A stretch of DNA of 64,000 nt from an uncultured Clostridia bacterium (GTDB lineage Bacteria; Bacillota; Clostridia; Oscillospirales; Ruminococcaceae). Every line of letters starts with the position of its first letter. Position 1 is the first letter of the stretch. The stretch lies in assembly GCA_947624745.1 (NCBI GenBank), contig CANQLR010000003.1:1-64000 (forward strand). Direction: 5' to 3'. The position numbers and the translations under genes are program-made. Positions 1 to 64,000 of the stretch are shown piece after piece. Below the pieces are notes generated by a model, which was given only the letters and a program-made list of their open reading frames with translations, did not search any database and was not told where the DNA came from.

Positions 1-24
1 ACGATGAAGAGCTTGGAGAAGTAA
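1..24 (+). CDS. 3' end of an upstream coding region (partial)
   Basis: The first 24 bases read in frame as TMKSLEK followed by TAA, 34 bases before the next gene. This could be the tail of a co-transcribed gene, possibly the partner of the small membrane protein that follows. Too little is present to identify it. Confidence 0.25.
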   Translation, partial: TMKSLEK

Positions 25-58
25 AAGCGCGTAAAATCGGGATTTTAGGGACATTACT

Positions 59-292
59 ATGCTGAAAAAAGTAAACTTTATTATGAATTTGGCGATTTTC
101 GCGGTCGTCGGTGCGTTTGCCGGGTACGTGGTATATGTATTTTGCGACCGCATGGCGCGCCCCGACTTTTATGCCGTGCAGTCCGCGCCGTGGTATACCG
201 GCATTTTGGTGAACGGGCTGATCGCTGCCGCCGCATTGACTGCGGCTGTGATAGTTAAGCTGATTATCAGACGTGTGGCAAGAATGAAATAA
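59..292 (+). CDS. small two-helix membrane protein
   Basis: This is a 77-residue protein with hydrophobic segments at about residues 8-28 and 47-68 and a basic C-terminus, so probably a two-pass membrane protein. Between the helices it has RPDFYA, which resembles LPDFYIG in the small membrane protein at 14750. There the gene follows an XRE regulator and a DUF2178-like gene, so this may be the last gene of a second, intact copy of that module whose first genes lie left of the window. An intrinsic terminator follows at 331-365. The function is unknown; the kinship rests on a short motif and matching topology. Confidence 0.6.
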   Translation: MLKKVNFIMNLAIFAVVGAFAGYVVYVFCDRMARPDFYAVQSAPWYTGILVNGLIAAAALTAAVIVKLIIRRVARMK

Positions 293-330
293 GCTTTGAC
301 AGGCGCGAGCATTGAATATGTAAAAAACTA

Positions 331-365
331 CCCGCTGACGTGATGAGACGTCGGCGGGAGTTTTA
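331..365 (+). terminator. intrinsic terminator after the small membrane protein
   Basis: An 11-bp stem (CCCGCTGACGT paired with ACGTCGGCGGG, one G-T wobble) closes a short loop and is followed by TTTT. Confidence 0.75.
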
Positions 366-389
366 TGCCTGAAGCCGCGAGAACGCAGC

Positions 390-420
390 AAAAAAGCAGG
401 GATCACTCCCTGCTTTTTGC
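390..420 (-). terminator. terminator of the giant surface-protein gene
   Basis: AGCAGGGA, a 4-nt loop and TCCCTGCT form a perfect 8-bp stem flanked by A and T runs on both sides. It lies just past the stop codon of the minus-strand gene and could act in both directions. Confidence 0.8.
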
Positions 421-431
421 CGCCTTATTTA

Positions 432-3400
432 TTATTTCTCCTTGCGCTTTTTGACGATCACGACCGCGCCGAAGATGAATACCATCGCCCAGAGAACCGT
501 GATGATAGCGAACGCGTTCGAGTACATCTCGAGCTCGTAGTCGCCGGTTGCCGGGTTCATGTCGTCGCCGTGCGGGCGGTTTCTGTCGCCGCCGACGCCC
601 GCGTTCATGTCCTCGCCGTACGGAACCCTGCTTTCTTGCAGTTCCTCCGGCGCGTTCTTCAGGTTAATGAAGGTCGCGTTGCCGTAGACGCCCTGCATGA
701 TCACCCCGACCTGGCCCGAAGCGATGACGGTGTAATCGCCCGAATCTACCTCGCTGATCGAGTAGGAAGTGCCCTCCGGCAAGCCGTCAGCGTAGATCGT
801 CTGACCATGCCGCAGGTAGACCGTCGCGGTGCCTGCGGTGAAGGCTACCTGGCCGTAAACACCGTTGATGTTCGCGTCACTAAGCGTGATGTAGAAGGTG
901 AACGTACGATCCATCTCTGCCGCAGTGCCGGTCACTATCTTCGTGAGGCTGAAGCTGCCGACCGCGGGTGCCTCGTAGGTGTTGACGAACTGCGCCGTCG
1001 CGCCTGCGTTCGCGGGAATAATTCCCGAAGCGCCGGTGGAGGACTGGGTGAAGTTCTCGACCTCCTCCTCGGTGACGGTGTAGCCGATGTTTGCGGGAAG
1101 ATCCGAAGCCGTCATGACCTGACCGTCCCTAAGAGTGATGTGCGCAACGCCGCCGCTGAAGCTCATCTCGCCGTACCGGCCGCTGACCGTGGGATCATCA
1201 ACAGTTACGGTGAAGTTGAAGACCTGGTTCGGGTCGAAGCCCTCGCCGACGACCGTCTTCTGGACGGACAGCGAGCCGTATTCGTTATCCTTGTGGTTGA
1301 TGTAGACCACGTCAGCCGAGCCGCCGGACGGGATCACGCCGCTTTGGTTAATGGCCTGCGGAATGTAGTCGCCGTAGTCGTTCTCGACGACCGAGTAGCC
1401 GACGTTTGCGGGCAGGCCGCTCGCGGTCGCTCTCATGCCGTGCGAGAGGGTAATGATCGCCACGCCGCCGTTGAAGAACATGTCTCCGTACTGGCCGGTG
1501 ACCGAATTATCGGACAGCATGACCGTGAAGGTGAAGCGCTGCATCATGTCTGCGCCGTCGCCGGTGACCTGCTTCGTGACCGACAGGCTGCCGGTCTCGG
1601 GAATGGTCTGCCATCTGGCGTTGATTATCTCAACGACGACAGGCGTTCCGCTGATGAGGGTTCCCGCAGTGTTGCCGCTGTCGGTCGTGGTGTAACCGTC
1701 AAGGTTGGCCTCGGCCTCCGTGACGGTGTAGCCGGTGCCCTCGGGCAGGCCGGCCGCGGTCTTAGACTCGCCGTTCGCGAGGGTGAAGGTCGCAACGCCT
1801 CCAACGAACTCCATCTCGCCGTAGATACCATTTATAGTGGTATCCGAAAGCGTCACGGTGAAGTTAAACGGCTTCGTGAGGTCCGCGTCGTCGCCCTGAA
1901 CGGTCTTTCTGACCGTGAGGGAGGTGTCCTTGGAAATGGTCTTGGTGTTGGTAAATTCTACCTTTACGGATTCCGCCGTAAGCACGCCGGTCGTGTTGCC
2001 GCTGTCGGCCGCGATGAAGTCCTTCGCGTCCTCGGTCACCGTGTAGGTGATGCCGACGGGAAGCTTAGTCGCGGTCGCGCTCTCGCCGTTGCCGAGATCA
2101 AACGTCGCAACGCCGTTGACGAAGGTCATATCGCCGTATGCGCCGTTTATTGCGGTGTCGGAGAGGGTCACGGTGAAGGTGAATCTATCTGCCGGGAAGT
2201 CGCCCACGACGTGCTTTGTGACGGTCAGATCCGTCTCGTTGGGAGCGCTCTTTTCGTTAATGTACTCAACATTTTCGGAAGCGTCCGCAGGGATAGTGCC
2301 GTTTGCGGTCGCGCCCTCGACAACGGTACCGTTGACCTTCGCGGTCGTGGTGTAGCCGTCGGCGCCCGCCTCGACCTCCACAACGGTGTATTTGGTGCCG
2401 GCCGGGAGCTTGTCAAATGTGAAGCTCTCGCCGCTCTTAAGCTTGACGGTGAATATGTTGCCGTCTGCCTTACTAAAGGTCTTTTCGCCGGTGCTATAGC
2501 TGTCTGCAATCCCGTCTCCGTCGAGAACAACGGTGAACGTGAAGTCCGTGTTCCTGTCGCCCAGCGCGCCGGTGACCGTCTTCGTCAGGGTCAGGGAGCC
2601 GAATTTCTGCTCCACGGTGTTGGTGACGGTGACCGTATCGGTTCCGTCGGCCTCAATGACCTTATCATCGTCGTCGTAACTTACCACGCCGATATAACCG
2701 ACCTTAGAAGTTTCGTCCTCGACGACTGTGTAGGTCGTGCCTGCGGGAATGTTACCGATCGTCACGCTGCCGTCGGCGGGGATTGCCGCCGTGATGACAG
2801 TGCTTTCGGCACCGATTTCCTTGGTAACGCCGGCGGGGACGACCACCTTGTCAGAAGTAGTGTTGAGGGTGATGATGACCGTGAAGGTCTTGCCCTCGGC
2901 AGTGCCGCCGGAAACCTTCTTGGTGACGGTCAGGCTGCCGACCTGCGGGGTCTTCGAGTTGACTATCTCGACAGTCTGCTCGCTTGCGGCAATCTTGCCC
3001 TTGGCGCCGTCTTCAGTAGCTACGACACCGTTATAAGTGGTAGCAAAGCCGTCCTGACCTGCCTCCGCCTCGGTGACGGTATAGCCCACGCCGACGGGGA
3101 GCTTCTCAATCGTCACGGTCTGGTTTGCCTTGATCTGGAAGGTCGCAACGCCGTCAACGAAGTTGACCTTAACAGACGCATTTACCGCGCTGTGATCGCC
3201 GGTCACGGTCTTGTCGTCGAGCTCAACCGTGATGTTAAAGAGCTTCTCGTAGTCCTCGGCATCGCCCATGGAAACGGTCTTTGTGACCTTGAGCACGCCG
3301 TACTGGTTCTTGGTGTTCGTGAACGCTGCAGTCGCGGGAGCGTCCTTGGTAATCGTGCCCTCATCGTCTGTGGCGGTAGTGGTGTAGTCGTCCTGATTCG

Positions 3401-6400
3401 CCTCTGCCTCGGTAACGGTGTAAGTGATTCCCGCGGGGAGGTCGGTGGCGGTCTTGCTCTCGCCGTGCTTGAGGGTGAACTCTGACTTACCGTCGGTGAA
3501 GGTCATGCCTCCATAGACACCATTTATAGTGGTGTCGCTAAGGGTTACGGTGAAGGTGAAGTCTTTATTCGGGTCGCCGCCTTCGCCGGTGACGGTCTTG
3601 GTGACGGTCAGGCTGCCCTTGTCAATGTCCTTATCATTGATGAACTCGGCTGTCGCGGTAGCATCCTTGGCGATTGTGCCGGTCGCATTAGTTGCCGTTG
3701 TGGTGTAGTCGTCCTGATTAGCCTCGGCCTCGGTAACGGTGTAGGTTATGCCTGCAGGGAGGTCAGTGGCGGTCTTGGTGTCGCCGTGCTTGAGGGTGAA
3801 CTCTGCAACGCCGTTCTCGAAGGTCATCTCACCGTAAGTGCCGCTGATGGTCTTATCCGAAAGCTCAACTGTGAAGGTGAAGTCTTTATTCGGGTCGCCG
3901 CCTTCGCCGGTGACGGTCTTGGTGACGGTCAGGCTGCCCTTGTCGATGTCCTTATTGTTGATGAACGCGGCGGTCTTAGTCTCGCCCTTTGTAATCTCAC
4001 CGCTTTCACCCGAAGCGGTTGTGGTGTAGTCGTCCTGATTTGCCTCTGCCTCGGTTACGGTGTAGTTTATGCCGGCAGGGAGGTCGGTGGCGGTCTTGCT
4101 CTTGCCATGCTTCAGAGCAAATGTTGCTACGCCGTTTGCGAAGGTCATCTCACCGTAAGTGCCGCTGATGGTCTTATCTGAAAGCTCAACAGTGAAGGTG
4201 AAGTCTTTATTCGGGTCTCCGCCTTCGCCGGTGACGGTTTTGGTGACGGTCAGGCTGCCGACTGCGGTGTTCACGAACTCTACAGTGCTGCCGTTGGCGG
4301 ACCCGCTGACCATCATATCGCCGCTTGCAGTCTTCGCTCCGCCCGCGACGGAGGCCACATAGCCCGCAGCCGCCTTTTCGGTGACGGTGTAGGTCGTGGT
4401 TTTCGTCAGGTGGCTGAACGTGACAGTCTCGCCGGACTTAAGGGAGAATGTAAATGTGTTGCCGTTTTGCGCCACGTTTCCGCCGCCGGAATGAGTTATA
4501 GTGGGCGTTTCTTTGTTGCCAGCCAAGGTGACCGTGAACTCGAACGAATCGGTCGGATTGCCGCCGGTCGCGGTCTTTTTCACCGAGAAGCTTCCGAATT
4601 CGTCCTTGTGGTTAACGAACGCGGCAGTCGCGGGAATGTCCTTGGTGATCGTGCCCTTATCGCCTGTGGCGGTAGTGGTGTAGCCGTCCTGATTTGCCTC
4701 TGCCTCGGTGACCGTGTAGGTAATGCCGGTCGGGAGGCCGGTGGCGGTCTTGGTCTGGCCGTTCTTAAGAGTGAACTCTGCCACGCCATTCGTGAAGGTC
4801 ATGCCTCCACAGGTACCGTTGACAGACTTGTCGCTAAGGGTTACGGTGAAGTGGAAGTCCTTAGTCTTATCGGCATTATTGCCGGTGACGGTTTTCTTGA
4901 CGATGAGGCTGCCGGTGTCTCTGTCGTTGATGAACGCGGCGGTCGCGGGAGTGCCCTTAGTGATCGTGCCCTTATCGCCTGTGGCGGTAGTGGTGTAGCC
5001 GTCCTGATTCGCCTCTTTCTCGGTAACCGTGTAGGTAATGCCGGTCGGGAGGCCGGTGGCGGTCATGGTCTGGCCGTCCTTAAGAGTGAACTCCGCCTTA
5101 CCATCGGTAAAGGACATTTCACCATAAGTGCCGGATAACGCCTTATTAAGAGTTACGGTGAAGTGGAAGTCCTTAGTCTTATCGGCATTATTGCCGGTGA
5201 CGGTCTTGGTGACCTTGAGGCTGCCGACTGCGGTGTTCACGAACTCTACGGTGCTGCCGTTGGCGGGGCCGCTGACAGCCATATCGCCGTTTGCAGTCTT
5301 CATTCCGCCCTCAACGGAGGCCACATAGTCCGCTGCGGCCGCTTCGGTGACGGTGTAGGTCGTGCCAATTGACAAGTGCTCGAATGTAGCTTTCTGACCG
5401 CTTGTCAAAGTGAAAGCAAAGGTGTTTGTAGTGCCGTCTTTCGGCTTGATCGTTTCGCCGTTGGGACCTGTTACCTTAGGTGTTGCAGTGTTGCCATTCA
5501 AGACGACCGTGAAGTTGAACAGCTGGTTTGAATCAGTCTCGCCGACGACCTCCTTGGTCACGGAGAAGCCCGTAAATTCTTTCTTTTCGTTGGTGGCGGT
5601 AACGGTTACCTCTTTGTGAGAGGAATCTATCGTACCCTCGCCGTTTTTGATGGTACCCTCATAATCCTCCGACGTTGCCTCCGTTACGGTGTAGCGCGTT
5701 CCGAACTTAATGCCGGTGAACGTTACGGTCTCGTTTTGGTTGAATGTGACCATTCCGCCGGACTTGATCGTACCGTTGGTTCCGTTGCTGTTGGAATAGC
5801 TGTAATCCAAGTCAGTCAGTTCATCGGGGTCGGTGAACGTTACGGTGAAGGTGAACTCGGTGTCATCGCTCTCGACGGGATTTCCTTCCGGATCCGTAAC
5901 TTTCTTTGTAAGCGACAGCGAACCCACCCCGCGGTCATTGGTGACCGTGACAGTGTCGGTCTTATTCTTGGTAATAGTGCCTTGGTTTGTATTCTCGCTG
6001 TCGCTGGCGCCGGTCACCGTGCGGGTGTAAGTAGTGGTATACCCGTTCTCGTTCGCCTCGGTCTCGGTGACGGTGTAGGTGGTACCGACGGGGAGATCGG
6101 TTGCGGTCTTGGCCTGGCCGTTCGTAAGAGTGAAGGTCGCTACGCCTGCCTTGAACTCCATATCGCCGTATTTGCCGCTGATGGTCGTATCGGAAAGCTC
6201 TACCTTTAAGTTGAACTCCTTAGTCTGGTCGCCGCTATCGCCGGTGACAGTCTTTTTGACAATGAGGTCGCCGGTTTCCTTGACGGTGTTGGTGCAGTTC
6301 AGGGAGATGTTGGGCGTTCCGGCGGCTACGGTGCCGGTCGAGTTTTCCAGAGTTGACGTGTAGAGATGGTCATCAACGCCTGTTTCCTCGACAGCGTATT

Positions 6401-8633
6401 CGGTGCCGAGAGGAAGGTTTTTAATATTGATCTGCTCGTCCTTCTTGAGCTCTACGGTAACAACGACCTTGCCGTCCGAGATTTTCGCTGCGTCTTTAAG
6501 CTCGTCATTTCCCTTTGTGACCTTGATTGCCTCGCTAAGTTTCTCAGGAGTCGTTCCCTCGGGAGGCGTGAGCGTAACCTTGAATGTGAAGGTCTTGCCC
6601 GCTTCGACATCGCCGACAACTTCCTTCTTTAGGGACAGAGAGCCGGATTTTACCTCGTTGGTGAAATCTGCCTGCGACGGCATGAGCTGCGACGGCATGG
6701 ACGCATTAACCTTTTCCCATACTCCGGGCTCCTTCTCAACCATCCTCTCATATTTTAATCTGTTGTATTCTACGCCATCGATATTGTCTTTACCGTTATC
6801 GACATAGTAAACGACAACCTGGTCGCCGTTCGCTTCCTTGACAACCTTTTTATTTACGGGAACGGTGATCAGATATCTTGATTCATCGTAGTTATAAAGA
6901 ACATCGTCGCCCCGTACTTCTTCAATAACGTAATAATAGGTCCTTTTATATTCGTTTTCGGCAAAATCGTTATACTTGATCTCCGAGAAGTATCCCATTT
7001 TGCCGCCGGCAACCTCGATAGTCTCAAGCCATTTGCCAAGATTGCCGGATTCATCACTTTCATAAAGGTTAAATTTAAACGTATCGTCCGAAGAGACCTT
7101 ATTGCCCTGAGGGTCTTTAACTATCTTCTGTACCTTAGGCTTGAACGAGGCTTCGATCTTGTTGTCCTTTACCTGTCCGAAGAACAGGATACCGTTGTTC
7201 ATAATGCCGCCGCCGTGGGTGTTGGAGTAGTTGCCCTCGATAAACACATATGCAACCTCACGCGCATCATTAATATCATCCTGCGTAGGGTTTGCCTTAA
7301 GGCCGGAATAGTCGGTAGAGACAAAATCTTCGGTTATCGGATTTGTATATACAACTCCGTCAACATCGCCGGTCCATTTCGGATCAACAATTTGGCCTTC
7401 ATCTTGCTCTTCATCCGGTTTGCCGTTTTCGTCGATTGTTGTGCCGAGCATATAGGGGTGGATTATACTGCCGTTTGCGCAGAAATAGTCCTGATAAGGG
7501 CCTTCCGCGCCCAACCGGAACATGGGGTCGCTATTGTAGATCTCGTGATCCTTTGTCTTTACACTGTCGCCGCCCGAAAAATGATCGTCTTTTCCGTAGG
7601 CACGGTTTCCGTAGATGGCCGCGCCCTCGGTGCTCATTACATAGTTATAGCCGGTCGGGCAGCCCGCAAGACCGCCGCCGAAGCCCTCGGCGGTATTGTT
7701 ATAGATAACAGCGCTGTAAATGGTCAGAGTGGCGTCCTCGGAGACGAAGATACCGCCGCCGCCCCAGTCGCCCGGGTTGTTACAGTGATTGCCGGTGATG
7801 CGGATATCTTTGCCTTCGTCCGCCTTTATCGTGGCGGTAACGTCCGCGCCGATGCGGAGACCTCCGCCCTCTCTTTTCGTCGAAGTATTATTGGTTATAG
7901 TACCTCCGTGCATGGTGAAGGTAGTTCCCTGCTGCCACCATTTAAAGTTGGCGAAAATACCGCCGCCGGCAGCCGCGATATTGTTGCTTACATCGCCGTC
8001 GTTCATCTCAAAATTGCCGCCGGAGTATATACCGCCGCCGCCATACTCGCCCCATTTGCATTCTCCATTCAAATTGGCCTTATTATAAGTAATAGAGCCT
8101 CCGTTCAACGTCAAATGGGCGTACTCAGATGTGCAGATACCGCCGCCGTTGCCTTGGGTCTCATTTTGGGTAATGGTTCCGCCGTTCATGGTCACATAGG
8201 CGTTGTTTCCTGTGGCAAAAATAGCACCGTCTTTACTTTTTGTGTAAGTACCGCCGTTTATGGTGAGCCGGCCGCCGTCGTTGACCCTTATGATACGGTC
8301 GTTTTTATTATTCTGGTCTAACGTGCCTGTGCCGCTGATAGTAAGACTATTACCTGAATTAACAATGAACATAGAAAGATCGCCGTCGTTTGCACGAGTT
8401 TTTTCATTCTTGTTCGTGATAGTATGCCCATTCAGGTCAATAGTAACGTCCCCTTCTATATAGAGGGGTTCGCTGATAGTCACGTCATTATGCAGCGTGA
8501 TATTCCCGGTGACCTTGCCCTCAGTCTCCGGAAAATTTTCGTCCGCCTCAATGACCGGGCTGAAGCCGAGCTGTCCGACGGTCAGGCAAAAGGCCAGGAC
8601 CGCTGCCAAGACTCTCCTTAATTTCCCTTTCAT
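432..8633 (-). CDS. giant LPXTG-like surface protein: beta-helix head on a CnaB-like repeat stalk
   Basis: This is a cell-wall-anchored protein of about 2,733 residues. The start at 8633 (MKGKLRR) has AAGGAGGA 7 nt upstream and a signal peptide (about 1-30). Residues about 60-420 are short Gly-Gly-rich repeats (such as GGGIYSGG) typical of right-handed parallel beta-helix adhesins. After one longer pilin-like domain come about 18 repeats of 95-125 residues. Each has a first-strand Lys (SLTVTK), a Glu in the YTVTE strand and an Asn in the last strand (AAFIN), the Lys/Glu/Asn pattern of CnaB/SpaA domains that form internal isopeptide bonds. The C-terminus has NPATGD at about 2693, a hydrophobic helix and KKRKEK, a sortase signal. 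Repeats at 3295-4258 are nearly identical. No sortase gene is in the window. It is probably an adhesin holding the head away from the wall; the ligand is unknown. Confidence 0.9.
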   Translation of the reverse strand: MKGKLRRVLAAVLAFCLTVGQLGFSPVIEADENFPETEGKVTGNITLHNDVTISEPLYIEGDVTIDLNGHTITNKNEKTRANDGDLSMFIVNSGNSLTISGTGTLDQNNKNDRIIRVNDGGRLTINGGTYTKSKDGAIFATGNNAYVTMNGGTITQNETQGNGGGICTSEYAHLTLNGGSITYNKANLNGECKWGEYGGGGIYSGGNFEMNDGDVSNNIAAAGGGIFANFKWWQQGTTFTMHGGTITNNTSTKREGGGLRIGADVTATIKADEGKDIRITGNHCNNPGDWGGGGIFVSEDATLTIYSAVIYNNTAEGFGGGLAGCPTGYNYVMSTEGAAIYGNRAYGKDDHFSGGDSVKTKDHEIYNSDPMFRLGAEGPYQDYFCANGSIIHPYMLGTTIDENGKPDEEQDEGQIVDPKWTGDVDGVVYTNPITEDFVSTDYSGLKANPTQDDINDAREVAYVFIEGNYSNTHGGGIMNNGILFFGQVKDNKIEASFKPKVQKIVKDPQGNKVSSDDTFKFNLYESDESGNLGKWLETIEVAGGKMGYFSEIKYNDFAENEYKRTYYYVIEEVRGDDVLYNYDESRYLITVPVNKKVVKEANGDQVVVYYVDNGKDNIDGVEYNRLKYERMVEKEPGVWEKVNASMPSQLMPSQADFTNEVKSGSLSLKKEVVGDVEAGKTFTFKVTLTPPEGTTPEKLSEAIKVTKGNDELKDAAKISDGKVVVTVELKKDEQINIKNLPLGTEYAVEETGVDDHLYTSTLENSTGTVAAGTPNISLNCTNTVKETGDLIVKKTVTGDSGDQTKEFNLKVELSDTTISGKYGDMEFKAGVATFTLTNGQAKTATDLPVGTTYTVTETEANENGYTTTYTRTVTGASDSENTNQGTITKNKTDTVTVTNDRGVGSLSLTKKVTDPEGNPVESDDTEFTFTVTFTDPDELTDLDYSYSNSNGTNGTIKSGGMVTFNQNETVTFTGIKFGTRYTVTEATSEDYEGTIKNGEGTIDSSHKEVTVTATNEKKEFTGFSVTKEVVGETDSNQLFNFTVVLNGNTATPKVTGPNGETIKPKDGTTNTFAFTLTSGQKATFEHLSIGTTYTVTEAAAADYVASVEGGMKTANGDMAVSGPANGSTVEFVNTAVGSLKVTKTVTGNNADKTKDFHFTVTLNKALSGTYGEMSFTDGKAEFTLKDGQTMTATGLPTGITYTVTEKEANQDGYTTTATGDKGTITKGTPATAAFINDRDTGSLIVKKTVTGNNADKTKDFHFTVTLSDKSVNGTCGGMTFTNGVAEFTLKNGQTKTATGLPTGITYTVTEAEANQDGYTTTATGDKGTITKDIPATAAFVNHKDEFGSFSVKKTATGGNPTDSFEFTVTLAGNKETPTITHSGGGNVAQNGNTFTFSLKSGETVTFSHLTKTTTYTVTEKAAAGYVASVAGGAKTASGDMMVSGSANGSTVEFVNTAVGSLTVTKTVTGEGGDPNKDFTFTVELSDKTISGTYGEMTFANGVATFALKHGKSKTATDLPAGINYTVTEAEANQDDYTTTASGESGEITKGETKTAAFINNKDIDKGSLTVTKTVTGEGGDPNKDFTFTVELSDKTISGTYGEMTFENGVAEFTLKHGDTKTATDLPAGITYTVTEAEANQDDYTTTATNATGTIAKDATATAEFINDKDIDKGSLTVTKTVTGEGGDPNKDFTFTVTLSDTTINGVYGGMTFTDGKSEFTLKHGESKTATDLPAGITYTVTEAEANQDDYTTTATDDEGTITKDAPATAAFTNTKNQYGVLKVTKTVSMGDAEDYEKLFNITVELDDKTVTGDHSAVNASVKVNFVDGVATFQIKANQTVTIEKLPVGVGYTVTEAEAGQDGFATTYNGVVATEDGAKGKIAASEQTVEIVNSKTPQVGSLTVTKKVSGGTAEGKTFTVIITLNTTSDKVVVPAGVTKEIGAESTVITAAIPADGSVTIGNIPAGTTYTVVEDETSKVGYIGVVSYDDDDKVIEADGTDTVTVTNTVEQKFGSLTLTKTVTGALGDRNTDFTFTVVLDGDGIADSYSTGEKTFSKADGNIFTVKLKSGESFTFDKLPAGTKYTVVEVEAGADGYTTTAKVNGTVVEGATANGTIPADASENVEYINEKSAPNETDLTVTKHVVGDFPADRFTFTVTLSDTAINGAYGDMTFVNGVATFDLGNGESATATKLPVGITYTVTEDAKDFIAADSGNTTGVLTAESVKVEFTNTKTISKDTSLTVRKTVQGDDADLTKPFNFTVTLSDTTINGIYGEMEFVGGVATFTLANGESKTAAGLPEGTGYTVTEAEANLDGYTTTDSGNTAGTLISGTPVVVEIINARWQTIPETGSLSVTKQVTGDGADMMQRFTFTVMLSDNSVTGQYGDMFFNGGVAIITLSHGMRATASGLPANVGYSVVENDYGDYIPQAINQSGVIPSGGSADVVYINHKDNEYGSLSVQKTVVGEGFDPNQVFNFTVTVDDPTVSGRYGEMSFSGGVAHITLRDGQVMTASDLPANIGYTVTEEEVENFTQSSTGASGIIPANAGATAQFVNTYEAPAVGSFSLTKIVTGTAAEMDRTFTFYITLSDANINGVYGQVAFTAGTATVYLRHGQTIYADGLPEGTSYSISEVDSGDYTVIASGQVGVIMQGVYGNATFINLKNAPEELQESRVPYGEDMNAGVGGDRNRPHGDDMNPATGDYELEMYSNAFAIITVLWAMVFIFGAVVIVKKRKEK
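3295..4258 (-). repeat. three near-identical 321-bp tandem repeats inside the surface-protein gene
   Basis: Three consecutive 107-codon units begin SLTVTKTVTGEGGDPNKDF and are nearly identical in DNA. The stretch encoding GEGGDPNKDFTFTV recurs around 3560, 3880 and 4200, a 321-bp period. The flanking units are far more diverged, so this triplication is recent or has been homogenised by recombination. Confidence 0.85.
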
Positions 8634-8712
8634 CTCATTTTCCTCCTTGTGTTGTGTAGATCTTGTTTCGTGTATCGCTAAAGACAATGCTCCATAATGT
8701 TATGCTGTCACT

Positions 8713-8741
8713 ATTATACTATTTATTTTTGCATTTGTCAA
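8713..8741 (-). promoter_or_regulatory. sigma-A promoter of the surface-protein gene
   Basis: On the minus strand TTGACA (8736-8741), a 17-nt spacer and TATAAT (8713-8718) match consensus at all 12 positions. The predicted leader is about 70 nt. Confidence 0.85.
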
Positions 8742-8851
8742 CACTTATTGTCGCAGATTAACAAATTTATTTTTTGTGAGCGCAAACCGCGCTGTATAGG
8801 GCTTTTGAGAAGACTTTTCCATTTTTGGGAAGCGGTTTTTCCGCCTTTTGC

Positions 8852-8880
8852 TTGAAATTTTTGCCGAGCCGTGGTATAAT
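8852..8880 (+). promoter_or_regulatory. sigma-A promoter of the CE15 gene
   Basis: TTGAAA, 17 nt, TATAAT, ending 26 nt before the start codon at 8907. Confidence 0.8.
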
Positions 8881-8906
8881 CAGCTTGACCGAAAGGAGGT
8901 CTTACC

Positions 8907-10052
8907 ATGTGCGAAAAGCCTTATTATGCTGACGAATTTTACTGCGAGAGGCTGCCCGAGCCCGAAAAGCTGCCGCCATACCCCGATTATCCCGAGGCGT
9001 TTGAGTTTCTGAACGGGGACAGGGTCGGCACAGGCGACTGGCCGAGGCGCGCCGGCGAGATAAGGGCGATGTATCAGCATTATATGTATGGCAGGCACCG
9101 CGACGGCACCGACGAAAGGCTTGACTGGAATTTGGAGGAAAAAGACGGCAAATTCGCGCTCTCCCTGTCCCTCACCCGGATATCCACCGGCGCTAAAGGC
9201 AGCTTCACCGCGACGGTATCGCTGCCCGAGGGCTGCAAGCCGCCGAGGGGCGGGTTTCCCGTCATCATCGGCATGCACGGCGGGATAAGCGAGGACACAG
9301 CGCTCAAAAACGGCTTCGCGACCGTCACCGTCGACGGATTTTCGCACCCGGTGGCCTCGGACGACACGCGGCATGCCGGCGCGTTTTACGACCTCTACCC
9401 CTACGGCGATTCGCCCGAGGAGCAGACCGGCGTTCTGATGGCGTGGGGCTGGGGCTGCTCGAAGATCGTCGACGCGCTCCGGCAGGGGCTCGGCGAAAGG
9501 CTGGGGATAAGCCCCGTGAACACCGTCGTGACCGGCGTTTCGCGCTGGGGCAAGGCGGCAATCGTCTGCGGGGCGTTCGACAGGCGTTTTAAGATGGTCG
9601 CGCCGTCCTGCTCGGGGGCGGGAGGGGTCGCGCTGTACCGATATAATTCCGAGGGCATGACCTTTGATTTCAGCGAAAAAGGCGGCCCGAGCGATTATAC
9701 CTACTCGAAAAACGAGCCGCTCGGCAGCCTCCAGTCGCCGGACGAGCGCGGCTGGTTCAACGGCAATTTCCTGAAATTCAAGAGCCCCGAGGCCCTGCCG
9801 ATCGACCAGCACCTTCTCTGCTCGCTTGTCGCCGAAAAGGGGCGATACCTATTTATAATAGGCTCATGTATCGGCGAGGATTGGGTGAACTCCCCCGCTA
9901 TGCGGGAGTGCTTCCGAAAGGCGGGCGAAATTTTCTCCGCCCTCGGCTGCGGGGATAATATCGCGGCGAATTTCCATCTGCAGGGCCACGCGGTCATTCC
10001 TGAGGATATGGAGAAGATGACGGGGTGGTTGCGAAAGAAGATAGAAGGTTAG
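8907..10052 (+). CDS. CE15 family esterase (4-O-methyl-glucuronoyl methylesterase-like)
   Basis: This 381-residue alpha/beta hydrolase matches carbohydrate esterase family 15, which cleaves esters between glucuronic acid on xylan and lignin alcohols. GVSRWGK places the nucleophile at Ser212, and LQGHAV gives His361. The oxyanion region and PSCSGAGG (233-240) also fit the family. The Glu normally found in the QESGAGG-type motif is replaced by Cys, so the acid must come from elsewhere; GEDW (323-326) is a candidate. There is no signal peptide, so it probably acts in the cytoplasm on imported oligosaccharides. AAAGGAGG precedes the ATG, and a single promoter drives it alone. Confidence 0.85.
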   Translation: MCEKPYYADEFYCERLPEPEKLPPYPDYPEAFEFLNGDRVGTGDWPRRAGEIRAMYQHYMYGRHRDGTDERLDWNLEEKDGKFALSLSLTRISTGAKGSFTATVSLPEGCKPPRGGFPVIIGMHGGISEDTALKNGFATVTVDGFSHPVASDDTRHAGAFYDLYPYGDSPEEQTGVLMAWGWGCSKIVDALRQGLGERLGISPVNTVVTGVSRWGKAAIVCGAFDRRFKMVAPSCSGAGGVALYRYNSEGMTFDFSEKGGPSDYTYSKNEPLGSLQSPDERGWFNGNFLKFKSPEALPIDQHLLCSLVAEKGRYLFIIGSCIGEDWVNSPAMRECFRKAGEIFSALGCGDNIAANFHLQGHAVIPEDMEKMTGWLRKKIEG

Positions 10053-10178
10053 AAGATAGAGGATAGAAGATTATACCCCGGGAGCGCGGATTTTTAAGAT
10101 CCGTTGCCGAAGACGACACCTTGAACATCTGATCTCTGACCTCTCACCTCTGTCTTCTTGAAGCGCTTCAATTTCCGC

Positions 10179-10207
10179 TTGACTTCCCCGGCGGGGTATG
10201 GTACAAT
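10179..10207 (+). promoter_or_regulatory. sigma-A promoter of the pduL-like gene
   Basis: TTGACT, 17 nt, TACAAT. The spacer contains the palindrome CCCCGGCGGGG. The gene starts 67 nt downstream. Confidence 0.75.
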
Positions 10208-10273
10208 ATAGCTATACGCGGGAGGGCGCGAGGGCGCGCTGCCGCATGACATGAATAAAAAGGAGACATTATT

Positions 10274-10846
10274 ATGAAATTCATCGTTGAAACATCTGCG
10301 CGGCACGTTCATGTGACCGAGGAGGACCTTGCCGTTCTCTTCGGCGAGGGGCACGAGCTCACCAAGAAAAAGGACCTTTCCCAGCCCGGGCAGTACGCCT
10401 GTGAGGAGAGAGTCACCGTCGTCGGCCCGAAGAAGGAGCTCGCCGGGGTATCCATCTTGGGCCCCTGCCGCAAGGCAACGCAGGTCGAGCTTTCCGCCAC
10501 CGACGCCCGCTCCATCGGCGTTTCCGCCCCCGTCCGCGAATCGGGCGACCTTGAGGGCTCGGGCGCCTGCAAGCTGGTCGGCCCCTGCGGCGAGATCGAG
10601 CTTAAGGAGGGCGTTATCATCGCAAAGCGCCACATTCACCTCACCCCCGAGGACGCAGCCTCGCTCGGCGTTAAGGACAAGGACGAGGTCTGGGTCAGGA
10701 TCGACACCGCCGAGAGAAGTGCTGTTTTGGGCGACGTTGTCTGCCGCGTGAGCGCATCGTATGCGACCGCCATGCACATCGACACCGACGAGTCGAACGC
10801 CGTCGGCTGCGGCAGAGACCAGATGGGCGAGATTGTGAAGATCTGA
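10274..10846 (+). CDS. pduL: PduL-type phosphate acyltransferase
   Basis: This 190-residue protein belongs to the PduL family of zinc-dependent phosphotransacylases, which exchange acyl-CoA and acyl-phosphate and replace Pta in many Clostridia. Two related beta-barrel domains show the zinc-ligand motifs SARHVHVT near residue 8 and KRHIHLTP near 117, and MHIDTDESNA lies near the C-terminus. The length is that of a housekeeping form without a microcompartment-targeting extension. No microcompartment genes are nearby, so a role in acetate or propionate formation with an acetate kinase elsewhere is likely. It has its own promoter and terminator. Confidence 0.93.
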   Translation: MKFIVETSARHVHVTEEDLAVLFGEGHELTKKKDLSQPGQYACEERVTVVGPKKELAGVSILGPCRKATQVELSATDARSIGVSAPVRESGDLEGSGACKLVGPCGEIELKEGVIIAKRHIHLTPEDAASLGVKDKDEVWVRIDTAERSAVLGDVVCRVSASYATAMHIDTDESNAVGCGRDQMGEIVKI

Positions 10847-10875
10847 TAACAAAACGCAAGAAATTAAATCACACT

Positions 10876-10910
10876 GCGGCGGCGAGGCTTCGGTCACGCC
10901 GCTGTTTTTT
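10876..10910 (+). terminator. intrinsic terminator after pduL
   Basis: GCGGCG pairs with CGCCGC across a short loop, followed by a T run. Confidence 0.8.
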
Positions 10911-10966
10911 GCTCCTCAAAAAAATCATATATGAGAATATATCAATTTTTCACTTCGTATCGGTCA

Positions 10967-10995
10967 TTGAAATTTCATAAAAAAGGTTGTATAAT
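10967..10995 (+). promoter_or_regulatory. sigma-A promoter of the small surface protein
   Basis: TTGAAA, 17 nt, TATAAT, about 50 nt before the ATG at 11044. Confidence 0.8.
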
Positions 10996-11043
10996 GGCCT
11001 TAAGACCGAAGGGTCCGAATTTGAATTCAAGGAGGAACGTATT

Positions 11044-11739
11044 ATGAAGAAAATTATATGCGCGGCCGTTGCCGTCGTGATGGCGCTTTCGCTCGCCGTA
11101 GTCGCCTTTGCCGATTACGACCCCGCCGCCACCCTCGGTATCCAGGTCGGCGACATGAACAACGGAGGCTGGGGCTACTCCGAGACCGTAGAGGTCGCCG
11201 CTCCCGGCACCTACACCCTTACCTATGAGGGCGAGGAGAGATCGCTCAGCTGGATAGTCATCAAGTCCACCGACGACAACCGCGACGGCACCGCCGTTAT
11301 CGACACTGCCATTCCCGCGGGCACCGTTATCCGCATCACCTCTCTTGAGATCGACGGCAAGGCCTATACCTTCGACTCCGGCGACAGCTATGACACCAAG
11401 GTCAGCTTCAGCGGCGGCGTTGAGGTACAGCCCTACAACACTTTCTCGAGCAACAACCACATCGTCGACATTCCTGCTGCCGCCTCCAAGGTCGTCATCA
11501 CCTTTGTCGTAGATCCCGATAACGCTCCCGCCGAGGGCGCCGCTCCTGCCGAGGACGCCGCTCCCGCCGAGGACGCTGCTCCCGCTGAGGACGCTGCTCC
11601 CGCTGAGGACGCCCCTGCCGCCGAGACCGCTCCCGCTGCCGAGGAGAACACCTCTGACGCACCGTCCACCGGCATTGCGCTGATGGTGCTTCCTGCGGCC
11701 GCCGCGCTTTGCGCCGTAGCTGTCTCCAAGAAGCGCTAA
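11044..11739 (+). CDS. small secreted protein with APAED linker and PSTG sorting-type tail
   Basis: This 231-residue protein starts at 11044 (ATG with GGAGG 8 nt upstream) and has a signal peptide ending near AFA-D. Residues about 24-160 form a beta-rich domain with AAPGTYTLTYEG, reminiscent of small carbohydrate-binding or sugar-sensing modules, but the family is not certain. An acidic Ala/Pro linker follows in which the 6-residue unit APAEDA repeats about five times, encoded by near-identical 18-bp repeats. The C-terminus has APSTG, a hydrophobic helix and SKKR, a sortase-type signal. It is probably displayed on the wall. It is monocistronic. Confidence 0.8.
   Translation: MKKIICAAVAVVMALSLAVVAFADYDPAATLGIQVGDMNNGGWGYSETVEVAAPGTYTLTYEGEERSLSWIVIKSTDDNRDGTAVIDTAIPAGTVIRITSLEIDGKAYTFDSGDSYDTKVSFSGGVEVQPYNTFSSNNHIVDIPAAASKVVITFVVDPDNAPAEGAAPAEDAAPAEDAAPAEDAAPAEDAPAAETAPAAEENTSDAPSTGIALMVLPAAAALCAVAVSKKR
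11520..11625 (+). repeat. 18-bp tandem repeats encoding APAEDA
   Basis: Near-identical 18-bp units built on CCCGCCGAGGACGCTGCT encode the acidic linker of the surface protein. Copy number is likely to vary by slippage. Confidence 0.8.
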
Positions 11740-11837
11740 GCGCGGAGAGGACAGATGTCGGAGGTCGGAATTTCAAGGAGCCGCCTGCGGCAAAATCGAA
11801 AAAACGCTCTGACACGGCAAAACAATTTAAAAAGAAA

Positions 11838-11867
11838 CGGCGCGGAGAAACTCCGTGCCGCTTTTTT
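11838..11867. terminator. bidirectional terminator between convergent genes
   Basis: CGGCGCGGAG, AAA, CTCCGTGCCG form a 10-bp stem with one wobble, with a T run on the plus side and an A-rich run on the other. Confidence 0.8.
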
Positions 11868-11875
11868 GTGCATTT

Positions 11876-13111
11876 TTATTCCTCTTCTCTGCGAAGAAGC
11901 TTGTTCATCTCCTCTGCCGCGGCCTTGCCCATGACGTCGTAGCCGCTCGCGTTGGGGTGAAGCCCGTCGCCCGAGTCGTAGACGGTCTGGAGCATCTGCG
12001 GGCGCTCGGCGTAGCTTGTCACCGAGGCGAAGTCGATAAAGCCGTCGAAGCCGCTGTCGGGACTCATTATCCACTCGTTCACCGACTTTCTTATCTTCTC
12101 GTGGAGCTCGCTGTACCACGTTTCGTTCCCGCCGAACGGGGTGATCGTCCCGCCGTAGATCTTGATCCCCCGCTCGTGGCAGAGCTTTATCATCGCCTTG
12201 TAATCCTCCTTGAAATCCTCGGTGGTGTCGTACTGCGCCCCGGGGATATCGTTTGTCCCGATGAGGATTATGACGTGGTGAACGCCGGGAATGTCCAAAA
12301 CGTCCCGCTCGAAGCGCTCGAGCGCGGGGGTGCCCCAACCGCCGTGTATCGCGTTTCCGGCGATGGACGTGTTCACGACCGAAAGATAGCTGGTCGCGGG
12401 GTCGGACTGCATAGCCTTTGAAAGATTGTCCGGCCATGAGTCGAAGCCGTTGAAGGTCGAGCAGGCGCCGTCCGAGATGGAATCGCCGAAGCAGACGAGA
12501 GTTTCGGTGCCGGCGGGCGCCCAGGTGTCGAGGCGGCAAAGTCCGTACCAGCTCGCGCTTAAGCCCATCGTCGAGAAGCTCTCCGCCGAGACCTGATCGC
12601 CCTCGACTATCCATGTTGTGCAGTCGGCCTCGCGGTGACAGGTCGGAAACACCGGAACCGAGCCGAATTTCGTCGTGACCGCAAGGTAATCAAGACTTGA
12701 AAACTCGAAGGAAATTTCGTCGGAGGTCACGGTGCCGCCCGCGCTTATTTTGACCTTTTCCTCGCCGCCGAATGTGACCGGCGTGTCGGTGTCGGGATAA
12801 ATTTCGGGGCTCCCCGGCGACCTCAGCTTCGCGATGTGGACCGATTCGAGGGTCATCGCCGAGTCGGAATACTCGTTCGAGAAGCTGAGGCGTATTTTTG
12901 AGCCGCCGATTGACACCCGAAGCTGCTGGCGGCAGGTGTTCCCGGAGAGTATCGGCGCCCTCGGGACCTGCTCGGCCTCGCTTTCGAGCGGCGCCGCCGC
13001 CCATGTGCAGTACCAGCCGTCGGCCGGCTCGATCTTCACGCGTTTTTGGCAGCCGACCGTGCCGAGGCAAAGCGCCGCGCACACCGCCGCCGTAAGGATT
13101 TTTTTCAGCAT
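11876..13111 (-). CDS. SGNH/GDSL-family hydrolase lipoprotein
   Basis: This 411-residue lipoprotein starts at 13111, where GGGGTGAT precedes ATG; the lipobox ends GTVGC with Cys21. An N-terminal beta-sandwich (about 35-195) precedes the SGNH hydrolase domain. Catalytic blocks are GDSIS (Ser211), GTND (285-288) and DGLHP (Asp382 and His385). This arrangement is common in secreted acetylxylan or acetylglycan esterases, which fits the plant-glycan enzymes in the window, although lipase or peptidoglycan esterase activity cannot be excluded. It should sit on the outer face of the membrane. It has its own promoter. Confidence 0.9.
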   Translation of the reverse strand: MLKKILTAAVCAALCLGTVGCQKRVKIEPADGWYCTWAAAPLESEAEQVPRAPILSGNTCRQQLRVSIGGSKIRLSFSNEYSDSAMTLESVHIAKLRSPGSPEIYPDTDTPVTFGGEEKVKISAGGTVTSDEISFEFSSLDYLAVTTKFGSVPVFPTCHREADCTTWIVEGDQVSAESFSTMGLSASWYGLCRLDTWAPAGTETLVCFGDSISDGACSTFNGFDSWPDNLSKAMQSDPATSYLSVVNTSIAGNAIHGGWGTPALERFERDVLDIPGVHHVIILIGTNDIPGAQYDTTEDFKEDYKAMIKLCHERGIKIYGGTITPFGGNETWYSELHEKIRKSVNEWIMSPDSGFDGFIDFASVTSYAERPQMLQTVYDSGDGLHPNASGYDVMGKAAAEEMNKLLRREEE

Positions 13112-13149
13112 AATATCACCCCTGATTTTCGCCATGTGGCTTTGACTGT

Positions 13150-13178
13150 ATTTTACCACGAATTGGGGGAATAGTCAA
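13150..13178 (-). promoter_or_regulatory. sigma-A promoter of the SGNH lipoprotein
   Basis: On the minus strand TTGACT (13173-13178), 17 nt, TAAAAT (13150-13155). Confidence 0.75.
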
Positions 13179-13239
13179 TAATTTTGGGGAAATTGGGGGA
13201 AAGAAGGTTGGTCGACAGTAATTTGCCACTGTAAAGCAT

Positions 13240-14040
13240 AAATACTAAAAAGGGTTCGCCGGCCTTTCCTCAAAAGGCCGCGGGGTCGAGGGGCAGAGCC
13301 CCTCGTCGCCCGTCGCAACGGGCGAAATACCTCAAGCGTAAGCAAGCGCAGGACGGGGAGGAGCAATCAGCCCGCCCTCGGGCGAAGCCGCCGCTCCGGC
13401 GGGTTCGCTGCGCAACTGGCACTAAGGTACGAGTCAGAAGTCGCTCTGCCGTTGCGTTCTCGACGGGGGTTCCCTATTTGCCGAGCGATGAGCAAGGCAA
13501 AGAAAAGCCGGAGATGTATCTAAGGGAGACTGTTGGGCTCAAGGCAGGGGGTTACTATCCGAATTTGCCGAGCGATGAGCGAGGCAAACGCTGCACTAAG
13601 GTGGGGATAAGTTTGGGGTGGGAGCTGCGCTATGGGTGGGGGCGAAGCCCGGGTGCGCCTGCGGAGCAGGCGCACCGCCCGACCCGCTTGCGGGTCGGGC
13701 GAGGCGGCCGCGGAACGCGGTCGCCCGTGCGGTTTCTTGCGTAAAGATAGACCCCCTCCCGGCGGGAGGGGGCAAACGCGGGGCTGCAGGTCTGCGCAGA
13801 GTTTGGAGGGGGTGGGGTTGAAAATAGCATGAGCGAGCTCGCGAGCGAATACCTTATGCCGATTCGCCCGGTGTCTGCTCAAACTTGCAGATTTTCAGCA
13901 GAGTCCGACAAGCTACCCCCTCCCCACCGGGGAGGGGCAGGGTTAGGGCTTGAGATAGCACGATCTCACTTACCTCTGCCTCCTCATAACAAATATTCCT
14001 TCGCCTCACCCCCCGTTTTTTCTGCGAACCAAAATTTTTT
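13240..14040. repeat. repeat island 1: noncoding, hairpin-rich interspersed repeats
   Basis: About 800 bases without a credible gene. It contains perfect hairpins (13264-13280, 13289-13304, 13653-13675, 13677-13700, 13708-13720), two direct copies of TTTGCCGAGCGATGAGC (near 13487 and 13564), a 116-bp module shared in inverted orientation with island 2 (13738-13853), and an inverted copy of the G-rich hairpin module near 13913-13965. Short open frames here, including one at 13478-13744, follow the repeats and look spurious. Confidence 0.8.
13738..13853 (+). repeat. 116-bp interspersed module, copy 1
   Basis: Aligns without gaps, at about 86% identity by eye, to the reverse complement of 26393-26508. 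It contains the hairpin CCCCCTCCC-GGC-GGGAGGGGG and the conserved string AGAGTTTGGAGGGGGTGGGG. The hairpin loop and the following 10 bases are the most variable part. Confidence 0.85.
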
Positions 14041-14050
14041 AAAATTTTTT

Positions 14051-14068
14051 TGCAAAGTCTACCTTGCA
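14051..14068. promoter_or_regulatory. palindromic operator upstream of the XRE regulator
   Basis: TGCAAAGTCTACCTTGCA reads as the near-perfect palindrome TGCAAnGTnnACnTTGCA, centred about 32 nt before the start codon. The position suits autoregulation by the XRE protein; binding is inferred. Confidence 0.5.
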
Positions 14069-14091
14069 CTTTTTGAAGGGGAGGGCCGGTT

Positions 14092-14319
14092 TTGAATAAC
14101 AAAATTAAAGAGCTGCGGCGAGAAAGAAAGCTGTCGCAGGAAGAGCTGGCGCTTGCGGTGGGGACCACTCGGCAGACAATTACTTCCATCGAGGCCGGGA
14201 AATACATTGCCTCACTGCCGCTGGCGTTTAAGATTGCGCATTTTTTCGGCATGGCGATCGAGGAGGTTTTTGACCTGTCGGAATACGCGGAAGGAGGATC
14301 AAAAAACGGAGAAATATAG
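14092..14319 (+). CDS. XRE-family transcriptional regulator
   Basis: This 75-residue protein is a single helix-turn-helix domain with IKELRRERKLSQEELA, the recognition-helix region TTRQTITSIEAGKY and LAFKIAHFFG. This is the short YozG/HipB-like type often paired with small membrane proteins. It starts at TTG (14092) behind GAAGGGGAGGG. The next gene overlapped its 3' end in the ancestral arrangement but is now a pseudogene. A palindrome at 14051 is a likely operator. The regulator itself appears intact. Confidence 0.88.
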   Translation: MNNKIKELRRERKLSQEELALAVGTTRQTITSIEAGKYIASLPLAFKIAHFFGMAIEEVFDLSEYAEGGSKNGEI

Positions 14320-14740
14320 AAAAATCGTCGTTATACGGGTGATCGCTGTCGGCCTTGGCTCTGTTTGCGGTCGGGTTGGGAATTTACGACGTGTTCCGGG
14401 CAGCCGACGAGGTGAGTTCGAGCGAAATATTTGCATTTCAGTGCGGCTTGACGACCGCGTTGGGCGTTTTGGCGATCGTCATGATCATTCGGTATAGCAG
14501 GGCTCTGCGGAGCGAAAAGGCGCTCCAAATCCGGCGCAACAAGGAAAACGACGAGCGGATGAAAGCGATACGCGCGAAGGCCGACATGCCGACGGTTCTG
14601 ATCTTTTCGGTCGCGATCATCGCCGCGGGGTCCTCATCGGCTATTCAAACCCGGTCGTTTTCTATACCTTGATCGCGACCGCGGGGGCGCAGCCGGCAGT
14701 TGCCGGCATTGTGAAGTTGATTTACACGAAAAAGATGTGA
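14306..14740 (+). pseudogene. DUF2178-like membrane protein, start lost and twice frameshifted
   Basis: Three pieces in two frames together read as one four-helix membrane protein of about 144 residues. The first piece starts with ACG where ATG is expected (ACG GAG AAA TAT, 14306, behind AAGGAGG) and reads EKYRKIVVIRVIAVGLG. Near 14350 the frame shifts to LALFAVGLGIYDVF and continues through RRNKENDERMKAIRAKAD, a juxtamembrane stretch typical of DUF2178-like partners of XRE regulators. Near 14630 it shifts back to VLIGYSNPVVFYTLIATAG and ends KLIYTKKM at 14740. A stop codon lies just upstream of 14355 in the middle frame. Sequencing error could explain one shift but not the combination with the lost start. 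The family name is from memory of the genomic pairing. Confidence 0.7.
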
Positions 14741-14749
14741 GGTGATTTT

Positions 14750-14977
14750 ATGAATGTAAAAAAATTGAAAACGTTTTTTGAAATCCTTTTTATCATCGGG
14801 CTTTGCTTGGGAGTGCTCACGATGATCATGCGAAGATACGCCGTGCTGCCGGACTTTTACATCGGCCTGCCGGGCGGGATCTCCGTCAGCCTGTTATTGG
14901 GCACAGGGGCGGGGAAGCATGCGAGATTTTGTGAAGAAAAACAGCATGACCGAGATCATGCCGTTTCAGAAAAATAG
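14750..14977 (+). CDS. small membrane protein, possibly 3'-truncated
   Basis: This 75-residue protein has one clear helix (about 10-27), the motif LPDFYIG and a second hydrophobic stretch (about 43-52). It then becomes polar and rich in His, Asp and Glu, unlike the membrane-then-basic ending of its relative at 59-292. In another frame the same bases read MRDFVKKNSMTEIMPFQK, so a frameshift near 14910 is likely. A GGTGA site precedes the ATG, and the gene begins 9 bases after the DUF2178-like pseudogene. The function is unknown. Confidence 0.5.
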   Translation: MNVKKLKTFFEILFIIGLCLGVLTMIMRRYAVLPDFYIGLPGGISVSLLLGTGAGKHARFCEEKQHDRDHAVSEK

Positions 14978-14992
14978 GTTTTGGTTTTATTA

Positions 14993-15367
14993 TTATCCCT
15001 CCGCCACTACTTCTACCTCGCAAAGGACGCCCTTGGGGAGGTCCTTGACCGCCACGCAGCTTCTTGCCGGGGCGGAGGTGATATAGCGGGCGTAGACCTC
15101 GTTGAACGCCGCAAAATCGGCGATATCCGCGAGGAAACAGGTGGTTTTGACGGCGCGGGAGAAGTCGGTCCCGGCGGCCTTTAAGACCTCCGCGAGGTTC
15201 TTCATGACCTGCTCGGCCTGCGCGGTGATGTCGCTGCCGACGACTGCGCCGGTCTTCGGGTCGATGGGTATCTGACCCGAGGTGTAGACGACGTTCCCGC
15301 ATAAAATCGCCTGCGAATAGGGACCGATCGCGGCAGGTGCATTTTCGGTATAAATTTTCTTAAGCAT
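14993..15367 (-). CDS. ridA: RidA family 2-iminobutanoate/2-iminopropanoate deaminase
   Basis: This 124-residue Rid/YjgF/UK114 protein hydrolyses reactive enamine/imine intermediates released by PLP enzymes such as threonine dehydratase. The family signature is complete: AIGPYSQA (13-20), SGQIPIDP (30-37) and the substrate-carboxylate Arg102 in APARSCV, with an acidic residue near 117-119. AAAGGAAAGG precedes the ATG. It is the last gene of a minus-strand run that begins with threonine ammonia-lyase, the source of its substrate. Confidence 0.95.
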   Translation of the reverse strand: MLKKIYTENAPAAIGPYSQAILCGNVVYTSGQIPIDPKTGAVVGSDITAQAEQVMKNLAEVLKAAGTDFSRAVKTTCFLADIADFAAFNEVYARYITSAPARSCVAVKDLPKGVLCEVEVVAEG

Positions 15368-15411
15368 AATAACCTTTCCTTTCTTTTTTCGGGATATTTT
15401 CCCCGCGTTTT

Positions 15412-15960
15412 TTATAAATTTTGATGGTGAATAAAATCTGTCTTCCGACTTCTCATATCTGTTTTCTGACAGCGTTCGTCCGTCACGATGTGCTCCACCC
15501 CGGCGTGCTCGGTCATGAGATACTCCCGCAAAAACGTCGGGTAAGCCTTATATTTCCCGATATCCGAAATAGGCACCCAGATCATCTTCTCCCGTACCCC
15601 TTGGGTAAAGCTGTCGCTTTTCAGTATCCGCGTACCCCTCGGCTTCATCAGAAAATAGAAGGCGATCTCGTGGCAGTCCATGCCTTTTAACGATCCCGAG
15701 CTTTCCGAGAAGAAGTTTTCGTGGATCACCGCGAGCCGATCGACATCGTATTCCACCCCGGTCTCCTCAAAGACCTCCCGCTTCACCGCGTCCTCCGCGG
15801 TCTCGCCCATATGAACGGCACCCCCGACCGAGTAGAGATAATCGGCCCTGTCGTTCCCGGCAAAAAGTACATATCCGTCCTCGATGATGATCGCCGCGGC
15901 TCTGTATCTGAACCATCTATTGCCGTCGGTAAACCCGCAGTTATGCTCGTCTTTCGGCAT
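15412..15960 (-). CDS. Nudix hydrolase
   Basis: This 182-residue protein has a complete Nudix box from Gly47 (GAVHMGETAEDAVKREVFEE then TGV), which binds Mg and cleaves nucleoside-diphosphate-linked compounds. Flanking strands AAAIIIEDGYVLF and HEIAFYFLMK fit a compact Nudix domain with no extra domain. The C-terminal tail after about residue 160 is polar and overlaps a purine-rich repeat (see findings), so the last 20 residues may be a recent extension. The start is 13 bases from the stop of threonine ammonia-lyase, with AAAGGAG. The substrate is unknown. Confidence 0.9.
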   Translation of the reverse strand: MPKDEHNCGFTDGNRWFRYRAAAIIIEDGYVLFAGNDRADYLYSVGGAVHMGETAEDAVKREVFEETGVEYDVDRLAVIHENFFSESSGSLKGMDCHEIAFYFLMKPRGTRILKSDSFTQGVREKMIWVPISDIGKYKAYPTFLREYLMTEHAGVEHIVTDERCQKTDMRSRKTDFIHHQNL

Positions 15961-15973
15961 GGCTTCTCTCCTT

Positions 15974-17173
15974 TCAGATGAGCTTGAACCCCTCCTTGAC
16001 GAGGGCGTTTTTGATTTGGGCGATGTGCTCGAAGTTTCTGGTCTCGAGGGTGAGCCGCAGGTAGCAGCCGTTTACGTCCGCGCCCGCCCCGGAATGCTCG
16101 TGGAAGACTGCGGTGACGTTGCCGCCCTGTTCGGCGATGATCCTCGAAACGTTCATCAGCTGGCCGGGTTTGTCGACAAGTTCGATCTTGAGCTGGCAGT
16201 TTCTCCCGGACATAAGAAGGCCGCGGGTGATGACTCTCGAAAGTATCGTCACGTCGATGTTTCCGCCCGAAAGCAGGCAGACCGTCTTTTTGCCCTTGAG
16301 GTCGACCTTGTTGAACATTGCCGCCGCGACGGACACCGCGCCCGCGCCCTCGGTCACGAGCTTGTGCTGCTCCATAAGAGCCAAAATTGCGGCGGAGATC
16401 TCGTCGTCGGTCACGGTGACTATCTCGTCGACGTAATTTTTCACCGTTTCATAGGTGAGGCTGCCCGGCTCCTTTACCGCGATGCCGTCGGCGATGGTAA
16501 AAACGCTGTCGAGCTTTTCGACGTGCTCGTCCTGAATGGAGCGGAGCATCGAAGGCGCGCCGGATGCCTGAACGCCGTAGACCTTGATGTTCGGGTTGAG
16601 GTTTTTGACGGTGTAGGCGATCCCCGAGATAAGCCCGCCGCCGCCGATCGGAACGATGACCGCGTCCATGTCGGGTATCTGCTCGGCGAGCTCGAGCGCG
16701 ATGGTGCCCTGCCCCGCAATGACGTCGGGGTCGTCGAACGGGTGGATGAAGGTGTAGCCGAACTCGTCCCGAAGCGAGAGGGCCTTCTGGTAGGCGTCGT
16801 CGTAAACTCCCTCGACAAGGCAAATTTCCGCGCCGTAGCTCCTTGTGGCCTCGACCTTGGAAATGGGGGCGCTGTCGGGCAGGCAGATGACCGATTTTAT
16901 GCCGTTTTTCTGAGCCGCTAGCGCCACACCCTGGGCATGGTTCCCCGCCGAGCAGGCGATGACGCCGCGTGCGCGCTCCTCCGAGGACAGCCGGGACATC
17001 TTGTAGTACGCGCCCCTGACCTTGAACGAGCCGGTGATCTGCAAATTTTCGGTCTTGAGCCAGAGGTCGGTGCCGGGGGCGAGCTTCGGGGCCCGCAGCA
17101 CGTCGGTCTGTATCGCGACGTCCTTGAGGGCGTACCGCGCACGGTAGACGTTGTCAAGCGTTAATTCTGACAT
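15974..17173 (-). CDS. ilvA: threonine ammonia-lyase with C-terminal ACT domain
   Basis: This 399-residue PLP enzyme deaminates threonine to 2-oxobutanoate. Lys51 in SFKVRGAY binds PLP, CSAGNHAQG (74-82) and GGGGLISG (177-184) bind the cofactor phosphate, and a single ACT-type domain from about 325 gives the compact ilvA_1Cterm/TdcB-like form. It may serve isoleucine synthesis or catabolic threonine use; no other ilv genes are nearby. It leads the ilvA-nudix-ridA run, with its own promoter at 17214-17242. Confidence 0.93.
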   Translation of the reverse strand: MSELTLDNVYRARYALKDVAIQTDVLRAPKLAPGTDLWLKTENLQITGSFKVRGAYYKMSRLSSEERARGVIACSAGNHAQGVALAAQKNGIKSVICLPDSAPISKVEATRSYGAEICLVEGVYDDAYQKALSLRDEFGYTFIHPFDDPDVIAGQGTIALELAEQIPDMDAVIVPIGGGGLISGIAYTVKNLNPNIKVYGVQASGAPSMLRSIQDEHVEKLDSVFTIADGIAVKEPGSLTYETVKNYVDEIVTVTDDEISAAILALMEQHKLVTEGAGAVSVAAAMFNKVDLKGKKTVCLLSGGNIDVTILSRVITRGLLMSGRNCQLKIELVDKPGQLMNVSRIIAEQGGNVTAVFHEHSGAGADVNGCYLRLTLETRNFEHIAQIKNALVKEGFKLI

Positions 17174-17213
17174 TTTTTAGATACTCCTTTTGGTAATTTC
17201 GCCGATTTTGATT

Positions 17214-17242
17214 AGTATAGCACGATGAGAGGTGAAAGTCAA
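17214..17242 (-). promoter_or_regulatory. sigma-A promoter of the ilvA run
   Basis: On the minus strand TTGACT (17237-17242), 17 nt, TATACT (17214-17219). Confidence 0.8.
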
Positions 17243-17258
17243 GGGGGAGGGGTCCACG

Positions 17259-17368
17259 GGGAGTGTCCATTCTGACCACATTATAAAAAATTTTGTCTGA
17301 TGATTTGCCGCTACTAATTGTTTTCCTTTCCGCACTTTTCACTTAATGTGGGCGGGTTGGACACACCC
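17259..17368 (+). mobile_element. 110-bp MITE-like element, copy 1
   Basis: Bounded by GGGAGTGTCC and GGACACACCC, with inner arms CCACATTA and TAATGTGG. It is the reverse-complement counterpart of 44581-44690, the same length and nearly identical through the centre (for example TTTTGTCTGATGATTTGCCG). No open frame. It ends 14 nt upstream of the -35 box of the next gene. A non-autonomous transposon remnant is the simplest reading; no target duplication was seen. Confidence 0.75.
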
Positions 17369-17382
17369 TCCGCTATTCCCCC

Positions 17383-17411
17383 TTGACATCTCCTCCCTCA
17401 AGGTATATAAT
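17383..17411 (+). promoter_or_regulatory. sigma-A promoter of the membrane protein at 17450
   Basis: TTGACA, 17 nt, TATAAT, a full consensus match. Confidence 0.85.
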
Positions 17412-17449
17412 TACATCGTATCCACCTTAACCGTATCAAAGGAGTCACC

Positions 17450-18124
17450 ATGTCGCTTGAATCAATAAACCTCATGCCCGAGAGGCAGGAGCCGGAGCGG
17501 GAGCCCGCGGGGGCCGGGGCGGGGACCGGGGCGGAGCCGCAGGGCGGGGCGCGCCCGAACCTTAAAAAGTCCCCGGAGGCCCGGAAAAAACAGGAACAAT
17601 TCCTCCTGATACTCATAATCATCGTCGTCGCGGCGGGGGCGTTCATACTCTACCGAAACGGCGTTATCGGCGGAAATTCTGCCGAAAAGCCGGTCGAGGA
17701 GTACGTCTCGGCGATTTGCGCCGCCGATTTCGACCGCTTTGTCTCGACGATGCCGGAAAAAATTGCCGCCGATCACATCAGCGATCGCGACGGGCTCGGA
17801 CTGACCGGCGAGGAGTACATGCGCCGGCTTTACGCCGACTACTTCGCCGAATTCGGCGACAACATGCGCGCCGAGATCACATTCGGCGGAAAAAGCCGCC
17901 CGAACGCGGTCTACGTCGACAATTTCAAGCAGTCATATCTCGAGCTTTACGACGAGGAAATACCGATCTCCTCGGTATTCGAGGTCGACGCCGCGGTGAG
18001 ATTTTCGGGCGAGAAGTCGTCGGACAACATCGACCTTGAATTTTTTGTCATCAAGACGAAGGGCGACTGGAAGGTCGTCGGCGCGGACTATAAGACCGAG
18101 GACGCGGACGTCTCGGAACAGTAA
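17450..18124 (+). CDS. single-pass membrane protein with extracytoplasmic domain
   Basis: This 224-residue protein has a 45-residue Gly/Pro/Glu-rich cytoplasmic segment, a membrane helix at about 51-68 (LLILIIIVVAAGAFILY), and an outside domain of about 150 residues. The outside part begins EKPVEEYVSAICAADFDRF and ends in a beta strand with GDWKVVGAD, a pattern seen in NTF2-like or DUF4878-type lipoproteins and membrane proteins. The family is a guess. It is monocistronic with its own promoter and terminator. The function is unknown. Confidence 0.8.
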   Translation: MSLESINLMPERQEPEREPAGAGAGTGAEPQGGARPNLKKSPEARKKQEQFLLILIIIVVAAGAFILYRNGVIGGNSAEKPVEEYVSAICAADFDRFVSTMPEKIAADHISDRDGLGLTGEEYMRRLYADYFAEFGDNMRAEITFGGKSRPNAVYVDNFKQSYLELYDEEIPISSVFEVDAAVRFSGEKSSDNIDLEFFVIKTKGDWKVVGADYKTEDADVSEQ

Positions 18125-18130
18125 AATTAT

Positions 18131-18161
18131 TCCCGGGGAGGCGGCTTCCCGGGAGTTTTTT
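18131..18161 (+). terminator. intrinsic terminator upstream of the rnf operon
   Basis: A TCCCGGG/CCCGGGA-type stem followed by six T residues. Confidence 0.75.
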
Positions 18162-18191
18162 AAAAAAGTCGGTATAAAGTCCCGAAAAAGA

Positions 18192-18220
18192 TTGAAATTC
18201 GCGGGGAAGTATGCTATAAT
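18192..18220 (+). promoter_or_regulatory. sigma-A promoter of the rnf operon
   Basis: TTGAAA, 17 nt, TATAAT, 55 nt before rnfC. The ten genes from rnfC to the ECF S component are packed without a gap large enough for another obvious promoter. Confidence 0.85.
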
Positions 18221-18274
18221 GAAAATGTATAGGCATATCATCTTTATAACAAGGAACAACACGGAGGGATAAAA

Positions 18275-19606
18275 ATGCTCTCAAAAACATTTCGCGGAGG
18301 CGTGCACCCCGCGGATAAAAAGGAGCTCGCGGCGGGCGCCGAGACGGTGAGGTTAGAGGCCAAGGGCGAGCTTGAATTTCTGATGAACCAGCACATCGGC
18401 GCGCCCGCAAAGCCGCTTGTAGCGGTCGGGGACAGGGTGCTTTTGGGGCAGAGGATCGCCGAGGCCGGGGGATTCGTCTCGGCGGGGATATGCTGCTCCT
18501 GCTCGGGAACGGTAAAGGCCGTTTCCCCGATGGTCACCCAGACCGGCGACGAGGCCATGGCGATAGTCGTCGAAAACGACAGCGAATACGAAGCGGTCGA
18601 GGGCTACGGCGAGCCCCGCGACTACACAAAAATGTCCAAGGAAGAAATCATAAAGGCGGTCGCGGACGCCGGTATCGTCGGCATGGGCGGCGCGGGCTTC
18701 CCGACGGCGGTGAAGCTCACCGTCAAGGACGGCGTGAAGATAGATCATATCATCTGCAACGCCGCCGAGTGCGAGCCTTATATAACCTGCGACTATCGGC
18801 TGATGCTCGAGCGCGCGGACGACGCGGTCCTCGGCATGAAGATACTTTTACATGTTTTTCCCGAGGCCAAGGGCGTTTTCGGCGTCGAGGACAACAAGCC
18901 CCTCGGGATAGAGTCGCTCGCAAAGGCCTGCGAGGGCTCCGAAAAAATTTCGGTTCAGCCGCTTAAGAAAAAATACCCGCAGGGCGGCGAGAGAATGCTC
19001 ATCTACGCCGTCACGAAGCGAAAGATCAACTCCAAAATGCTCCCGGCGGACGCGGGCTGCGTGGTCGTGAACTATTCGACCCTCATCGCCATCGCCGAGG
19101 CGGTCGCGAAGAACATGCCCCTCACCCGCAGGGTCGTCACCGTCACCGGGGACTGCGTAAAGACCCCCTCGAACTTCGACGTCCCGATCGGCATAAAAGT
19201 ATCTGAACTTATCGAAGCCGCGGGCGGTTTCACGGTTGAGCCGGAGGAGATCATCTTCGGCGGGCCGATGATGGGCGCCGCGGTCTATACGACCGATCTT
19301 CCCGTCACAAAGACCACGAGCTGCGTTTTATGTCTTTCAAAGGACGAATCGAAAGGGTGTGAACCGACCGAGTGCATTCGCTGCGGACAGTGCCTCTACG
19401 CCTGCCCCGAGCACCTTATGCCGATCGAGCTCAAAAACTCCGCCGACAGGCTCGACTACGACAAATTCGAGAAGCTTGGCGGACTCGAGTGCATAGGCTG
19501 CGGCTGCTGCACCTATATCTGCCCCGCGAAAAGGCGGCTTTCCCAGTCGATAACCATGATGAAGCGCTACGTTCTGGCGGAAAAGAAGAAAGGAGCGGCA
19601 AAATGA
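18275..19606 (+). CDS. rnfC: Rnf electron transport complex subunit C
   Basis: This 443-residue peripheral subunit of the Rnf ferredoxin:NAD+ oxidoreductase carries the NADH/FMN-binding domain related to complex I NuoF. The flavin/NAD loop GMGGAGFPTAVKL lies at about 136-148, and two [4Fe-4S] sites near the C-terminus read CIRCGQCLYACP and CIGCGCCTYICP. It is compact and lacks the long C-terminal repeats of proteobacterial RsxC. The ATG at 18275 follows GGAGGG. Its TGA overlaps the ATG of rnfD by 4 bases. Confidence 0.96.
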   Translation: MLSKTFRGGVHPADKKELAAGAETVRLEAKGELEFLMNQHIGAPAKPLVAVGDRVLLGQRIAEAGGFVSAGICCSCSGTVKAVSPMVTQTGDEAMAIVVENDSEYEAVEGYGEPRDYTKMSKEEIIKAVADAGIVGMGGAGFPTAVKLTVKDGVKIDHIICNAAECEPYITCDYRLMLERADDAVLGMKILLHVFPEAKGVFGVEDNKPLGIESLAKACEGSEKISVQPLKKKYPQGGERMLIYAVTKRKINSKMLPADAGCVVVNYSTLIAIAEAVAKNMPLTRRVVTVTGDCVKTPSNFDVPIGIKVSELIEAAGGFTVEPEEIIFGGPMMGAAVYTTDLPVTKTTSCVLCLSKDESKGCEPTECIRCGQCLYACPEHLMPIELKNSADRLDYDKFEKLGGLECIGCGCCTYICPAKRRLSQSITMMKRYVLAEKKKGAAK

Positions 19607-20559
19607 AGCTGAATATCTCGATATCTCCGCACATACGCTCCCGCCGCACCACTACGACAGTAATGCTCGACGTAATAATAGCGCTCCTCCCGTCGGTGAT
19701 AGTCGGCGTGTGGGTGTTTGGCGCGAGGGCTTTTGCGATAACCATGCTCTCGGTGACGAGCTGCGTGGCATCGGAATACATATACGAAAAAATTCTCAAA
19801 AAACCGATAACGGTGGGCGATCTCTCCGCCGTCGTCACGGGGCTGATACTTGCCGTGAACCTCTACTCCACCGCCCCGTGGTGGCTCCCGGTTTTGGGAG
19901 GAGCGTTTGCGATAATCGTCGTAAAAATGCTCTACGGCGGCATCGGCCAGAACTTCATGAACCCGGCGCTTGCGGCCCGCTGCTTCCTGCTTTTAAGCTT
20001 CACGAGGATAATGACCGACTACCCCAAGATCGACGGCGTATCCTCGGCGACCCCTCTCACTCTGATAAAGCAGGATCCGACCGCGACGGTCCCGCTCTCC
20101 GACCTTCTTTTGGGAACGCACTCCGGCACCATCGGCGAGACCTCGGCGATAGCGATACTCATCGGCGCAATATATCTCTGCGCCCGTGGGATAATCAAGC
20201 CCCGCGAGCCTCTTTCGGTAATTCTTTCGACCGGCGTTTTCGTGACGCTCTTCAGCCTCGTTCAGGGCAGACCCGTCACCCTTGATTTCCTCCTCGTTCA
20301 TATGCTCGGCGGAGGAATGCTCTTAGGCGCCGTTTTCATGGCATCCGACTATGCGACCACCCCCGTGACACCGTGGGGACAGGTGATATTTGGGTGCTGC
20401 GTCGGCTTTATAACCGCGCTGATACGCTGCGTCGGCGGCGGGGTCGAGGGAATGAGCTACGCGATACTCATCTCGAATCTTTTAACCCCGTTTATTGAAA
20501 AGCTCACAACGCCCCGCCCGTTCGGGACGTCGCCCCAAAAAAAGGAGGGTGCGAAATGA
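19603..20559 (+). CDS. rnfD: Rnf electron transport complex subunit D
   Basis: This 318-residue polytopic subunit starts at 19603 in the ATGA overlap with rnfC, with GGAGCGG upstream. Nine or so hydrophobic helices are visible. DGVSSATPL contains the covalent-FMN acceptor Thr150 expected for RnfD/NqrB, which ApbE encoded downstream would modify. GQNFMNPALAARC and VTPWGQ are family motifs. It forms part of the membrane ion channel with RnfA and RnfE. Confidence 0.96.
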   Translation: MKLNISISPHIRSRRTTTTVMLDVIIALLPSVIVGVWVFGARAFAITMLSVTSCVASEYIYEKILKKPITVGDLSAVVTGLILAVNLYSTAPWWLPVLGGAFAIIVVKMLYGGIGQNFMNPALAARCFLLLSFTRIMTDYPKIDGVSSATPLTLIKQDPTATVPLSDLLLGTHSGTIGETSAIAILIGAIYLCARGIIKPREPLSVILSTGVFVTLFSLVQGRPVTLDFLLVHMLGGGMLLGAVFMASDYATTPVTPWGQVIFGCCVGFITALIRCVGGGVEGMSYAILISNLLTPFIEKLTTPRPFGTSPQKKEGAK

Positions 20560-21146
20560 TGATGAAAACGATCATAAAGGACACCCTCGCGCTGGTAGTC
20601 ATAACCGTCGTCGCAGGGCTCTGCCTCTCGACGGTGCACGAGCTGACCGCCGACACCATCTCGGCCGCGGAGGCCGAGGAGCGGCTTGCCTCCTATCGCG
20701 TTGTCTTCCCCGAAGCTAAGGACTTCGAGCCCGCCGATATACCCTCCGGCGTTTCTCTCCCCGACGGCGTTACCGTGGGCGAGGCGCTCTATGCGCTCGG
20801 CGAGAGCGGCGAAAAGCTCGGCTGCGTGATATCCTCGACCTCGGCAAACGGCTACGGCGGAAACATCACCCTCTCGGTGGGCGTTGACTTAAATAACACC
20901 GTCACCGGAATGACCGTCACCGCGATGTCCGAAAGCCCCGGCTTCGGCTCGCACTGTCAGGACGATGAGTTTCAGGAGCAGTTCAAGGGCGTTTCCGGCG
21001 AGGTCAGATACGTCAGCGGCGGAAAATCCGCCCCGAACGAGATAGACATGATATCCGGCGCGACGTTTACATCAAGCGCCGTCACCGACGCGGTGAACGG
21101 AGCCCTGAAGACCGCCGGCGAGCTTTTGGGAGGTGAGACGAGATGA
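20556..21146 (+). CDS. rnfG: Rnf electron transport complex subunit G (covalent flavin)
   Basis: This 196-residue protein has one N-terminal membrane helix (about 8-28) and an extracytoplasmic FMN-binding domain. SGATFTS places the covalently flavinylated Thr at 170, in the usual D-x-x-S-G-A-T context for ApbE substrates. SESPGFGSHC is another family motif. Three Met codons begin the frame (MMMK); the first overlaps the rnfD stop. RnfG accepts electrons on the outer face before they return to RnfD. Confidence 0.95.
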   Translation: MMMKTIIKDTLALVVITVVAGLCLSTVHELTADTISAAEAEERLASYRVVFPEAKDFEPADIPSGVSLPDGVTVGEALYALGESGEKLGCVISSTSANGYGGNITLSVGVDLNNTVTGMTVTAMSESPGFGSHCQDDEFQEQFKGVSGEVRYVSGGKSAPNEIDMISGATFTSSAVTDAVNGALKTAGELLGGETR

Positions 21147-21832
21147 AGGAAAACACACCGATAGAACGCCTTTACAACGGCATTTTAAAGGAAAACCCGA
21201 CCTTCGTTTTAATGCTCGGAATGTGCCCGACCCTTGCGGTCACGACAAGCGCGATAAACGGCGTGGGAATGGGCCTTTCGACCTGCGCGGTGCTGATGAT
21301 GTCGAACCTCATCATCTCGCTCCTGAGAAAATTCATACCCGACCGCGTGAGAATGCCCGCCTACATCGTCGTCGTCGCGAGCTTTGTCACGATCGTCGAA
21401 ATGCTGATGCAGGCCTACGTCCGCTCGGTCTATACGGCGCTCGGGCTCTATATCCCGCTGATCGTCGTAAACTGCATAATCCTCGGCCGCGCTGAGAGCT
21501 ACGCCTCGAAAAACAAGCCCCTCGCCTCCTTCTTCGACGGGCTCGGAATGGGCCTCGGCTTCACCCTCGCGCTGACTATAATTGGCGCCGTGAGGGAGCT
21601 TCTGGGCGCGGGCGAGATCTTCGGCTTCAGGGTCATGCCCGAGAGCTTCGAGCCGGTTTCCATCATGGTAATGGCCCCCGGCGCGTTCTTCGTCCTCTCG
21701 ATCCTCTGCGCGCTCCAAAACAAGTTCAAGGCGCCCTCCGCCACGAATCACGGCGACAAATTCTGCGAGGGCAACTGCGCCTCCTGCATGGATAAGACCT
21801 GCCACATCATGGAAAGGAGCGAGGATAAATGA
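21143..21832 (+). CDS. rnfE: Rnf electron transport complex subunit E
   Basis: This 229-residue six-helix membrane subunit is of the RnfE/NqrD family. LYNGILKENPTFVLMLGMCP at the N-terminus and the half-helix region with conserved Cys match the RnfA/RnfE pair that holds an intramembrane iron-sulfur cluster. The C-terminal tail has an unusual Cys-rich stretch (CEGNCASCMDKTCH) after the last helix, found in some Clostridial RnfE and possibly metal-binding. It overlaps both neighbours by 4 bases. Confidence 0.95.
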   Translation: MKENTPIERLYNGILKENPTFVLMLGMCPTLAVTTSAINGVGMGLSTCAVLMMSNLIISLLRKFIPDRVRMPAYIVVVASFVTIVEMLMQAYVRSVYTALGLYIPLIVVNCIILGRAESYASKNKPLASFFDGLGMGLGFTLALTIIGAVRELLGAGEIFGFRVMPESFEPVSIMVMAPGAFFVLSILCALQNKFKAPSATNHGDKFCEGNCASCMDKTCHIMERSEDK

Positions 21833-22413
21833 GCTTTTTCTCCACCCTGTTTTTGGGGATAATCTCCGCGGCGCTGGTAAATAACGTCGTTCTAAGCCGA
21901 TTTTTGGGTCTCTGCCCGTTTTTGGGAGTGTCGAAAAAGACCTCTACCGCCGTCGGCATGGGCACCGCCGTCATCGCGGTCATCACCCTTTCCTCGGCGA
22001 TAACCTTCGTCATCGACCACTTTATCCTCCGCGAAAATCTTCGCTACCTCCGCACCATCGTCTTTATCCTCATCATCGCGGCGCTGGTCCAGACGGTCGA
22101 GATAATCCTCAAGAAAAAGATACCCTCGCTCTACAAGGCTCTCGGCGTGTATCTTCCGCTAATAACGACCAACTGCGCGGTCTTAGGCGTCGCGATAGAC
22201 TCGGCCCAGAAGAGCTACACCTTCGTCGAGACGATGGTCTACTCGGTCGGCACGGCTGTCGGATTTTTGGTCGCGATAGTCCTGATGTCCGGCATCCGCG
22301 AGCGGATAGAGCACAACGACATTCCCGAGAGCTTTAAGGGCATGCCGATAGTTTTGGTGACCGCCGGGCTGATGGCGATAGCGTTCTTCGGCTTCAAGGG
22401 CACAATAGGTTAA
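21829..22413 (+). CDS. rnfA: Rnf electron transport complex subunit A
   Basis: This 194-residue six-helix subunit has NNVVLSRFLGLCPFLGVS at about 18-35 and LPLITTNCAVLGVAI, the two inverted half-helix motifs whose Cys residues ligate the central cluster with RnfE. It overlaps rnfE by 4 bases. The spacing to rnfB is 11 bases, with GGAGG just before its ATG. Confidence 0.96.
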   Translation: MSFFSTLFLGIISAALVNNVVLSRFLGLCPFLGVSKKTSTAVGMGTAVIAVITLSSAITFVIDHFILRENLRYLRTIVFILIIAALVQTVEIILKKKIPSLYKALGVYLPLITTNCAVLGVAIDSAQKSYTFVETMVYSVGTAVGFLVAIVLMSGIRERIEHNDIPESFKGMPIVLVTAGLMAIAFFGFKGTIG

Positions 22414-22424
22414 GGAGGTTAGTT

Positions 22425-23222
22425 ATGCTGATACCGATTCTTCTTGCCTGCGCCGTCATCGGCGTGATAAGTATAATCATCGGGCTGGTGCTCGGGGTGA
22501 TGTCCGAAAAATTCAGGATCGAGGAGGACCCCCGCGAGCACGCGATAAGGGAGCTTTTGGCCGGCTCGAACTGCGGAGGCTGCGGCTATGCGGGCTGCGA
22601 CGCCTACGCCCACGCCATCGTCTATGACGGCGCCGACCCCACGCTCTGCGCGCCCTGCCACGAAAAATCGAAAATCGGCGCGATAATGGGGCTTGACATC
22701 AAGGACACCGAAAAGCTCGTCGCGTTCGTGAAGTGCTCCGGAAACTGCCATACCGCGCTCGACAACTACATCTACACCGACGGACGGGACTGCCGCATAG
22801 CCTATTCCGCCCCCGGCCACGGCGCGAAAAAGTGCGGATTCGGCTGCTGCGGGCTCGGCACCTGTGCCTCGGTCTGCCCCCACGACGCGATAAGGATAAT
22901 CGACGGCCTCGCGCATATCGATCGCTCGAAGTGCATGGCCTGCGGGCTCTGCGTGTCGGTCTGCCCGAACAAGCTCATCGAGATCATTCCCGACCGCGCG
23001 CCATACGTCGTCGCCTGCTCCTCGAAGTGGAAGGGCAAGAACGTCAAGGCGGCCTGCTCGGTCGGCTGCATCGGCTGCGGAATGTGCCAGAGGGTCTGCG
23101 AGCACGACGCGATACACGTCACCGACAACCTTGCGAAAATTGACTATTCCAAATGTGTGGGCTGCGGCAAGTGCGCCGAAAAGTGCCCCTGCAAGATAAT
23201 AACTATAGGTCATAAAGAATGA
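22425..23222 (+). CDS. rnfB: Rnf electron transport complex subunit B (polyferredoxin)
   Basis: This 265-residue protein has an N-terminal membrane helix, then NCGGCGYAGCDAYAHAI with a downstream Cys for the first [4Fe-4S] cluster, and several ferredoxin-type motifs: CGFGCCGLGTCASVCP, CMACGLCVSVCP, CIGCGMCQRVC and CVGCGKCAEKCPC. It is longer than enteric RsxB and matches Clostridial RnfB. It is the entry point for electrons from reduced ferredoxin on the cytoplasmic side. Its TGA overlaps the apbE start. Confidence 0.96.
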   Translation: MLIPILLACAVIGVISIIIGLVLGVMSEKFRIEEDPREHAIRELLAGSNCGGCGYAGCDAYAHAIVYDGADPTLCAPCHEKSKIGAIMGLDIKDTEKLVAFVKCSGNCHTALDNYIYTDGRDCRIAYSAPGHGAKKCGFGCCGLGTCASVCPHDAIRIIDGLAHIDRSKCMACGLCVSVCPNKLIEIIPDRAPYVVACSSKWKGKNVKAACSVGCIGCGMCQRVCEHDAIHVTDNLAKIDYSKCVGCGKCAEKCPCKIITIGHKE

Positions 23223-24193
23223 AAAAATTACTTGCAGTATTACTGTGCCTGACCTTCCTCACCGGGTGTTCCCGTCGGCCGACGCGGTTCAGCGCCGTAT
23301 ATACCGACGTTTTCGACACCGTGACGGAATTTACGGCATACTGTCAAAGCAGCGAGGAATTTGAAAAATATTCCGGGCAGCTTCACGGTGAACTCCTGCG
23401 GCTGCACGGAATTTTTGACATATACTCATATTGCGACGGGATCAACAACGCCCGCTCTCTCAACGAAGCAGGCGAGCCGATAGTGATCCCCGCCGAGCTT
23501 ATGGAAGTAATTGCCTCCGGGCTTTCGTGGTATGACGAGACGGGCGGGAAGCTCGACCTCGCGCTCGGCAGCGTTCTGCGCCTCTGGGAAGACTGCCGCG
23601 AAAAGGGCGTCCTGCCCGACGATAGCGAGCTTAAGGCCCGGGCGGAGCATATCTCCCCGGAAAATATCGTCATCGAGGGCGAGACCTGCTATTTAAGCGA
23701 CCCCGAAACGAGCCTCGACTTCGGGGCTCTCGCGAAGGGCTACGCGGCGGAAAAATGCGCCGAAATGCTCGAAGGCGCGGGGCTTTCGGATTTTGCGATC
23801 TCCTGCGGCGGAAACGTCGTGACAAGGGGGAAAAAGCCCTCGGGCAGCTGGGAAATAGCCGTCGAGGACCCGAACGGAGGCTTTGCCGCGACGGTGAAGG
23901 TCTCGGGGCTCGCGGTCGTCACGAGCGGGGACTACCAGCGGTTTTACGAGGTCGACGGGGTGCGCTATCACCACATCATCGACCCCGACACGCTCTATCC
24001 GGCGTCGCTCTGGCGGTCGGTGACGGTCGTTTCGCCCTCCTCGGCGGAGGCGGACGCGCTCTCGACGGCGCTTTTCTGCCTCGACCTTGAAACGGGGCGG
24101 GAGCTCTGCAAAAATCACGGTGCCGAGGCGATGTGGATAGACAAGGACGGCAACGTCACCGAGACGGACGGCTTCGGGGAGCTGAAAAAATGA
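23219..24193 (+). CDS. apbE: FAD:protein FMN transferase (ApbE lipoprotein)
   Basis: This 324-residue lipoprotein has a lipobox ending FLTGC with Cys17. It belongs to the ApbE/FmnB family, which transfers FMN from FAD to Thr in extracytoplasmic proteins. DFGALAKGYAAEK and ISCGGNVVTRG are family motifs, and HHIIDPDT is the Mg/catalytic region. Within this operon it is the expected maturase of RnfD Thr150 and RnfG Thr170. It is joined by 4-base overlaps to rnfB and the NusG-II gene, so stoichiometry may be coupled. Confidence 0.95.
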   Translation: MKKLLAVLLCLTFLTGCSRRPTRFSAVYTDVFDTVTEFTAYCQSSEEFEKYSGQLHGELLRLHGIFDIYSYCDGINNARSLNEAGEPIVIPAELMEVIASGLSWYDETGGKLDLALGSVLRLWEDCREKGVLPDDSELKARAEHISPENIVIEGETCYLSDPETSLDFGALAKGYAAEKCAEMLEGAGLSDFAISCGGNVVTRGKKPSGSWEIAVEDPNGGFAATVKVSGLAVVTSGDYQRFYEVDGVRYHHIIDPDTLYPASLWRSVTVVSPSSAEADALSTALFCLDLETGRELCKNHGAEAMWIDKDGNVTETDGFGELKK

Positions 24194-24546
24194 GCGGAAG
24201 TATCATAAAAAAGGGCGATATAGCCGTAATTTCGGCGGGTATCCTGCTGTCGGCGCTGCTTTTTGCGGCGAGCATTATCCCGACAAAAAGCGGAAGCGCC
24301 GTCGAAATTTCCCTCGGCGGCGAGGCGGTGGAGGTCCTGCCTCTCGATGAGGACAGGACTTTCGAGGTCGGCGGCGCGCTCACCGTGGTCATAAAAAACG
24401 GCGAGGCGAGCGTTTCGGGCGCGGTCTGCCGCGGGAAGCTCTGCGAAAAGCACAGGCCGATAAGCCGCGCGGGCGAGGTCATCGTCTGCGCGCCGGGCGG
24501 CGTTGTCATACGGGTGCTCGGCGAGGGCCCCGACTTTGTTTTGTGA
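24190..24546 (+). CDS. NusG domain II-containing membrane-anchored protein (EetA-like)
   Basis: This 118-residue protein starts at 24190 in the ATGA overlap with apbE. It has one membrane helix (about 11-29) and an outside domain matching NusG domain II. The core is EVGGALTVVIKNGEASV, then Cys80-x4-Cys85, HRPISRAGEVIVCAPGG (Cys100) and VVIRV. No RNA-polymerase-binding NGN domain is present, so it is not a transcription factor. Proteins of this type sit beside ApbE and Gx transporters and, from memory, match EetA in flavin-based extracellular electron transfer loci. The molecular role is unknown. Confidence 0.85.
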   Translation: MSGSIIKKGDIAVISAGILLSALLFAASIIPTKSGSAVEISLGGEAVEVLPLDEDRTFEVGGALTVVIKNGEASVSGAVCRGKLCEKHRPISRAGEVIVCAPGGVVIRVLGEGPDFVL

Positions 24547-24556
24547 GGTGAGGGCG

Positions 24557-25084
24557 GTGTCGCGCAGGGTCGCCGAGGCGGGCGTTATAAGCGCTCTCTG
24601 CTTCGTTTTGAGCTATATTGAATTTCTGCTGCCGATAAGCTTCGGCCTCCCGGGGATCAAGCTCGGGCTCGCGAATATCTGCATAGTTTACGCGCTTTTG
24701 CGGCGCGGGACAGGCATGGCGGCGTTTGTCAGCGCCGTTCGGGTGCTGCTTTCGTGGCTGATGTTCGGCAGCTTCATGTCATTTATTTACAGCGCGGCGG
24801 GGGCGGCGTTAAGCCTCGCGGTAATGAGCTTAATGAAGCGCTCGCGGCATTTTTCTGCGGTCGGGATAAGCTCTGCGGGAGGGTTCATGCACAACACCGC
24901 GCAGGTCGCGGCGGCGATTACTCTGACAGGCACGCCGTCGGTTTGGAGATATCTTCCGCCTCTTTGGCTCGCGGGGACGCTTTTCGGCGCTCTGAACGGG
25001 CTTTTGGCGGGGGAGATAATAAGGCGGTCGGTTCGGCCTCACGAAGACGAAAGGAGAACGGAAAATGACAAAACCGGGACTTAG
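24557..25084 (+). CDS. Gx transporter family / heptaprenyl-diphosphate synthase component I-like membrane protein (EetB-like)
   Basis: This protein of about 175 residues has five or six hydrophobic segments. SYIEFLLPISFGLPGIKLGLANI near the N-terminus is split by family convention as SYIE..LP then GIKLGLANI. GGFMHNTAQ lies near 110-120. This is the family named Gx transporter, or heptaprenyl-diphosphate synthase component I, and related to ECF S components. The GTG at 24557 behind GAGG (8 nt) is preferred; GTG at 24548 is possible. It follows NusG-II as in extracellular electron transfer loci. A link to quinone or flavin supply is inferred. Confidence 0.82.
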   Translation: MSRRVAEAGVISALCFVLSYIEFLLPISFGLPGIKLGLANICIVYALLRRGTGMAAFVSAVRVLLSWLMFGSFMSFIYSAAGAALSLAVMSLMKRSRHFSAVGISSAGGFMHNTAQVAAAITLTGTPSVWRYLPPLWLAGTLFGALNGLLAGEIIRRSVRPHEDERRTENDKTGT

Positions 25085-25610
25085 AAAGCTTGTCATGACG
25101 GCGCTTTTCACGGCGATCGGACTGCTTCTTCCATTTATTACCGGAAATATCCCAGAGATCGGCAAATATCTCTGCCCGATGCACCTGCCGGTCTTTCTCT
25201 GCGGACTTGTCTGCGGGCCGGTCTGCGGGGCTGCGGCGGGGGTGATAACGCCGATCCTGCGGGGGCTGCTGTTCGGCATGCCCGCGCTCTATCCGAACGC
25301 GGTTGGCATGGCGTTCGAGCTTTTGGGCTACGGCTTTTTCTCGGGACTGATATATAAGCTGCTTAAGCAAAAAAACACCGCGGCGGTGTATATCGCGCTG
25401 ATCCCGTCGATGCTCCTCGGGCGGCTGATCTGGGGCGCGGCTCGGCTCGTGATGCTCGGCCTAAGCGGCCCCGAGACCGCGTCCTTCGGCCTTGCGTATT
25501 TCTGGACCGACGGCTTTCTGAAGGCAATTCCGGGGATAATTTTGCAGCTGACCCTCATCCCGGCCATCATGGCGGCGCTCAGAAGGGCGGGGGTGATGAA
25601 GGAGGGGTAG
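25065..25610 (+). CDS. ECF transporter S component
   Basis: This 181-residue membrane protein has about six helices. The motif order IGKYLCPMHLPVFLCGLVCGP, then LRGLLFGMPALYPNAVGMAFEL, is typical of an ECF S-component subgroup of unknown substrate; given its place behind ApbE, a flavin or precursor is plausible. It overlaps the Gx gene by 20 bases. No ECF A/A'/T genes are adjacent, so it would use a shared energising module. Its TAG stop lies inside the left arm of a hairpin cassette (GGGGTAGGGCGAAGCCC), so the last codons may be repeat-derived. Confidence 0.85.
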   Translation: MTKPGLRKLVMTALFTAIGLLLPFITGNIPEIGKYLCPMHLPVFLCGLVCGPVCGAAAGVITPILRGLLFGMPALYPNAVGMAFELLGYGFFSGLIYKLLKQKNTAAVYIALIPSMLLGRLIWGAARLVMLGLSGPETASFGLAYFWTDGFLKAIPGIILQLTLIPAIMAALRRAGVMKEG

Positions 25611-25700
25611 GGCGAAGCCCGGATGCGCGCGGAGCGCGCACGTACCCTCCGCGCTTGTGCGGCGGGTATGGCGGCAGTGGAACTGCCGCCCGGGCTTCGC
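25610..25700 (+). repeat. hairpin cassette A
   Basis: Bracketed by GGGCGAAGCCCGG and CCGGGCTTCGC. Inside are TGCGCGC-GGA-GCGCGCA, a TACCC...GGGTA hairpin and GGCGGCAGT-GGA-ACTGCCGCC. The left arm begins on the stop codon of the ECF S component gene. Confidence 0.8.
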
Positions 25701-25805
25701 ACGTGCTGATTCTGCACTTTACTGCAGTAGAGCAGAGAGCTGGGCGAGAGTAAGTTGGGACACGGGAGAGGGACAGACGCCAAAGGTTGAGTGGAGGCAC
25801 TGACC

Positions 25806-25957
25806 GGGGCGAAGCCCCAAAGCCCATGAAATGGGCTTTATCCGCCGATGGATAGGTTAGTGCAGTCTTTTTAAAAGGCAGGGAATTCGACGTTTTGCAA
25901 AGCCTTGTAATACTACGATGGCGGGAATCGCGCCGAGGGCGCGATTAGGGCTTCGCC
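25806..25957 (+). repeat. 152-bp interspersed module, copy 1
   Basis: Starts with GGGCGAAGCCCC plus the hairpin AAAGCCCAT-GAA-ATGGGCTTT and runs through TCTTTTTAAAAGGCAGGGAA, AAGCCTTGTAA, the hairpin TCGCGCC-GAG-GGCGCGA and GGGCTTCGCC. The same order appears at 44143-44295. Shared blocks are conserved while hairpin arms differ. Confidence 0.82.
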
Positions 25958-26207
25958 GCGCGGGGGCTGCGCTTTGCGGCTCTAATGCAGTAAAGTGCTG
26001 GCCTGTACGTGCAAGTATAGGCAGGGAAGCGGGTGATTTTGCAAAAATTTGGGAGAGGCATGGGGCGGGGCGAAGCCTCAACATTCGCGGAGCGAATGTT
26101 GTCCGCCGTGGGAAAGGTTAGCGCTTTCGTCGCGAACGGAACAAATTTCGACATGAAACAAAATAATGAAAACAGTGCAACGGCGGGTAGCGCGTTGAAA
26201 ACGCGCT

Positions 26208-26332
26208 AAGGGCTTCGCCCCTGCTCCCTGCTCCTTACCCAACTTTGATGTAGCCCAACCTTGCGCATAAGGGATTCGCTTCGCTCATGCTATCTCAAGC
26301 CCCACCCCTGCCCCTCCCCGGGCGGGGAGGGG
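26208..26332 (+). repeat. G-rich hairpin module, copy 1
   Basis: Reads GGGCTTCGCCC, CTCCCTGC, CCTTAC, ATTCGCT, GCTCATGCTAT, AAGCCCCACCCCTG and then the hairpin CCCCTCCCC/GGGGAGGGG. The counterpart is 44286-44412, and an inverted partial copy lies near 13913-13965. Confidence 0.8.
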
Positions 26333-26392
26333 TCGCCCGTCGAACTTTCCTGAAATATACATGCTTGAGCAGAACCCGGGCAAGCCGTAAAA

Positions 26393-26508
26393 GGTATTCG
26401 CTCGCACGCTCGCTCATTCTATTTTCAGCCCCACCCCCTCCAAACTCTGTGCAGACCTATAGCTATGTATCAGCCCCCTCCCATCGGGAGGGGGCCTATC
26501 TTTACGCA
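26393..26508 (-). repeat. 116-bp interspersed module, copy 2
   Basis: Inverted relative to 13738-13853, with the same length and no gaps. Includes the hairpin CCCCCTCCC-ATC-GGGAGGGGG. Confidence 0.85.
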
Positions 26509-26515
26509 TGAAACC

Positions 26516-26612
26516 GGGGGCGAAGCCCCGAGGCGGCAGCTCCGCTGCCGCCTCACCCGCCGAGCTTGCTCGGCGGGTGGCGCGCACTCCGTGCGCGCCC
26601 GGGGCTTCGCCC
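26516..26612. repeat. hairpin cassette B
   Basis: Bracketed by GGGGGCGAAGCCCC and GGGGCTTCGCCC. Contains GGCGGCAGC-TCC-GCTGCCGCC, CACCCGCCGAGCTTGCTCGGCGGGTG and GCGCGCAC-TCC-GTGCGCGC. Its right arm overlaps the TAG stop codon of spoVAE on the minus strand. Confidence 0.82.
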
Positions 26613-26968
26613 TACCCCCTCGCCTTAGGCTTGAACAGCCCCGCCATTACGAGCGCGAAGGTCATCGCTGCAGCGACGCCGGCTGAGCAGGCGGTGAAGC
26701 CGCCGGTGAAAATGCCGAGAAAGCCCTTCTCGTCTACCGCCTCGCGAACGCCCTTCGAGAGCAGGTACCCGAACCCCGTGAGGGGAACGCTCGCGCCGGC
26801 GCCGGCAAAATCTGCAAGCGGCTTATAAAGCCCGAGACCGCCAAGGATCACCCCTGCGACGACAAAGCTCACAAGTATCCTCGCCGGGGTGAGGCGGGTA
26901 TAGTCGATGAGAAGCTGGCCGACGGCGCAGATAAGTCCGCCGACGAAAAATGCCCAGAAATAGCTCAT
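26612..26968 (-). CDS. spoVAE: stage V sporulation protein AE
   Basis: This 118-residue protein has three or four membrane helices, starting at 26968 (MSYFWAFF) behind AAAGGAG. The SpoVAE features GGLICAVGQLLIDYT, LTPARILVSFVVAG and GFGYLLSKGVREAV are present. In spores the SpoVA proteins form the channel for Ca-dipicolinic acid uptake and release. The start overlaps the spoVAD stop by 4 bases. The 3' end (ARG-stop) lies in a repeat cassette, so the terminal residues may be repeat-derived. Confidence 0.93.
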   Translation of the reverse strand: MSYFWAFFVGGLICAVGQLLIDYTRLTPARILVSFVVAGVILGGLGLYKPLADFAGAGASVPLTGFGYLLSKGVREAVDEKGFLGIFTGGFTACSAGVAAAMTFALVMAGLFKPKARG

Positions 26969-27993
26969 AGCTCCGCTCCTTTCGGTTGATCCGATATCCA
27001 CACAAGGTGAGAGACCGAGGGGATGCTCCTGCCCTGCTGGCTCGAGGTCGGGCTTAAAAGCGCGCCGGTCGCCGCAAAGAGGATATTTCGGTAACTCCCC
27101 GCCTTGATCTCTTTGAGAAAATGCCCGCATAGCATGCTTGCCGCGCAGCCGCAGCCCGAGCCGCCCGCATGCACGTCCTGCGTTTTTTGGTCGAATATCA
27201 TTCTGCCGCAGTCCAAATGGCGGCTTTTTATGTCGACCCCGTCCCGCTCGAAAAGATCAATCAGGATCCGCGAGCCGACGTTTCCGAGGTCCCCCGTGAC
27301 GATGGCGTCGAAGGCCGTGGGAGAGAGCCCCGTGTCCGCGAAAAACCGCGAGACGGTCGAATACGCCGCCGGGGCCATCGCCGCGCCCATGTTGTTGGCG
27401 TCGGTGATCCCCATGTCCTCGATCTTTCCGACCGTTACCGCCCGAACATACGGCGGCCCGTAGTCCCGCTCGACCAAAAGCGCCCCCGAGGCGGTCGCCG
27501 TCCACTGCGAAGTGGGGGTTCGCTGTCCTCCGTATTCGAGGGGGAAGCGGTACTGCCGCTCGGCGGTGCAAAAATGCGAGGACGTTATCGCGCCGACGTA
27601 TTTTCCCGCGCCGGAATCCACCAAAAGCGAGGCCAGAAGCAGCGCCTCCGACATGGTGGAGCAGGCGCCGTATATCCCCAAAAAGGGTATGCCGAAGCTT
27701 TTTGTGCCGAAGCTTGTGCCGATGCACTGGTCCAGAAGGTCGCCGCCAATCAGAAACGAGAGCTCGTTTTTCGCGAGCTTTCTTTTTTCAAGGGCGTTTT
27801 GCAAGGCCAAGCCCTGCATGGCGCTCTCCGCCTCCTCGAAAGAGCTCTGGCCGAAATAGTCGTCGGTATCAATATAATCAAAGCAGGAGCCGTAGGGACC
27901 CTCGCCCTCCTTTTTGCCGCCGACCGCCGCGAAGGACGATATGCTGACGGCGTTTTCAAGAGCGACGGTCGAGGCTCCGGTGCGTTCAGACAT
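26965..27993 (-). CDS. spoVAD: stage V sporulation protein AD
   Basis: This 342-residue soluble protein has a thiolase/KAS-like fold and binds dipicolinic acid for the SpoVA channel. Family features are GPYGSCFDYIDTDDYFGQ, GIYGACSTMSEALLLA and HAGGSGCGCAASML. ATG at 27993 is chosen because AAGGAG lies 9 nt upstream; an upstream TTG in frame has no better site. spoVAC, which usually precedes it, is not upstream. A sigma-G-like promoter is present at 28015-28044. Confidence 0.94.
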   Translation of the reverse strand: MSERTGASTVALENAVSISSFAAVGGKKEGEGPYGSCFDYIDTDDYFGQSSFEEAESAMQGLALQNALEKRKLAKNELSFLIGGDLLDQCIGTSFGTKSFGIPFLGIYGACSTMSEALLLASLLVDSGAGKYVGAITSSHFCTAERQYRFPLEYGGQRTPTSQWTATASGALLVERDYGPPYVRAVTVGKIEDMGITDANNMGAAMAPAAYSTVSRFFADTGLSPTAFDAIVTGDLGNVGSRILIDLFERDGVDIKSRHLDCGRMIFDQKTQDVHAGGSGCGCAASMLCGHFLKEIKAGSYRNILFAATGALLSPTSSQQGRSIPSVSHLVWISDQPKGAEL

Positions 27994-28014
27994 TTTATTC
28001 AACTCCTTTTTCGG

Positions 28015-28044
28015 TAGTTTCCCCGTTAAAATATCAAATATTCT
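28015..28044 (-). promoter_or_regulatory. candidate sigma-G promoter of spoVAD-spoVAE
   Basis: On the minus strand AGAATA (28039-28044), 17 nt, GAAACTA (28015-28021), resembling the forespore sigma-G pattern TGAATA/CATACTA. Control of spoVA by sigma-G is established in Bacillus subtilis. Confidence 0.5.
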
Positions 28045-28072
28045 TGAAATCGCGGGAAAGTTGTAGTATAAT
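28044..28072 (+). promoter_or_regulatory. sigma-A promoter of the lipoprotein at 28105
   Basis: TTGAAA, 17 nt, TATAAT; divergent from the spoVAD promoter. Confidence 0.8.
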
Positions 28073-28104
28073 ATAGAAAGACTATTTGACTGCGAGGTAA
28101 CGGT

Positions 28105-28920
28105 ATGACCCGTATATTCAAAATTTTTACAGTATTTATAATAGCGGCGGCGCTTCTCTGCGGCTGCGGAAAGCCCGAAACGCCCGCCGAGGAGCCCGAG
28201 GTATCCCGCGACCCGAACGTGCCGATGTTCACCGCCGAGCCGCTTGAGACCGAGCCCGAGACCGAGCCCTACTCCGAAGCCGTAACGACCGCGGAGGAAA
28301 TCACTTCGGAGAGCGAGACCGACGCGCCCGAAACTCTCCCGCCCGAGACGGAGGACATCGAGGACACTCAGCCGCCCGAAATGCTTCCGCCCGAGACCGA
28401 GCCGGATTTAGATCTTCCCGACACCAAGGCGATGGACTGCCTTAAGCTTTTTAATTCGCAGGCGTATCACGCAAAATTCATCGTCGCGCAGAGCTATGAC
28501 GGCTCGGAGATATTCACGACCTCCGTCGAGCACTTCGTAAGCGGCGAGAACCGCACATATATCGTCGACGGGATAACCCGAATTATCCGCGGGCAGGATA
28601 TCACCGTGATAGACAACGACAACAAGTTCTGGTTCAGCTATACCGGCAGCTACGGCAGGCTGACCTTCGGCTACGACCCGACACTTTACCGCCTTGTTTC
28701 GCAGACCGATACCGAGGAGGTATATGAGATAGAGGGCGAGGACGTCACCTCGACCTGGACCTTCTCGGACGGCGGGATAAAGGTATCCGACCGGCTTTCG
28801 GACGGGTCGTTCACACTTTACGACATAGAGGCGCTCGACACCGACCTCTCGGGAATGGACATAAGCGTTCCGCCCGAATATGAGGAGGTAAACGCGGACG
28901 ACTATGAATATTATCAGTAA
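28105..28920 (+). CDS. lipoprotein with acidic Thr/Glu/Pro linker
   Basis: This 271-residue lipoprotein has a lipobox at LLCGC (Cys21). Residues about 25-110 are a low-complexity linker rich in Glu, Thr and Pro (TEPETEP, PPETE), and residues about 115-271 form a beta-rich domain of unknown family, with strands such as RTYIVDGITRIIRGQDITVI, a layout seen in LolA/LppX-like lipoprotein folds. That fold comparison is a guess. It ends 11 bases before the cyclophilin gene, with GGAGG between, so the two are probably co-transcribed. Confidence 0.78.
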   Translation: MTRIFKIFTVFIIAAALLCGCGKPETPAEEPEVSRDPNVPMFTAEPLETEPETEPYSEAVTTAEEITSESETDAPETLPPETEDIEDTQPPEMLPPETEPDLDLPDTKAMDCLKLFNSQAYHAKFIVAQSYDGSEIFTTSVEHFVSGENRTYIVDGITRIIRGQDITVIDNDNKFWFSYTGSYGRLTFGYDPTLYRLVSQTDTEEVYEIEGEDVTSTWTFSDGGIKVSDRLSDGSFTLYDIEALDTDLSGMDISVPPEYEEVNADDYEYYQ

Positions 28921-28931
28921 CGGAGGAAATT

Positions 28932-29405
28932 ATGGTAGTTATCGAAATGGAAAACGGGAAGAAAATAAAGCTTGAGCTTTATCCCGAGCACGCGCCGAAA
29001 ACGGTCGCGAACTTTGAAAAGCTCGTAAAAGAGGGCTTTTACAACGGGCTCATCTTCCATCGGGTCATCGAGGGGTTCATGATTCAGGGCGGAGACCCCG
29101 AGGGCACCGGCATGGGCGGCTCGAAGGAGAGGATAAAGGGCGAATTTGCGGCGAACGGCGTTAAAAACGACCTTAAGCACACCCGCGGGGTCATATCCAT
29201 GGCGCGCTCGCAGAACCCCGACTCGGCCTCGTCGCAGTTTTTCATCATGCACAGGGACGCCCCGCACCTTGACGGGCAGTACGCCGCGTTCGGCAAGGTC
29301 GTCGAGGGAATGGAGACGGTGGACGAGATAGCGACGGTCAAGACAGACTTTCGGGACAGGCCGGTTAAAGAGCAGAAAATGAGAAGAGTATATATAGAGG
29401 ATTAG
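28932..29405 (+). CDS. cyclophilin-type peptidyl-prolyl cis-trans isomerase
   Basis: This 157-residue single-domain cyclophilin has the active-site motifs FHRVIEGFMIQGGDP (catalytic Arg in FHRV), SASSQFFI and LDGQYAAFGKV. No signal peptide is present, so it folds proteins in the cytoplasm. GGAGG precedes the ATG. It is the second gene behind the lipoprotein. Confidence 0.95.
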   Translation: MVVIEMENGKKIKLELYPEHAPKTVANFEKLVKEGFYNGLIFHRVIEGFMIQGGDPEGTGMGGSKERIKGEFAANGVKNDLKHTRGVISMARSQNPDSASSQFFIMHRDAPHLDGQYAAFGKVVEGMETVDEIATVKTDFRDRPVKEQKMRRVYIED

Positions 29406-29444
29406 AGGATAGAGAGTTAGAAAGTTAGAAGACAGAAAAAACTC

Positions 29445-29473
29445 TTTACAAATCCGCGGGGATATGTTATTAT
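29445..29473 (+). promoter_or_regulatory. sigma-A promoter of the uvrC leader
   Basis: TTTACA, 17 nt, TATTAT, giving a leader of about 145 nt. Confidence 0.65.
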
Positions 29474-29479
29474 CAAAGT

Positions 29480-29624
29480 ATAGCAAAACGGCATTTTGAA
29501 GTAGAGACTGTGCTGCTACGCACCCTTTGGGTCAAAAGAAATGCGGGAAGGGGCACACCCGCCAAAATGCAGTATCTGCCCGCTTTGGTCTTTCAAGGCG
29601 GGCTGTTTTTCGGGAGGCGAGGAT
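29480..29624 (+). promoter_or_regulatory. structured leader with attenuator upstream of uvrC
   Basis: The leader carries CAAAA-CGGCA-TTTTG, ACCC-TTT-GGGT, a GCGGG...CCCGC hairpin (29543-29562) and a strong terminator (29578-29610) ending 14 nt before the uvrC start. GCGGG at 29543-29547 could instead pair with CCCGC at 29579-29583 and break the terminator. I recognise no known riboswitch class. Alternatively it is a small RNA with read-through into uvrC. Confidence 0.55.
29578..29610 (+). terminator. intrinsic terminator immediately before uvrC
   Basis: GCCCGCTTTG pairs with CAAGGCGGGC (one wobble) over a 6-nt loop, then TGTTTTT. Confidence 0.82.
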
Positions 29625-31499
29625 ATGCGGGTGACGGTCGAGGACAACCCGAGGCTTTTATATCTGCGGGAGAAGACCGCGAAGCTGTCGCACCTGCCGG
29701 GGTGCTACATCATGAAAAACAAGGGCGGCGCCATCATCTACATCGGCAAGGCGAAAAACCTTCACAACCGCGTTTCCTCCTATTTCCGCGACTCGGAGCA
29801 CCTGCCGAAGGTCGCGAAGATGGTCTCGAACGTCTACGACTACGACTTTATCGTCACCGACTCGGAATATGAGGCGCTGATACTCGAAAACTCGCTCATC
29901 AAGCAGCACAAGCCCAAGTACAACATTCTTCTGAAGGACGACAAGGGCTATACCTATATAAAAATATCAAAGGAGGACTTCCCCCGGATAACCCGCGAAA
30001 TGCAGAAAAAGGGCGAGGGGGAGTTCATCGGCCCATACACCTCGAGCCTGACCTCGAAGCAGACCGTCGAGGAGGTCAACCGCGTCTTCATGCTGCCGAC
30101 CTGCCGAAGAGTGTTTCCTCGGGATTTCGGAAAGGCGCGACCCTGCCTCAACTTCCAGATAAAGCGCTGCATAGGGCTTTGCAGGGGGTGCTTTTCCAAG
30201 GACGAATACGCGAAGATGATCGACGAGGCGAGGGAGTATATCAGATCCGGCAGCAAGGTCTCGGTCGAAAGCCTTACCGAGGAGATGGAAAAAGCCTCCG
30301 AAAACCTTGAATTCGAGCGTGCTGCGATGCTTCGGGACAGAATAGCCGCGATATCCCGCTCGAACGAGACACAAAAGGTTTACGGGACGGACATTCCCGA
30401 CTGCGACGTAATGGCGCTTTCGCGAAACGCCGGGGAGAGCTGCGCCTCGGTCCTTAATTACCGCGGCGGGAAGCTTGTCGACAAGTCCGACTTTCTTTTG
30501 GGAGAGACGGAGGACGACTCGGAGACGAGAGAGGACTTCCTCGTTCAGTATTACGACCGCGGCGGGAAGATCCCGAAGGAGATCTACGTCGATTTTGAGA
30601 TAGAGGGCGCCAAGGATCTTGAGCGGTTCTTCCGCGAAAAATCGGGGCACGCCGTGCATATAAATCAGCCGAAGCGCGGGGAGATGCTGTCTCTTTTAAA
30701 AATGGCGAAGTCGAACGCGCAGGAAAGGCTGTCGCTCGCCGTCGGAAGGAGCGGGCGGGAGATATCGACCCTTGAGGACCTTGCGGGGCTTCTGGGGCTT
30801 TCAAAGCCGCCGCTTTACATCGAGTGCTACGACATATCGAATCTTGCGTCGTCGAGCATGGTGGGCGGCATGGTGGTCCTTGACAACGGCAGGCCGGCAA
30901 AGAGATTTTACAAGAAATTCAACATAAAGACGGTCGCCGAGCAGGACGACTATGCGAGCATGAGAGAGGTGCTTCGGCGCAGGTTTGAAAATTATTTCGA
31001 CCCCGAATGCAAGGACACAGGCTTTTCGACAATGCCCGACCTCATCTTCCTTGACGGCGGCCGGGGGCACGTCGCGGCGGTCGCGCCGATGCTATCGGAA
31101 ATGGGGGTGCCCTGCCCGGTATACGGGCTCGTGAAGGACGACCGCCACCGCACTAGGGCGGTCATCTCGCCGGACGGCGGGGAGATAGTCATATCGAAAA
31201 ACCGCGCGGTTTTCGGGCTTCTGACGAGGCTCCAGGACGAGGTGCACCGCTACACCATTACGTTTCAGACCCAAAAGCACCGCAAGGAGACCCTTGAGGG
31301 CGAGCTGACGAAGATACCGGGCATCGGCCCCAAAAAGGCGCAGGCGCTGTTTCGGGAGTTTCGCACGAAAAGCGCCCTGAAAAACGCCTCGGCCGAGGAG
31401 ATCGCGAAGGTGATGAAGATAAGCCCAGAAAAGGCGAACGAGGTCATCGAAAGGTTTATTTCGGAGCTTTCGGAGGAAAATAAGCAGGGCGAGAGCTAA
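29625..31499 (+). CDS. uvrC: excinuclease ABC subunit C
   Basis: This 624-residue nucleotide-excision-repair nuclease makes both incisions beside UvrB-bound lesions. Domains in order: GIY-YIG nuclease (about 20-100, GCYIMKNKGGAIIYIGKA), Cys-rich segment (LNFQIKRCIGLCRGCF), UVR/UvrB-binding motif (about 205-240), RNase H-like endonuclease (IECYDISN and FLDGGRGH) and C-terminal helix-hairpin-helix (IPGIGPKKAQ). ATG at 29625 behind GGGAGGCGAGG is chosen; an in-frame upstream ATG at 29541 lies inside the terminator-bearing leader. uvrA and uvrB are not nearby. Confidence 0.95.
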   Translation: MRVTVEDNPRLLYLREKTAKLSHLPGCYIMKNKGGAIIYIGKAKNLHNRVSSYFRDSEHLPKVAKMVSNVYDYDFIVTDSEYEALILENSLIKQHKPKYNILLKDDKGYTYIKISKEDFPRITREMQKKGEGEFIGPYTSSLTSKQTVEEVNRVFMLPTCRRVFPRDFGKARPCLNFQIKRCIGLCRGCFSKDEYAKMIDEAREYIRSGSKVSVESLTEEMEKASENLEFERAAMLRDRIAAISRSNETQKVYGTDIPDCDVMALSRNAGESCASVLNYRGGKLVDKSDFLLGETEDDSETREDFLVQYYDRGGKIPKEIYVDFEIEGAKDLERFFREKSGHAVHINQPKRGEMLSLLKMAKSNAQERLSLAVGRSGREISTLEDLAGLLGLSKPPLYIECYDISNLASSSMVGGMVVLDNGRPAKRFYKKFNIKTVAEQDDYASMREVLRRRFENYFDPECKDTGFSTMPDLIFLDGGRGHVAAVAPMLSEMGVPCPVYGLVKDDRHRTRAVISPDGGEIVISKNRAVFGLLTRLQDEVHRYTITFQTQKHRKETLEGELTKIPGIGPKKAQALFREFRTKSALKNASAEEIAKVMKISPEKANEVIERFISELSEENKQGES

Positions 31500-31515
31500 A
31501 ATTTTTAAAAAGGTA

Positions 31516-31544
31516 TGGACAAAACCTCCGCGTGAGGGTATAAT
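31516..31544 (+). promoter_or_regulatory. sigma-A promoter of rsmD-coaD
   Basis: TGGACA, 17 nt, TATAAT, 29 nt before the rsmD ATG. Confidence 0.72.
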
Positions 31545-31573
31545 AGATGTAACTTTTATCGGGAGCTGAAAAT

Positions 31574-32116
31574 ATGAGAGTTATTACCGGCTCGGCAAGG
31601 GGCAAAAGGCTTAAGACCCTCGAAGGGCTCGAGGTGCGGCCGACCTCCGAAAAGGTCAAGGAGGCAATTTTTTCTATAGTGCAGTTCGACCTTCCGGCGG
31701 CGAGGGTGCTCGATATGTTCGCGGGGAGCGGACAGCTCGGCATAGAAGCCCTCAGCCGGGGCGCAAAAAGCTGCGTTTTTACCGATAAGTCGCGGCAAAG
31801 CGTCGAATGTATCAGAAATAACGTCTTAAGCTGCGGGTTTTCGGAGCAGGCGAAGATCATAAACGCCGACGCCGTCGAATACGCAAGGTCGGCGGGAGAG
31901 TTCGACATAGTTTTTATCGACCCGCCCTACCGAACGGGGCTTGCCGAAAAGGCGCTCGAAGCGCTCGAGGGGAAGCTTTCCCCGCGGGCGGTGGTGATAT
32001 GCGAGCACGAGACGGGGCTTTCGCTGCCCGAGAAAATAAGCGGGCTCGTGAAGGCGAAGGAGTATTCCTACGGGAAGACGGTCTCGCTGACAAAATATGT
32101 TATGGAGGAAGCTTGA
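31574..32116 (+). CDS. rsmD: 16S rRNA (guanine966-N2)-methyltransferase
   Basis: This 180-residue SAM-dependent methyltransferase begins with the RsmD signature MRVITGSARGKRL and RPTSEKVKEAIFS. It has the SAM loop DMFAGSGQLGIEALSRGA and the catalytic DPPY motif (FIDPPYRTG). It methylates G966 of 16S rRNA. The rsmD-coaD pair is conserved across bacteria, and here coaD starts on the base after the rsmD stop codon. Confidence 0.95.
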   Translation: MRVITGSARGKRLKTLEGLEVRPTSEKVKEAIFSIVQFDLPAARVLDMFAGSGQLGIEALSRGAKSCVFTDKSRQSVECIRNNVLSCGFSEQAKIINADAVEYARSAGEFDIVFIDPPYRTGLAEKALEALEGKLSPRAVVICEHETGLSLPEKISGLVKAKEYSYGKTVSLTKYVMEEA

Positions 32117-32620
32117 ATGGAGAGATTGGCAGTCTGCCCCGGCACCTTCGACCCGGTGACGCTCGGGCACGTCGACATCATAACAAGGGCGGCGACGCTG
32201 TTCGACCGGGTCATAGTTCTGGTCTCGGTGAACGTCGACAAGCGCCCCTGCTTTTCCGCTGAGGAACGGGCGGAGCTCATCAGGGCGGTCACGAAGGATC
32301 TTAAAAACGTCGAGGTCGAGATAATGGACGGGCTTTTGGCGGATTACGTCCGCAAAAAGAAAGCCTGCGCGATAGTCAAGGGACTTCGGGCGACCACCGA
32401 CTTTGAATATGAATTTCAGATGGCGCTCGCGAACAGAAAGCTTTACGCCGACGCCGAGACGGTATTTTTGGTGACTAAATCCGAGAATATGTATCTCAGC
32501 TCGTCGGTGGTGAGGCAGATAGCGCAGTTCGGCGGAGATATTTCGAGCTTTGTGCCGCCCGCCATCGCGGACAGGATCTTTGAAAGACTTTACAGACCGA
32601 CAAAGGAGGCAGAAAAATGA
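32117..32620 (+). CDS. coaD: phosphopantetheine adenylyltransferase
   Basis: This 167-residue enzyme makes dephospho-CoA from 4'-phosphopantetheine and ATP. It has the nucleotidyltransferase motif PGTFDPVTLGH (His18), GLRATTDFEYEFQMALANR and the C-terminal ISSFVPP region with SSSVVRQIA. Its stop overlaps the next start by 4 bases. Confidence 0.96.
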   Translation: MERLAVCPGTFDPVTLGHVDIITRAATLFDRVIVLVSVNVDKRPCFSAEERAELIRAVTKDLKNVEVEIMDGLLADYVRKKKACAIVKGLRATTDFEYEFQMALANRKLYADAETVFLVTKSENMYLSSSVVRQIAQFGGDISSFVPPAIADRIFERLYRPTKEAEK

Positions 32621-33072
32621 CTATAGAAGATATTTTGGAGATGATGGACGACCTTTTGGACAAGTCGGTGACGGTGCCCTTTTCAAATAAAAAGAGCATG
32701 GTCGACACCGAAAAGCTGAGGGAGTATATCGACAACATACGCTATAACCTTCCGACCGAGATAAAAAAGGCGAGGGAGATGGTCGAGGACCGCTCGGTGA
32801 TCATCGAGGACGCGAACAAGGAGGCCGAGGGGATAATCAAGGACGCCGAGGAGCGCGCGAAGGTTTTGGTCTCGCAGGACGAGATAGTTAAGCAGGCCAA
32901 GGAGGCAGCGGACGAGCTCACCGAGCAGGCAAAGACGATGGACCGCTCGATAAGAAAGGCGATGACGGATAAGCTCGACTCGACCCTTTCAGAGGCCGAA
33001 AAGGCGCTGACAAAAGCGCTGAACGAAATCAAAGCGATGCACGCGGCCGTCACCGAGGCGGAAAAGAAATAA
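32617..33072 (+). CDS. coiled-coil protein of unknown function
   Basis: This 151-residue protein is nearly all helical, with a charged coiled coil from about 45 to 150 (heptads rich in Ala, Glu and Lys, such as DANKEAEGIIKDAEERAKVL). The N-terminal MTIEDILEMMDDLLD is conserved in small Clostridial proteins encoded after coaD, often labelled ATPase or DivIVA-like. No nucleotide-binding motif is visible, so the ATPase label is not supported. It resembles V-type ATPase stalk or DivIVA proteins only in being a coiled coil. It is the last gene of the rsmD operon. Confidence 0.82.
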   Translation: MTIEDILEMMDDLLDKSVTVPFSNKKSMVDTEKLREYIDNIRYNLPTEIKKAREMVEDRSVIIEDANKEAEGIIKDAEERAKVLVSQDEIVKQAKEAADELTEQAKTMDRSIRKAMTDKLDSTLSEAEKALTKALNEIKAMHAAVTEAEKK

Positions 33073-33081
33073 AAAACGCTC

Positions 33082-33111
33082 CCCCCTTGAAATCCCAAGG
33101 GGGATATTTTT
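33082..33111 (+). terminator. terminator of the rsmD operon
   Basis: CCCCCTTG and CAAGGGGG form an 8-bp stem, followed by a T-rich tail. Confidence 0.75.
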
Positions 33112-33207
33112 ATTATGGCGCGTTATAACACTGTCCTCTTACAAAATACAATCGTTTTTCACAAAAATACACCGAGCGCTGCGGGAATATTTCGTAGGAT
33201 TTGAGGG

Positions 33208-33236
33208 TTGACTAAACCGCGCGATGATAATATAAT
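33208..33236 (+). promoter_or_regulatory. sigma-A promoter of the aspartate kinase gene
   Basis: TTGACT, 17 nt, TATAAT. The leader is only about 35 nt, too short for a lysine riboswitch. Confidence 0.8.
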
Positions 33237-33276
33237 ATATAAAGCTGTAAAATAGTAATTTCAAGGGGAGATAGAT

Positions 33277-34608
33277 TTGTCTACAAAGGTAGTTAAGTTC
33301 GGCGGAAGCTCGCTTGCCGACGCCGGGCAGTTCGTAAAGGTAGGAAACATCATCAAGGCGGACGGCGCAAGAAGATACGTCGTGCCCTCCGCACCGGGAA
33401 AGCGCTACCCCAAGGACACCAAGGTCACCGATATGCTCTACGCCTGCTATGACGCGGCGGCGCGGGGCGCGGATTTCACCGAAATGTTCGAGGCGATAGT
33501 GAAAAGATATATGGACATAATCCACGACTTGGGGCTTAAGATCGAGGATAGGCTCGTGCGGGAGTTTTCGACCATACGCATGAGCTTTCTCGCGAGGGCA
33601 GGGCGGGACTATGCGGCCTCACGGGGGGAATACCTGAACGGAATAGTTCTGGCGGAATACCTCGGCTTCGCCTTTATTGACGCCGCGGAGGTCATCTTCT
33701 TCGGCGAGGACGGAAAGCTGAAGCTCAAAGAGACCTGCCACGCCGTAAAGGAGCGCCTTTCGGGGCTTGAGCACGCCGTTATCCCCGGCTTCTACGGCTC
33801 AATGCCGAACGACACGGTAAAGACCTTCTCTCGCGGGGGATCCGACATCACCGGGGCGATAGTCGCGGCGGCGGTCTCGGCGGACGTGTACGAAAACTGG
33901 ACGGACATTTCGGGATACCTCGTCTGCGACCCGAGGATAGTGCCCGACCCCGAGCCGGTCAAGGTCATAACCTACCGCGAGCTCAGGGAGCTTGCCTACA
34001 TGGGCGCGCAGGTCTTTCACGAGGACGCCATCTTCCCGGTCCGCCAGGCGGGGATCCCGATAAACATAAGAAACACCAACCGCCCCGAGGACGACGGCAC
34101 CATGATCGTCGAGGAGGCGCCGGACAGCGTTTCGCCCTACGTCATCACCGGTATCGCGGGGAAAAAGGGGTTCGTGACCGTCACCATCGAAAAGGACATG
34201 ATGAACTCGGAGCTCGGCTTCGGGCGCAGGGTGCTCGAGGCGTTTGAAAACTACGGGATAAGCTTCGAGCATATGCCGTCGGGGATCGACACCATGAGCA
34301 TTATCGTTCACAAGGACGAGTTTGAGGCGCGGGAGAAGGAGATAATCCGCCAGATAGAGACCTCCTGCAAGCCGGACAGAGTTTATATCGACCGAAATAT
34401 CGCGCTTTTGGCGGTCGTCGGGCGGGGCATGAAGTCCCAGCGGGGCACCGCGGCGAGGATTTTCGCGGCGCTCGCCCACGCGAAGGTGAACGTAAAGATG
34501 ATTGACCAGGGCTCGAGCGAGCTGAACGTCATCGTCGGCGTCGAGGACGAGGACTTCGAGACGTCGGTGAAGGCGGTGTATGACATCTTTGTTACGCAAA
34601 AACTGTAA
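33277..34608 (+). CDS. lysC: aspartate kinase
   Basis: This 443-residue enzyme phosphorylates aspartate at the head of the lysine, threonine and methionine pathways. The start is TTG with AAGGGGAG upstream. VVKFGGSSLAD forms the kinase N-terminus, FSRGGSDITGA the nucleotide/aspartate-binding loop, and two ACT domains occupy about 300-443 (VTVTIEKDMM and LLAVVGRGM), implying feedback control by an end product. It is monocistronic; no homoserine or lysine genes adjoin it. Confidence 0.94.
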   Translation: MSTKVVKFGGSSLADAGQFVKVGNIIKADGARRYVVPSAPGKRYPKDTKVTDMLYACYDAAARGADFTEMFEAIVKRYMDIIHDLGLKIEDRLVREFSTIRMSFLARAGRDYAASRGEYLNGIVLAEYLGFAFIDAAEVIFFGEDGKLKLKETCHAVKERLSGLEHAVIPGFYGSMPNDTVKTFSRGGSDITGAIVAAAVSADVYENWTDISGYLVCDPRIVPDPEPVKVITYRELRELAYMGAQVFHEDAIFPVRQAGIPINIRNTNRPEDDGTMIVEEAPDSVSPYVITGIAGKKGFVTVTIEKDMMNSELGFGRRVLEAFENYGISFEHMPSGIDTMSIIVHKDEFEAREKEIIRQIETSCKPDRVYIDRNIALLAVVGRGMKSQRGTAARIFAALAHAKVNVKMIDQGSSELNVIVGVEDEDFETSVKAVYDIFVTQKL

Positions 34609-34650
34609 TGCTGACGGGAGACCGCACAAGGTCGGCATTATAAAACATAA

Positions 34651-34680
34651 AACCCGGGGATCCATTCCCCGGGTTTTATA
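34651..34680. terminator. bidirectional terminator between lysC and fba
   Basis: AACCCGGGGA and TCCCCGGGTT form a perfect 10-bp stem flanked by A-rich and T-rich runs. A second hairpin (34726-34752) closer to fba lacks a T run. Confidence 0.8.
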
Positions 34681-34757
34681 CCTTTATGGCCGAAGCGGCG
34701 AGCGCAGGCCATGCAGGAGAGGTTTACGGGGGACCCGTGCGGGGTCCCCCGTCAGTA

Positions 34758-35621
34758 TTACGCTTTTCCTATGCAGCCGAAGATTTCCATCTTTTCCTTG
34801 ACGGTCGCCTTGATAGCCTCGCAGCCGGGGGCGAGAACCTTTCTCGGGTCGAAGCCCTTGCCGACGAGATCCTTGCCCTCCTCGATGTACTTGCGGGTGG
34901 CGGCGCTGAAAGCGATCTGGCACTCGGTGTTGACGTTTACCTTCGCAACGCCTAAGTTAATGGCCTTTTTGACCATCTCCTCGGGGATACCCGTGCCGCC
35001 GTGGAGAACGAGCGGCATGTCGCCGACTTCCTTCTTGATGTTCTCCAAAACGTCAAAGCGGAGGCCGGGCCAGTTCTCGGGATATTTGCCGTGGATATTT
35101 CCTATGCCGGCGGCAAGCATGGTTACGCCGAGGTCGGCGATCATCTTGCACTCGGCGGGGTCGGCGCACTCGCCCATTCCGACGACGCCGTCCTCCTCGC
35201 CGCCGATAGCGCCTACCTCGGCCTCGAGGGAGATCCCCAGAATGTCGCAGGTGTTGACCAAAGCGGTGGTGAGCTTAAGGTTCTCGTCGATGGGATAGTG
35301 GGAGCCGTCGAACATTATCGAGCTGAAGCCGGCGTTGATGCAGGCCTTTGCGCCCTCGAAGGTGCCGTGGTCAAGGTGCAGCGCGACGGGGACGGTGATG
35401 TTGAGGCACTTGATCATGCCCTTTACCATGCCGACCACGGTGTCGTAGCCGCACATATACTTGCCCGCGCCCTCGGACACGCCTAAAATAACGGGAGCCT
35501 TGAGCTCCTCGGCGGTCTGGAGGATGCACTTGGTCCACTCTAAGTTGTTGATGTTGAACTGACCGACGGCATAGTGACCGTCGCGCGCCTTGTTGAGCAT
35601 TTCCTTTGCAGATACCAGCAT
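34758..35621 (-). CDS. fba: class II fructose-bisphosphate aldolase
   Basis: This 287-residue zinc aldolase of glycolysis and gluconeogenesis has ALHLDHGT with catalytic Asp84 and zinc ligand His85. Further zinc ligands are His177 (GNIHGKY) and His207 (VLHGGTG). The length matches the GatY/Fba class IIB type, so tagatose-bisphosphate activity is possible, but a lone gene favours fructose-bisphosphate. It has its own divergent promoter. Confidence 0.94.
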   Translation of the reverse strand: MLVSAKEMLNKARDGHYAVGQFNINNLEWTKCILQTAEELKAPVILGVSEGAGKYMCGYDTVVGMVKGMIKCLNITVPVALHLDHGTFEGAKACINAGFSSIMFDGSHYPIDENLKLTTALVNTCDILGISLEAEVGAIGGEEDGVVGMGECADPAECKMIADLGVTMLAAGIGNIHGKYPENWPGLRFDVLENIKKEVGDMPLVLHGGTGIPEEMVKKAINLGVAKVNVNTECQIAFSAATRKYIEEGKDLVGKGFDPRKVLAPGCEAIKATVKEKMEIFGCIGKA

Positions 35622-35676
35622 AAAATTGACCTCCGTGAATATGTATTTTATTTCAGAGCGAAACTCTTATGGGTAT

Positions 35677-35705
35677 ATTATAGCAAATCCCGCGGAAAAT
35701 TGCAA
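35677..35705 (-). promoter_or_regulatory. sigma-A promoter of fba
   Basis: On the minus strand TTGCAA (35700-35705), 17 nt, TATAAT (35677-35682). Confidence 0.78.
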
Positions 35706-35730
35706 TAATATTTTAATATTTTTTGCGGGG

Positions 35731-35759
35731 GTATTTTCTTTTCCATATCTTACATAGTT
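35731..35759 (+). promoter_or_regulatory. possible sigma-G promoter of ypeB
   Basis: GTATT, 17 nt, CATAGTT, an imperfect match to the sigma-G pattern; ypeB is in the sigma-G regulon of Bacillus subtilis. No sigma-A promoter is evident here. Confidence 0.35.
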
Positions 35760-35811
35760 TAAAAGCGGCGGAAATGAGAAAAATATCTAAAAAAGGAAAG
35801 GAAGCCAAACC

Positions 35812-37152
35812 ATGAAAACAACCTTTTCGCGCCGCTCGCTCATTCGGCTGACATCGTTTTTGCTGTTTGCCATCGCGATATTGGGCGCGTCGAATATCGT
35901 CTATATGAAAAAGATAGAAAAGCTCGAAAACTCCGTTCAGGCGGGGTATCAGAGCTCGGTCGAGAGCCTTGCCCAGAGCGCCGACAGGATAAGCTCGGTC
36001 CTCGAGAAAGGCCGCTATACCGCCTCCCCCGAGATGATGTCGCGGCTTTCGGCGGAGCTCCTTAAAAGCTCGGGCGAGGCAAAATCCGCGCTCGAAGCCC
36101 TGCCGGTAAGGGCGCTAAGCACCGACAACCTCGAAAAATTCCTCTCACAGGTCGGAAACTACGCCGCGTCACTTTCGAGGCGGGCGACGGCGGGTGAAAA
36201 GCTATCGGAGCGCGACCGCGAGAACGTTTTGAGGCTCTCCGAATGCGCCGAAAAGCTGTCGGAGGACATGTGGAGCCTTCGGACAAAGATCCTCACGAGC
36301 GATTACAGCATGGCGGAGATCTTTGACGGCATAGACACCGAGGTCGGCTCGTTTCTGGCCGACGGCATTTCGGGGATAGAGGACGGGCTGAAGGACCTCC
36401 CGAAGCTCATCTACGACGGGCCGTTTTCGGACCATATCCTTGAGCGCACCCCGATCATGACTCAAAACGCCGAGGAGATCACCGAGGACGAAGCGCTCGA
36501 AAAAGCGGCTAAGGCGATGTGCGAGGAGCCGTTCAGGGTGCTTAAATGCGAGGCGGGCGAGGAGGGCAAGCTCCCGGCCTACTGCTTCTACTGCGACGGC
36601 ACACGCTGCGCGGTCTCGAAAAACGGCGGATATGTCGTTTACTCGATAAAGTCCCGAAAAACGGGGACGGAGACCCTTTCCCGCGACGATGCCGAGGGCT
36701 ATGCACGGGAATATCTTGAAAGCCTCGGGATAGAGGACATGGAAAAGACCTACAGCGAATCGCTCGGCGGGGTGTGCACGATAAATTACGCCTATAACGA
36801 CGGCGAGGCAATCTGCTACACCGACTTAATTAAGGTGTCGGTGGCGCTCGACAACGGCGAGATACTCGGCTTCGACGCGAGGGGGTATCTTGTCAACCAC
36901 CGCGAGAGAAGCTTCAAAGAGCCCGCGTTTTCCGAGGAGGAGGCGGTAGAAAAGCTCGCCGACGGCTTAACGCCGGTCTCCTGCCGACTGGCGCTGATAC
37001 CGCTTGATACGGTCGAAGAGAAGCTTTGCTACGAGATAAAGTGCCGGACCGAGAGCGGACAGGACATTTTGGTGTATCTCAACTCGCAGACAGGCGAGGA
37101 GGAAGAGATACTGATACTTTTAAAGACCGAGGGCGGAGAGCTCACGGTATAG
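35812..37152 (+). CDS. ypeB: germination protein YpeB
   Basis: This 446-residue protein has one N-terminal membrane helix (about 11-31), a helical region, the hallmark PKLIYDGPFSDH at 197-208, and C-terminal PepSY-type domains (about 250-440). In Bacillus, YpeB stabilises and localises the cortex-lytic enzyme SleB in the spore. No sleB is adjacent, unlike the usual pair, so the partner is elsewhere or replaced. AAAGGAAAGGAAG precedes the ATG. Confidence 0.93.
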   Translation: MKTTFSRRSLIRLTSFLLFAIAILGASNIVYMKKIEKLENSVQAGYQSSVESLAQSADRISSVLEKGRYTASPEMMSRLSAELLKSSGEAKSALEALPVRALSTDNLEKFLSQVGNYAASLSRRATAGEKLSERDRENVLRLSECAEKLSEDMWSLRTKILTSDYSMAEIFDGIDTEVGSFLADGISGIEDGLKDLPKLIYDGPFSDHILERTPIMTQNAEEITEDEALEKAAKAMCEEPFRVLKCEAGEEGKLPAYCFYCDGTRCAVSKNGGYVVYSIKSRKTGTETLSRDDAEGYAREYLESLGIEDMEKTYSESLGGVCTINYAYNDGEAICYTDLIKVSVALDNGEILGFDARGYLVNHRERSFKEPAFSEEEAVEKLADGLTPVSCRLALIPLDTVEEKLCYEIKCRTESGQDILVYLNSQTGEEEEILILLKTEGGELTV

Positions 37153-37163
37153 GGTATGGAAAA

Positions 37164-37199
37164 AGCGGGAGGCGAAAAGGGTCTCCCGCTTCCATTTTT
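37164..37199 (+). terminator. terminator after ypeB
   Basis: AGCGGGAG and CTCCCGCT form an 8-bp stem followed by TTCCATTTTT. Confidence 0.75.
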
Positions 37200-37236
37200 G
37201 TTTAAAATGCACAAAATTTTTGGGAAAAGTTCTGTA

Positions 37237-37265
37237 TTGTTTTTTGTGCCAAAATGATATATAAT
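37237..37265 (+). promoter_or_regulatory. weak candidate promoter of the EF-G-like gene
   Basis: TTGTTT, 17 nt, TATAAT; only the -10 box is good. Confidence 0.4.
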
Positions 37266-37341
37266 TAAAATTGACGTTGGATTTTATTGTTTAAATCCGA
37301 TAAATCAAATTTTTACAATATACCCGATAGGAGAGATCGAT

Positions 37342-39411
37342 TTGAAAAACTACGACAGCTCACACATCAAAAACATCGCATTGGCGGGACATTCCGCGTC
37401 GGGCAAGACCTCGGTCGTCGAAGCCCTGCTTTACAAGGCGGGAGCTACCGACCGCCTCGGCAAGACCCTCGACGGCAACACCGTTTCCGACTATACCCCC
37501 ATCGAGGTGCAGAAAAAGTGCTCGATATATACCTCGCTGTCCTTCTATGAGAGAAACGGCCTGAAAGTGAATATTCTTGACACCCCCGGCCTGTTCGACT
37601 ATGCGAGCGGCCTCGTCGAGGGCGTTTTCGCGGCGGACTGCCTTCTTATCACCGTCTCCGCGAAGTCGGGCATACACGTCGGCACGAAAAAGGCGTATGA
37701 CGCCGCCGTCGAGCATAAGACCCCGCACATGTTCGTCGTCACGAAGATCGACGACGAGAACGCCAACTTTTCGAACGTTTTGACCAACCTCAAGACCCAG
37801 TTCGGCTCGTCGGTCTGCCCGCTCGTGGCGCCGATAATCAAGGACAACAAGATAGTTTCCTACTATGACCTTCTGGCCGGAAAGAATTACAAGTACGACG
37901 CCAAGGGCAACCGCGTCGACGCTGGCGAGCCCGATCCTACATACCGTCTTGACGGGCTTATGGAGGCCATCGCCGAGGCCGTCGCCGAGACCGACGAGGA
38001 GCTTATGATGAAATTCCTCGACGGCGAGCAGCTCACCCACGAGGAGCTTGTGAACGGCGTTCACAACGGCATCATAAACGGCATGATCACCCCCGTCACC
38101 TGCATTTCCTCGGTCGACCTCGCGGGCGCGGATCTTCTGATGGATCAGATTGAGAAGCTGCTGCCCTCGCCCCACGAGACCAAGGGCAAGGTCGCGAAGG
38201 ACGCGGGCGGAAACGACGTCGCGGTCGATTACGAGATGGACGGCCCGATGTCCGCGTTCGTCTTTAAGACCGTCGCCGACCCGTTCGTCGGAAAGATGTC
38301 CTTTATAAAGGTCATGAGCGGCAAGCTCGAAAGCGGCAAGGAGATCACCAACGCCACCACCGGCGGCACCGAAAAGGTCGGAAAGCTCCTCAACCTCGTC
38401 GGCAAGAAGCAGATAGAGGTCCCCTTCGCGACAGCGGGCGATATCGTCGTCGCGACCAAGATGAGCGTGAACACCAACGACACGATCTGCGACGCTTCGA
38501 GGGTCATTTCGTTCGAGAAGCTGAGCTTCCCGAGGCCCTGCTACTCGGTCGCCGTCAAGGCCAAGACCCAGGGCGACGAGCAGAAGATTTCCGGCGCCAT
38601 GCAGAGGATCTTGGAGGAAGACCAGTCCTTGAGCTATGTTCAGGACGACACGACGTATGAACAGATACTCTCCGGCCTCGGCGAGCAGCACATCGAATCG
38701 ACCCTTGCAAAGCTCAAGACCGGCTTCGGCGTGGACGTGATAACCTCCGTCCCGAAGGTGTCCTATAAAGAGACTATCCGCAAAAAGTGCAAGGTCCAGG
38801 GCCGCCACAAGAAGCAGTCGGGCGGGCACGGCCAGTACGGCGACGTCTGGATCGAGTTCGAGCCCTGCGACTCCGACGAGCTGGTCTTCGAGGAGAACGT
38901 ATTCGGCGGCGCGGTGCCCCGCAACTTCTTCCCCGCGGTCGAAAAGGGCCTTCAGGACTGCATGAAAAAGGGCGTTCTGGCGGGCTTCCCGGTCGTCGGC
39001 GTAAAGGCGACCTTGGTCGACGGCTCGTATCACCCGGTCGACTCCTCCGAAATGTCCTTCAAGCTCGCCGCTTCGATCGCCTTTAAGGAGGGCATGAAGC
39101 AGGCTCAGCCGGTGCTACTTGAACCGATAGACATGCTGACGGTGACGGTTCCCGACGCGAACACGGGCGACATGATGGGCGAGCTCAATAAGCGCCGCGG
39201 CAGGGTCTTAGGCATGAACCCTGCGAAGAAAAAGGGCCTTACCACCATCGAGGCCGAGATCCCCGAGAGCGAGGTGCACGACTTCGCGATGCTGGTCAGG
39301 CAGATGACGAGAGGCGAGGGCGAATTTACGCTCGAAAAGCTTCGCTACGACCAGCTCCCGCAGATGCTTGTGGATCAGGTCATCGCCGAGTATAAGACCG
39401 ACGAGGAATAA
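37342..39411 (+). CDS. EF-G-like translational GTPase (FusA2 type)
   Basis: This 689-residue protein has the EF-G domain order I-V but belongs to the paralogous group. The P-loop is GHSASGKTS (16-24), and the G3 motif is DTPGLFDY, with Leu where EF-G has the catalytic His. G4 is TKID rather than NKxD. The domain IV loop SGGHGQYGDVW and the C-terminal domain V are intact. TTG is the start, behind AGGAGAG. Substitution of the His suggests slow or stimulated GTP hydrolysis. It is unlikely to be the sole EF-G of the cell. It is monocistronic, and its exact role is unknown. Confidence 0.88.
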   Translation: MKNYDSSHIKNIALAGHSASGKTSVVEALLYKAGATDRLGKTLDGNTVSDYTPIEVQKKCSIYTSLSFYERNGLKVNILDTPGLFDYASGLVEGVFAADCLLITVSAKSGIHVGTKKAYDAAVEHKTPHMFVVTKIDDENANFSNVLTNLKTQFGSSVCPLVAPIIKDNKIVSYYDLLAGKNYKYDAKGNRVDAGEPDPTYRLDGLMEAIAEAVAETDEELMMKFLDGEQLTHEELVNGVHNGIINGMITPVTCISSVDLAGADLLMDQIEKLLPSPHETKGKVAKDAGGNDVAVDYEMDGPMSAFVFKTVADPFVGKMSFIKVMSGKLESGKEITNATTGGTEKVGKLLNLVGKKQIEVPFATAGDIVVATKMSVNTNDTICDASRVISFEKLSFPRPCYSVAVKAKTQGDEQKISGAMQRILEEDQSLSYVQDDTTYEQILSGLGEQHIESTLAKLKTGFGVDVITSVPKVSYKETIRKKCKVQGRHKKQSGGHGQYGDVWIEFEPCDSDELVFEENVFGGAVPRNFFPAVEKGLQDCMKKGVLAGFPVVGVKATLVDGSYHPVDSSEMSFKLAASIAFKEGMKQAQPVLLEPIDMLTVTVPDANTGDMMGELNKRRGRVLGMNPAKKKGLTTIEAEIPESEVHDFAMLVRQMTRGEGEFTLEKLRYDQLPQMLVDQVIAEYKTDEE

Positions 39412-39424
39412 TTTAACACCCACC

Positions 39425-39456
39425 GACCCGTCCCGAAAAAGGGCGGGTCTTTTTTG
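39425..39456 (+). terminator. terminator after the EF-G-like gene
   Basis: GACCCGTCC and GGGCGGGTC form the stem, followed by TTTTTT. Confidence 0.8.
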
Positions 39457-39536
39457 CGCAAATATACATTTATGCAGGTTTTATGCACGGCATATGCACA
39501 TTTTGCCCTAAAGCGGCGGTGCGGCGGGCGTTTTTG

Positions 39537-39552
39537 TGCATATTATTCATAA
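39537..39552. promoter_or_regulatory. possible ArgR operator upstream of argC
   Basis: TGCATATTATTCATAA resembles an arginine-repressor box (TGNATWWWWATNCA), and several ATGCA copies occur between 39470 and 39505. It sits 27 nt upstream of the -35 box of the arg operon. Weak match. Confidence 0.35.
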
Positions 39553-39578
39553 ACTTTCAAAAACCTTGCCGAAACCCC

Positions 39579-39606
39579 TTGACAACGGCGGTTTTGCTGA
39601 TATAAT
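39579..39606 (+). promoter_or_regulatory. sigma-A promoter of argCJBD
   Basis: TTGACA, 16 nt, TATAAT. Confidence 0.82.
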
Positions 39607-39637
39607 ATCATTGATACTTATTTTATAAAGTGAAAGA

Positions 39638-40597
39638 GTGAAAATTTTGAAATTCAAGGTTTTTATAGACGGCGCGGAGGGAACGACCGGCCTCCAGCTT
39701 AAGACCCGCCTTTCGGCGCACGGCGAGGTGACCCTACTTGACATCGACCCCGAGAAGCGAAAGGACGAGGCGGAGCGCTCGCGCCTTATGAACGAAAGCG
39801 ACGTGACGTTTTTATGCCTTCCCGACGCGGCGGCCAAGGAGGCTGTCGGATTATGTGAAAATCCGAACACCGTCATTATCGACGCATCGACCGCGCACCG
39901 AACCGCCCCCGGCTGGGCATACGGCTTTTCCGAGCTTGGGGATACCTTCCGAAGAAACATCGCCGAGGGAAAGCGCATCGCGAACCCCGGCTGCCACGCC
40001 ACCGGCTTCATCGCGGCGGTATACCCGCTTATAAAGCTCGGCATAGCGCCGAAAAGCTACCCCTTTACCTGCCACAGCGTTACCGGCTATTCGGGCGGCG
40101 GAAAAAAGATGATCGCGCAGTACGAGGACGCCGGCAGGGACATAGAATTTTCCTCCCCGCGGCAGTACGGCCTCGGCCTTAAGCACAAGCACCTGCCCGA
40201 AATGCAGGCCGTCACGGGGATCGACCGTCCGCCGATATTCAACCCCATCGTTGCAGATTTTTACAGCGGAATGGCGGTCAGCGTGCCGCTTTACACCGGG
40301 CTTTTGGATAAAAAGCTCACCCCGGATGAGCTTATTTCCGAGCTTTCCGAGTTTTACCGCGGCTGCCCGCTGATCTCGGTCACAGGCGCGCCGGAAAGCG
40401 GATTTTTGCCGGCGAACGAGGTGCAGAAGACCTGCCGGCTGATACTTCACGTCATGGGAAACGGCGAGCAGATCACCCTTTGCTCGGTGTTTGACAATTT
40501 AGGGAAGGGCGCTTCGGGCGCGGCGGTGCAGAACATGAACATCGCGCTGGGGCTCCCCGACACGGCATATTTGGAAGAAGGAGACAAGCTTTTATGA
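39638..40597 (+). CDS. argC: N-acetyl-gamma-glutamyl-phosphate reductase
   Basis: This 319-residue short (type 2) ArgC reduces N-acetylglutamyl phosphate to the semialdehyde with NADPH. FIDGAEGTTGLQL binds the nucleotide and NPGCHATG carries the catalytic Cys119. The start may be GTG at 39638 or TTG at 39647; neither has a strong ribosome site, though AAAGAG is better spaced for the TTG. First gene of argCJBD; it overlaps argJ by 4 bases. Confidence 0.93.
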   Translation: MKILKFKVFIDGAEGTTGLQLKTRLSAHGEVTLLDIDPEKRKDEAERSRLMNESDVTFLCLPDAAAKEAVGLCENPNTVIIDASTAHRTAPGWAYGFSELGDTFRRNIAEGKRIANPGCHATGFIAAVYPLIKLGIAPKSYPFTCHSVTGYSGGGKKMIAQYEDAGRDIEFSSPRQYGLGLKHKHLPEMQAVTGIDRPPIFNPIVADFYSGMAVSVPLYTGLLDKKLTPDELISELSEFYRGCPLISVTGAPESGFLPANEVQKTCRLILHVMGNGEQITLCSVFDNLGKGASGAAVQNMNIALGLPDTAYLEEGDKLL

Positions 40598-41814
40598 AGA
40601 TAAAAAGGATAGACGGCGGCGTTTGCGCGCCGAAGGGATTCACCGCTGCGGGAATGCACTGCGGCGTAAGAAAAAACCACGCCAAGAAGGACATCGCGAT
40701 GATATTCTGCGAGGTCAGCTGCTCGGCGGCGGCGGTATACACAAAAAACAAGGTCTTCGGCGCGCCGATAACCGTCACGAGGAAAAATATCGCGGACGGC
40801 AGGGCTCGGGCGGTCATCTGCAACTCGGGCAACGCGAACACCGCAAACCTTGACGGCGTTGAAAAGGCGCAGATGATGAGCGATCTGACCGCGAAGGCGC
40901 TGGGGATAGCTTCCTCCGACGTCATAGTCGCCTCGACCGGCGTTATCGGCCAGAGCCTCGACATGGAGCCGATAGCCTACGGCATAAAGGAGCTTCCGAA
41001 GCTTTTGTCCCGCGAGGGCGGAAACGACGCCGCGCAGGCGATAATGACCACCGACACGAAGGTCAAGGAGATCGCGGTCGAGACCGAGATCGACGGCAAG
41101 CCGGTTCGATTCGGAGCCATCTCAAAGGGCTCGGGAATGATACACCCGAACATGGCGACGATGCTCTCGTTCATCACGACCGACGTGAATATCGCCCCCG
41201 AAACGCTTCACAAGGCGCTTTCGGAGGTCGTCGAGGACACCTACAACATGATAAGCGTCGACGGCGACACCTCCACGAACGACATGGTGTCGGTGATGGC
41301 GTCGGGGCTTGCGGGAAACGCCGAGATAAGCTCGGACGGCGAGGGGTATGAAGCCGTGAAGGCCGCGCTCTTCGAGATAGGAAAGTATATGTCGATGATG
41401 ATAGCCGGCGACGGCGAGGGGGCGACGAAGCTTCTGACCTGCGAGCTTTCGGGAGCAAAGGATATCGCCTCGGCGAAGGTTCTCTCAAAGAGCGTTATTT
41501 CGTCGAGCCTTGTGAAGGCCGCAATGTTCGGGGCGGACGCCAACTGCGGCAGGGTACTCTGCGCGCTCGGCTATTCGGGCGAGGATTTCGACCCCGCGGG
41601 AGTTGCGGTATGGTTCGAGAGCAAGGCGGGCTCGGTGAAGGTCTGCGAGCAGGGCTGCGGGCTGAAATTCGACGAGGAGCTCGCGAAAAAAGTCCTTTTG
41701 GAGAGCGAAATAGTCATAAAGGTCGAAATGTCTGAGGGAAGCGCCCGCGCCACGGCGTGGGGGTGCGATCTGACCTACGATTACGTTAAGATAAACGGGG
41801 ATTACCGGACCTGA
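40594..41814 (+). CDS. argJ: bifunctional glutamate N-acetyltransferase/ornithine acetyltransferase
   Basis: This 406-residue ArgJ recycles the acetyl group from acetylornithine to glutamate. The precursor self-cleaves before Thr189 in PNMATMLSF, the nucleophile of the mature enzyme. CNSGNANT and STGVIG form the oxyanion region. Whether it also uses acetyl-CoA cannot be told from sequence; the absence of argA here fits a cyclic pathway. It overlaps argC by 4 bases, and a 70-base gap separates it from argB. Confidence 0.95.
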   Translation: MKIKRIDGGVCAPKGFTAAGMHCGVRKNHAKKDIAMIFCEVSCSAAAVYTKNKVFGAPITVTRKNIADGRARAVICNSGNANTANLDGVEKAQMMSDLTAKALGIASSDVIVASTGVIGQSLDMEPIAYGIKELPKLLSREGGNDAAQAIMTTDTKVKEIAVETEIDGKPVRFGAISKGSGMIHPNMATMLSFITTDVNIAPETLHKALSEVVEDTYNMISVDGDTSTNDMVSVMASGLAGNAEISSDGEGYEAVKAALFEIGKYMSMMIAGDGEGATKLLTCELSGAKDIASAKVLSKSVISSSLVKAAMFGADANCGRVLCALGYSGEDFDPAGVAVWFESKAGSVKVCEQGCGLKFDEELAKKVLLESEIVIKVEMSEGSARATAWGCDLTYDYVKINGDYRT

Positions 41815-41884
41815 CAGAAGGCAGAGGTTCAGAAAACAGAGAACAGATTTTAAGACGCAGGAAGTCGGAAAACGGAGGGATAAT

Positions 41885-42751
41885 ATGGCAAGCCATCTTA
41901 CAACGTCACAGCAGGCGCACGTTCTAATAAGCGCGCTGCCCTACATACAAAAATACACCGGGAAGGTCGTCGTCGTGAAATACGGCGGCAACGCGATGAT
42001 AAACCCCGAGCTGAAAGAGGCGGTGATGTCGGACATCGTGCTTCTGTCACTCATCGGGGTGAGGGTGGTGCTCGTCCACGGCGGAGGCCCCGAGATAACC
42101 GAGACCCTTAAGGCGCTCGGCAAGGAGTCGAAGTTCATAAACGGCCTGCGGTACACCGACGGCGAGACTGCCGAGGTCGTGCAGATGGTGCTTTCGGGGA
42201 AGATCAACAAGGATCTTGTTTCGCTCATCGGCCGCTGCGGGGGGAAGGCCCTCGGCTTCTGCGGCATAGACGCGGGAATGATAAGATGCAAAAAGCTTGA
42301 GGGAGAGGTTGATCTCGGCTACGTCGGGGACATCACCCACGTCGACCCCACGCCGCTTGCAAACGCCATCTACAACCACTATATCCCGGTCGTCGCGACT
42401 GTCGGCACCGACGAAAACGGGCAGGTGTATAACATAAACGCCGACACCGCCGCGGCGGAGATAGCCGCAGCATTAAGCGCCGAGAACCTCATCATGCTGA
42501 CCGATATCCGGGGGCTCTTGCGGGACGTAAACGACGTAAAGACCCTTATTCAGGAGGTCAAGCTGAGCGAGGTGCCCGCGCTCACGGAGCAGGGAATAAT
42601 CTCGGGCGGAATGATACCGAAGGTAAAAAGCTGCGTAACGGCGCTCGAAAACGGGGTCCGCAAGGCGGTAATGATAGACGGCAGGATCGAGCATTCGATA
42701 CTTATTGAGATGTTCTCGGACGAGGGCATCGGCACACTGTTCACGAAATGA
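41885..42751 (+). CDS. argB: acetylglutamate kinase
   Basis: This 288-residue amino-acid kinase phosphorylates N-acetylglutamate. VVKYGGNAM (phosphate binding), VLVHGGGPEI and NADTAAAEIA are family motifs. An N-terminal helix (HVLISALPYIQKYTGK) like that of arginine-inhibited hexameric forms suggests arginine feedback. GGAGG precedes the ATG. The 70-base gap before it contains a purine-rich repeat rather than a promoter. Confidence 0.96.
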   Translation: MASHLTTSQQAHVLISALPYIQKYTGKVVVVKYGGNAMINPELKEAVMSDIVLLSLIGVRVVLVHGGGPEITETLKALGKESKFINGLRYTDGETAEVVQMVLSGKINKDLVSLIGRCGGKALGFCGIDAGMIRCKKLEGEVDLGYVGDITHVDPTPLANAIYNHYIPVVATVGTDENGQVYNINADTAAAEIAAALSAENLIMLTDIRGLLRDVNDVKTLIQEVKLSEVPALTEQGIISGGMIPKVKSCVTALENGVRKAVMIDGRIEHSILIEMFSDEGIGTLFTK

Positions 42752-42759
42752 GGATAAAT

Positions 42760-43938
42760 ATGGATAGATTTTCCGAAATAGAAGCCCTCGACAGGGAGAA
42801 CGTCGCGCATTCCTACGGCAGGTTCCCGGTCGCGATAGAAAAGGGCAAAAACGCGGTCTGCTGGGACTTCGACGGCAAGCGCTACATCGACTTCACGAGC
42901 GGTATCGGCGTAAATTCGCTCGGGTTCTGCGACGACGGCTGGCAAAAAGCGGTCACGGCGCAGCTTTCAAAGCTCCAGCATATCTCGAACCTTTACTATA
43001 CCGAGCCCTGCGCGAGGCTCGCGAAAACGCTCTGCGAAAGAACCGGCATGAAAAAGGTGTTCTTCGCGAACGGCGGCGCCGAGGCCAACGAGGGCGCGAT
43101 AAAGGCCGCAAGGAAGTATTCGTTCGACAAATACGGCGAGGGACGGAGCAAGATACTCACCCTGAAAAATTCCTTCCACGGCCGCACCGTGACCACACTT
43201 TCGGCCACCGGGCAGGACGTTTTCCACAACTTTTTCTTCCCCTTCACCGAGGGGTTCGAGTTTCTGACTGCGGGCGACCTTGACGAACTGAAGGCCCACG
43301 CCGACGGCGCCTGCGCGCTCATGATAGAGCTTATTCAGGGCGAGGGCGGGGTCGTCCCGGTCGACGAGTGGTACGTGAGAGCGGCGGCGAAATTCTGCCA
43401 AGAAAAGGATATTCTTCTGATCGTCGACGAGGTCCAGACAGGTATCGGCCGCACGGGCAAGCTGTTTTGCTTCGAGCAGTACGGGATCACTCCGGACATC
43501 GTGACTGCGGCAAAGGGTATCGGCGGGGGGCTGCCCCTCGCGGCGGTGCTTTTCGGCGAGAAGACGGAGGGCGTTTTCGCTCCCGGCCAGCACGCGACCA
43601 CCTTCGGCGGGAACCCGGTCTGCTGCGCGGGGGCTCTGGAGGTCCTTGACCGCCTTGACGACGGCTTTTTGGCTGACGTCGCCGAAAAGGGCGGGTATCT
43701 GAGGGACAAGATATTAAAAATGCCGCACGTCCGCTCGGTCAGCGGCATGGGGCTGATGATAGGGATAGAGCTCGAGACGGCAGTGAAGTCGGCGGACGTC
43801 GTGCGCGCCGGCCTAAAGACCGGGGTGCTGCTTCTGACGGCGAAGGAGAAGGTGCGCCTGCTCCCGCCGCTCACGATAACCTCCGGCGAGATGGACGAGG
43901 GCCTCGAAGCGCTCGCCAAGGCGCTGAGGGCGGGGTGA
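42760..43938 (+). CDS. argD: acetylornithine aminotransferase
   Basis: This 392-residue class III PLP aminotransferase converts N-acetylglutamate semialdehyde to acetylornithine. The PLP Lys is 252 in TAAKGIGGG, with IVDEVQTGIGRTG and NGGAEANEGAIK. ATG at 42760 follows GAGG with 6-nt spacing; an ATG at 42748 overlapping the argB stop is also possible. It is the last gene of the operon, followed by a strong terminator. argF, argG and argH are not in the window. Confidence 0.94.
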   Translation: MDRFSEIEALDRENVAHSYGRFPVAIEKGKNAVCWDFDGKRYIDFTSGIGVNSLGFCDDGWQKAVTAQLSKLQHISNLYYTEPCARLAKTLCERTGMKKVFFANGGAEANEGAIKAARKYSFDKYGEGRSKILTLKNSFHGRTVTTLSATGQDVFHNFFFPFTEGFEFLTAGDLDELKAHADGACALMIELIQGEGGVVPVDEWYVRAAAKFCQEKDILLIVDEVQTGIGRTGKLFCFEQYGITPDIVTAAKGIGGGLPLAAVLFGEKTEGVFAPGQHATTFGGNPVCCAGALEVLDRLDDGFLADVAEKGGYLRDKILKMPHVRSVSGMGLMIGIELETAVKSADVVRAGLKTGVLLLTAKEKVRLLPPLTITSGEMDEGLEALAKALRAG

Positions 43939-43970
43939 AAGAGAAGAAGCAAACGGTAATGATATAAAGG

Positions 43971-43998
43971 AAAAAAGCAGGCGGGGGCCTGCTTTTTT
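43971..43998 (+). terminator. terminator of argCJBD
   Basis: AAAAAAGCAGGC, GGGG, GCCTGCTTTTTT: a perfect 12-bp stem including the A and T runs. Confidence 0.9.
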
Positions 43999-44018
43999 GC
44001 GGGGGTGTGAAGGGCAGT

Positions 44019-44110
44019 GGGGGCGAAGCCCCGAGGCGGCAGCGGAGCTGCCGCCTGTTCGGCCACGGAGTGGCCGAACGTGAGCCGAAGGCGAACACGG
44101 GGCTTCGCCG
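44019..44110 (+). repeat. hairpin cassette C
   Basis: Bracketed by GGGGGCGAAGCCCC and GGGGCTTCGCC. Inside are GGCGGCAGC-GGA-GCTGCCGCC, GTTCGGCCAC-GGA-GTGGCCGAAC and a weak hairpin around GCC-GAA-GGC. Confidence 0.82.
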
Positions 44111-44142
44111 CGCGGGGGTCTGCACGAGCTGGAGTGGGGGCA

Positions 44143-44295
44143 GGGCGAAACCCCAACGCTCGCAGAGCGAGCGTTGTCCGCCGTCGGAGAGGTCAGCGAG
44201 GTCTTTTTAAAAGGCAGGAAATTCGACGTTTTTCAAAGCCTTGTAAATTCTGCGACGGCGGGAATCGCGCCGAAAGGCGCAATTAGGGCTTCGCC
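44143..44295 (+). repeat. 152-bp interspersed module, copy 2
   Basis: Same order as 25806-25957: GGGCGAAACCCC, hairpin CAACGCTCGC-AGA-GCGAGCGTTG, TCTTTTTAAAAGGCAGGAAA, AAGCCTTGTAA, and GCGCC-GAA-AGGCGC-type hairpin, then GGGCTTCGCC. Confidence 0.82.
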
Positions 44296-44412
44296 CTCAC
44301 TCCCTGCGCCTTACAGAATTTCGTTATAGCCCCGCATAGGTTGCTATAAGGTATTCGCTCCGCTCATGCTATTTTAAGCCCCCACCCCTGCCCCTCCCCG
44401 TTGGGGAGGGGG
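44286..44412 (+). repeat. G-rich hairpin module, copy 2
   Basis: Counterpart of 26208-26332, ending in CCCCTCCCC-GTT-GGGGAGGGG. Confidence 0.8.
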
Positions 44413-44460
44413 TTCTCGCCGTACTTTCCTGCCTCAATACCACTAAAGTTCAGAATCTGC

Positions 44461-44557
44461 GTGGCGAAGCCCCAGGCGGCAGCTTCGCTGCCGCCGCGCC
44501 AAATCCGCAAGCGGATTTGGCTTAGGCGCCCTTAGGGCGCCTCGGGGCTTCGCCCCA
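44461..44557 (+). repeat. hairpin cassette D
   Basis: Left arm GGCGAAGCCCC and right arm GGGGCTTCGCC enclose GGCGGCAGC-TTC-GCTGCCGCC, GCCAAATCCGCAAGCGGATTTGGC and GGCGCCC-TTA-GGGCGCC. Confidence 0.82.
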
Positions 44558-44580
44558 CCTCCACCTGCCCCACCCCAAAA

Positions 44581-44690
44581 GGGAGTGTCCAAACCTCCCA
44601 CATTAAGTGAAAAGTGCGAAAAGGAAACCGGTTAGTAGCGGCAAATCATCAGACAAAATTTTTTATAATGTGGTCGGAATGGACACTCCC
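44581..44690 (-). mobile_element. 110-bp MITE-like element, copy 2
   Basis: Reverse complement of 17259-17368, with ends GGGAGTGTCC and GGACACTCCC. It ends 12 nt upstream of the -35 box of the flavodiiron gene. No open frame and no clear target duplication. Confidence 0.78.
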
Positions 44691-44702
44691 CCAAACTCCC
44701 CC

Positions 44703-44731
44703 TTTACAACTTCCCCATTCTGTGCTATAAT
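44703..44731 (+). promoter_or_regulatory. sigma-A promoter of the flavodiiron gene
   Basis: TTTACA, 17 nt, TATAAT. Confidence 0.8.
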
Positions 44732-44762
44732 ACACCTATAAAAATCCACCAGGAGGCAAAAT

Positions 44763-46559
44763 ATGGACATAAATGTTACCAAGGACGTCCGATACATCGG
44801 CGTCAACGACCACGAGGTCGACCTGTTCGAGGGACAGTACGTCGTCCCGAACGGCATGGCCTACAACTCCTACGCGATACTCGACGCTAAGATCGCGATA
44901 ATGGACACCGTCGACATCCGCTTCACCCACGAGTGGCTCGACAACATCGCCAAAACGCTCGGCGGCCGCAAGCCCGACTACCTCATAATCCAGCACATGG
45001 AGCCCGACCACGCCGGAAATATCGCGAATTTCATGAGCCTTTACCCCGAGGCGACGATCGTCTCCTCCGCGAAGGCGTTCACGATGATGAAGCAGTTCTT
45101 CGGGACCGATTATCAGGACCGCCGCGTCGTCGTCGGCGAGGGCGATACCCTCCCGCTCGGCAATCACACGCTCACCTTTGTGACCGCTCCGATGGTCCAC
45201 TGGCCCGAGGTCATCGTCACCTACGACAGCTGCGACAAAATTCTTTTCTCGGCGGACGGCTTCGGCAAGTTCGGCGCTAACGACGTCGAGGAGGAGTGGG
45301 ACTGCGAGGCGAGGCGCTACTACATCGGCATCGTCGGGAAATACGGCGCACAGGTCCAGAAGCTTTTGCAGAAGGCCGCGGCGCTCGATATCGAGATCAT
45401 CTGCCCGACCCACGGCCCCGTTCTCAAGGAAGATCTCGCCCACTATATAAACCTTTACGACATCTGGTCGAGCTACCGCCCCGAGTCGGAGGGCATCGTC
45501 ATCGCCTACACCTCCGTCTACGGCCACACTAAAGAAGCCGTCCGGATTTTGGAGTCCAAGCTCAAGGCCAAGGGCTGCCCGAAGGTCGTTGTTACGGACC
45601 TCGCCCGCGAGGATATGGCCGAGGCCGTCGAGGACGCCTTCCGCTACAACAAGCTCGTTCTGGCGACCACCACCTACAACGCCGACATCTTCCCGTTCAT
45701 GCGCGAATTTATCAACCACCTGACCGAAAGGGGCTACCGCGACCGCACCGTCGCCCTCATCGAAAACGGCTCCTGGGCTCCCATGGCAGCAAAGACCATG
45801 ACCGCGATGCTGGAGCCCTGCAAAAACATCACCTACGCGAAAACGCAGGTCAAGATACTCTCGGCGCTGAGCGATGAGAGCCGCCAGCAGATCGAGGAGC
45901 TTTCAGACGAGCTCTGCATGGACTATATCGCCCGCGACGGCGAGACCGCGAACAAGCAGGATATGTCCGCCCTCAACAAGATAGGCTACGGCCTCTATGT
46001 CGTGACCTCGAACGACGGCACGAAGGACAACGGCCTCATCGTGAACACCGTTTCGCAGCTCACCGACAACCCGTTCAGGGTGGCGGTCAGCATCAATAAA
46101 TCCAACTATTCCCACCACGTCATCAAGCAGACCGGCAAGATGAACGTCTGCTGCCTCTCGACCGACGCGCCGTTCAAGGTTTTCGAGACCTTCGGCTTCC
46201 AGAGCGGCCGCGCTGTGGATAAATTCGCCGGCAGCGAGGTCCTTCGCTCGGATAACGGGCTGGCGTTCCTCCCCCGCTACATCAACGCGTTCATGTCCTT
46301 AAAGGTCGAGCAGTACGTCGACCTCGGCACTCACGGAATGTTCATCTGCTCGGTCACCGAAGCACGGGTGATCTCTGACGCCGATTCGATGACCTACGCG
46401 TATTACCATCAGAACGTCAAGCCGAAGCCCAAGACCGAGGGCAAAAAGGGCTGGGTCTGCAAGATCTGCGGCTATGTCTATGAAGGCGACGAGCTCCCCG
46501 AAGACTTCGTCTGCCCGCTCTGTAAGCACGGCCCCGCCGACTTCGAGCCGATTGAATAA
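44763..46559 (+). CDS. flavodiiron protein with flavin-reductase and rubredoxin domains
   Basis: This 598-residue, four-module oxygen/NO-scavenging enzyme begins with a metallo-beta-lactamase-like diiron domain (1-240) with ligands His78, Glu80, Asp82, His83, His146, Asp165 and His217. A flavodoxin-like FMN domain (about 243-390, YTSVYGHTKEAV) follows, then a flavin-reductase-like domain (about 408-550, GLYVVTSNDGTKDNGLIVNT). A C-terminal rubredoxin has Cys566, 569, 584 and 587 (CKICGY...CPLCKHG). The fused rubredoxin and flavin reductase could feed electrons from NAD(P)H internally. It reduces O2 or NO in the cytoplasm, protecting an anaerobe. It is monocistronic behind a 110-bp repeat element. 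Confidence 0.93.
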   Translation: MDINVTKDVRYIGVNDHEVDLFEGQYVVPNGMAYNSYAILDAKIAIMDTVDIRFTHEWLDNIAKTLGGRKPDYLIIQHMEPDHAGNIANFMSLYPEATIVSSAKAFTMMKQFFGTDYQDRRVVVGEGDTLPLGNHTLTFVTAPMVHWPEVIVTYDSCDKILFSADGFGKFGANDVEEEWDCEARRYYIGIVGKYGAQVQKLLQKAAALDIEIICPTHGPVLKEDLAHYINLYDIWSSYRPESEGIVIAYTSVYGHTKEAVRILESKLKAKGCPKVVVTDLAREDMAEAVEDAFRYNKLVLATTTYNADIFPFMREFINHLTERGYRDRTVALIENGSWAPMAAKTMTAMLEPCKNITYAKTQVKILSALSDESRQQIEELSDELCMDYIARDGETANKQDMSALNKIGYGLYVVTSNDGTKDNGLIVNTVSQLTDNPFRVAVSINKSNYSHHVIKQTGKMNVCCLSTDAPFKVFETFGFQSGRAVDKFAGSEVLRSDNGLAFLPRYINAFMSLKVEQYVDLGTHGMFICSVTEARVISDADSMTYAYYHQNVKPKPKTEGKKGWVCKICGYVYEGDELPEDFVCPLCKHGPADFEPIE

Positions 46560-46566
46560 AAAATGA

Positions 46567-46604
46567 TAAAAGCTCCCCGGATAAGAGGCTGGGGAGCTTT
46601 TTAT
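46567..46604. terminator. bidirectional terminator between the flavodiiron gene and sigF
   Basis: AAAGCTCCCC and GGGGAGCTTT form a 10-bp stem, with T-rich tails in both directions. Confidence 0.82.
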
Positions 46605-46625
46605 TTATTATAGTATTCTTGCCCG

Positions 46626-47300
46626 CTACTCCCCCATCCACCGTCTCAGCTCCTCCAGAATCTTTTTCTCCCTCCTTGAGACCTGCACTTGGGTCATGCC
46701 GAGGCGGGCGGCGGCGGACTGCTGGGTGAGGCCGCCGAAATACCGAAGGCCGATGAGGAGCCTATCCCTTTTATCGAGGTGTTCGAGGGCCTGCGAGAGC
46801 GCTATCGAGTCAATTATCGCGATGTCCGGCGGGTCGACGGGGATATCCCGGGTCTCGCCGCTGTCGTCGGTGCGGGTGAGGCTGACCGTCGGCCTGCTCA
46901 CGCATACCGCCTCCGAGACCTCCTCGAGGGAAAGCCCCGTTTTTTCGGCGATCTCCGAGAGCGCGGGCTCGCGGCCGAGCTCGTTTTCAAGAGCGGCGGC
47001 GGCCTTCGAGACCTTCATCGAGCGCTCCTTTAAGCTTCGCGAGACCTTAAGCGCCCCGCCGTCGCGGAAGAGCCGCTTTATCTCCCCCAGAATGACCGGC
47101 ACGGCGTAGGTCGAAAACCTCACCCCGCGGCTCTCGTCGAATGCCTTCACCGCCTTCACGAGCCCCATGCAGCCCGCGCTGTAAAGCTCCTCATACTCTA
47201 TCCCCCGCCCCTTGAACCGCCCCGCGCAGAGCCTTACCAGCCCAAGGTTGTCCTCGGCGGTTATTTTTGTGCTTAAATATTCCTCGTTCCGTGTAAACAT
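46626..47300 (-). CDS. sigF: RNA polymerase sporulation sigma factor SigF
   Basis: This 224-residue sigma-70 family factor of the SigF/SigG type has region 2 (RGIEYEELYSAGCMGLVKAVKAFD and RFSTYAVPVILGEIKR), region 3 and region 4.2 (GGLTQQSAAARLGMTQVQVSRREKKIL). Its place behind spoIIAA and spoIIAB identifies it as SigF, the first forespore sigma. Start 47300 is chosen because GGAG lies 7 nt upstream; an ATG two codons earlier is too close to that site. Confidence 0.93.
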   Translation of the reverse strand: MFTRNEEYLSTKITAEDNLGLVRLCAGRFKGRGIEYEELYSAGCMGLVKAVKAFDESRGVRFSTYAVPVILGEIKRLFRDGGALKVSRSLKERSMKVSKAAAALENELGREPALSEIAEKTGLSLEEVSEAVCVSRPTVSLTRTDDSGETRDIPVDPPDIAIIDSIALSQALEHLDKRDRLLIGLRYFGGLTQQSAAARLGMTQVQVSRREKKILEELRRWMGE

Positions 47301-47349
47301 CGCCATGCTCCGATCGACCCGAATTTGCCCGTTTGGGCTTATGTATCTC

Positions 47350-47793
47350 TCAAAGCCGCTGCCGAAGCTTCTTTTTAAGGGTGACCGACGTTCCCGCGCC
47401 CGGCTTGCTTTTTACGCTCACGCTGTCGCAGAAGCTCTCCATCACCGAGAACCCCAGCCCCGCGCGCTCCTCGCCGGGACAGGTCGTATAAAGCGGCTCC
47501 ATCGCCTTTTTTATGTCCTCGATGCCGCTGCCCCGGTCCTTGATCTTCACCGTGACCTCGTCGCCCGAGATCTTGCAGAAAAGCTCGATTATCCCGACCC
47601 CGTCGCGGTAGGCGTGGACGATGCAGTTCGTGACCGCCTCGCTCACGGCGGTCTTAAGGTCGCAGAGCTCGTCGAGGCGGGGGTTTTTCGGCGCGACGAA
47701 CGCCCCCACCGCCGTCCGCGCCATGCCCTCGTTCTCGGAAAGGCTCGGGAAAATTATCTTAAGCTCGTTGTCCGTCTTTTTCTTGGTCCTCAC
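47350..47793 (-). CDS. spoIIAB: anti-sigma F factor (serine kinase)
   Basis: This 147-residue GHKL ATPase/kinase binds SigF and phosphorylates SpoIIAA. The N box AVSEAVTNCIVHAY, the G1 box DRGSGIEDI and the G2 region GLGFSVMESFCD are visible. The start is GTG, overlapping the spoIIAA stop by 4 bases (GTGA), so the two are translationally coupled as in other spoIIA operons. Confidence 0.94.
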   Translation of the reverse strand: MRTKKKTDNELKIIFPSLSENEGMARTAVGAFVAPKNPRLDELCDLKTAVSEAVTNCIVHAYRDGVGIIELFCKISGDEVTVKIKDRGSGIEDIKKAMEPLYTTCPGEERAGLGFSVMESFCDSVSVKSKPGAGTSVTLKKKLRQRL

Positions 47794-48101
47794 TCTTTAT
47801 CCTCCTCCAAAAGCCTGTCCATCCCCGCGAGCGCCATCACCTTTTCGATGGACTTCGGCATGTTCACCAGCTCCAATGTGCCGCCGCGCTCCTTCATGTT
47901 CTTGTACCTCCCCATGACCAGCCCGACCCCCGAGCTGTCCATGAAGCTCACGCCCGAAAAGTCGAGGCGAAGCTTTTTCGGGGAGTTGTCCATTATCGCC
48001 GTGTCGATGTCGGAACGCAGCCACCGCGACGAGTGGTGGTCTATCTCCCCGGTAATTTTCGCGGTGAGGAGCTCCTCTCCCCCGCTGATGTATACAGGCA
48101 T
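47790..48101 (-). CDS. spoIIAA: anti-sigma F factor antagonist
   Basis: This 103-residue STAS-domain protein frees SigF from SpoIIAB when dephosphorylated. FMDSSGVGLVMGRYK contains the phosphorylated Ser57. It is the first gene of spoIIAA-spoIIAB-sigF. A sigma-H promoter would be expected; I could not define one convincingly upstream. Confidence 0.94.
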   Translation of the reverse strand: MPVYISGGEELLTAKITGEIDHHSSRWLRSDIDTAIMDNSPKKLRLDFSGVSFMDSSGVGLVMGRYKNMKERGGTLELVNMPKSIEKVMALAGMDRLLEEDKE

Positions 48102-48213
48102 TTTTTCAGCTCCTTTTTAAGTTTTGCTTTTTATGATACTAACCCCGGCGGGGCGAAAAACCTGTCAGAATAGGGAGGCTCCGAAAAAATTTTAAAAAAT
48201 TTTTAAAAACCTC

Positions 48214-48241
48214 TTGACATCCTGAAAAAAAGGGGTATACT
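48214..48241 (+). promoter_or_regulatory. sigma-A promoter of the hrcA operon
   Basis: TTGACA, 16 nt, TATACT, directly upstream of the CIRCE element. Confidence 0.78.
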
Positions 48242-48245
48242 ATAA

Positions 48246-48272
48246 TTAGCACTCAAGAAAAAAGAGTGCTAA
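48246..48272. promoter_or_regulatory. CIRCE operator
   Basis: TTAGCACTC, 9 nt, GAGTGCTAA: a perfect CIRCE inverted repeat, the HrcA binding site, overlapping the transcription start. Confidence 0.97.
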
Positions 48273-48330
48273 CACACGAAGGTATCGGTTGCCAACTCAT
48301 AAGCCGTGAGCCGAAAGGGGGCGAGCAAAG

Positions 48331-49368
48331 TTGGACGACCGTAAAATGCGGATACTTGCCGCAGTTGTCGACGAATATATCGTCACCGGCGAGCCTGTGG
48401 GCTCGAAGGCAATAATGAAATACGTCGGGGCGTCGAGCGCCACGATACGAAACGAAATGGCCGAGCTTGAAAAGCAGGGGTATCTCGAACAGCCCCACAC
48501 CTCGGCGGGAAGGGTGCCGACCTATAACGGCTACCGGCTCTACGTCGACAGGCTTCTTAAGACCGACCCTTTGAGCGACGAGGAAAAGAAGCTTCTTGAC
48601 GAGATGATCCCGAAGGACGAATACTCGGAGGAGGGCATAGTAAGGTCGGCCACCAACGCGCTTGCCGAGCTGACCCGCTCTGCGACCTTCGTTTCGAGCG
48701 AGAGCCCGAAGTTCTCGGTCATATCGAAGGTAGAGGTAATACCCACCGGGAAGAGGATGTACGTCCTTTTGCTCATCGCCTCGAACGGGAAGATAAAAAA
48801 CCGCACCTGCCGCCTCGAAATAGACCTGACGCAGGAGCACCTCGACTACTTCTCGCGGTTCATGCGGGAAAACCTCGAAGGCGTGCCGATAGATCTTTTA
48901 AGCGACGAGATGCTCTCGAAGCTCGAAGCCGCCCTCGGGACATATCTTCTGACCCTGTCCCCGCTCGTCCGCGGGATCTTCGACATGACGAGGGAGATAA
49001 CGAAGCACGAGGTCGACATGGCGGGGGTAGGGAACCTGCTCTCCTGCCGCGAGATGGACCAGGGGGAGATAATCTCGTTTCTGGATCACCGCGAGGGGCT
49101 CAAAAACCTTCTTGATTCGAGCTTTTCGGGGATACACGTCCTGTTTTCGGAGGAGGACGACGATTTTATCATCGGCAATTCGAGCATAATAAGCTCGGAG
49201 TTCTCGAAAAACGGCCGCGTCGCCGGACACCTCGGACTTATAGGCCCGATGAGGATCGACTATAAAAAGGTGATACCCTACGTCGAGTATTTCGCCGGGA
49301 AAATTTCGGAGATGCTCTCCGAGACCGAGCCCGAGCTTGATAACAGCAAAGAGAGTGAGGATGAATGA
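48331..49368 (+). CDS. hrcA: heat-inducible transcription repressor HrcA
   Basis: This 345-residue repressor has an N-terminal winged helix with GSKAIMKYVGASSATIRNEMAELEKQGYLEQPHTSAGRVPT split across residues 24-64, and a C-terminal GAF-like dimerisation region. The start is TTG behind AAAGGGGG. It binds the CIRCE site upstream and closes an autoregulatory loop with the chaperones it controls. Its stop overlaps the grpE start region. Confidence 0.96.
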   Translation: MDDRKMRILAAVVDEYIVTGEPVGSKAIMKYVGASSATIRNEMAELEKQGYLEQPHTSAGRVPTYNGYRLYVDRLLKTDPLSDEEKKLLDEMIPKDEYSEEGIVRSATNALAELTRSATFVSSESPKFSVISKVEVIPTGKRMYVLLLIASNGKIKNRTCRLEIDLTQEHLDYFSRFMRENLEGVPIDLLSDEMLSKLEAALGTYLLTLSPLVRGIFDMTREITKHEVDMAGVGNLLSCREMDQGEIISFLDHREGLKNLLDSSFSGIHVLFSEEDDDFIIGNSSIISSEFSKNGRVAGHLGLIGPMRIDYKKVIPYVEYFAGKISEMLSETEPELDNSKESEDE

Positions 49369-49958
49369 TGAACGAAGAAGAAAAGCTCAGGGCTGATGAG
49401 GCCGAGGAGCAAAAGGCCGAAACGCCCGGGAGCGAGGCCGAAAATATCCCAAAGGCGGAGGAAGCGGCCGACGGGGCTTCGGAGGAAAAGGCCGAAGAAA
49501 AGGCCCCAGAGGAGCCCTCGGAGGAGGAAAAGCTAAAGGCCGAGAACGCCGAGCTTCGGGACAAATATCTGCGGCTTTTGGCGGAATTTGACAACTACAG
49601 AAAAAGAAGCGTGAAGGAGCGGCGGGAGATATATCCGAGCGCTACCGCGGCGGCCGTCGAGGCGTTTTTGCCGATGGCGGACAACTTCGAGCGGGCGGCG
49701 CTGGCGGAATGCTCCGACGAGAAGTATAAGGCCGGAGTCATGATGATAATGACCCAGCTGCAGAACGCCTTCAAAAAGCTCGGGGTCGAGGAGATAAGCC
49801 GCGCGGGCGAGCCGTTCGACCCGGCGCTTGAAAACGCGGTGAGCCAGATCACGGATGAAAACTTAGGCGAAAACGTCGTTGCGCAGGTATATCAGAAGGG
49901 GTATAAGCTCGGCGACAAGGTCATAAGACACGCGACGGTGGTCGTCGCAAACTGCTGA
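49368..49958 (+). CDS. grpE: nucleotide exchange factor GrpE
   Basis: This 196-residue DnaK cochaperone has a long, acidic low-complexity N-terminus (about 1-55, rich in Glu and Ala), the coiled coil (LRDKYLRLLAEFDNYRKRS) and the C-terminal beta wing (LGENVVAQVYQKGYKLGDKV). ATG at 49368 has better spacing from GAGTGAGG than the ATG one codon upstream. It promotes ADP release from DnaK. Confidence 0.95.
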   Translation: MNEEEKLRADEAEEQKAETPGSEAENIPKAEEAADGASEEKAEEKAPEEPSEEEKLKAENAELRDKYLRLLAEFDNYRKRSVKERREIYPSATAAAVEAFLPMADNFERAALAECSDEKYKAGVMMIMTQLQNAFKKLGVEEISRAGEPFDPALENAVSQITDENLGENVVAQVYQKGYKLGDKVIRHATVVVANC

Positions 49959-50030
49959 ATGGACCGTCCGGAAGGGCGCTTCAGATAAATACTAAAACAA
50001 CTTACATTTAATAAAAAGGAGATATGCTTT

Positions 50031-51866
50031 ATGTCTAAAATTATCGGTATCGACTTAGGTACTACAAACTCCTGCGTAGCCGTCATGGAGGGCGGCGAGG
50101 CGGTCGTTATCCCCAACAGCGAGGGCGCAAGAACTACTCCGTCGGTCGTCGGCGTTTCCAAAAACGGCGACAGGCTCGTCGGCCAGGTTGCAAAGAGACA
50201 GGCGGTCGTCAACTTCGACAACACCGTCATCTCCATCAAACGGCATATGGGTTCCGACTACAAGGCTCATATGGGCGGGAAGCAGTATACCCCGCAGGAA
50301 ATTTCCGCGATGATACTCCAGAAATTAAAGACCGACGCGGAAGCTTACCTCGGCGAGAAGGTCACCGAGGCGGTCATCACCGTCCCTGCGTACTTCACCG
50401 ACTCGCAGCGCCAGGCCACCAAGGACGCGGGTCAGATCGCCGGCCTGAATGTCCGCAGAATTATAAACGAACCTACCGCGGCCGCGCTCTCCTACGGGAT
50501 TGACAAGGAAGAGGACCAGAAGGTCATGGTATATGACCTCGGCGGCGGCACCTTCGATGTCTCGATCATCGAGATGGGCGACGGCGTTACCGAAGTCCTC
50601 GCAACCGCCGGCAACAACCGCCTCGGCGGCGACGACTTCGACCAGAGGATAATCGACCTTTTGGTGGCGGAGTTCAAGAAGAACGAAGGCATTGATCTTT
50701 CGACCGACAAGATGGCGATGCAGAGGCTCAAGGAGGCCGCAGAGAAGGCCAAGATAGAGCTCTCGAACGTTCCGACCTCGAACATCAACCTGCCGTTCAT
50801 CACCGCCGACGCGACCGGGCCGAAGCACCTCGACTATACCCTCACTCAGGCAAAATTCAACGAGCTCACGGCTGATCTCGTCGAGGCGACGATGGGCCCC
50901 GTGCGCCAGGCTTTAAGCGACTCCGGCCTTACCGCATCGCAGCTCAACAAGGTGCTGATGGTCGGCGGCTCGTCAAGAATACCCGCCGTCGTTGAGGCAG
51001 TCAGAAAGATAACCGGCAAGGAGCCGTTCAAGGGCATCAACCCGGACGAATGCGTCGCCCTCGGCGCGGCCATTCAGGGCGGTATCATGAACCGCGATAT
51101 CGATTCAAGCCTCGTTCTGAACGACGTTACCCCGCTCTCTCTCGGACTTGAGACCTTGGGCGGCGTGTGCACCAAGATCATCGAGAGAAACACCACCATT
51201 CCCTGCAACAAGAAGCAGATATTCACCACCGCGGCAGACAACCAGCCCGCCGTCGACATAGTCGTTCTTCAGGGCGAGCGCGAATTCGCCCGCGACAACA
51301 AGCAGCTCGGCATGTTCAAGCTCGACGGCATCGCCCCCGCTCCGAGAGGCGTGCCGCAGATAGAGGTAAGCTTTGACATCGACACCAACGGCATCGTCCA
51401 CGTTTCGGCGAAGGATCTCGGCACCGGCAAGGAGCAGAATATCACCATCACCTCCTCGTCGAACATGTCGAAGGAGGACATCGACAAGGCCGTCCGCGAG
51501 GCGGAGCAGTTCGCCGCCGAGGACAGGAAGAAGCGGGACGACGTCGACGCGAGGAACTCGGCCGATCAGATGGTGTTCCAGTGCAAGAAGTCTCTCGAAG
51601 ACTTCGGCGACAAGGTGAGTTCCTCCGACAAGGCCGACGTCGAGGCGAAGATAAGCGCCCTCGAGGAAGCCCTTAAGGGAAGCGACATCGAGGCCATAAA
51701 GGCGAAGCAGAAGGAGCTCGAGACCGCGTTCGGCGCAGTCGCAACAAAGGTCTATCAGCAGGCAAACCCGCAGGGCGGCGCGCAGGGATTCGACCCTAAC
51801 ATGGGCAACCCGGGCGGCGGAAACCCCGGCGACGACGGATTCGTCGACACCAACTTCAACAACTGA
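50031..51866 (+). CDS. dnaK: molecular chaperone DnaK
   Basis: This 611-residue Hsp70 begins [19 protein letters not shown] and lacks the 24-residue insert of proteobacterial DnaK, as expected in Firmicutes. [14 protein letters not shown] and the linker/substrate-domain start ([12 protein letters not shown]) are present. The C-terminal tail is Gly/Asn/Asp-rich without the EEVD-like ending. AAAAAGGAG precedes the ATG. Confidence 0.97.
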
Positions 51867-51876
51867 TAATTAAGCG

Positions 51877-51901
51877 GCGGAGCGGGGCTTCCTCGCTCCG
51901 C
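51877..51901 (+). other. hairpin between dnaK and dnaJ
   Basis: GCGGAGCG and CGCTCCGC form an 8-bp stem, flanked by TAATTAA and TTAATTTAA. There is no T run, so an mRNA processing or stabilising structure is more likely than a terminator. Confidence 0.5.
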
Positions 51902-51930
51902 AGAGCTGTTAATTTAACGGAGTTATTTAT

Positions 51931-53076
51931 ATGGCAGACAGCAAAAGAGATTATTACGAAGTCTTAGGCGTGCAAAAGGGCTGTTCCGACGAGGAGCTCA
52001 AAAAGGGCTACCGCGCGATGGTCAAAAAATACCACCCCGACCTTCACCCCGACGACAAGGACGCCGAGGCGAAGATGAAGGAGGTCAACGAGGCCTACGA
52101 CGTTCTTTCCGACAAGGATAAGCGCGCAAGATACGACCAGTTCGGCTTTGCCGGGGTCGACCCGTCTTACGGCGGAGGCGCGGGCGGCGGGTTCTCGGGC
52201 GGCGCCTATTCCGGCGATTTCGGCGGCTTCGGCGATATCGGCGACATCTTTGAAAGCTTCTTCGGAGGCTTCGGCGGAGGCGGGTCGCGCTCGAACCCCA
52301 ACGCCCCCCGAAAGGGCGCCGACGTCAAGACATCGGTGCAGATCTCGTTCATGGACGCCTGCAAGGGCACCGGCGTCGACATAAGGGTGAACCGGCTCGA
52401 ACGCTGCTCGGTATGCGGCGGCACCGGCTCGAAAAACGGCGCGGCGGCAACCGTCTGCCCCGATTGCAGAGGCTCGGGACAGGTAAGGGTCAGCCAGCGC
52501 ACCCCGCTCGGCGTTTTCCAGACCACCAAGACCTGCGACCGCTGCGGAGGCAAGGGGAAGATCATCAAGGACCCCTGCCAGTCCTGCTCGGGCACGGGCA
52601 TGGCGAGGAGGGTGCTCCAGAAAAACGTCTCGATACCGCAGGGCATCGACGACGGACAGTCGCTCCGCATCACCGGCGAGGGGGACTGCGGCGTAAACGG
52701 CGGCCCGAACGGAGACCTCATTATCCGCGTTTCGGTGAAGCCGGACGACCTGTTTGAGCGGGAGGGCTTCGACATCTACTCCGAGGTGCCCATCTCGTAT
52801 ATGCAGGCAGCGCTCGGCGACGATATAACCGTCCCGACCATCGACGGGACCACGAAATACAGGATCCCGGCGGGGACCCAGAACGGCGACAGCTTCGTGC
52901 TTCGCGGTCAGGGCGTGCCGAGGCTCTACCGCACCGGGCGGGGAGACCACCACGTCTCGATAAAGGTAGTGGTGCCGAAAAACCTCACGAAAAAGCAGGC
53001 AGACCTGCTCAAGGCGTTCAACGACTCGCTGAACGAGCGGAACGATTCGGGCAGAAAGAGCTCATGGTTCAAATAA
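51931..53076 (+). CDS. dnaJ: chaperone protein DnaJ
   Basis: This 381-residue Hsp40 has a J domain (1-70, HPD in KKYHPDLHP), a Gly/Phe region (about 75-120), four CxxCxGxG zinc motifs (CSVCGGTG, CPDCRGSG, CDRCGGKG, CQSCSGTG) and the C-terminal substrate domains. It is the last gene of hrcA-grpE-dnaK-dnaJ and delivers substrates to DnaK. Confidence 0.97.
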   Translation: MADSKRDYYEVLGVQKGCSDEELKKGYRAMVKKYHPDLHPDDKDAEAKMKEVNEAYDVLSDKDKRARYDQFGFAGVDPSYGGGAGGGFSGGAYSGDFGGFGDIGDIFESFFGGFGGGGSRSNPNAPRKGADVKTSVQISFMDACKGTGVDIRVNRLERCSVCGGTGSKNGAAATVCPDCRGSGQVRVSQRTPLGVFQTTKTCDRCGGKGKIIKDPCQSCSGTGMARRVLQKNVSIPQGIDDGQSLRITGEGDCGVNGGPNGDLIIRVSVKPDDLFEREGFDIYSEVPISYMQAALGDDITVPTIDGTTKYRIPAGTQNGDSFVLRGQGVPRLYRTGRGDHHVSIKVVVPKNLTKKQADLLKAFNDSLNERNDSGRKSSWFK

Positions 53077-53079
53077 AAT

Positions 53080-53110
53080 ATGCGGGATCCCATGCGGACC
53101 CCGCATTTTA
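53080..53110 (+). terminator. terminator after dnaJ
   Basis: ATGCGGG and CCCGCAT form a 7-bp stem with a short T tail; moderate strength, so some read-through to the next gene is possible. Confidence 0.6.
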
Positions 53111-53122
53111 AGGAGACGAGAT

Positions 53123-53797
53123 ATGGCACTCTGGATACTTCACCTTCAGATAGCGGATATCATACTTAAGCGCTTTCCCGGATTACGCGGGCGCGAGTTT
53201 TCCTACGGCAGCGTCGCCCCCGATTCGGGCGTTCGGGTCGAGGGAAACTACGTTTTTTCGCCGACGAAGGACGTCTCGCACTTTCAGTATAAAGACCCCG
53301 CGACGGGGCACAGCCTATCGGGAGACGGGCGGTATCTTTCGGAGTATCTTTCCCCCGAAAAGGCCGCGGGATACACCCCCGAGGAGCTGAGCTTTCACCT
53401 CGGATATTACACCCACCTTCTTTCCGACCGCCACTGGTCGACCGAGGTGGTGCTCCCGATAATCGGAGGTGACTATGAGCTTTACTCCCGCGACAAGGCG
53501 GCCTATGCCGCGCGGTTCAAGGCGGATTTCTTCGCGGTCGACTGCCTGTACCTCCGCGAGCGCGGCGAGCCCGAGGCGTTTAAGCTGATAAAAGAAAACG
53601 CGCCCTTCAAAAACCGCTTTCTCGGGTTCTTCCCCGAGGACGCTTTTGAAAAGGCGCGTGTGAAAATTATTGATACATACTCGCATTTTGAGAGCGAGCC
53701 TTTGCCCTCGGGAGTCTACATGAGCCCCGAGCGGGCGGACGGATATGTGAGCCGCATGGCGGACGAGGCCGCAAAGACGATCGCGACATTCATCTGA
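53123..53797 (+). CDS. zinc-dependent phospholipase C family protein
   Basis: This 224-residue protein matches the zinc-dependent phospholipase C/S1-P1 nuclease-like family. The His ligands appear in LHLQIAD near the N-terminus, DVSHFQY and GYYTHLLSDRHW, with Asp in GSVAPDSG. There is no signal peptide, so unlike secreted toxins it is probably intracellular. It lies 12 bases after the dnaJ terminator, with AAGGAG upstream. The substrate is unknown; a membrane or nucleotide phosphodiester is possible. Confidence 0.8.
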   Translation: MALWILHLQIADIILKRFPGLRGREFSYGSVAPDSGVRVEGNYVFSPTKDVSHFQYKDPATGHSLSGDGRYLSEYLSPEKAAGYTPEELSFHLGYYTHLLSDRHWSTEVVLPIIGGDYELYSRDKAAYAARFKADFFAVDCLYLRERGEPEAFKLIKENAPFKNRFLGFFPEDAFEKARVKIIDTYSHFESEPLPSGVYMSPERADGYVSRMADEAAKTIATFI

Positions 53798-53993
53798 ACA
53801 GGGCGCAGACGCCCGATTCGCGGAAATAGCGAATTTTGGCCTCTATAGCCTCTTTGGAAACGCCCAGATAATCCGCGAGGCAGCCTATGCACAAAAACTC
53901 GTCGGCCGTCCTTAAAACGAGCTTTTTATATATCGCGACGTCGTCCTGTCCGAGGGGCGCGCCGCACTTTTTGCAGGTCGCAAAATTAGACAT
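53790..53993 (-). CDS. small zinc-ribbon protein
   Basis: This 67-residue protein has two Cys pairs (CKKCGAPL and CIGCLADYL) that would bind one zinc, followed by a helix (SKEAIEAKIRYFRESG). It overlaps the convergent phospholipase-like gene by 8 bases at the 3' end and starts a few bases after the GH27 stop, so it is probably translated from the same mRNA. I do not recognise the family name. The function is unknown; a nucleic-acid or protein adaptor is possible. Confidence 0.72.
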   Translation of the reverse strand: MSNFATCKKCGAPLGQDDVAIYKKLVLRTADEFLCIGCLADYLGVSKEAIEAKIRYFRESGVCALFR

Positions 53994-53997
53994 ATTC

Positions 53998-55185
53998 TCA
54001 TTTGTTGAGATCCACGCCCTGCGCGTCGGTCTTTACGAGTTTTACCCTGAACATCTCGCAGGAATGCGGCTTAAGGTCGGTGCAGTAGCGCTCCTTGAAG
54101 GTGCCGACGACCTTGTGCTCCCAGACGTCGTAAAATTCGAGAGCATAGCCCGAGTTGTAGGGCAGTCCCATATCCCAGAAGTTGAAGCTGAACTGTGCCG
54201 GGTGCTCGCCGTCCATGAAGTTGACGAGGAGTATCGCGTAGTCGCCGTTTTCAAGCGGCTTCACAAGCCCCTTGCAGCTTTCGTTGCACCAGTGGTCTAT
54301 CTCGATGGGTCCGCGGCCCTCGACGTCCTGATTTATCGCGATGACGTCCTTGTTGGTGAGGATATTCTTGGTCGCCTCGCTCATGTTTCTGATGTCGCAG
54401 CCGATCATCAGGGGGGAATTCATCATCGCCCAGAGCGAGAAGTGGGTCTTATATTCGTCGTCGGTGCAGCCGAAGCCTCCCTCGGCTATCCAGCTGTTGT
54501 CCGATTTGCCCCTCATGCCGACAACGAGCATATCGAGGTCGTTCCAGCAGTATACGCCCGACTGCGACTGCCTCATATTCATCTGCGAGAGCGCGAGGTT
54601 CTTGACCGAATTCCAGCTGTCCTGAATGTCTCCGGTCGAGCGGAACATCTGCGCGCCGGTGTTTCTTATCCAGTCGTGAACGCCGTCGTTGCCCCAGTTG
54701 CAGGCGGAAAACAGTATGTCCCTGCCGCAGTTGCGGAGCGCCATCGACATCCTGCGGTAAAGAAGCTCGCCGGGGATTCCCTTCGGCTTGAAGCAGTAAT
54801 CGTACTTAAGATAGTCCACTCCCCACTCGGCGAAGGTCGCCGCGTCGACAAACTCATGCTCGAACGAGCCGGGGTAGTTGGCGCAGGTGTGCGTTCCCGA
54901 GCAGGAATAGATACCGAATTTGAGCCCCTTCGAGTGCACATAGTCCGCGACGGCCTTTATCCCGTTCGGGAATTTTTCCGGGTCGGGCACCAGCCTTCCG
55001 TTTCCGTCGCGCTCCTTAAGACTCCAGCAGTCGTCGATGACGACGTATTCGTAGCCGGCGTCCTTAAGCCCCGTCTCGACCATGGCGTCGGCGGCGCCCT
55101 TGATGAGCTTCTCGTCGATGTTCCAGCTGAACGTGTTCCACGAGTTCCAGCCCATCGGCGGTGTTTTTCCGAGTTCCTTCGGCAT
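53998..55185 (-). CDS. GH27 alpha-galactosidase
   Basis: This 395-residue enzyme removes alpha-galactose from raffinose-type or galactomannan oligosaccharides. GWNSWNTF (12-19) and VVIDDCW match GH27. The nucleophile is Asp129 in KYDYC, and the likely acid/base is Asp186 in STGDIQDSW. A C-terminal beta domain spans about 300-395. No signal peptide is present, so it acts in the cytoplasm after import. AAAGGAGG precedes the ATG, with a consensus promoter upstream. No sugar transporter or regulator is adjacent. Confidence 0.94.
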   Translation of the reverse strand: MPKELGKTPPMGWNSWNTFSWNIDEKLIKGAADAMVETGLKDAGYEYVVIDDCWSLKERDGNGRLVPDPEKFPNGIKAVADYVHSKGLKFGIYSCSGTHTCANYPGSFEHEFVDAATFAEWGVDYLKYDYCFKPKGIPGELLYRRMSMALRNCGRDILFSACNWGNDGVHDWIRNTGAQMFRSTGDIQDSWNSVKNLALSQMNMRQSQSGVYCWNDLDMLVVGMRGKSDNSWIAEGGFGCTDDEYKTHFSLWAMMNSPLMIGCDIRNMSEATKNILTNKDVIAINQDVEGRGPIEIDHWCNESCKGLVKPLENGDYAILLVNFMDGEHPAQFSFNFWDMGLPYNSGYALEFYDVWEHKVVGTFKERYCTDLKPHSCEMFRVKLVKTDAQGVDLNK

Positions 55186-55235
55186 AATATATTTCCTCCT
55201 TTGTTTCGGCTTTTTCGCCGTTTTCTTCCGGGGAT

Positions 55236-55265
55236 ATTATAAAGCATTCGCGGCGTTTTTGTCAA
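55236..55265 (-). promoter_or_regulatory. sigma-A promoter of the GH27 gene
   Basis: On the minus strand TTGACA (55260-55265), 18 nt, TATAAT (55236-55241). Confidence 0.8.
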
Positions 55266-55344
55266 TAGTTTTCCGGGCAAAAAATCAAACTTTTTATTTC
55301 TTTTAATATACAGAGAAAATTCACTTTGCTTTCACACTCAAGCC

Positions 55345-55373
55345 TTGCAATTCGTCGGGGCATATGTTATAAT
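55345..55373 (+). promoter_or_regulatory. sigma-A promoter of the ABC transporter gene
   Basis: TTGCAA, 17 nt, TATAAT, 51 nt before the ATG. Confidence 0.8.
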
Positions 55374-55423
55374 ATACAAGAATACGCACATAATTTTATA
55401 CAAATCACCTAAGGAGGCAGTAA

Positions 55424-58369
55424 ATGCTCAGGCTTGAAAATATTGTTAAGGACTATGACGCCGGCGGCGAAAAGGTCCGAGCGCTGAACGGCATTTCGAT
55501 AGAGTTCCGCCGTTCGGAATTTGTAGCGATCTTAGGGCAGTCGGGCTGCGGAAAGACCACGCTTTTAAACATCATCGGCGGGCTCGACCAGTATACCTCG
55601 GGCGATCTTTCGATAAACCGCCGCTCGACCAAAAAATTCCGCGACTCGGATTGGGACAGCTACCGCAACCACTCGATAGGCTTTGTTTTCCAGAGCTATA
55701 ACCTGATACCCCACCAGACGGTGCTCGCGAACGTCGAGCTCGCCCTGACCCTTTCGGGCGTAGGCAAGGCCGAGCGCAGGCGCCGCGCCAAGGAGGCTCT
55801 TGAAAAGGTCGGCCTCGGGGATCAGCTGAAAAAGAAGCCGAACCAGATGTCCGGCGGACAGATGCAGCGCGTCGCCATCGCAAGGGCTTTGGTGAATGAC
55901 CCCGAGATACTTTTGGCAGACGAGCCGACCGGCGCGCTCGACAGCCAGACCTCGGTCCAGATAATGGAGATACTTAAGGAGATATCGAAGGATAAGCTCA
56001 TCATCATGGTCACCCACAACCCCGAGCTTGCCGAAAAATACGCCTCGCGGACCGTAAGGCTCCTTGACGGCGAGATCCAGAGCGACTCGGACCCGTATGA
56101 CAGCAGCGCCGAGCAAACGAGCCATACCGACGAGATACAGCGCCCCGAAAAGTCGAAAAAGACCTCGATGTCCTTTATCACGGCGCTCTCGCTCTCTTTA
56201 AATAACCTCATGACCAAAAAGACGAGGACGATCCTGACCGCGTTTGCGGGCTCTATCGGCATAATCGGCATCGCGCTGATACTCTCCGTCTCGACCGGCG
56301 TGCAGAATTACATCGACCGCGTTCAGGAGGACACCCTTTCGAGCTATCCCATCACGATAAACGCGCAGGAGGTCGACATGACCCAGCTCATGACCTCGCT
56401 CCGCGACACCGCGAACGGCAGCGCCGAGGCGGGACACGAGCTCGACAAGGTATACGAGTCGAAGATAATGTATGAGATGATGAACTCGATGAACTCGATG
56501 GAGACGCAGGAAAACAACCTCGTCAAATTCAAGGAGCACATCGAGGGCACCGACGGCATAAAGCAGTATTCCTCGGCGATAAGCTACGTCTACGACGCGC
56601 CGATGAACGTCTACGTTAAAAACACCGAGGGAAAGATAGTCAAATCGGATATACTCGATCTGATGAGCGGGATATATTCGATGATGGGGTTTGAGACCTC
56701 GAGCTCAACCCTGTCGAATTTCATGCAGATAAACGCATGGCAGGAGATGATCGAGGGCATCGACGGCGAGACGGTCAACGAGCTTTTGAAGGAGCAGAAC
56801 GACCTCGTCGCGGGGCGCTGGCCCGAAAACTACGACGAAGTGGTCGTCGTGATAAGCGAGAGAAACGAGCTCTCGGACATGATGCTCTACGCCCTCGGGC
56901 TTAAGACCATGGACGACATTCAGGACGCCATGAAGGCCGCCGCGAATCAGGAGAAGGTCGACACCTCCGAATTCGGCAGCTGGAGCTATGACGATATAAT
57001 GAACCTTGATTTCCGCGTGATCTTAGACTGCGACAAATACCAGAAGTCGGGCGACGCTTACACCGACGTTTCCGAGACCGAGACGGGGCTCGAATACCTC
57101 TACGACTCGGAAAACGCGATAAGGCTTAAGGTGGTCGGCATAGTAAAGCCGAGCGAAAACGCCGTTGCAAACTTCCTCACAGGGGCCGTGTGCTATCCCG
57201 CTTCTCTCACCAGGGAGATAATTAAGAGGACTAACGAAAGCGGGATAGTCGCGGCACAGCTTGACGACCCCGAGACCGACGTCATCACCGGGCTGAAGTT
57301 CAAGGTCGACGGCGAGGAGCCGGACGAGGCCGAGACCAAGGCCGCGGTGGACGAATGGCTCTCGGCGCAGAGCGTTCAGGAAAAGGCGCTCATATACACC
57401 GAGCTCGCCTCGATACCCTCCCGCGAATACATAGACTCCACCGTTTCGCAGTACCGCGCGACGATGGACGAGGCGACCGTAAACGGCATGCTCGCGCAGG
57501 CATTCGTCTCGCAGACCGGAATGGACGAGGCGGCGGTGCTCGACTACATCAACAACATGGACGCCGAGACCCGCGAGGGATATGTCACGCAGGTGCTGGA
57601 GGCCACGGTCACGCAGCAGTACGCCGAGGGCGTTCAGGCGCAGATGGGCGCGATGAGCGCCGAGCAGACCGCGGCAATGCTCGACGCGGCGGACATGACC
57701 GCCGAGCAGTACGCCTACGTTTTCGAGAACCACCTTCCCTCGACCCGCTCCGACTCGACCTATGACGAAAACATTAAGCTTTTGGGCGTGACGGATCTCG
57801 ACTCGCCGAGAGCGGTATACATCTACGCCTCGACGTTTGAAAACAAGGACCTCATCGCCGACGAGATCGAAGCCTACAACGAGGCGGGCGACGAGGCCGA
57901 TCAGATCGTTTACACCGACTATGTGAAGCTTCTCATGAGCTCGGTCACGACGATAATCTCGGCGATAAGCTACGTTCTTATTGCCTTCGTCGCGATATCG
58001 TTGGTCGTCAGCTCGATAATGATAGGCATTATCACCTACATCTCCGTCCTTGAGCGCACCAAGGAGATAGGCATTCTCCGCTCGGTCGGCGCCTCGAAAA
58101 AGGACGTCTCAAGGGTGTTCAACGCCGAAACGCTCATCGTCGGGTTTGTCGCGGGCGCGCTCGGCATCGGGATAACGCTTCTTCTGATACTCCCGATAAA
58201 CATCGTGCTGCACTCGCTCACCGGGATCGACAATCTCTCGGCGGCGCTTCCCATCGGAGGAGCCGTGGCGCTCGTTCTCATCAGCATGATACTCACGCTG
58301 GTGGCGGGGCTTATCCCCTCCGGCATCGCCGCGAAGAAGGACCCTGTGGTAGCCCTCAGAACGGAATAA
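55424..58369 (+). CDS. fused ABC transporter ATPase/permease (MacB/FtsX type)
   Basis: This 981-residue protein combines an N-terminal ATPase (Walker A GQSGCGKTT 38-46, signature SGGQMQRVAIARA, Walker B ILLADEPTGALD) with a permease. The first membrane helix is near 265-290, then come about 550 extracytoplasmic residues, then three C-terminal helices in an FtsX domain (EIGILRSVGASKKDVSRVFNAE). This MacB-like layout usually drives a periplasmic or surface machine rather than small-molecule import. In Gram-positives such proteins export peptides or work on envelope proteins. No adaptor protein or two-component system is adjacent. The substrate is unknown. Confidence 0.9.
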   Translation: MLRLENIVKDYDAGGEKVRALNGISIEFRRSEFVAILGQSGCGKTTLLNIIGGLDQYTSGDLSINRRSTKKFRDSDWDSYRNHSIGFVFQSYNLIPHQTVLANVELALTLSGVGKAERRRRAKEALEKVGLGDQLKKKPNQMSGGQMQRVAIARALVNDPEILLADEPTGALDSQTSVQIMEILKEISKDKLIIMVTHNPELAEKYASRTVRLLDGEIQSDSDPYDSSAEQTSHTDEIQRPEKSKKTSMSFITALSLSLNNLMTKKTRTILTAFAGSIGIIGIALILSVSTGVQNYIDRVQEDTLSSYPITINAQEVDMTQLMTSLRDTANGSAEAGHELDKVYESKIMYEMMNSMNSMETQENNLVKFKEHIEGTDGIKQYSSAISYVYDAPMNVYVKNTEGKIVKSDILDLMSGIYSMMGFETSSSTLSNFMQINAWQEMIEGIDGETVNELLKEQNDLVAGRWPENYDEVVVVISERNELSDMMLYALGLKTMDDIQDAMKAAANQEKVDTSEFGSWSYDDIMNLDFRVILDCDKYQKSGDAYTDVSETETGLEYLYDSENAIRLKVVGIVKPSENAVANFLTGAVCYPASLTREIIKRTNESGIVAAQLDDPETDVITGLKFKVDGEEPDEAETKAAVDEWLSAQSVQEKALIYTELASIPSREYIDSTVSQYRATMDEATVNGMLAQAFVSQTGMDEAAVLDYINNMDAETREGYVTQVLEATVTQQYAEGVQAQMGAMSAEQTAAMLDAADMTAEQYAYVFENHLPSTRSDSTYDENIKLLGVTDLDSPRAVYIYASTFENKDLIADEIEAYNEAGDEADQIVYTDYVKLLMSSVTTIISAISYVLIAFVAISLVVSSIMIGIITYISVLERTKEIGILRSVGASKKDVSRVFNAETLIVGFVAGALGIGITLLLILPINIVLHSLTGIDNLSAALPIGGAVALVLISMILTLVAGLIPSGIAAKKDPVVALRTE

Positions 58370-58374
58370 AAAAA

Positions 58375-58404
58375 CTCCCCCGCAGTTATGACTACGGGGG
58401 TTTT
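58375..58404 (+). terminator. terminator after the ABC transporter gene
   Basis: CCCCCG and CGGGGG close a loop, then TTTT. Confidence 0.72.
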
Positions 58405-58416
58405 CAGGGAGGAAGC

Positions 58417-58854
58417 ATGAAAGCGGTAATACAGCGGGTCCTTCGCGCAAGGGTCGACGTCGGCGGCGAGACGGTCGGCGAGATAAAAAACGGGCTGATG
58501 ATACTTTTGGGGGTCGGAAAGGGCGACAGCGAGGCTGCCTGCCGAACGCTCGCGGAAAAAATAGTCAAGCTGCGCATTTTTTCGGACGAAAACGGCAAGA
58601 CGAACCTATCAATTAAGGACGTCGGCGGTGAGATCTTGGCGGTGTCGCAGTTCACGCTTTTTGCCGACTGCTCCCACGGGAACCGCCCGAGCTTTTTCGA
58701 GGCCGCCCCGCCGGATATCGCAAACGCCCTTTACGAGCGCTTCTGCGACGAGCTTTCCGCCCTCGGCCATATGCCGCAAAAAGGGGTCTTCGGCGCGGAC
58801 ATGAAGATAGATATGCTCTGCGACGGGCCGTTTACCGTGAATTTGGAGGTGTAA
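58417..58854 (+). CDS. dtd: D-aminoacyl-tRNA deacylase
   Basis: This 145-residue proofreading enzyme frees D-amino acids (and glycine mischarged on tRNA-Ala). Signatures SQFTLFAD and NRPSFFEAAPP are present, and the C-terminal GVFGADMKIDMLCDGPFTV replaces the common NDGP with CDGP. GGGAGGAAGC precedes the ATG. It is one base from the next gene, forming a two-gene unit. Confidence 0.95.
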   Translation: MKAVIQRVLRARVDVGGETVGEIKNGLMILLGVGKGDSEAACRTLAEKIVKLRIFSDENGKTNLSIKDVGGEILAVSQFTLFADCSHGNRPSFFEAAPPDIANALYERFCDELSALGHMPQKGVFGADMKIDMLCDGPFTVNLEV

Positions 58855-58855
58855 A

Positions 58856-59194
58856 ATGAACATACAGATCTATTCTCGCGCGAAGTGCTTCGACTCGAAA
58901 AAGGCGGAGCGCTGGTTCAAGGAGCGCGGGATAAAATTCCAGCTTATCGACCTCGATCAAAAGGGCTTGAGCCCCCGCGAGCTCGACAGCGTAATCGCGG
59001 CGGTGGGGCTCGAAAGCCTCATCGACCCGAAGTCCAAATCCCCCGAGGCCGCGCTGATGGGGTATCTCGGGAGCGATGAACAGAAAAAGGAGAAGCTTAT
59101 AGACGACCCGCGGCTTTTGCGCTCCCCCATCGTGCGAAACGGCAGGCTCGCGACCGTAGGATATTGCCCCGAGATCTGGAAGGGCTGGGAATAA
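58856..59194 (+). CDS. ArsC/Spx/MgsR family protein
   Basis: This 112-residue thioredoxin-fold protein has a single Cys11 in RAKCFDSKKA where ArsC has its catalytic Cys and Spx a CxxC. It also has RGIKFQLIDLDQKGLS and the RSPIVRNG segment with the cis-Pro. Because only one N-terminal Cys is present it is ArsC-like in chemistry, but no ars genes adjoin it, so a thiol-redox or regulatory role is equally likely. It is co-transcribed with dtd. Confidence 0.85.
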   Translation: MNIQIYSRAKCFDSKKAERWFKERGIKFQLIDLDQKGLSPRELDSVIAAVGLESLIDPKSKSPEAALMGYLGSDEQKKEKLIDDPRLLRSPIVRNGRLATVGYCPEIWKGWE

Positions 59195-59268
59195 CGGCGG
59201 CAAAGCTTCAAAAACTGCGCCCGCGTTCCTGCAATTTTGCAATTTCGGGTGATTTACGGCATTATTAA

Positions 59269-60744
<1,476 letters not shown>

Positions 60745-60762
60745 TAAAGTAATAAAATCTTT

Positions 60763-60796
60763 AAGCGGCATGGCGAAAGGCTGTGCCGCTTTTTTG
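60763..60796 (+). terminator. terminator after gdhA
   Basis: AGCGGCA and TGCCGCT form a stem followed by a T run. Confidence 0.82.
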
Positions 60797-60798
60797 CA

Positions 60799-60832
60799 TA
60801 AAAACTCCCCGCCGGGGCTTGCCTCAGCGGGG
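60799..60832 (-). terminator. terminator after the GH94 gene
   Basis: On the minus strand CCCCGC...GCGGGG closes a loop, then AGTTTTT. Confidence 0.72.
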
Positions 60833-60850
60833 GGCGATTTTATAGGGTTA

Positions 60851-63253
60851 TTATCCCAAAACTACCGTTACTTCGTTTGTGTCCTTAAGCTTTGCCTCGG
60901 GGAGGAGGGTGCCGGGGAGGGTCTCGCCGTTCAGGACAAGCTTTTTGACGCCGGACTGGACGTGGGCGGAGTTATCGACGGTGATGTCTAACTTTTTTCC
61001 GCGGAAGACCTTTCTCATCTTCATGCCGTCCCAGCTTGACGGGATCGACGGGCTGACGATGAGGCCTTCGGAGTTCGGGCGCATGCCGCAGATGCCCTCG
61101 ACGCAGCCGACCATGACGGTCGAGGCGGTGCCGGTGAGCCAGTGGACGTGCGCGCGGCCCTCATAGGGAGAGCGGGTAGACTCGACAAACTGGCCGTGGA
61201 CGTAGGGCTCGATGACCCTTATTTCCGCCTTGTCGTTCATCGAGGCGGGGGTGGATTCCATGAAGTACTCAAACGCGCGGTCGCCGTGGCCGAGGAGAGA
61301 TTCGGCGAGTATCGCCCAGCCCTGTGACTGGCTGAAAATGCCGCCGTTTTCCTTGGTGTCGGGGTTGAAAATGTGCATCAGCGCGCCGTCGAAGAAGTGG
61401 TCGACGTACGGGGGCTCCAGAAGCTTTACGCCGTATTTCGTGTTGAGTATGCGGTGGACCGACTCCATCGCCTTTTCGCCCTGCTCGGGAGAGGCGAAGC
61501 CGGAGATCACCGACCAGCTCTGCGGGTTGAGCCACATATTCGCCTCGGGGTCGCTCTTCGCGCCGACGACAACGCCGTCCTCGCGAATGCCCCTGATGAA
61601 GCGGTCTTCGTCCCAGCAGTCGGAGAGCGACTTGCCGAGCTTCGGCTGGACTTCATCAAGATATTTGATGTACTCCTTATCGCCGCGCTCGCCTGCCCAG
61701 TATCTCATCAGGTTCATGGCGTAGTAGAGCTGGAATGCGACGAAGGTCGATTCGCCCTTGGCACCCATTCTTAAGCAGTCGTTCCAGTCTGCGTGAAGGC
61801 CGGCGGGCATGTCGTGGGCGCCGAGGCGCTCCATTGAGAAGTTTATGGCGCGCTTTAAGTGATCGTAGACGGTATCCTCGCCGCCGTTGGCGTAGACGAT
61901 GACTTCATCTAAGAACGCGGTGTTTCCGCTCTCGCCGATGTACTTATAGACGGTCGGGAAGAGCCAGAGCGCGTCGTCGGCGCGGTATGACGGATGCCCC
62001 GTGGCCTGAACGTAGGAGGGCTGGTCGGGGGTGTCCTCGTGGCCGGCGTTGTGATTGAATTTTACGAGCGGCAGCCCGCCGCCGTTGTCGACCTGAGCCG
62101 AGATCATGAAGCGGATCTTTTCAAGCGCCATCTCAGGGTCGAGGTGGATTATGCCCTGAATGTCCTGCACCGTGTCGCGGTAGCCGTAGCCGTTTCTGAG
62201 GCCGCAGTAGATGAGGGAGGCGGCGCGCGACCAAGTGAAGGTGATGAAGCACTGGTAGGCGTTCCAGACGTTTATCATGTTATTGAATTCCTCGGACGGG
62301 GTCTCGACCTCGAAGCGCTCGAGCTTTTCGTGCCAGAAGTCCCTGATCTCGGCAACTTCGGCATCGACAACAGCGGGATCACGGTCGTATTTCGCGATGA
62401 TCTCGGCGGCCGCCTTCGAGTCGCGCTGGCCGAGGATATAGATGAAGGTCTTTTCCTCGCCGGGCTCTAAGGTGGCGTTTGACTGCAAAGCGCCGCAGGC
62501 GTTCGAGTTATAGTTCATCGAGCCGTCGAGCTGTCCCTTTTCGACCGCGATCGGGTCGGAGTAGGTTCTGTAGGGGCCTATGAAGCTGTCAAGGTTGCCG
62601 CAGGCGGCGTCTGCCTTCGCGGCGGCAAGTCCCAGAAAGCGCTCGCGGTGGTTCGAGCCGGAGGCGTCGCGCCCCGAGTTTTCGTTTATGTGCTGAATGA
62701 CCCTGTTTCCGCCCTCGAAGGAGGTGCGGGTGATGAAGAGGGTGTACTGCAGGTTGACCTGATCCTGTTCGTAGTTGTTGTCGTTGGTGAACTCCAAAAA
62801 GCCGAAGACGGAGAGGTTTCTCGGCTTCGAGGAGAGGTTTCTTACCTTGGCGCGCCAGACCTCGTAGGTCGCGCCGTTCGGGACGTAGTAGGTCACCTCG
62901 GAGCGGATCTCGCGGTACTCGGCGCTCATGACCGAATAGCCGGTGCCGTGGCGGACTTCGGAAATATACTGCTCCAAGGGCTTGCCGACAGGCTGCCATG
63001 TCGCGGACCAGTAGTCCTTGAGCTCGTTGTCGCGGATATAGATGTATCTGCCGGGGAGCGCCATCATCGAGTTGAAGCGGTAGCGGGAGATACGGCCGTT
63101 GGCGCCGCTCTGCACAAAGCTGTAGCCGCCGGCGTTGTTCGAGATTATCGCTCCGTAAGCGGGCGAGCCGAGGTAGTTGCACCACGGCGCCGGGGTGTCG
63201 GGGCGGGTTATGACATATTCCTTCTTTTTAAGGTCGAAATGTCCGTATTTCAT
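60851..63253 (-). CDS. GH94 glycoside phosphorylase (chitobiose/cellobiose phosphorylase type)
   Basis: This 800-residue enzyme has the full GH94 layout: an N-terminal beta-sandwich (MKYGHFDLKKKEYVIT), a helical linker, an (alpha/alpha)6 barrel and a C-terminal beta domain. The general acid Asp is 492 in HADWNDC. GYRDTVQDIQG, KENGGIFSQSQGW and HVHWLTGTAS fit the family. The barrel loops look closer to diacetylchitobiose phosphorylase than to classical cellobiose phosphorylase, but specificity is not secure. It lacks a signal peptide and cleaves imported disaccharides with phosphate, saving ATP. It is monocistronic. Confidence 0.9.
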   Translation of the reverse strand: MKYGHFDLKKKEYVITRPDTPAPWCNYLGSPAYGAIISNNAGGYSFVQSGANGRISRYRFNSMMALPGRYIYIRDNELKDYWSATWQPVGKPLEQYISEVRHGTGYSVMSAEYREIRSEVTYYVPNGATYEVWRAKVRNLSSKPRNLSVFGFLEFTNDNNYEQDQVNLQYTLFITRTSFEGGNRVIQHINENSGRDASGSNHRERFLGLAAAKADAACGNLDSFIGPYRTYSDPIAVEKGQLDGSMNYNSNACGALQSNATLEPGEEKTFIYILGQRDSKAAAEIIAKYDRDPAVVDAEVAEIRDFWHEKLERFEVETPSEEFNNMINVWNAYQCFITFTWSRAASLIYCGLRNGYGYRDTVQDIQGIIHLDPEMALEKIRFMISAQVDNGGGLPLVKFNHNAGHEDTPDQPSYVQATGHPSYRADDALWLFPTVYKYIGESGNTAFLDEVIVYANGGEDTVYDHLKRAINFSMERLGAHDMPAGLHADWNDCLRMGAKGESTFVAFQLYYAMNLMRYWAGERGDKEYIKYLDEVQPKLGKSLSDCWDEDRFIRGIREDGVVVGAKSDPEANMWLNPQSWSVISGFASPEQGEKAMESVHRILNTKYGVKLLEPPYVDHFFDGALMHIFNPDTKENGGIFSQSQGWAILAESLLGHGDRAFEYFMESTPASMNDKAEIRVIEPYVHGQFVESTRSPYEGRAHVHWLTGTASTVMVGCVEGICGMRPNSEGLIVSPSIPSSWDGMKMRKVFRGKKLDITVDNSAHVQSGVKKLVLNGETLPGTLLPEAKLKDTNEVTVVLG

Positions 63254-63279
63254 GTTTTAGCCTCCTTGACTTTTTTATT

Positions 63280-63308
63280 ATAGTAACATTTTTCCGCGCC
63301 GATTGCAA
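63280..63308 (-). promoter_or_regulatory. sigma-A promoter of the GH94 gene
   Basis: On the minus strand TTGCAA (63303-63308), 17 nt, TACTAT (63280-63285), which overlaps a TATAAT 3 nt further on. Confidence 0.6.
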
Positions 63309-63417
63309 GAGAAAAGACATATTTTTTTGATAAATTCTCATTCCCCGCGCGGGCGCGGCTGCTCGTAATGATTATAACATATGTATAAAAAATTTTCAAC
63401 TATTTATTTCAAATCGG

Positions 63418-63446
63418 TTGAAATATTCCGAAATTTATTGTATAAT
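63418..63446 (+). promoter_or_regulatory. sigma-A promoter of the GH30 gene
   Basis: TTGAAA, 17 nt, TATAAT, 51 nt before the ATG. Confidence 0.82.
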
Positions 63447-63496
63447 AAAGCTGTATTCGGCCGCGCGCCGAAAATTTACGTTACAGGAGCATTTGT

Positions 63497-64000
63497 ATGA
63501 AGATAGTTAAAAGAATTACCTCGGCGGCGCTTGTCGCTGCGATGGTCTTTTCGCTCGCGGGATGCGTGGCGGGGGATAAGCCGGTCGAGACGGAGCCTAT
63601 TCGGGGCGAGGAGATGTATGTTCCCGAGCTTGATGGGCTCGATGCGAGCTCTCCCGTCACCGTGGACGCGGCGATCACCCATCAGGAGATAAAGGGCTTC
63701 GGCGGGATAAACTATCCCGGGTGGATAGACGACCTTACCCCCGAGCAGCGCGAGACGGCTTTTCTGAACGGCGAGGGGCAGCTGGGGTTCACGGTACTCC
63801 GCATACATATCGATCCCGACCCCGCAAACTGGGAGAGGGAGCTTGAGACCGCGAAATATGCCTATGACAAGGGGTGCCTGGTGTTTGCATCGCCTTGGAA
63901 CCCGCCGGCGGATATGTGCGAGAAGTTCACGCATAACGGTAACCCCAACGCGCAGAGGCTGAAGCACGACCGCTACGCGGACTATGCCAAACACCTGAAC
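63497..64000 (+). CDS. GH30-like glycoside hydrolase lipoprotein (5' part, runs off the window)
   Basis: The first 168 residues are present, open to the window edge. A lipoprotein signal ends SLAGC with Cys23. After a short linker comes ITHQEIKGFGGINYPGW, then LGFTVLRIHIDPDPANWE and ASPWNPPADM, the opening strands of the GH30 barrel found in glucuronoxylanases and related beta-glycanases. The catalytic Glu residues lie beyond the window. It should be anchored on the outer membrane face and release oligosaccharides that cytoplasmic enzymes such as the CE15 esterase could process further. Confidence 0.82.
   Translation, partial: MKIVKRITSAALVAAMVFSLAGCVAGDKPVETEPIRGEEMYVPELDGLDASSPVTVDAAITHQEIKGFGGINYPGWIDDLTPEQRETAFLNGEGQLGFTVLRIHIDPDPANWERELETAKYAYDKGCLVFASPWNPPADMCEKFTHNGNPNAQRLKHDRYADYAKHLN

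Follow-up and report, generated by a model that had tools for sequence, protein, structure and literature searches.

Integron attC sites conserve the fold of a single strand while their sequences vary. The intergenic cassettes described here resemble them in combining variable sequence with a conserved fold, but unlike attC arrays, the islands in which they lie hold hardly any genes (i.e., according to our gene model). REP, BIME, and REPIN sequences are extragenic palindromes with short loops that occur in high copy numbers and mosaic clusters and are often species specific, as outlined in PMC3733652. The cassettes share this general character but have no GTAG/CGTC foot, no conserved arm letters, and no intact Y1 transposase in the genome from which the analyzed DNA comes; instead, they form a fixed chain of three arms within inverted brackets, with loops in both orientations. 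Bacterial MITEs (Correia/NEMIS, ERIC, RUP, and CIR) are likewise intergenic and structured, measure about 100 to 150 bp, and have inverted ends. However, the cassettes lack target duplications, their sequences are not conserved between copies, and they have three arms, whereas PMC2229807 describes a single stem-loop made by the two MITE ends and, for CIR, two arms. Mitochondrial hairpin elements of sponges and Allomyces are short, intergenic, lineage specific, and composed of one to three hairpins. The stems of the sponge elements (RHE) are their conserved part and the loops their variable part, as reported in PMC2800124, while cassette stems vary in pairs and cassette loops remain GNA-like. 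Finally, DNA polymerase template switching homogenizes the arms of inverted repeats and inverts their spacers (described in PMC8604942). Perfect arms, loop inversion, and conservation above that of the surroundings are common to such repeats and the cassettes, but template switching is a mutational process, not an element, and accounts for neither the three arms nor the constant bracket. A search of the open-access literature (i.e., outside subscription journals and preprints) revealed no element of this kind.

The window (i.e., the whole 64-kb stretch of DNA analyzed) contains five sites that share one bracketed multihairpin design, and a direct reading of all five bears out the original prediction in this respect. 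A constant inverted bracket, GGGCGAAGCCC…GGGCTTCGCCC (in short, GGGCGNAGCCC), encloses exactly three hairpins, not "two or three" as first counted. Every site has GGGCGAAGCCC or a near form followed by three hairpins, and four of the five also carry the inverse bracket in perfect or mildly decayed form. The sites lie in three intergenic repeat islands delimited by the gene model (no strand is assigned to any of these features), which are mosaics in which cassettes are intermixed with linkers and with a 150-bp sister element whose brackets match those of the cassettes and whose middle arm is long.

Island 1 (13160 to 14091; 932 bp) contains a partial cassette (13638 to 13725) together with other repeat modules. 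Its left bracket is at 13640 to 13650 and its right bracket is absent; arms 1 and 2 are perfect, and the third has one G-T pair. Island 2 (25611 to 26611; 1,001 bp) is flanked by convergent genes for an ECF transporter S component and SpoVAC/SpoVAEB. Cassette 1 (25610 to 25702; 25610 to 25700 in the original prediction) has its left bracket at 25610 to 25620, starting on the final base of the TAG stop of the upstream gene, a decayed right bracket (GGGCTTCGCAC) at 25692 to 25702, and an imperfection in the middle of its three arms. It is followed by two copies of the 150-bp element (25806 to 25957 and 26068 to 26220) and by cassette 2 (26516 to 26612; brackets at 26518 to 26528 and 26602 to 26612), the arms of which (loops in parentheses) are GAGGCGGCAGC (TCC), ACCCGCCGAG (CTTG), and GGCGCGCAC (TCC). 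Island 3 (43939 to 44762) has an aminotransferase gene on one side and a flavoprotein gene on the other, and a short open reading frame called within it (44364 to 44510) is probably spurious. It comprises cassette 3 (44019 to 44110; left bracket at 44021 to 44031, right bracket GGGCTTCGCCG), with two perfect arms and an imperfect third, a 150-bp element (44143 to 44296), and cassette 4 (44461 to 44557; brackets at 44463 to 44473 and 44544 to 44556), with arms GGCGGCAGC (TTC), GCCAAATCCG (CAAG), and AGGCGCCC (TTA). The inner hairpins, previously described as perfect, are so throughout cassette 2 and nearly so in cassette 4, but not in cassettes 1 and 3; likewise, the predicted left bracket holds, exactly or in a near form, at all sites, while the right one deviates in those same two cassettes. 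Nor do the stems differ in every cassette as had been stated, since the arm GGCGGCAGC/T is present in four of the five; the arms form a limited repertoire that is combined differently from cassette to cassette.

Each bracket is nearly palindromic and, as had been proposed, can form a mini-hairpin of its own, yet pairing between the left and right brackets is also possible. In the minimum free energy state of the four complete window cassettes, folded as DNA or as RNA, it is this mutual pairing that prevails and, with the three arms, produces a four-way junction (i.e., a cloverleaf). The DNA fold z scores of these cassettes ranged from -7.6 to -10.5, and none of 200 shuffles of each folded as well.

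In the genome from which the window derives (G000; 2,573,951 bases), the exact 13-mer GGGGCGAAGCCCC occurs 99 + 94 times and a reversed control 0 times. We selected segments by both brackets alone and counted hairpins afterward, with 20 shuffles of each segment. Three hairpins were found in all 24 segments from the G000 stretches analyzed (0.1 expected from shuffles), in all 14 segments of stretches L207 to L220, and in 92 of the 94 distinct segments from other Clostridia among the matches listed (3 expected), where the pattern scan (at least 102 stretches) used a length window that favors about three arms. An earlier hairpin parser had undercounted three-arm segments (18/24 and 65/96) because neighboring stems overlap. 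Inverted neighboring bracket pairs with spacings of at most 400 bp numbered 57 in the G000 stretches; 27 of them had spacings of 77 to 86 bp and 21 had spacings of 140 to 148 bp, the latter mostly representing the 150-bp element; spacings fitting one arm (34) or two arms (61) were found for one pair each. Neighboring brackets 71 to 99 bp apart were inverted (><) in 24 cases and direct in 1, which speaks against a CRISPR array with its regular direct repeats, in agreement with the original prediction.

The abundance of perfect hairpins (stem of at least 8, 3-nt loop) was 266 per 458,562 bases, compared with 9 to 13 in three Markov shuffles, in a sample composed of the window and 20 stretches that had been picked for bracket hits. 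A bracket-independent search for three-arm chains, in loci also mostly fetched by bracket, recovered 150 chains with a closing stem in 92 loci and none in one shuffle per locus; GCGAAGC was located within the closing stem of 137 of the 150 chains. The constancy of the bracket is partly circular, most cassettes having been retrieved through it. With bracket-blind detection and by our reading of the resulting list, GCGAAG closings were present in 8/8 chains from genome G018, where brackets had played no part in the choice of most stretches. In bracket-chosen stretches, such closings were counted for 6/7 chains in G010 and 2/4 in G004.

The sequence d(GCGNAGC) is a known ultrastable DNA mini-hairpin, and selection at the RNA level would be expected to prefer GNRA or UUCG tetraloops. 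In the cassettes, 235 of 282 triloops were GNA or TNC (47/58 in G000 and 188/224 in other Clostridia, among the matches listed), and a C-G pair closed 51/58 and 219/224 of them, respectively. The two loop orientations were represented by 23 and 24 loops in G000 and by 71 and 117 loops in the others (among the matches listed). Four-nucleotide loops (mostly CTTG/CAAG) closed the middle arm in 21 of 42 G000 cassettes and just one outer arm out of 84. Non-Watson-Crick pairs were rare (4/685 in G000 and 10/2,540 in other Clostridia, among the matches listed), and only 2 of these 3,225 pairs were G-T. For comparison, 122 putative terminators from the same stretches, which were uncurated and in which as many as two wobble pairs per terminator were tolerated, contained 60 G-T and 31 A-C pairs among 1,081. 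The near absence of G-T pairs and the GNA/TNC triloops favor a structure that acts at the DNA level rather than at the RNA level. No Rfam gathering match to cassettes was obtained in the window and six further stretches, and two islands gave weak subthreshold matches only (best E value, 0.2); the sole gathering match in the window is a skipping-rope RNA (RF02924; 62.5 bits) at 29491 to 29570. A T run (TTTT within 12 nt), as in intrinsic terminators, was missing at 95 of 96 cassette ends, and for just 4 of 42 cassettes was a gene 3' end located no more than 60 bp away. The transcript search that had been suggested presumes an RNA, and the scarcity of G-T pairs speaks against one.

Paired change was evident in the 150-bp element. 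In an alignment of 24 copies (22 script-aligned copies, minus the composite row L019:13447, plus three window copies), 95.4% of 916 cells were paired, and 21 of 39 pairs had changed on both sides, a number reached in 0/500 shuffles and compared with 1 to 7 pairs in partner-sliding controls. One of five measures (i.e., further pair types) was not above shuffles (364/500). G-T pairs made up about 2% of arms 1 and 3 (5/207 and 4/240), exceeding the cassettes. Such covariation would suit a structured RNA and is equally expected of a DNA structure. Among the 31 genomes of the genus, the 150-bp element matched in G000 alone, at 27 places. One copy (L021:15693-16066) is split by an insert, forming nested repeats. 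A second small element (about 108 to 280 bp) ending in GATATGGAGCTTGCGACGACG lies within cassettes and 150-bp elements, either at the tips of hairpins or in the middle arm (e.g., L013, about 11789 to 11901; L021, about 15740 to 16020; and L011, about 12620 to 12888; also L197, L204, and L206). It carries a ribosome-binding-site-like AGGAGG plus ATG, has 23 exact ends in G000 and 1 to 2 in six other genomes, and in G011 lies within an apparent mobilization relaxase gene (identified by eye). A 2.4-kb intergenic gap (L011:11617-13975) contains repeat modules followed by AT-rich sequence with a resolvase-like fragment, as judged by eye.

With a simple gene model that had the stretches as its training set, 20 of 21 of which had been picked for bracket hits, 160 of 164 brackets were intergenic, and they occupied 47 of 198 gaps of at least 60 bp. 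Bracket-bearing gaps measured 0.25 to 2.4 kb; bracket-free gaps had medians of 139 to 251 bp. Of 31 genus genomes (G000 included), 15 carried inverted bracket pairs at cassette spacing, with 71 pairs in G000, 98 in G018, 66 in G020, and 2 to 16 in the others; the remaining 16 genomes had 0. In stretches of the bracket-free genomes G001 and G009, no three-arm chain was detected (0/7). A class-wide sample yielded matches in 2 of 391 genomes, namely, G000 and one site in G060. In addition, RUG14213 (G446) has eight bracket pairs, all with three hairpins. Its loci have GC contents of 33 to 38% and AT-rich arms (e.g., CCAAAAACC, GCAAAGC, and CAAAAGGCT), with the GC-rich bracket unchanged. Proteins from two of these loci had best identities of 40 to 69% to the part of the genus genomes that was compared (69 to 93% for a locus of a genus relative), and RUG14213 probably belongs to another genus. 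The pattern is thus broader than originally stated; further copies with preserved pairing were found in related genomes, neither being absent nor diverging without it. Of 16 distinct non-Clostridia segments among the matches listed, 2 had three hairpins, 2 had two, 7 had one, and 5 had none. One of the two with three is Viridilinea L074, where the hairpins are short and repeated, and the lone viral-contig match has one hairpin. Plasmid and phage records contained nothing similar to the 1-kb island 2. The cassettes are a real, unusual family of uncultured gut Clostridia, present in some members of one genus and in at least one probable further genus.

One cassette occupies an equivalent position in six species, where it follows a PhoU gene and precedes a response-regulator gene that has a sigma-70-like promoter; the other five species are 91 to 93% identical to G000 over this 1.7-kb region. 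Invariant columns amounted to 55/57 in stems, 22/22 in brackets, 4/9 in loops, 0/2 in linkers, and 99/130 in flanks (stems versus flanks, Fisher P = 3.5e-4). The two variable stem columns are at arm ends and uncompensated. In G028, the arm 1 loop is GAA instead of TTC, an exact inverse and the sole loop inversion at this site. A seventh species (G016) retains both flanks but has about 944 bp between them, compared with 232 bp. Near-perfect arms and one clear loop inversion established by orthology are the signature of template switching, which we infer to be their cause.

We also compared 155 cassettes having flanks of at least 400 bp with matching flanks in other species. At orthologous sites (A to F), cassettes had related or different arms. 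Related arms with paired changes were found at some sites (e.g., L041, GCCCGCCC; L063, GCCCGTCC; both perfectly paired), different arms at others (L039/L095 and L049/L184), and partly related arms at a four-species site (L016/L026/L064/L075). Some sites lacked the cassette and had a gap of 8 to 86 bp (L032/L037; L075 versus L016, L064, and L026; L080/L007; L120/L016; L185:17678/L019; and L042/L184), with L042 and L185:17678 carrying other closing stems; at others, the cassette was absent from longer gaps (L026:1023/L016, L184:12036/L042, and L185:14729/L019), and a few further comparisons had loose gaps. Whole-cassette inversion between species was considered at site A (inverted, 30.5 versus 24.0; best background, 29.0) and site C (25.0 versus 20.5; best background, 23.5; n = 4) and is not claimed, since the inverted scores barely exceed the best background. 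For the window sites, 20 regions of relatives (two of them short, at 1,061 and 567 bases) contained no match to the far-side genes of either island 2 or island 3, so no empty version could be read there. On the SpoVAC/SpoVAEB side, 1 of 10 regions (G018) had a cassette with other arms and nine had no bracket; on the flavoprotein side, 0 of 10 regions had a bracket.

Within G000, 12 flank-matched cassette pairs, which reuse sites and are not independent, had wholly different arms in 7 cases, partly different arms in 3, and the same arms in 2 by our classification. Wholly different arms between the same flanks are in line with the replacement of inner hairpins envisaged in the original prediction. 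For example, L020:11342 and L022:8234 match at 79% across 188 columns that run through the left bracket, their arms fail to align, and the alignment resumes in the right flank (87% over 39). None of four junction-spanning candidates represented a clean empty site within G000. Non-pairs increased with bracket loss, from 5/776 in intact cassettes (scored with a softer mismatch penalty) to 33/1,294 in those with a degenerate partner and 15/376 at solitary brackets, which suits maintenance of whole cassettes, or age. Pair-preserving divergence and the near-fixed stems at the PhoU site speak for the predicted selection on structure but do not prove it, because template switching, the arm-homogenizing process of PMC8604942, can alone keep stems perfect.

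Since template switching explains neither the number of arms and the constancy of the bracket nor the copy number and the swapping, we propose a DNA element. Our reading, to which we assign a probability of roughly 0.5, is that the cassettes are cloverleaf-forming intergenic DNA elements whose stems are kept perfect by template switching together with selection on the fold and which are exchanged at their brackets. The element would be about 82 to 105 bp long, and either strand could fold into the four-way junction. Its constant closing stem, GGGC-GNA-GCCC, would pair with its inverse, each half also being a mini-hairpin, and its three arms would mostly end in GNA triloops (TNC on the opposite strand). 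It is as DNA, single stranded or extruded, rather than as RNA that this structure would matter. A polymerase pausing at an extruded arm may switch template to the opposite arm or strand and copy one arm onto the other, sometimes inverting the loop; arm letters would consequently be free to follow genome composition, with pairing kept nearly perfect. Recombination at or near the brackets would exchange whole three-arm cassettes between sites, new copies would occasionally arise at fresh intergenic sites, and copies losing a bracket would decay. The folded cloverleaf would thereby be the unit kept and exchanged, with the bracket as the recognized or recombining part. Most copies are presumably selfish or structural rather than gene regulatory.

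Other explanations fit parts of these data. A functional RNA (e.g., a 3'-untranslated-region stabilizer, a transcription barrier, or a small RNA) whose pairing is kept by RNA-level selection would agree with the strong covariation in the 150-bp element, with the near-fixed cassette between the PhoU gene and a promoter-like site in six species, and with the identical cloverleaf obtained by RNA folding. Nevertheless, we regard it as unlikely given the lack of wobble tolerance, the triloops in both orientations, the Rfam results, and the scarcity of T runs and of nearby gene 3' ends. Purely mutational palindromes, which template switching both makes and polishes without any function or element, also seem rather improbable to us. 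Arm homogenization with spacer inversion (including GAA/TTC at yeast inverted repeats) is a known signature in PMC8604942, and the inverted repeats of Nematomorpha mitochondria are also perfect, with function-free conversion among the possibilities discussed in PMC6649704. This process would not, however, predict exactly three arms in inverted constant brackets at two composition extremes, arms that change while the bracket stays, putative terminator hairpins that retain mismatches in the same stretches, or more mismatches where a bracket is lost.

Mobile elements of known types seem less likely still. Inverted ends, many copies, and orthologous sites both filled and empty would suit a miniature inverted-repeat transposon that relies on a DDE or other transposase acting in trans, but this is quite unlikely: across 48 cassettes (96 ends), there were 0 target duplications of at least 5 bp (shuffled mean, 1.85) and 4 of 4 bp (5.68), TA was within 10 nt of only 10 ends, no flank motif emerged, and the internal sequence is unconserved. 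Elements of the REP/BIME/REPIN kind mobilized by a Y1 (TnpA-REP) transposase would likewise be extragenic hairpins in mosaic clusters, the inverted hairpin pair at the cassette ends is REPIN-like, and G018, with its 98 bracket pairs, has two stop-free Y1 matches. Yet this origin appears very unlikely, and the original prediction had likewise recognized no REP pattern. The foot motifs GTAG and CGTC were present in only 1 and 2 of the 96 end flanks (10 nt each), respectively. A search for Y1 (PF01797) gave matches in 8 of 19 genus genomes; G003, G005, G007, and G010, with 8 to 16 bracket pairs, had none, and G000 has, genome-wide, no intact copy but a broken remnant with several stops (G000:C14:2928-3259), so that a Y1 transposase was rejected as the mover. 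Furthermore, TnpA-REP reads one strand, and reverse complementing the loop inactivates one studied enzyme (PMC8266576), whereas cassette loops occur both ways.

Returning to the proposed DNA element, a bolder version, which we put forward tentatively and consider doubtful, is that the cassettes constitute a heritable class defined by its fold and not by its sequence, with a constant bracket recognized by a protein of the host or of the element, free arm letters, and swaps via recombination on folded DNA. Such a fold-defined character may make them a class of their own. If this is right, they would offer a test bed for whether cruciforms and multiway junctions form and serve in bacterial chromosomes, for how genomes are shaped by template switching, and for the inheritance of an element by shape alone. 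They also call for caution in RNA motif searches, in which cassette covariation would score as structured RNA even though the evidence points to DNA.

Other repeats were observed in the window. Another island repeat family is represented at positions 13260 to 13510; its three short hairpins have loops of 5, 3, and 4 nt, and it is present in several copies across the G000 stretches. A 112-bp repeat with ends GGGAGTGTCC/GGACACTCCC is present at 44580 to 44691 and 17258 to 17369 (93% identical), with a further 83% match at L016:17357-17512, and is MITE-like in appearance. A tandem repeat with an 18-bp unit is located at 11523 to 11648, and a very long minus-strand gene (432 to 8609) contains seven copies of an internal 264-nt repeat that are 65 to 85% alike.
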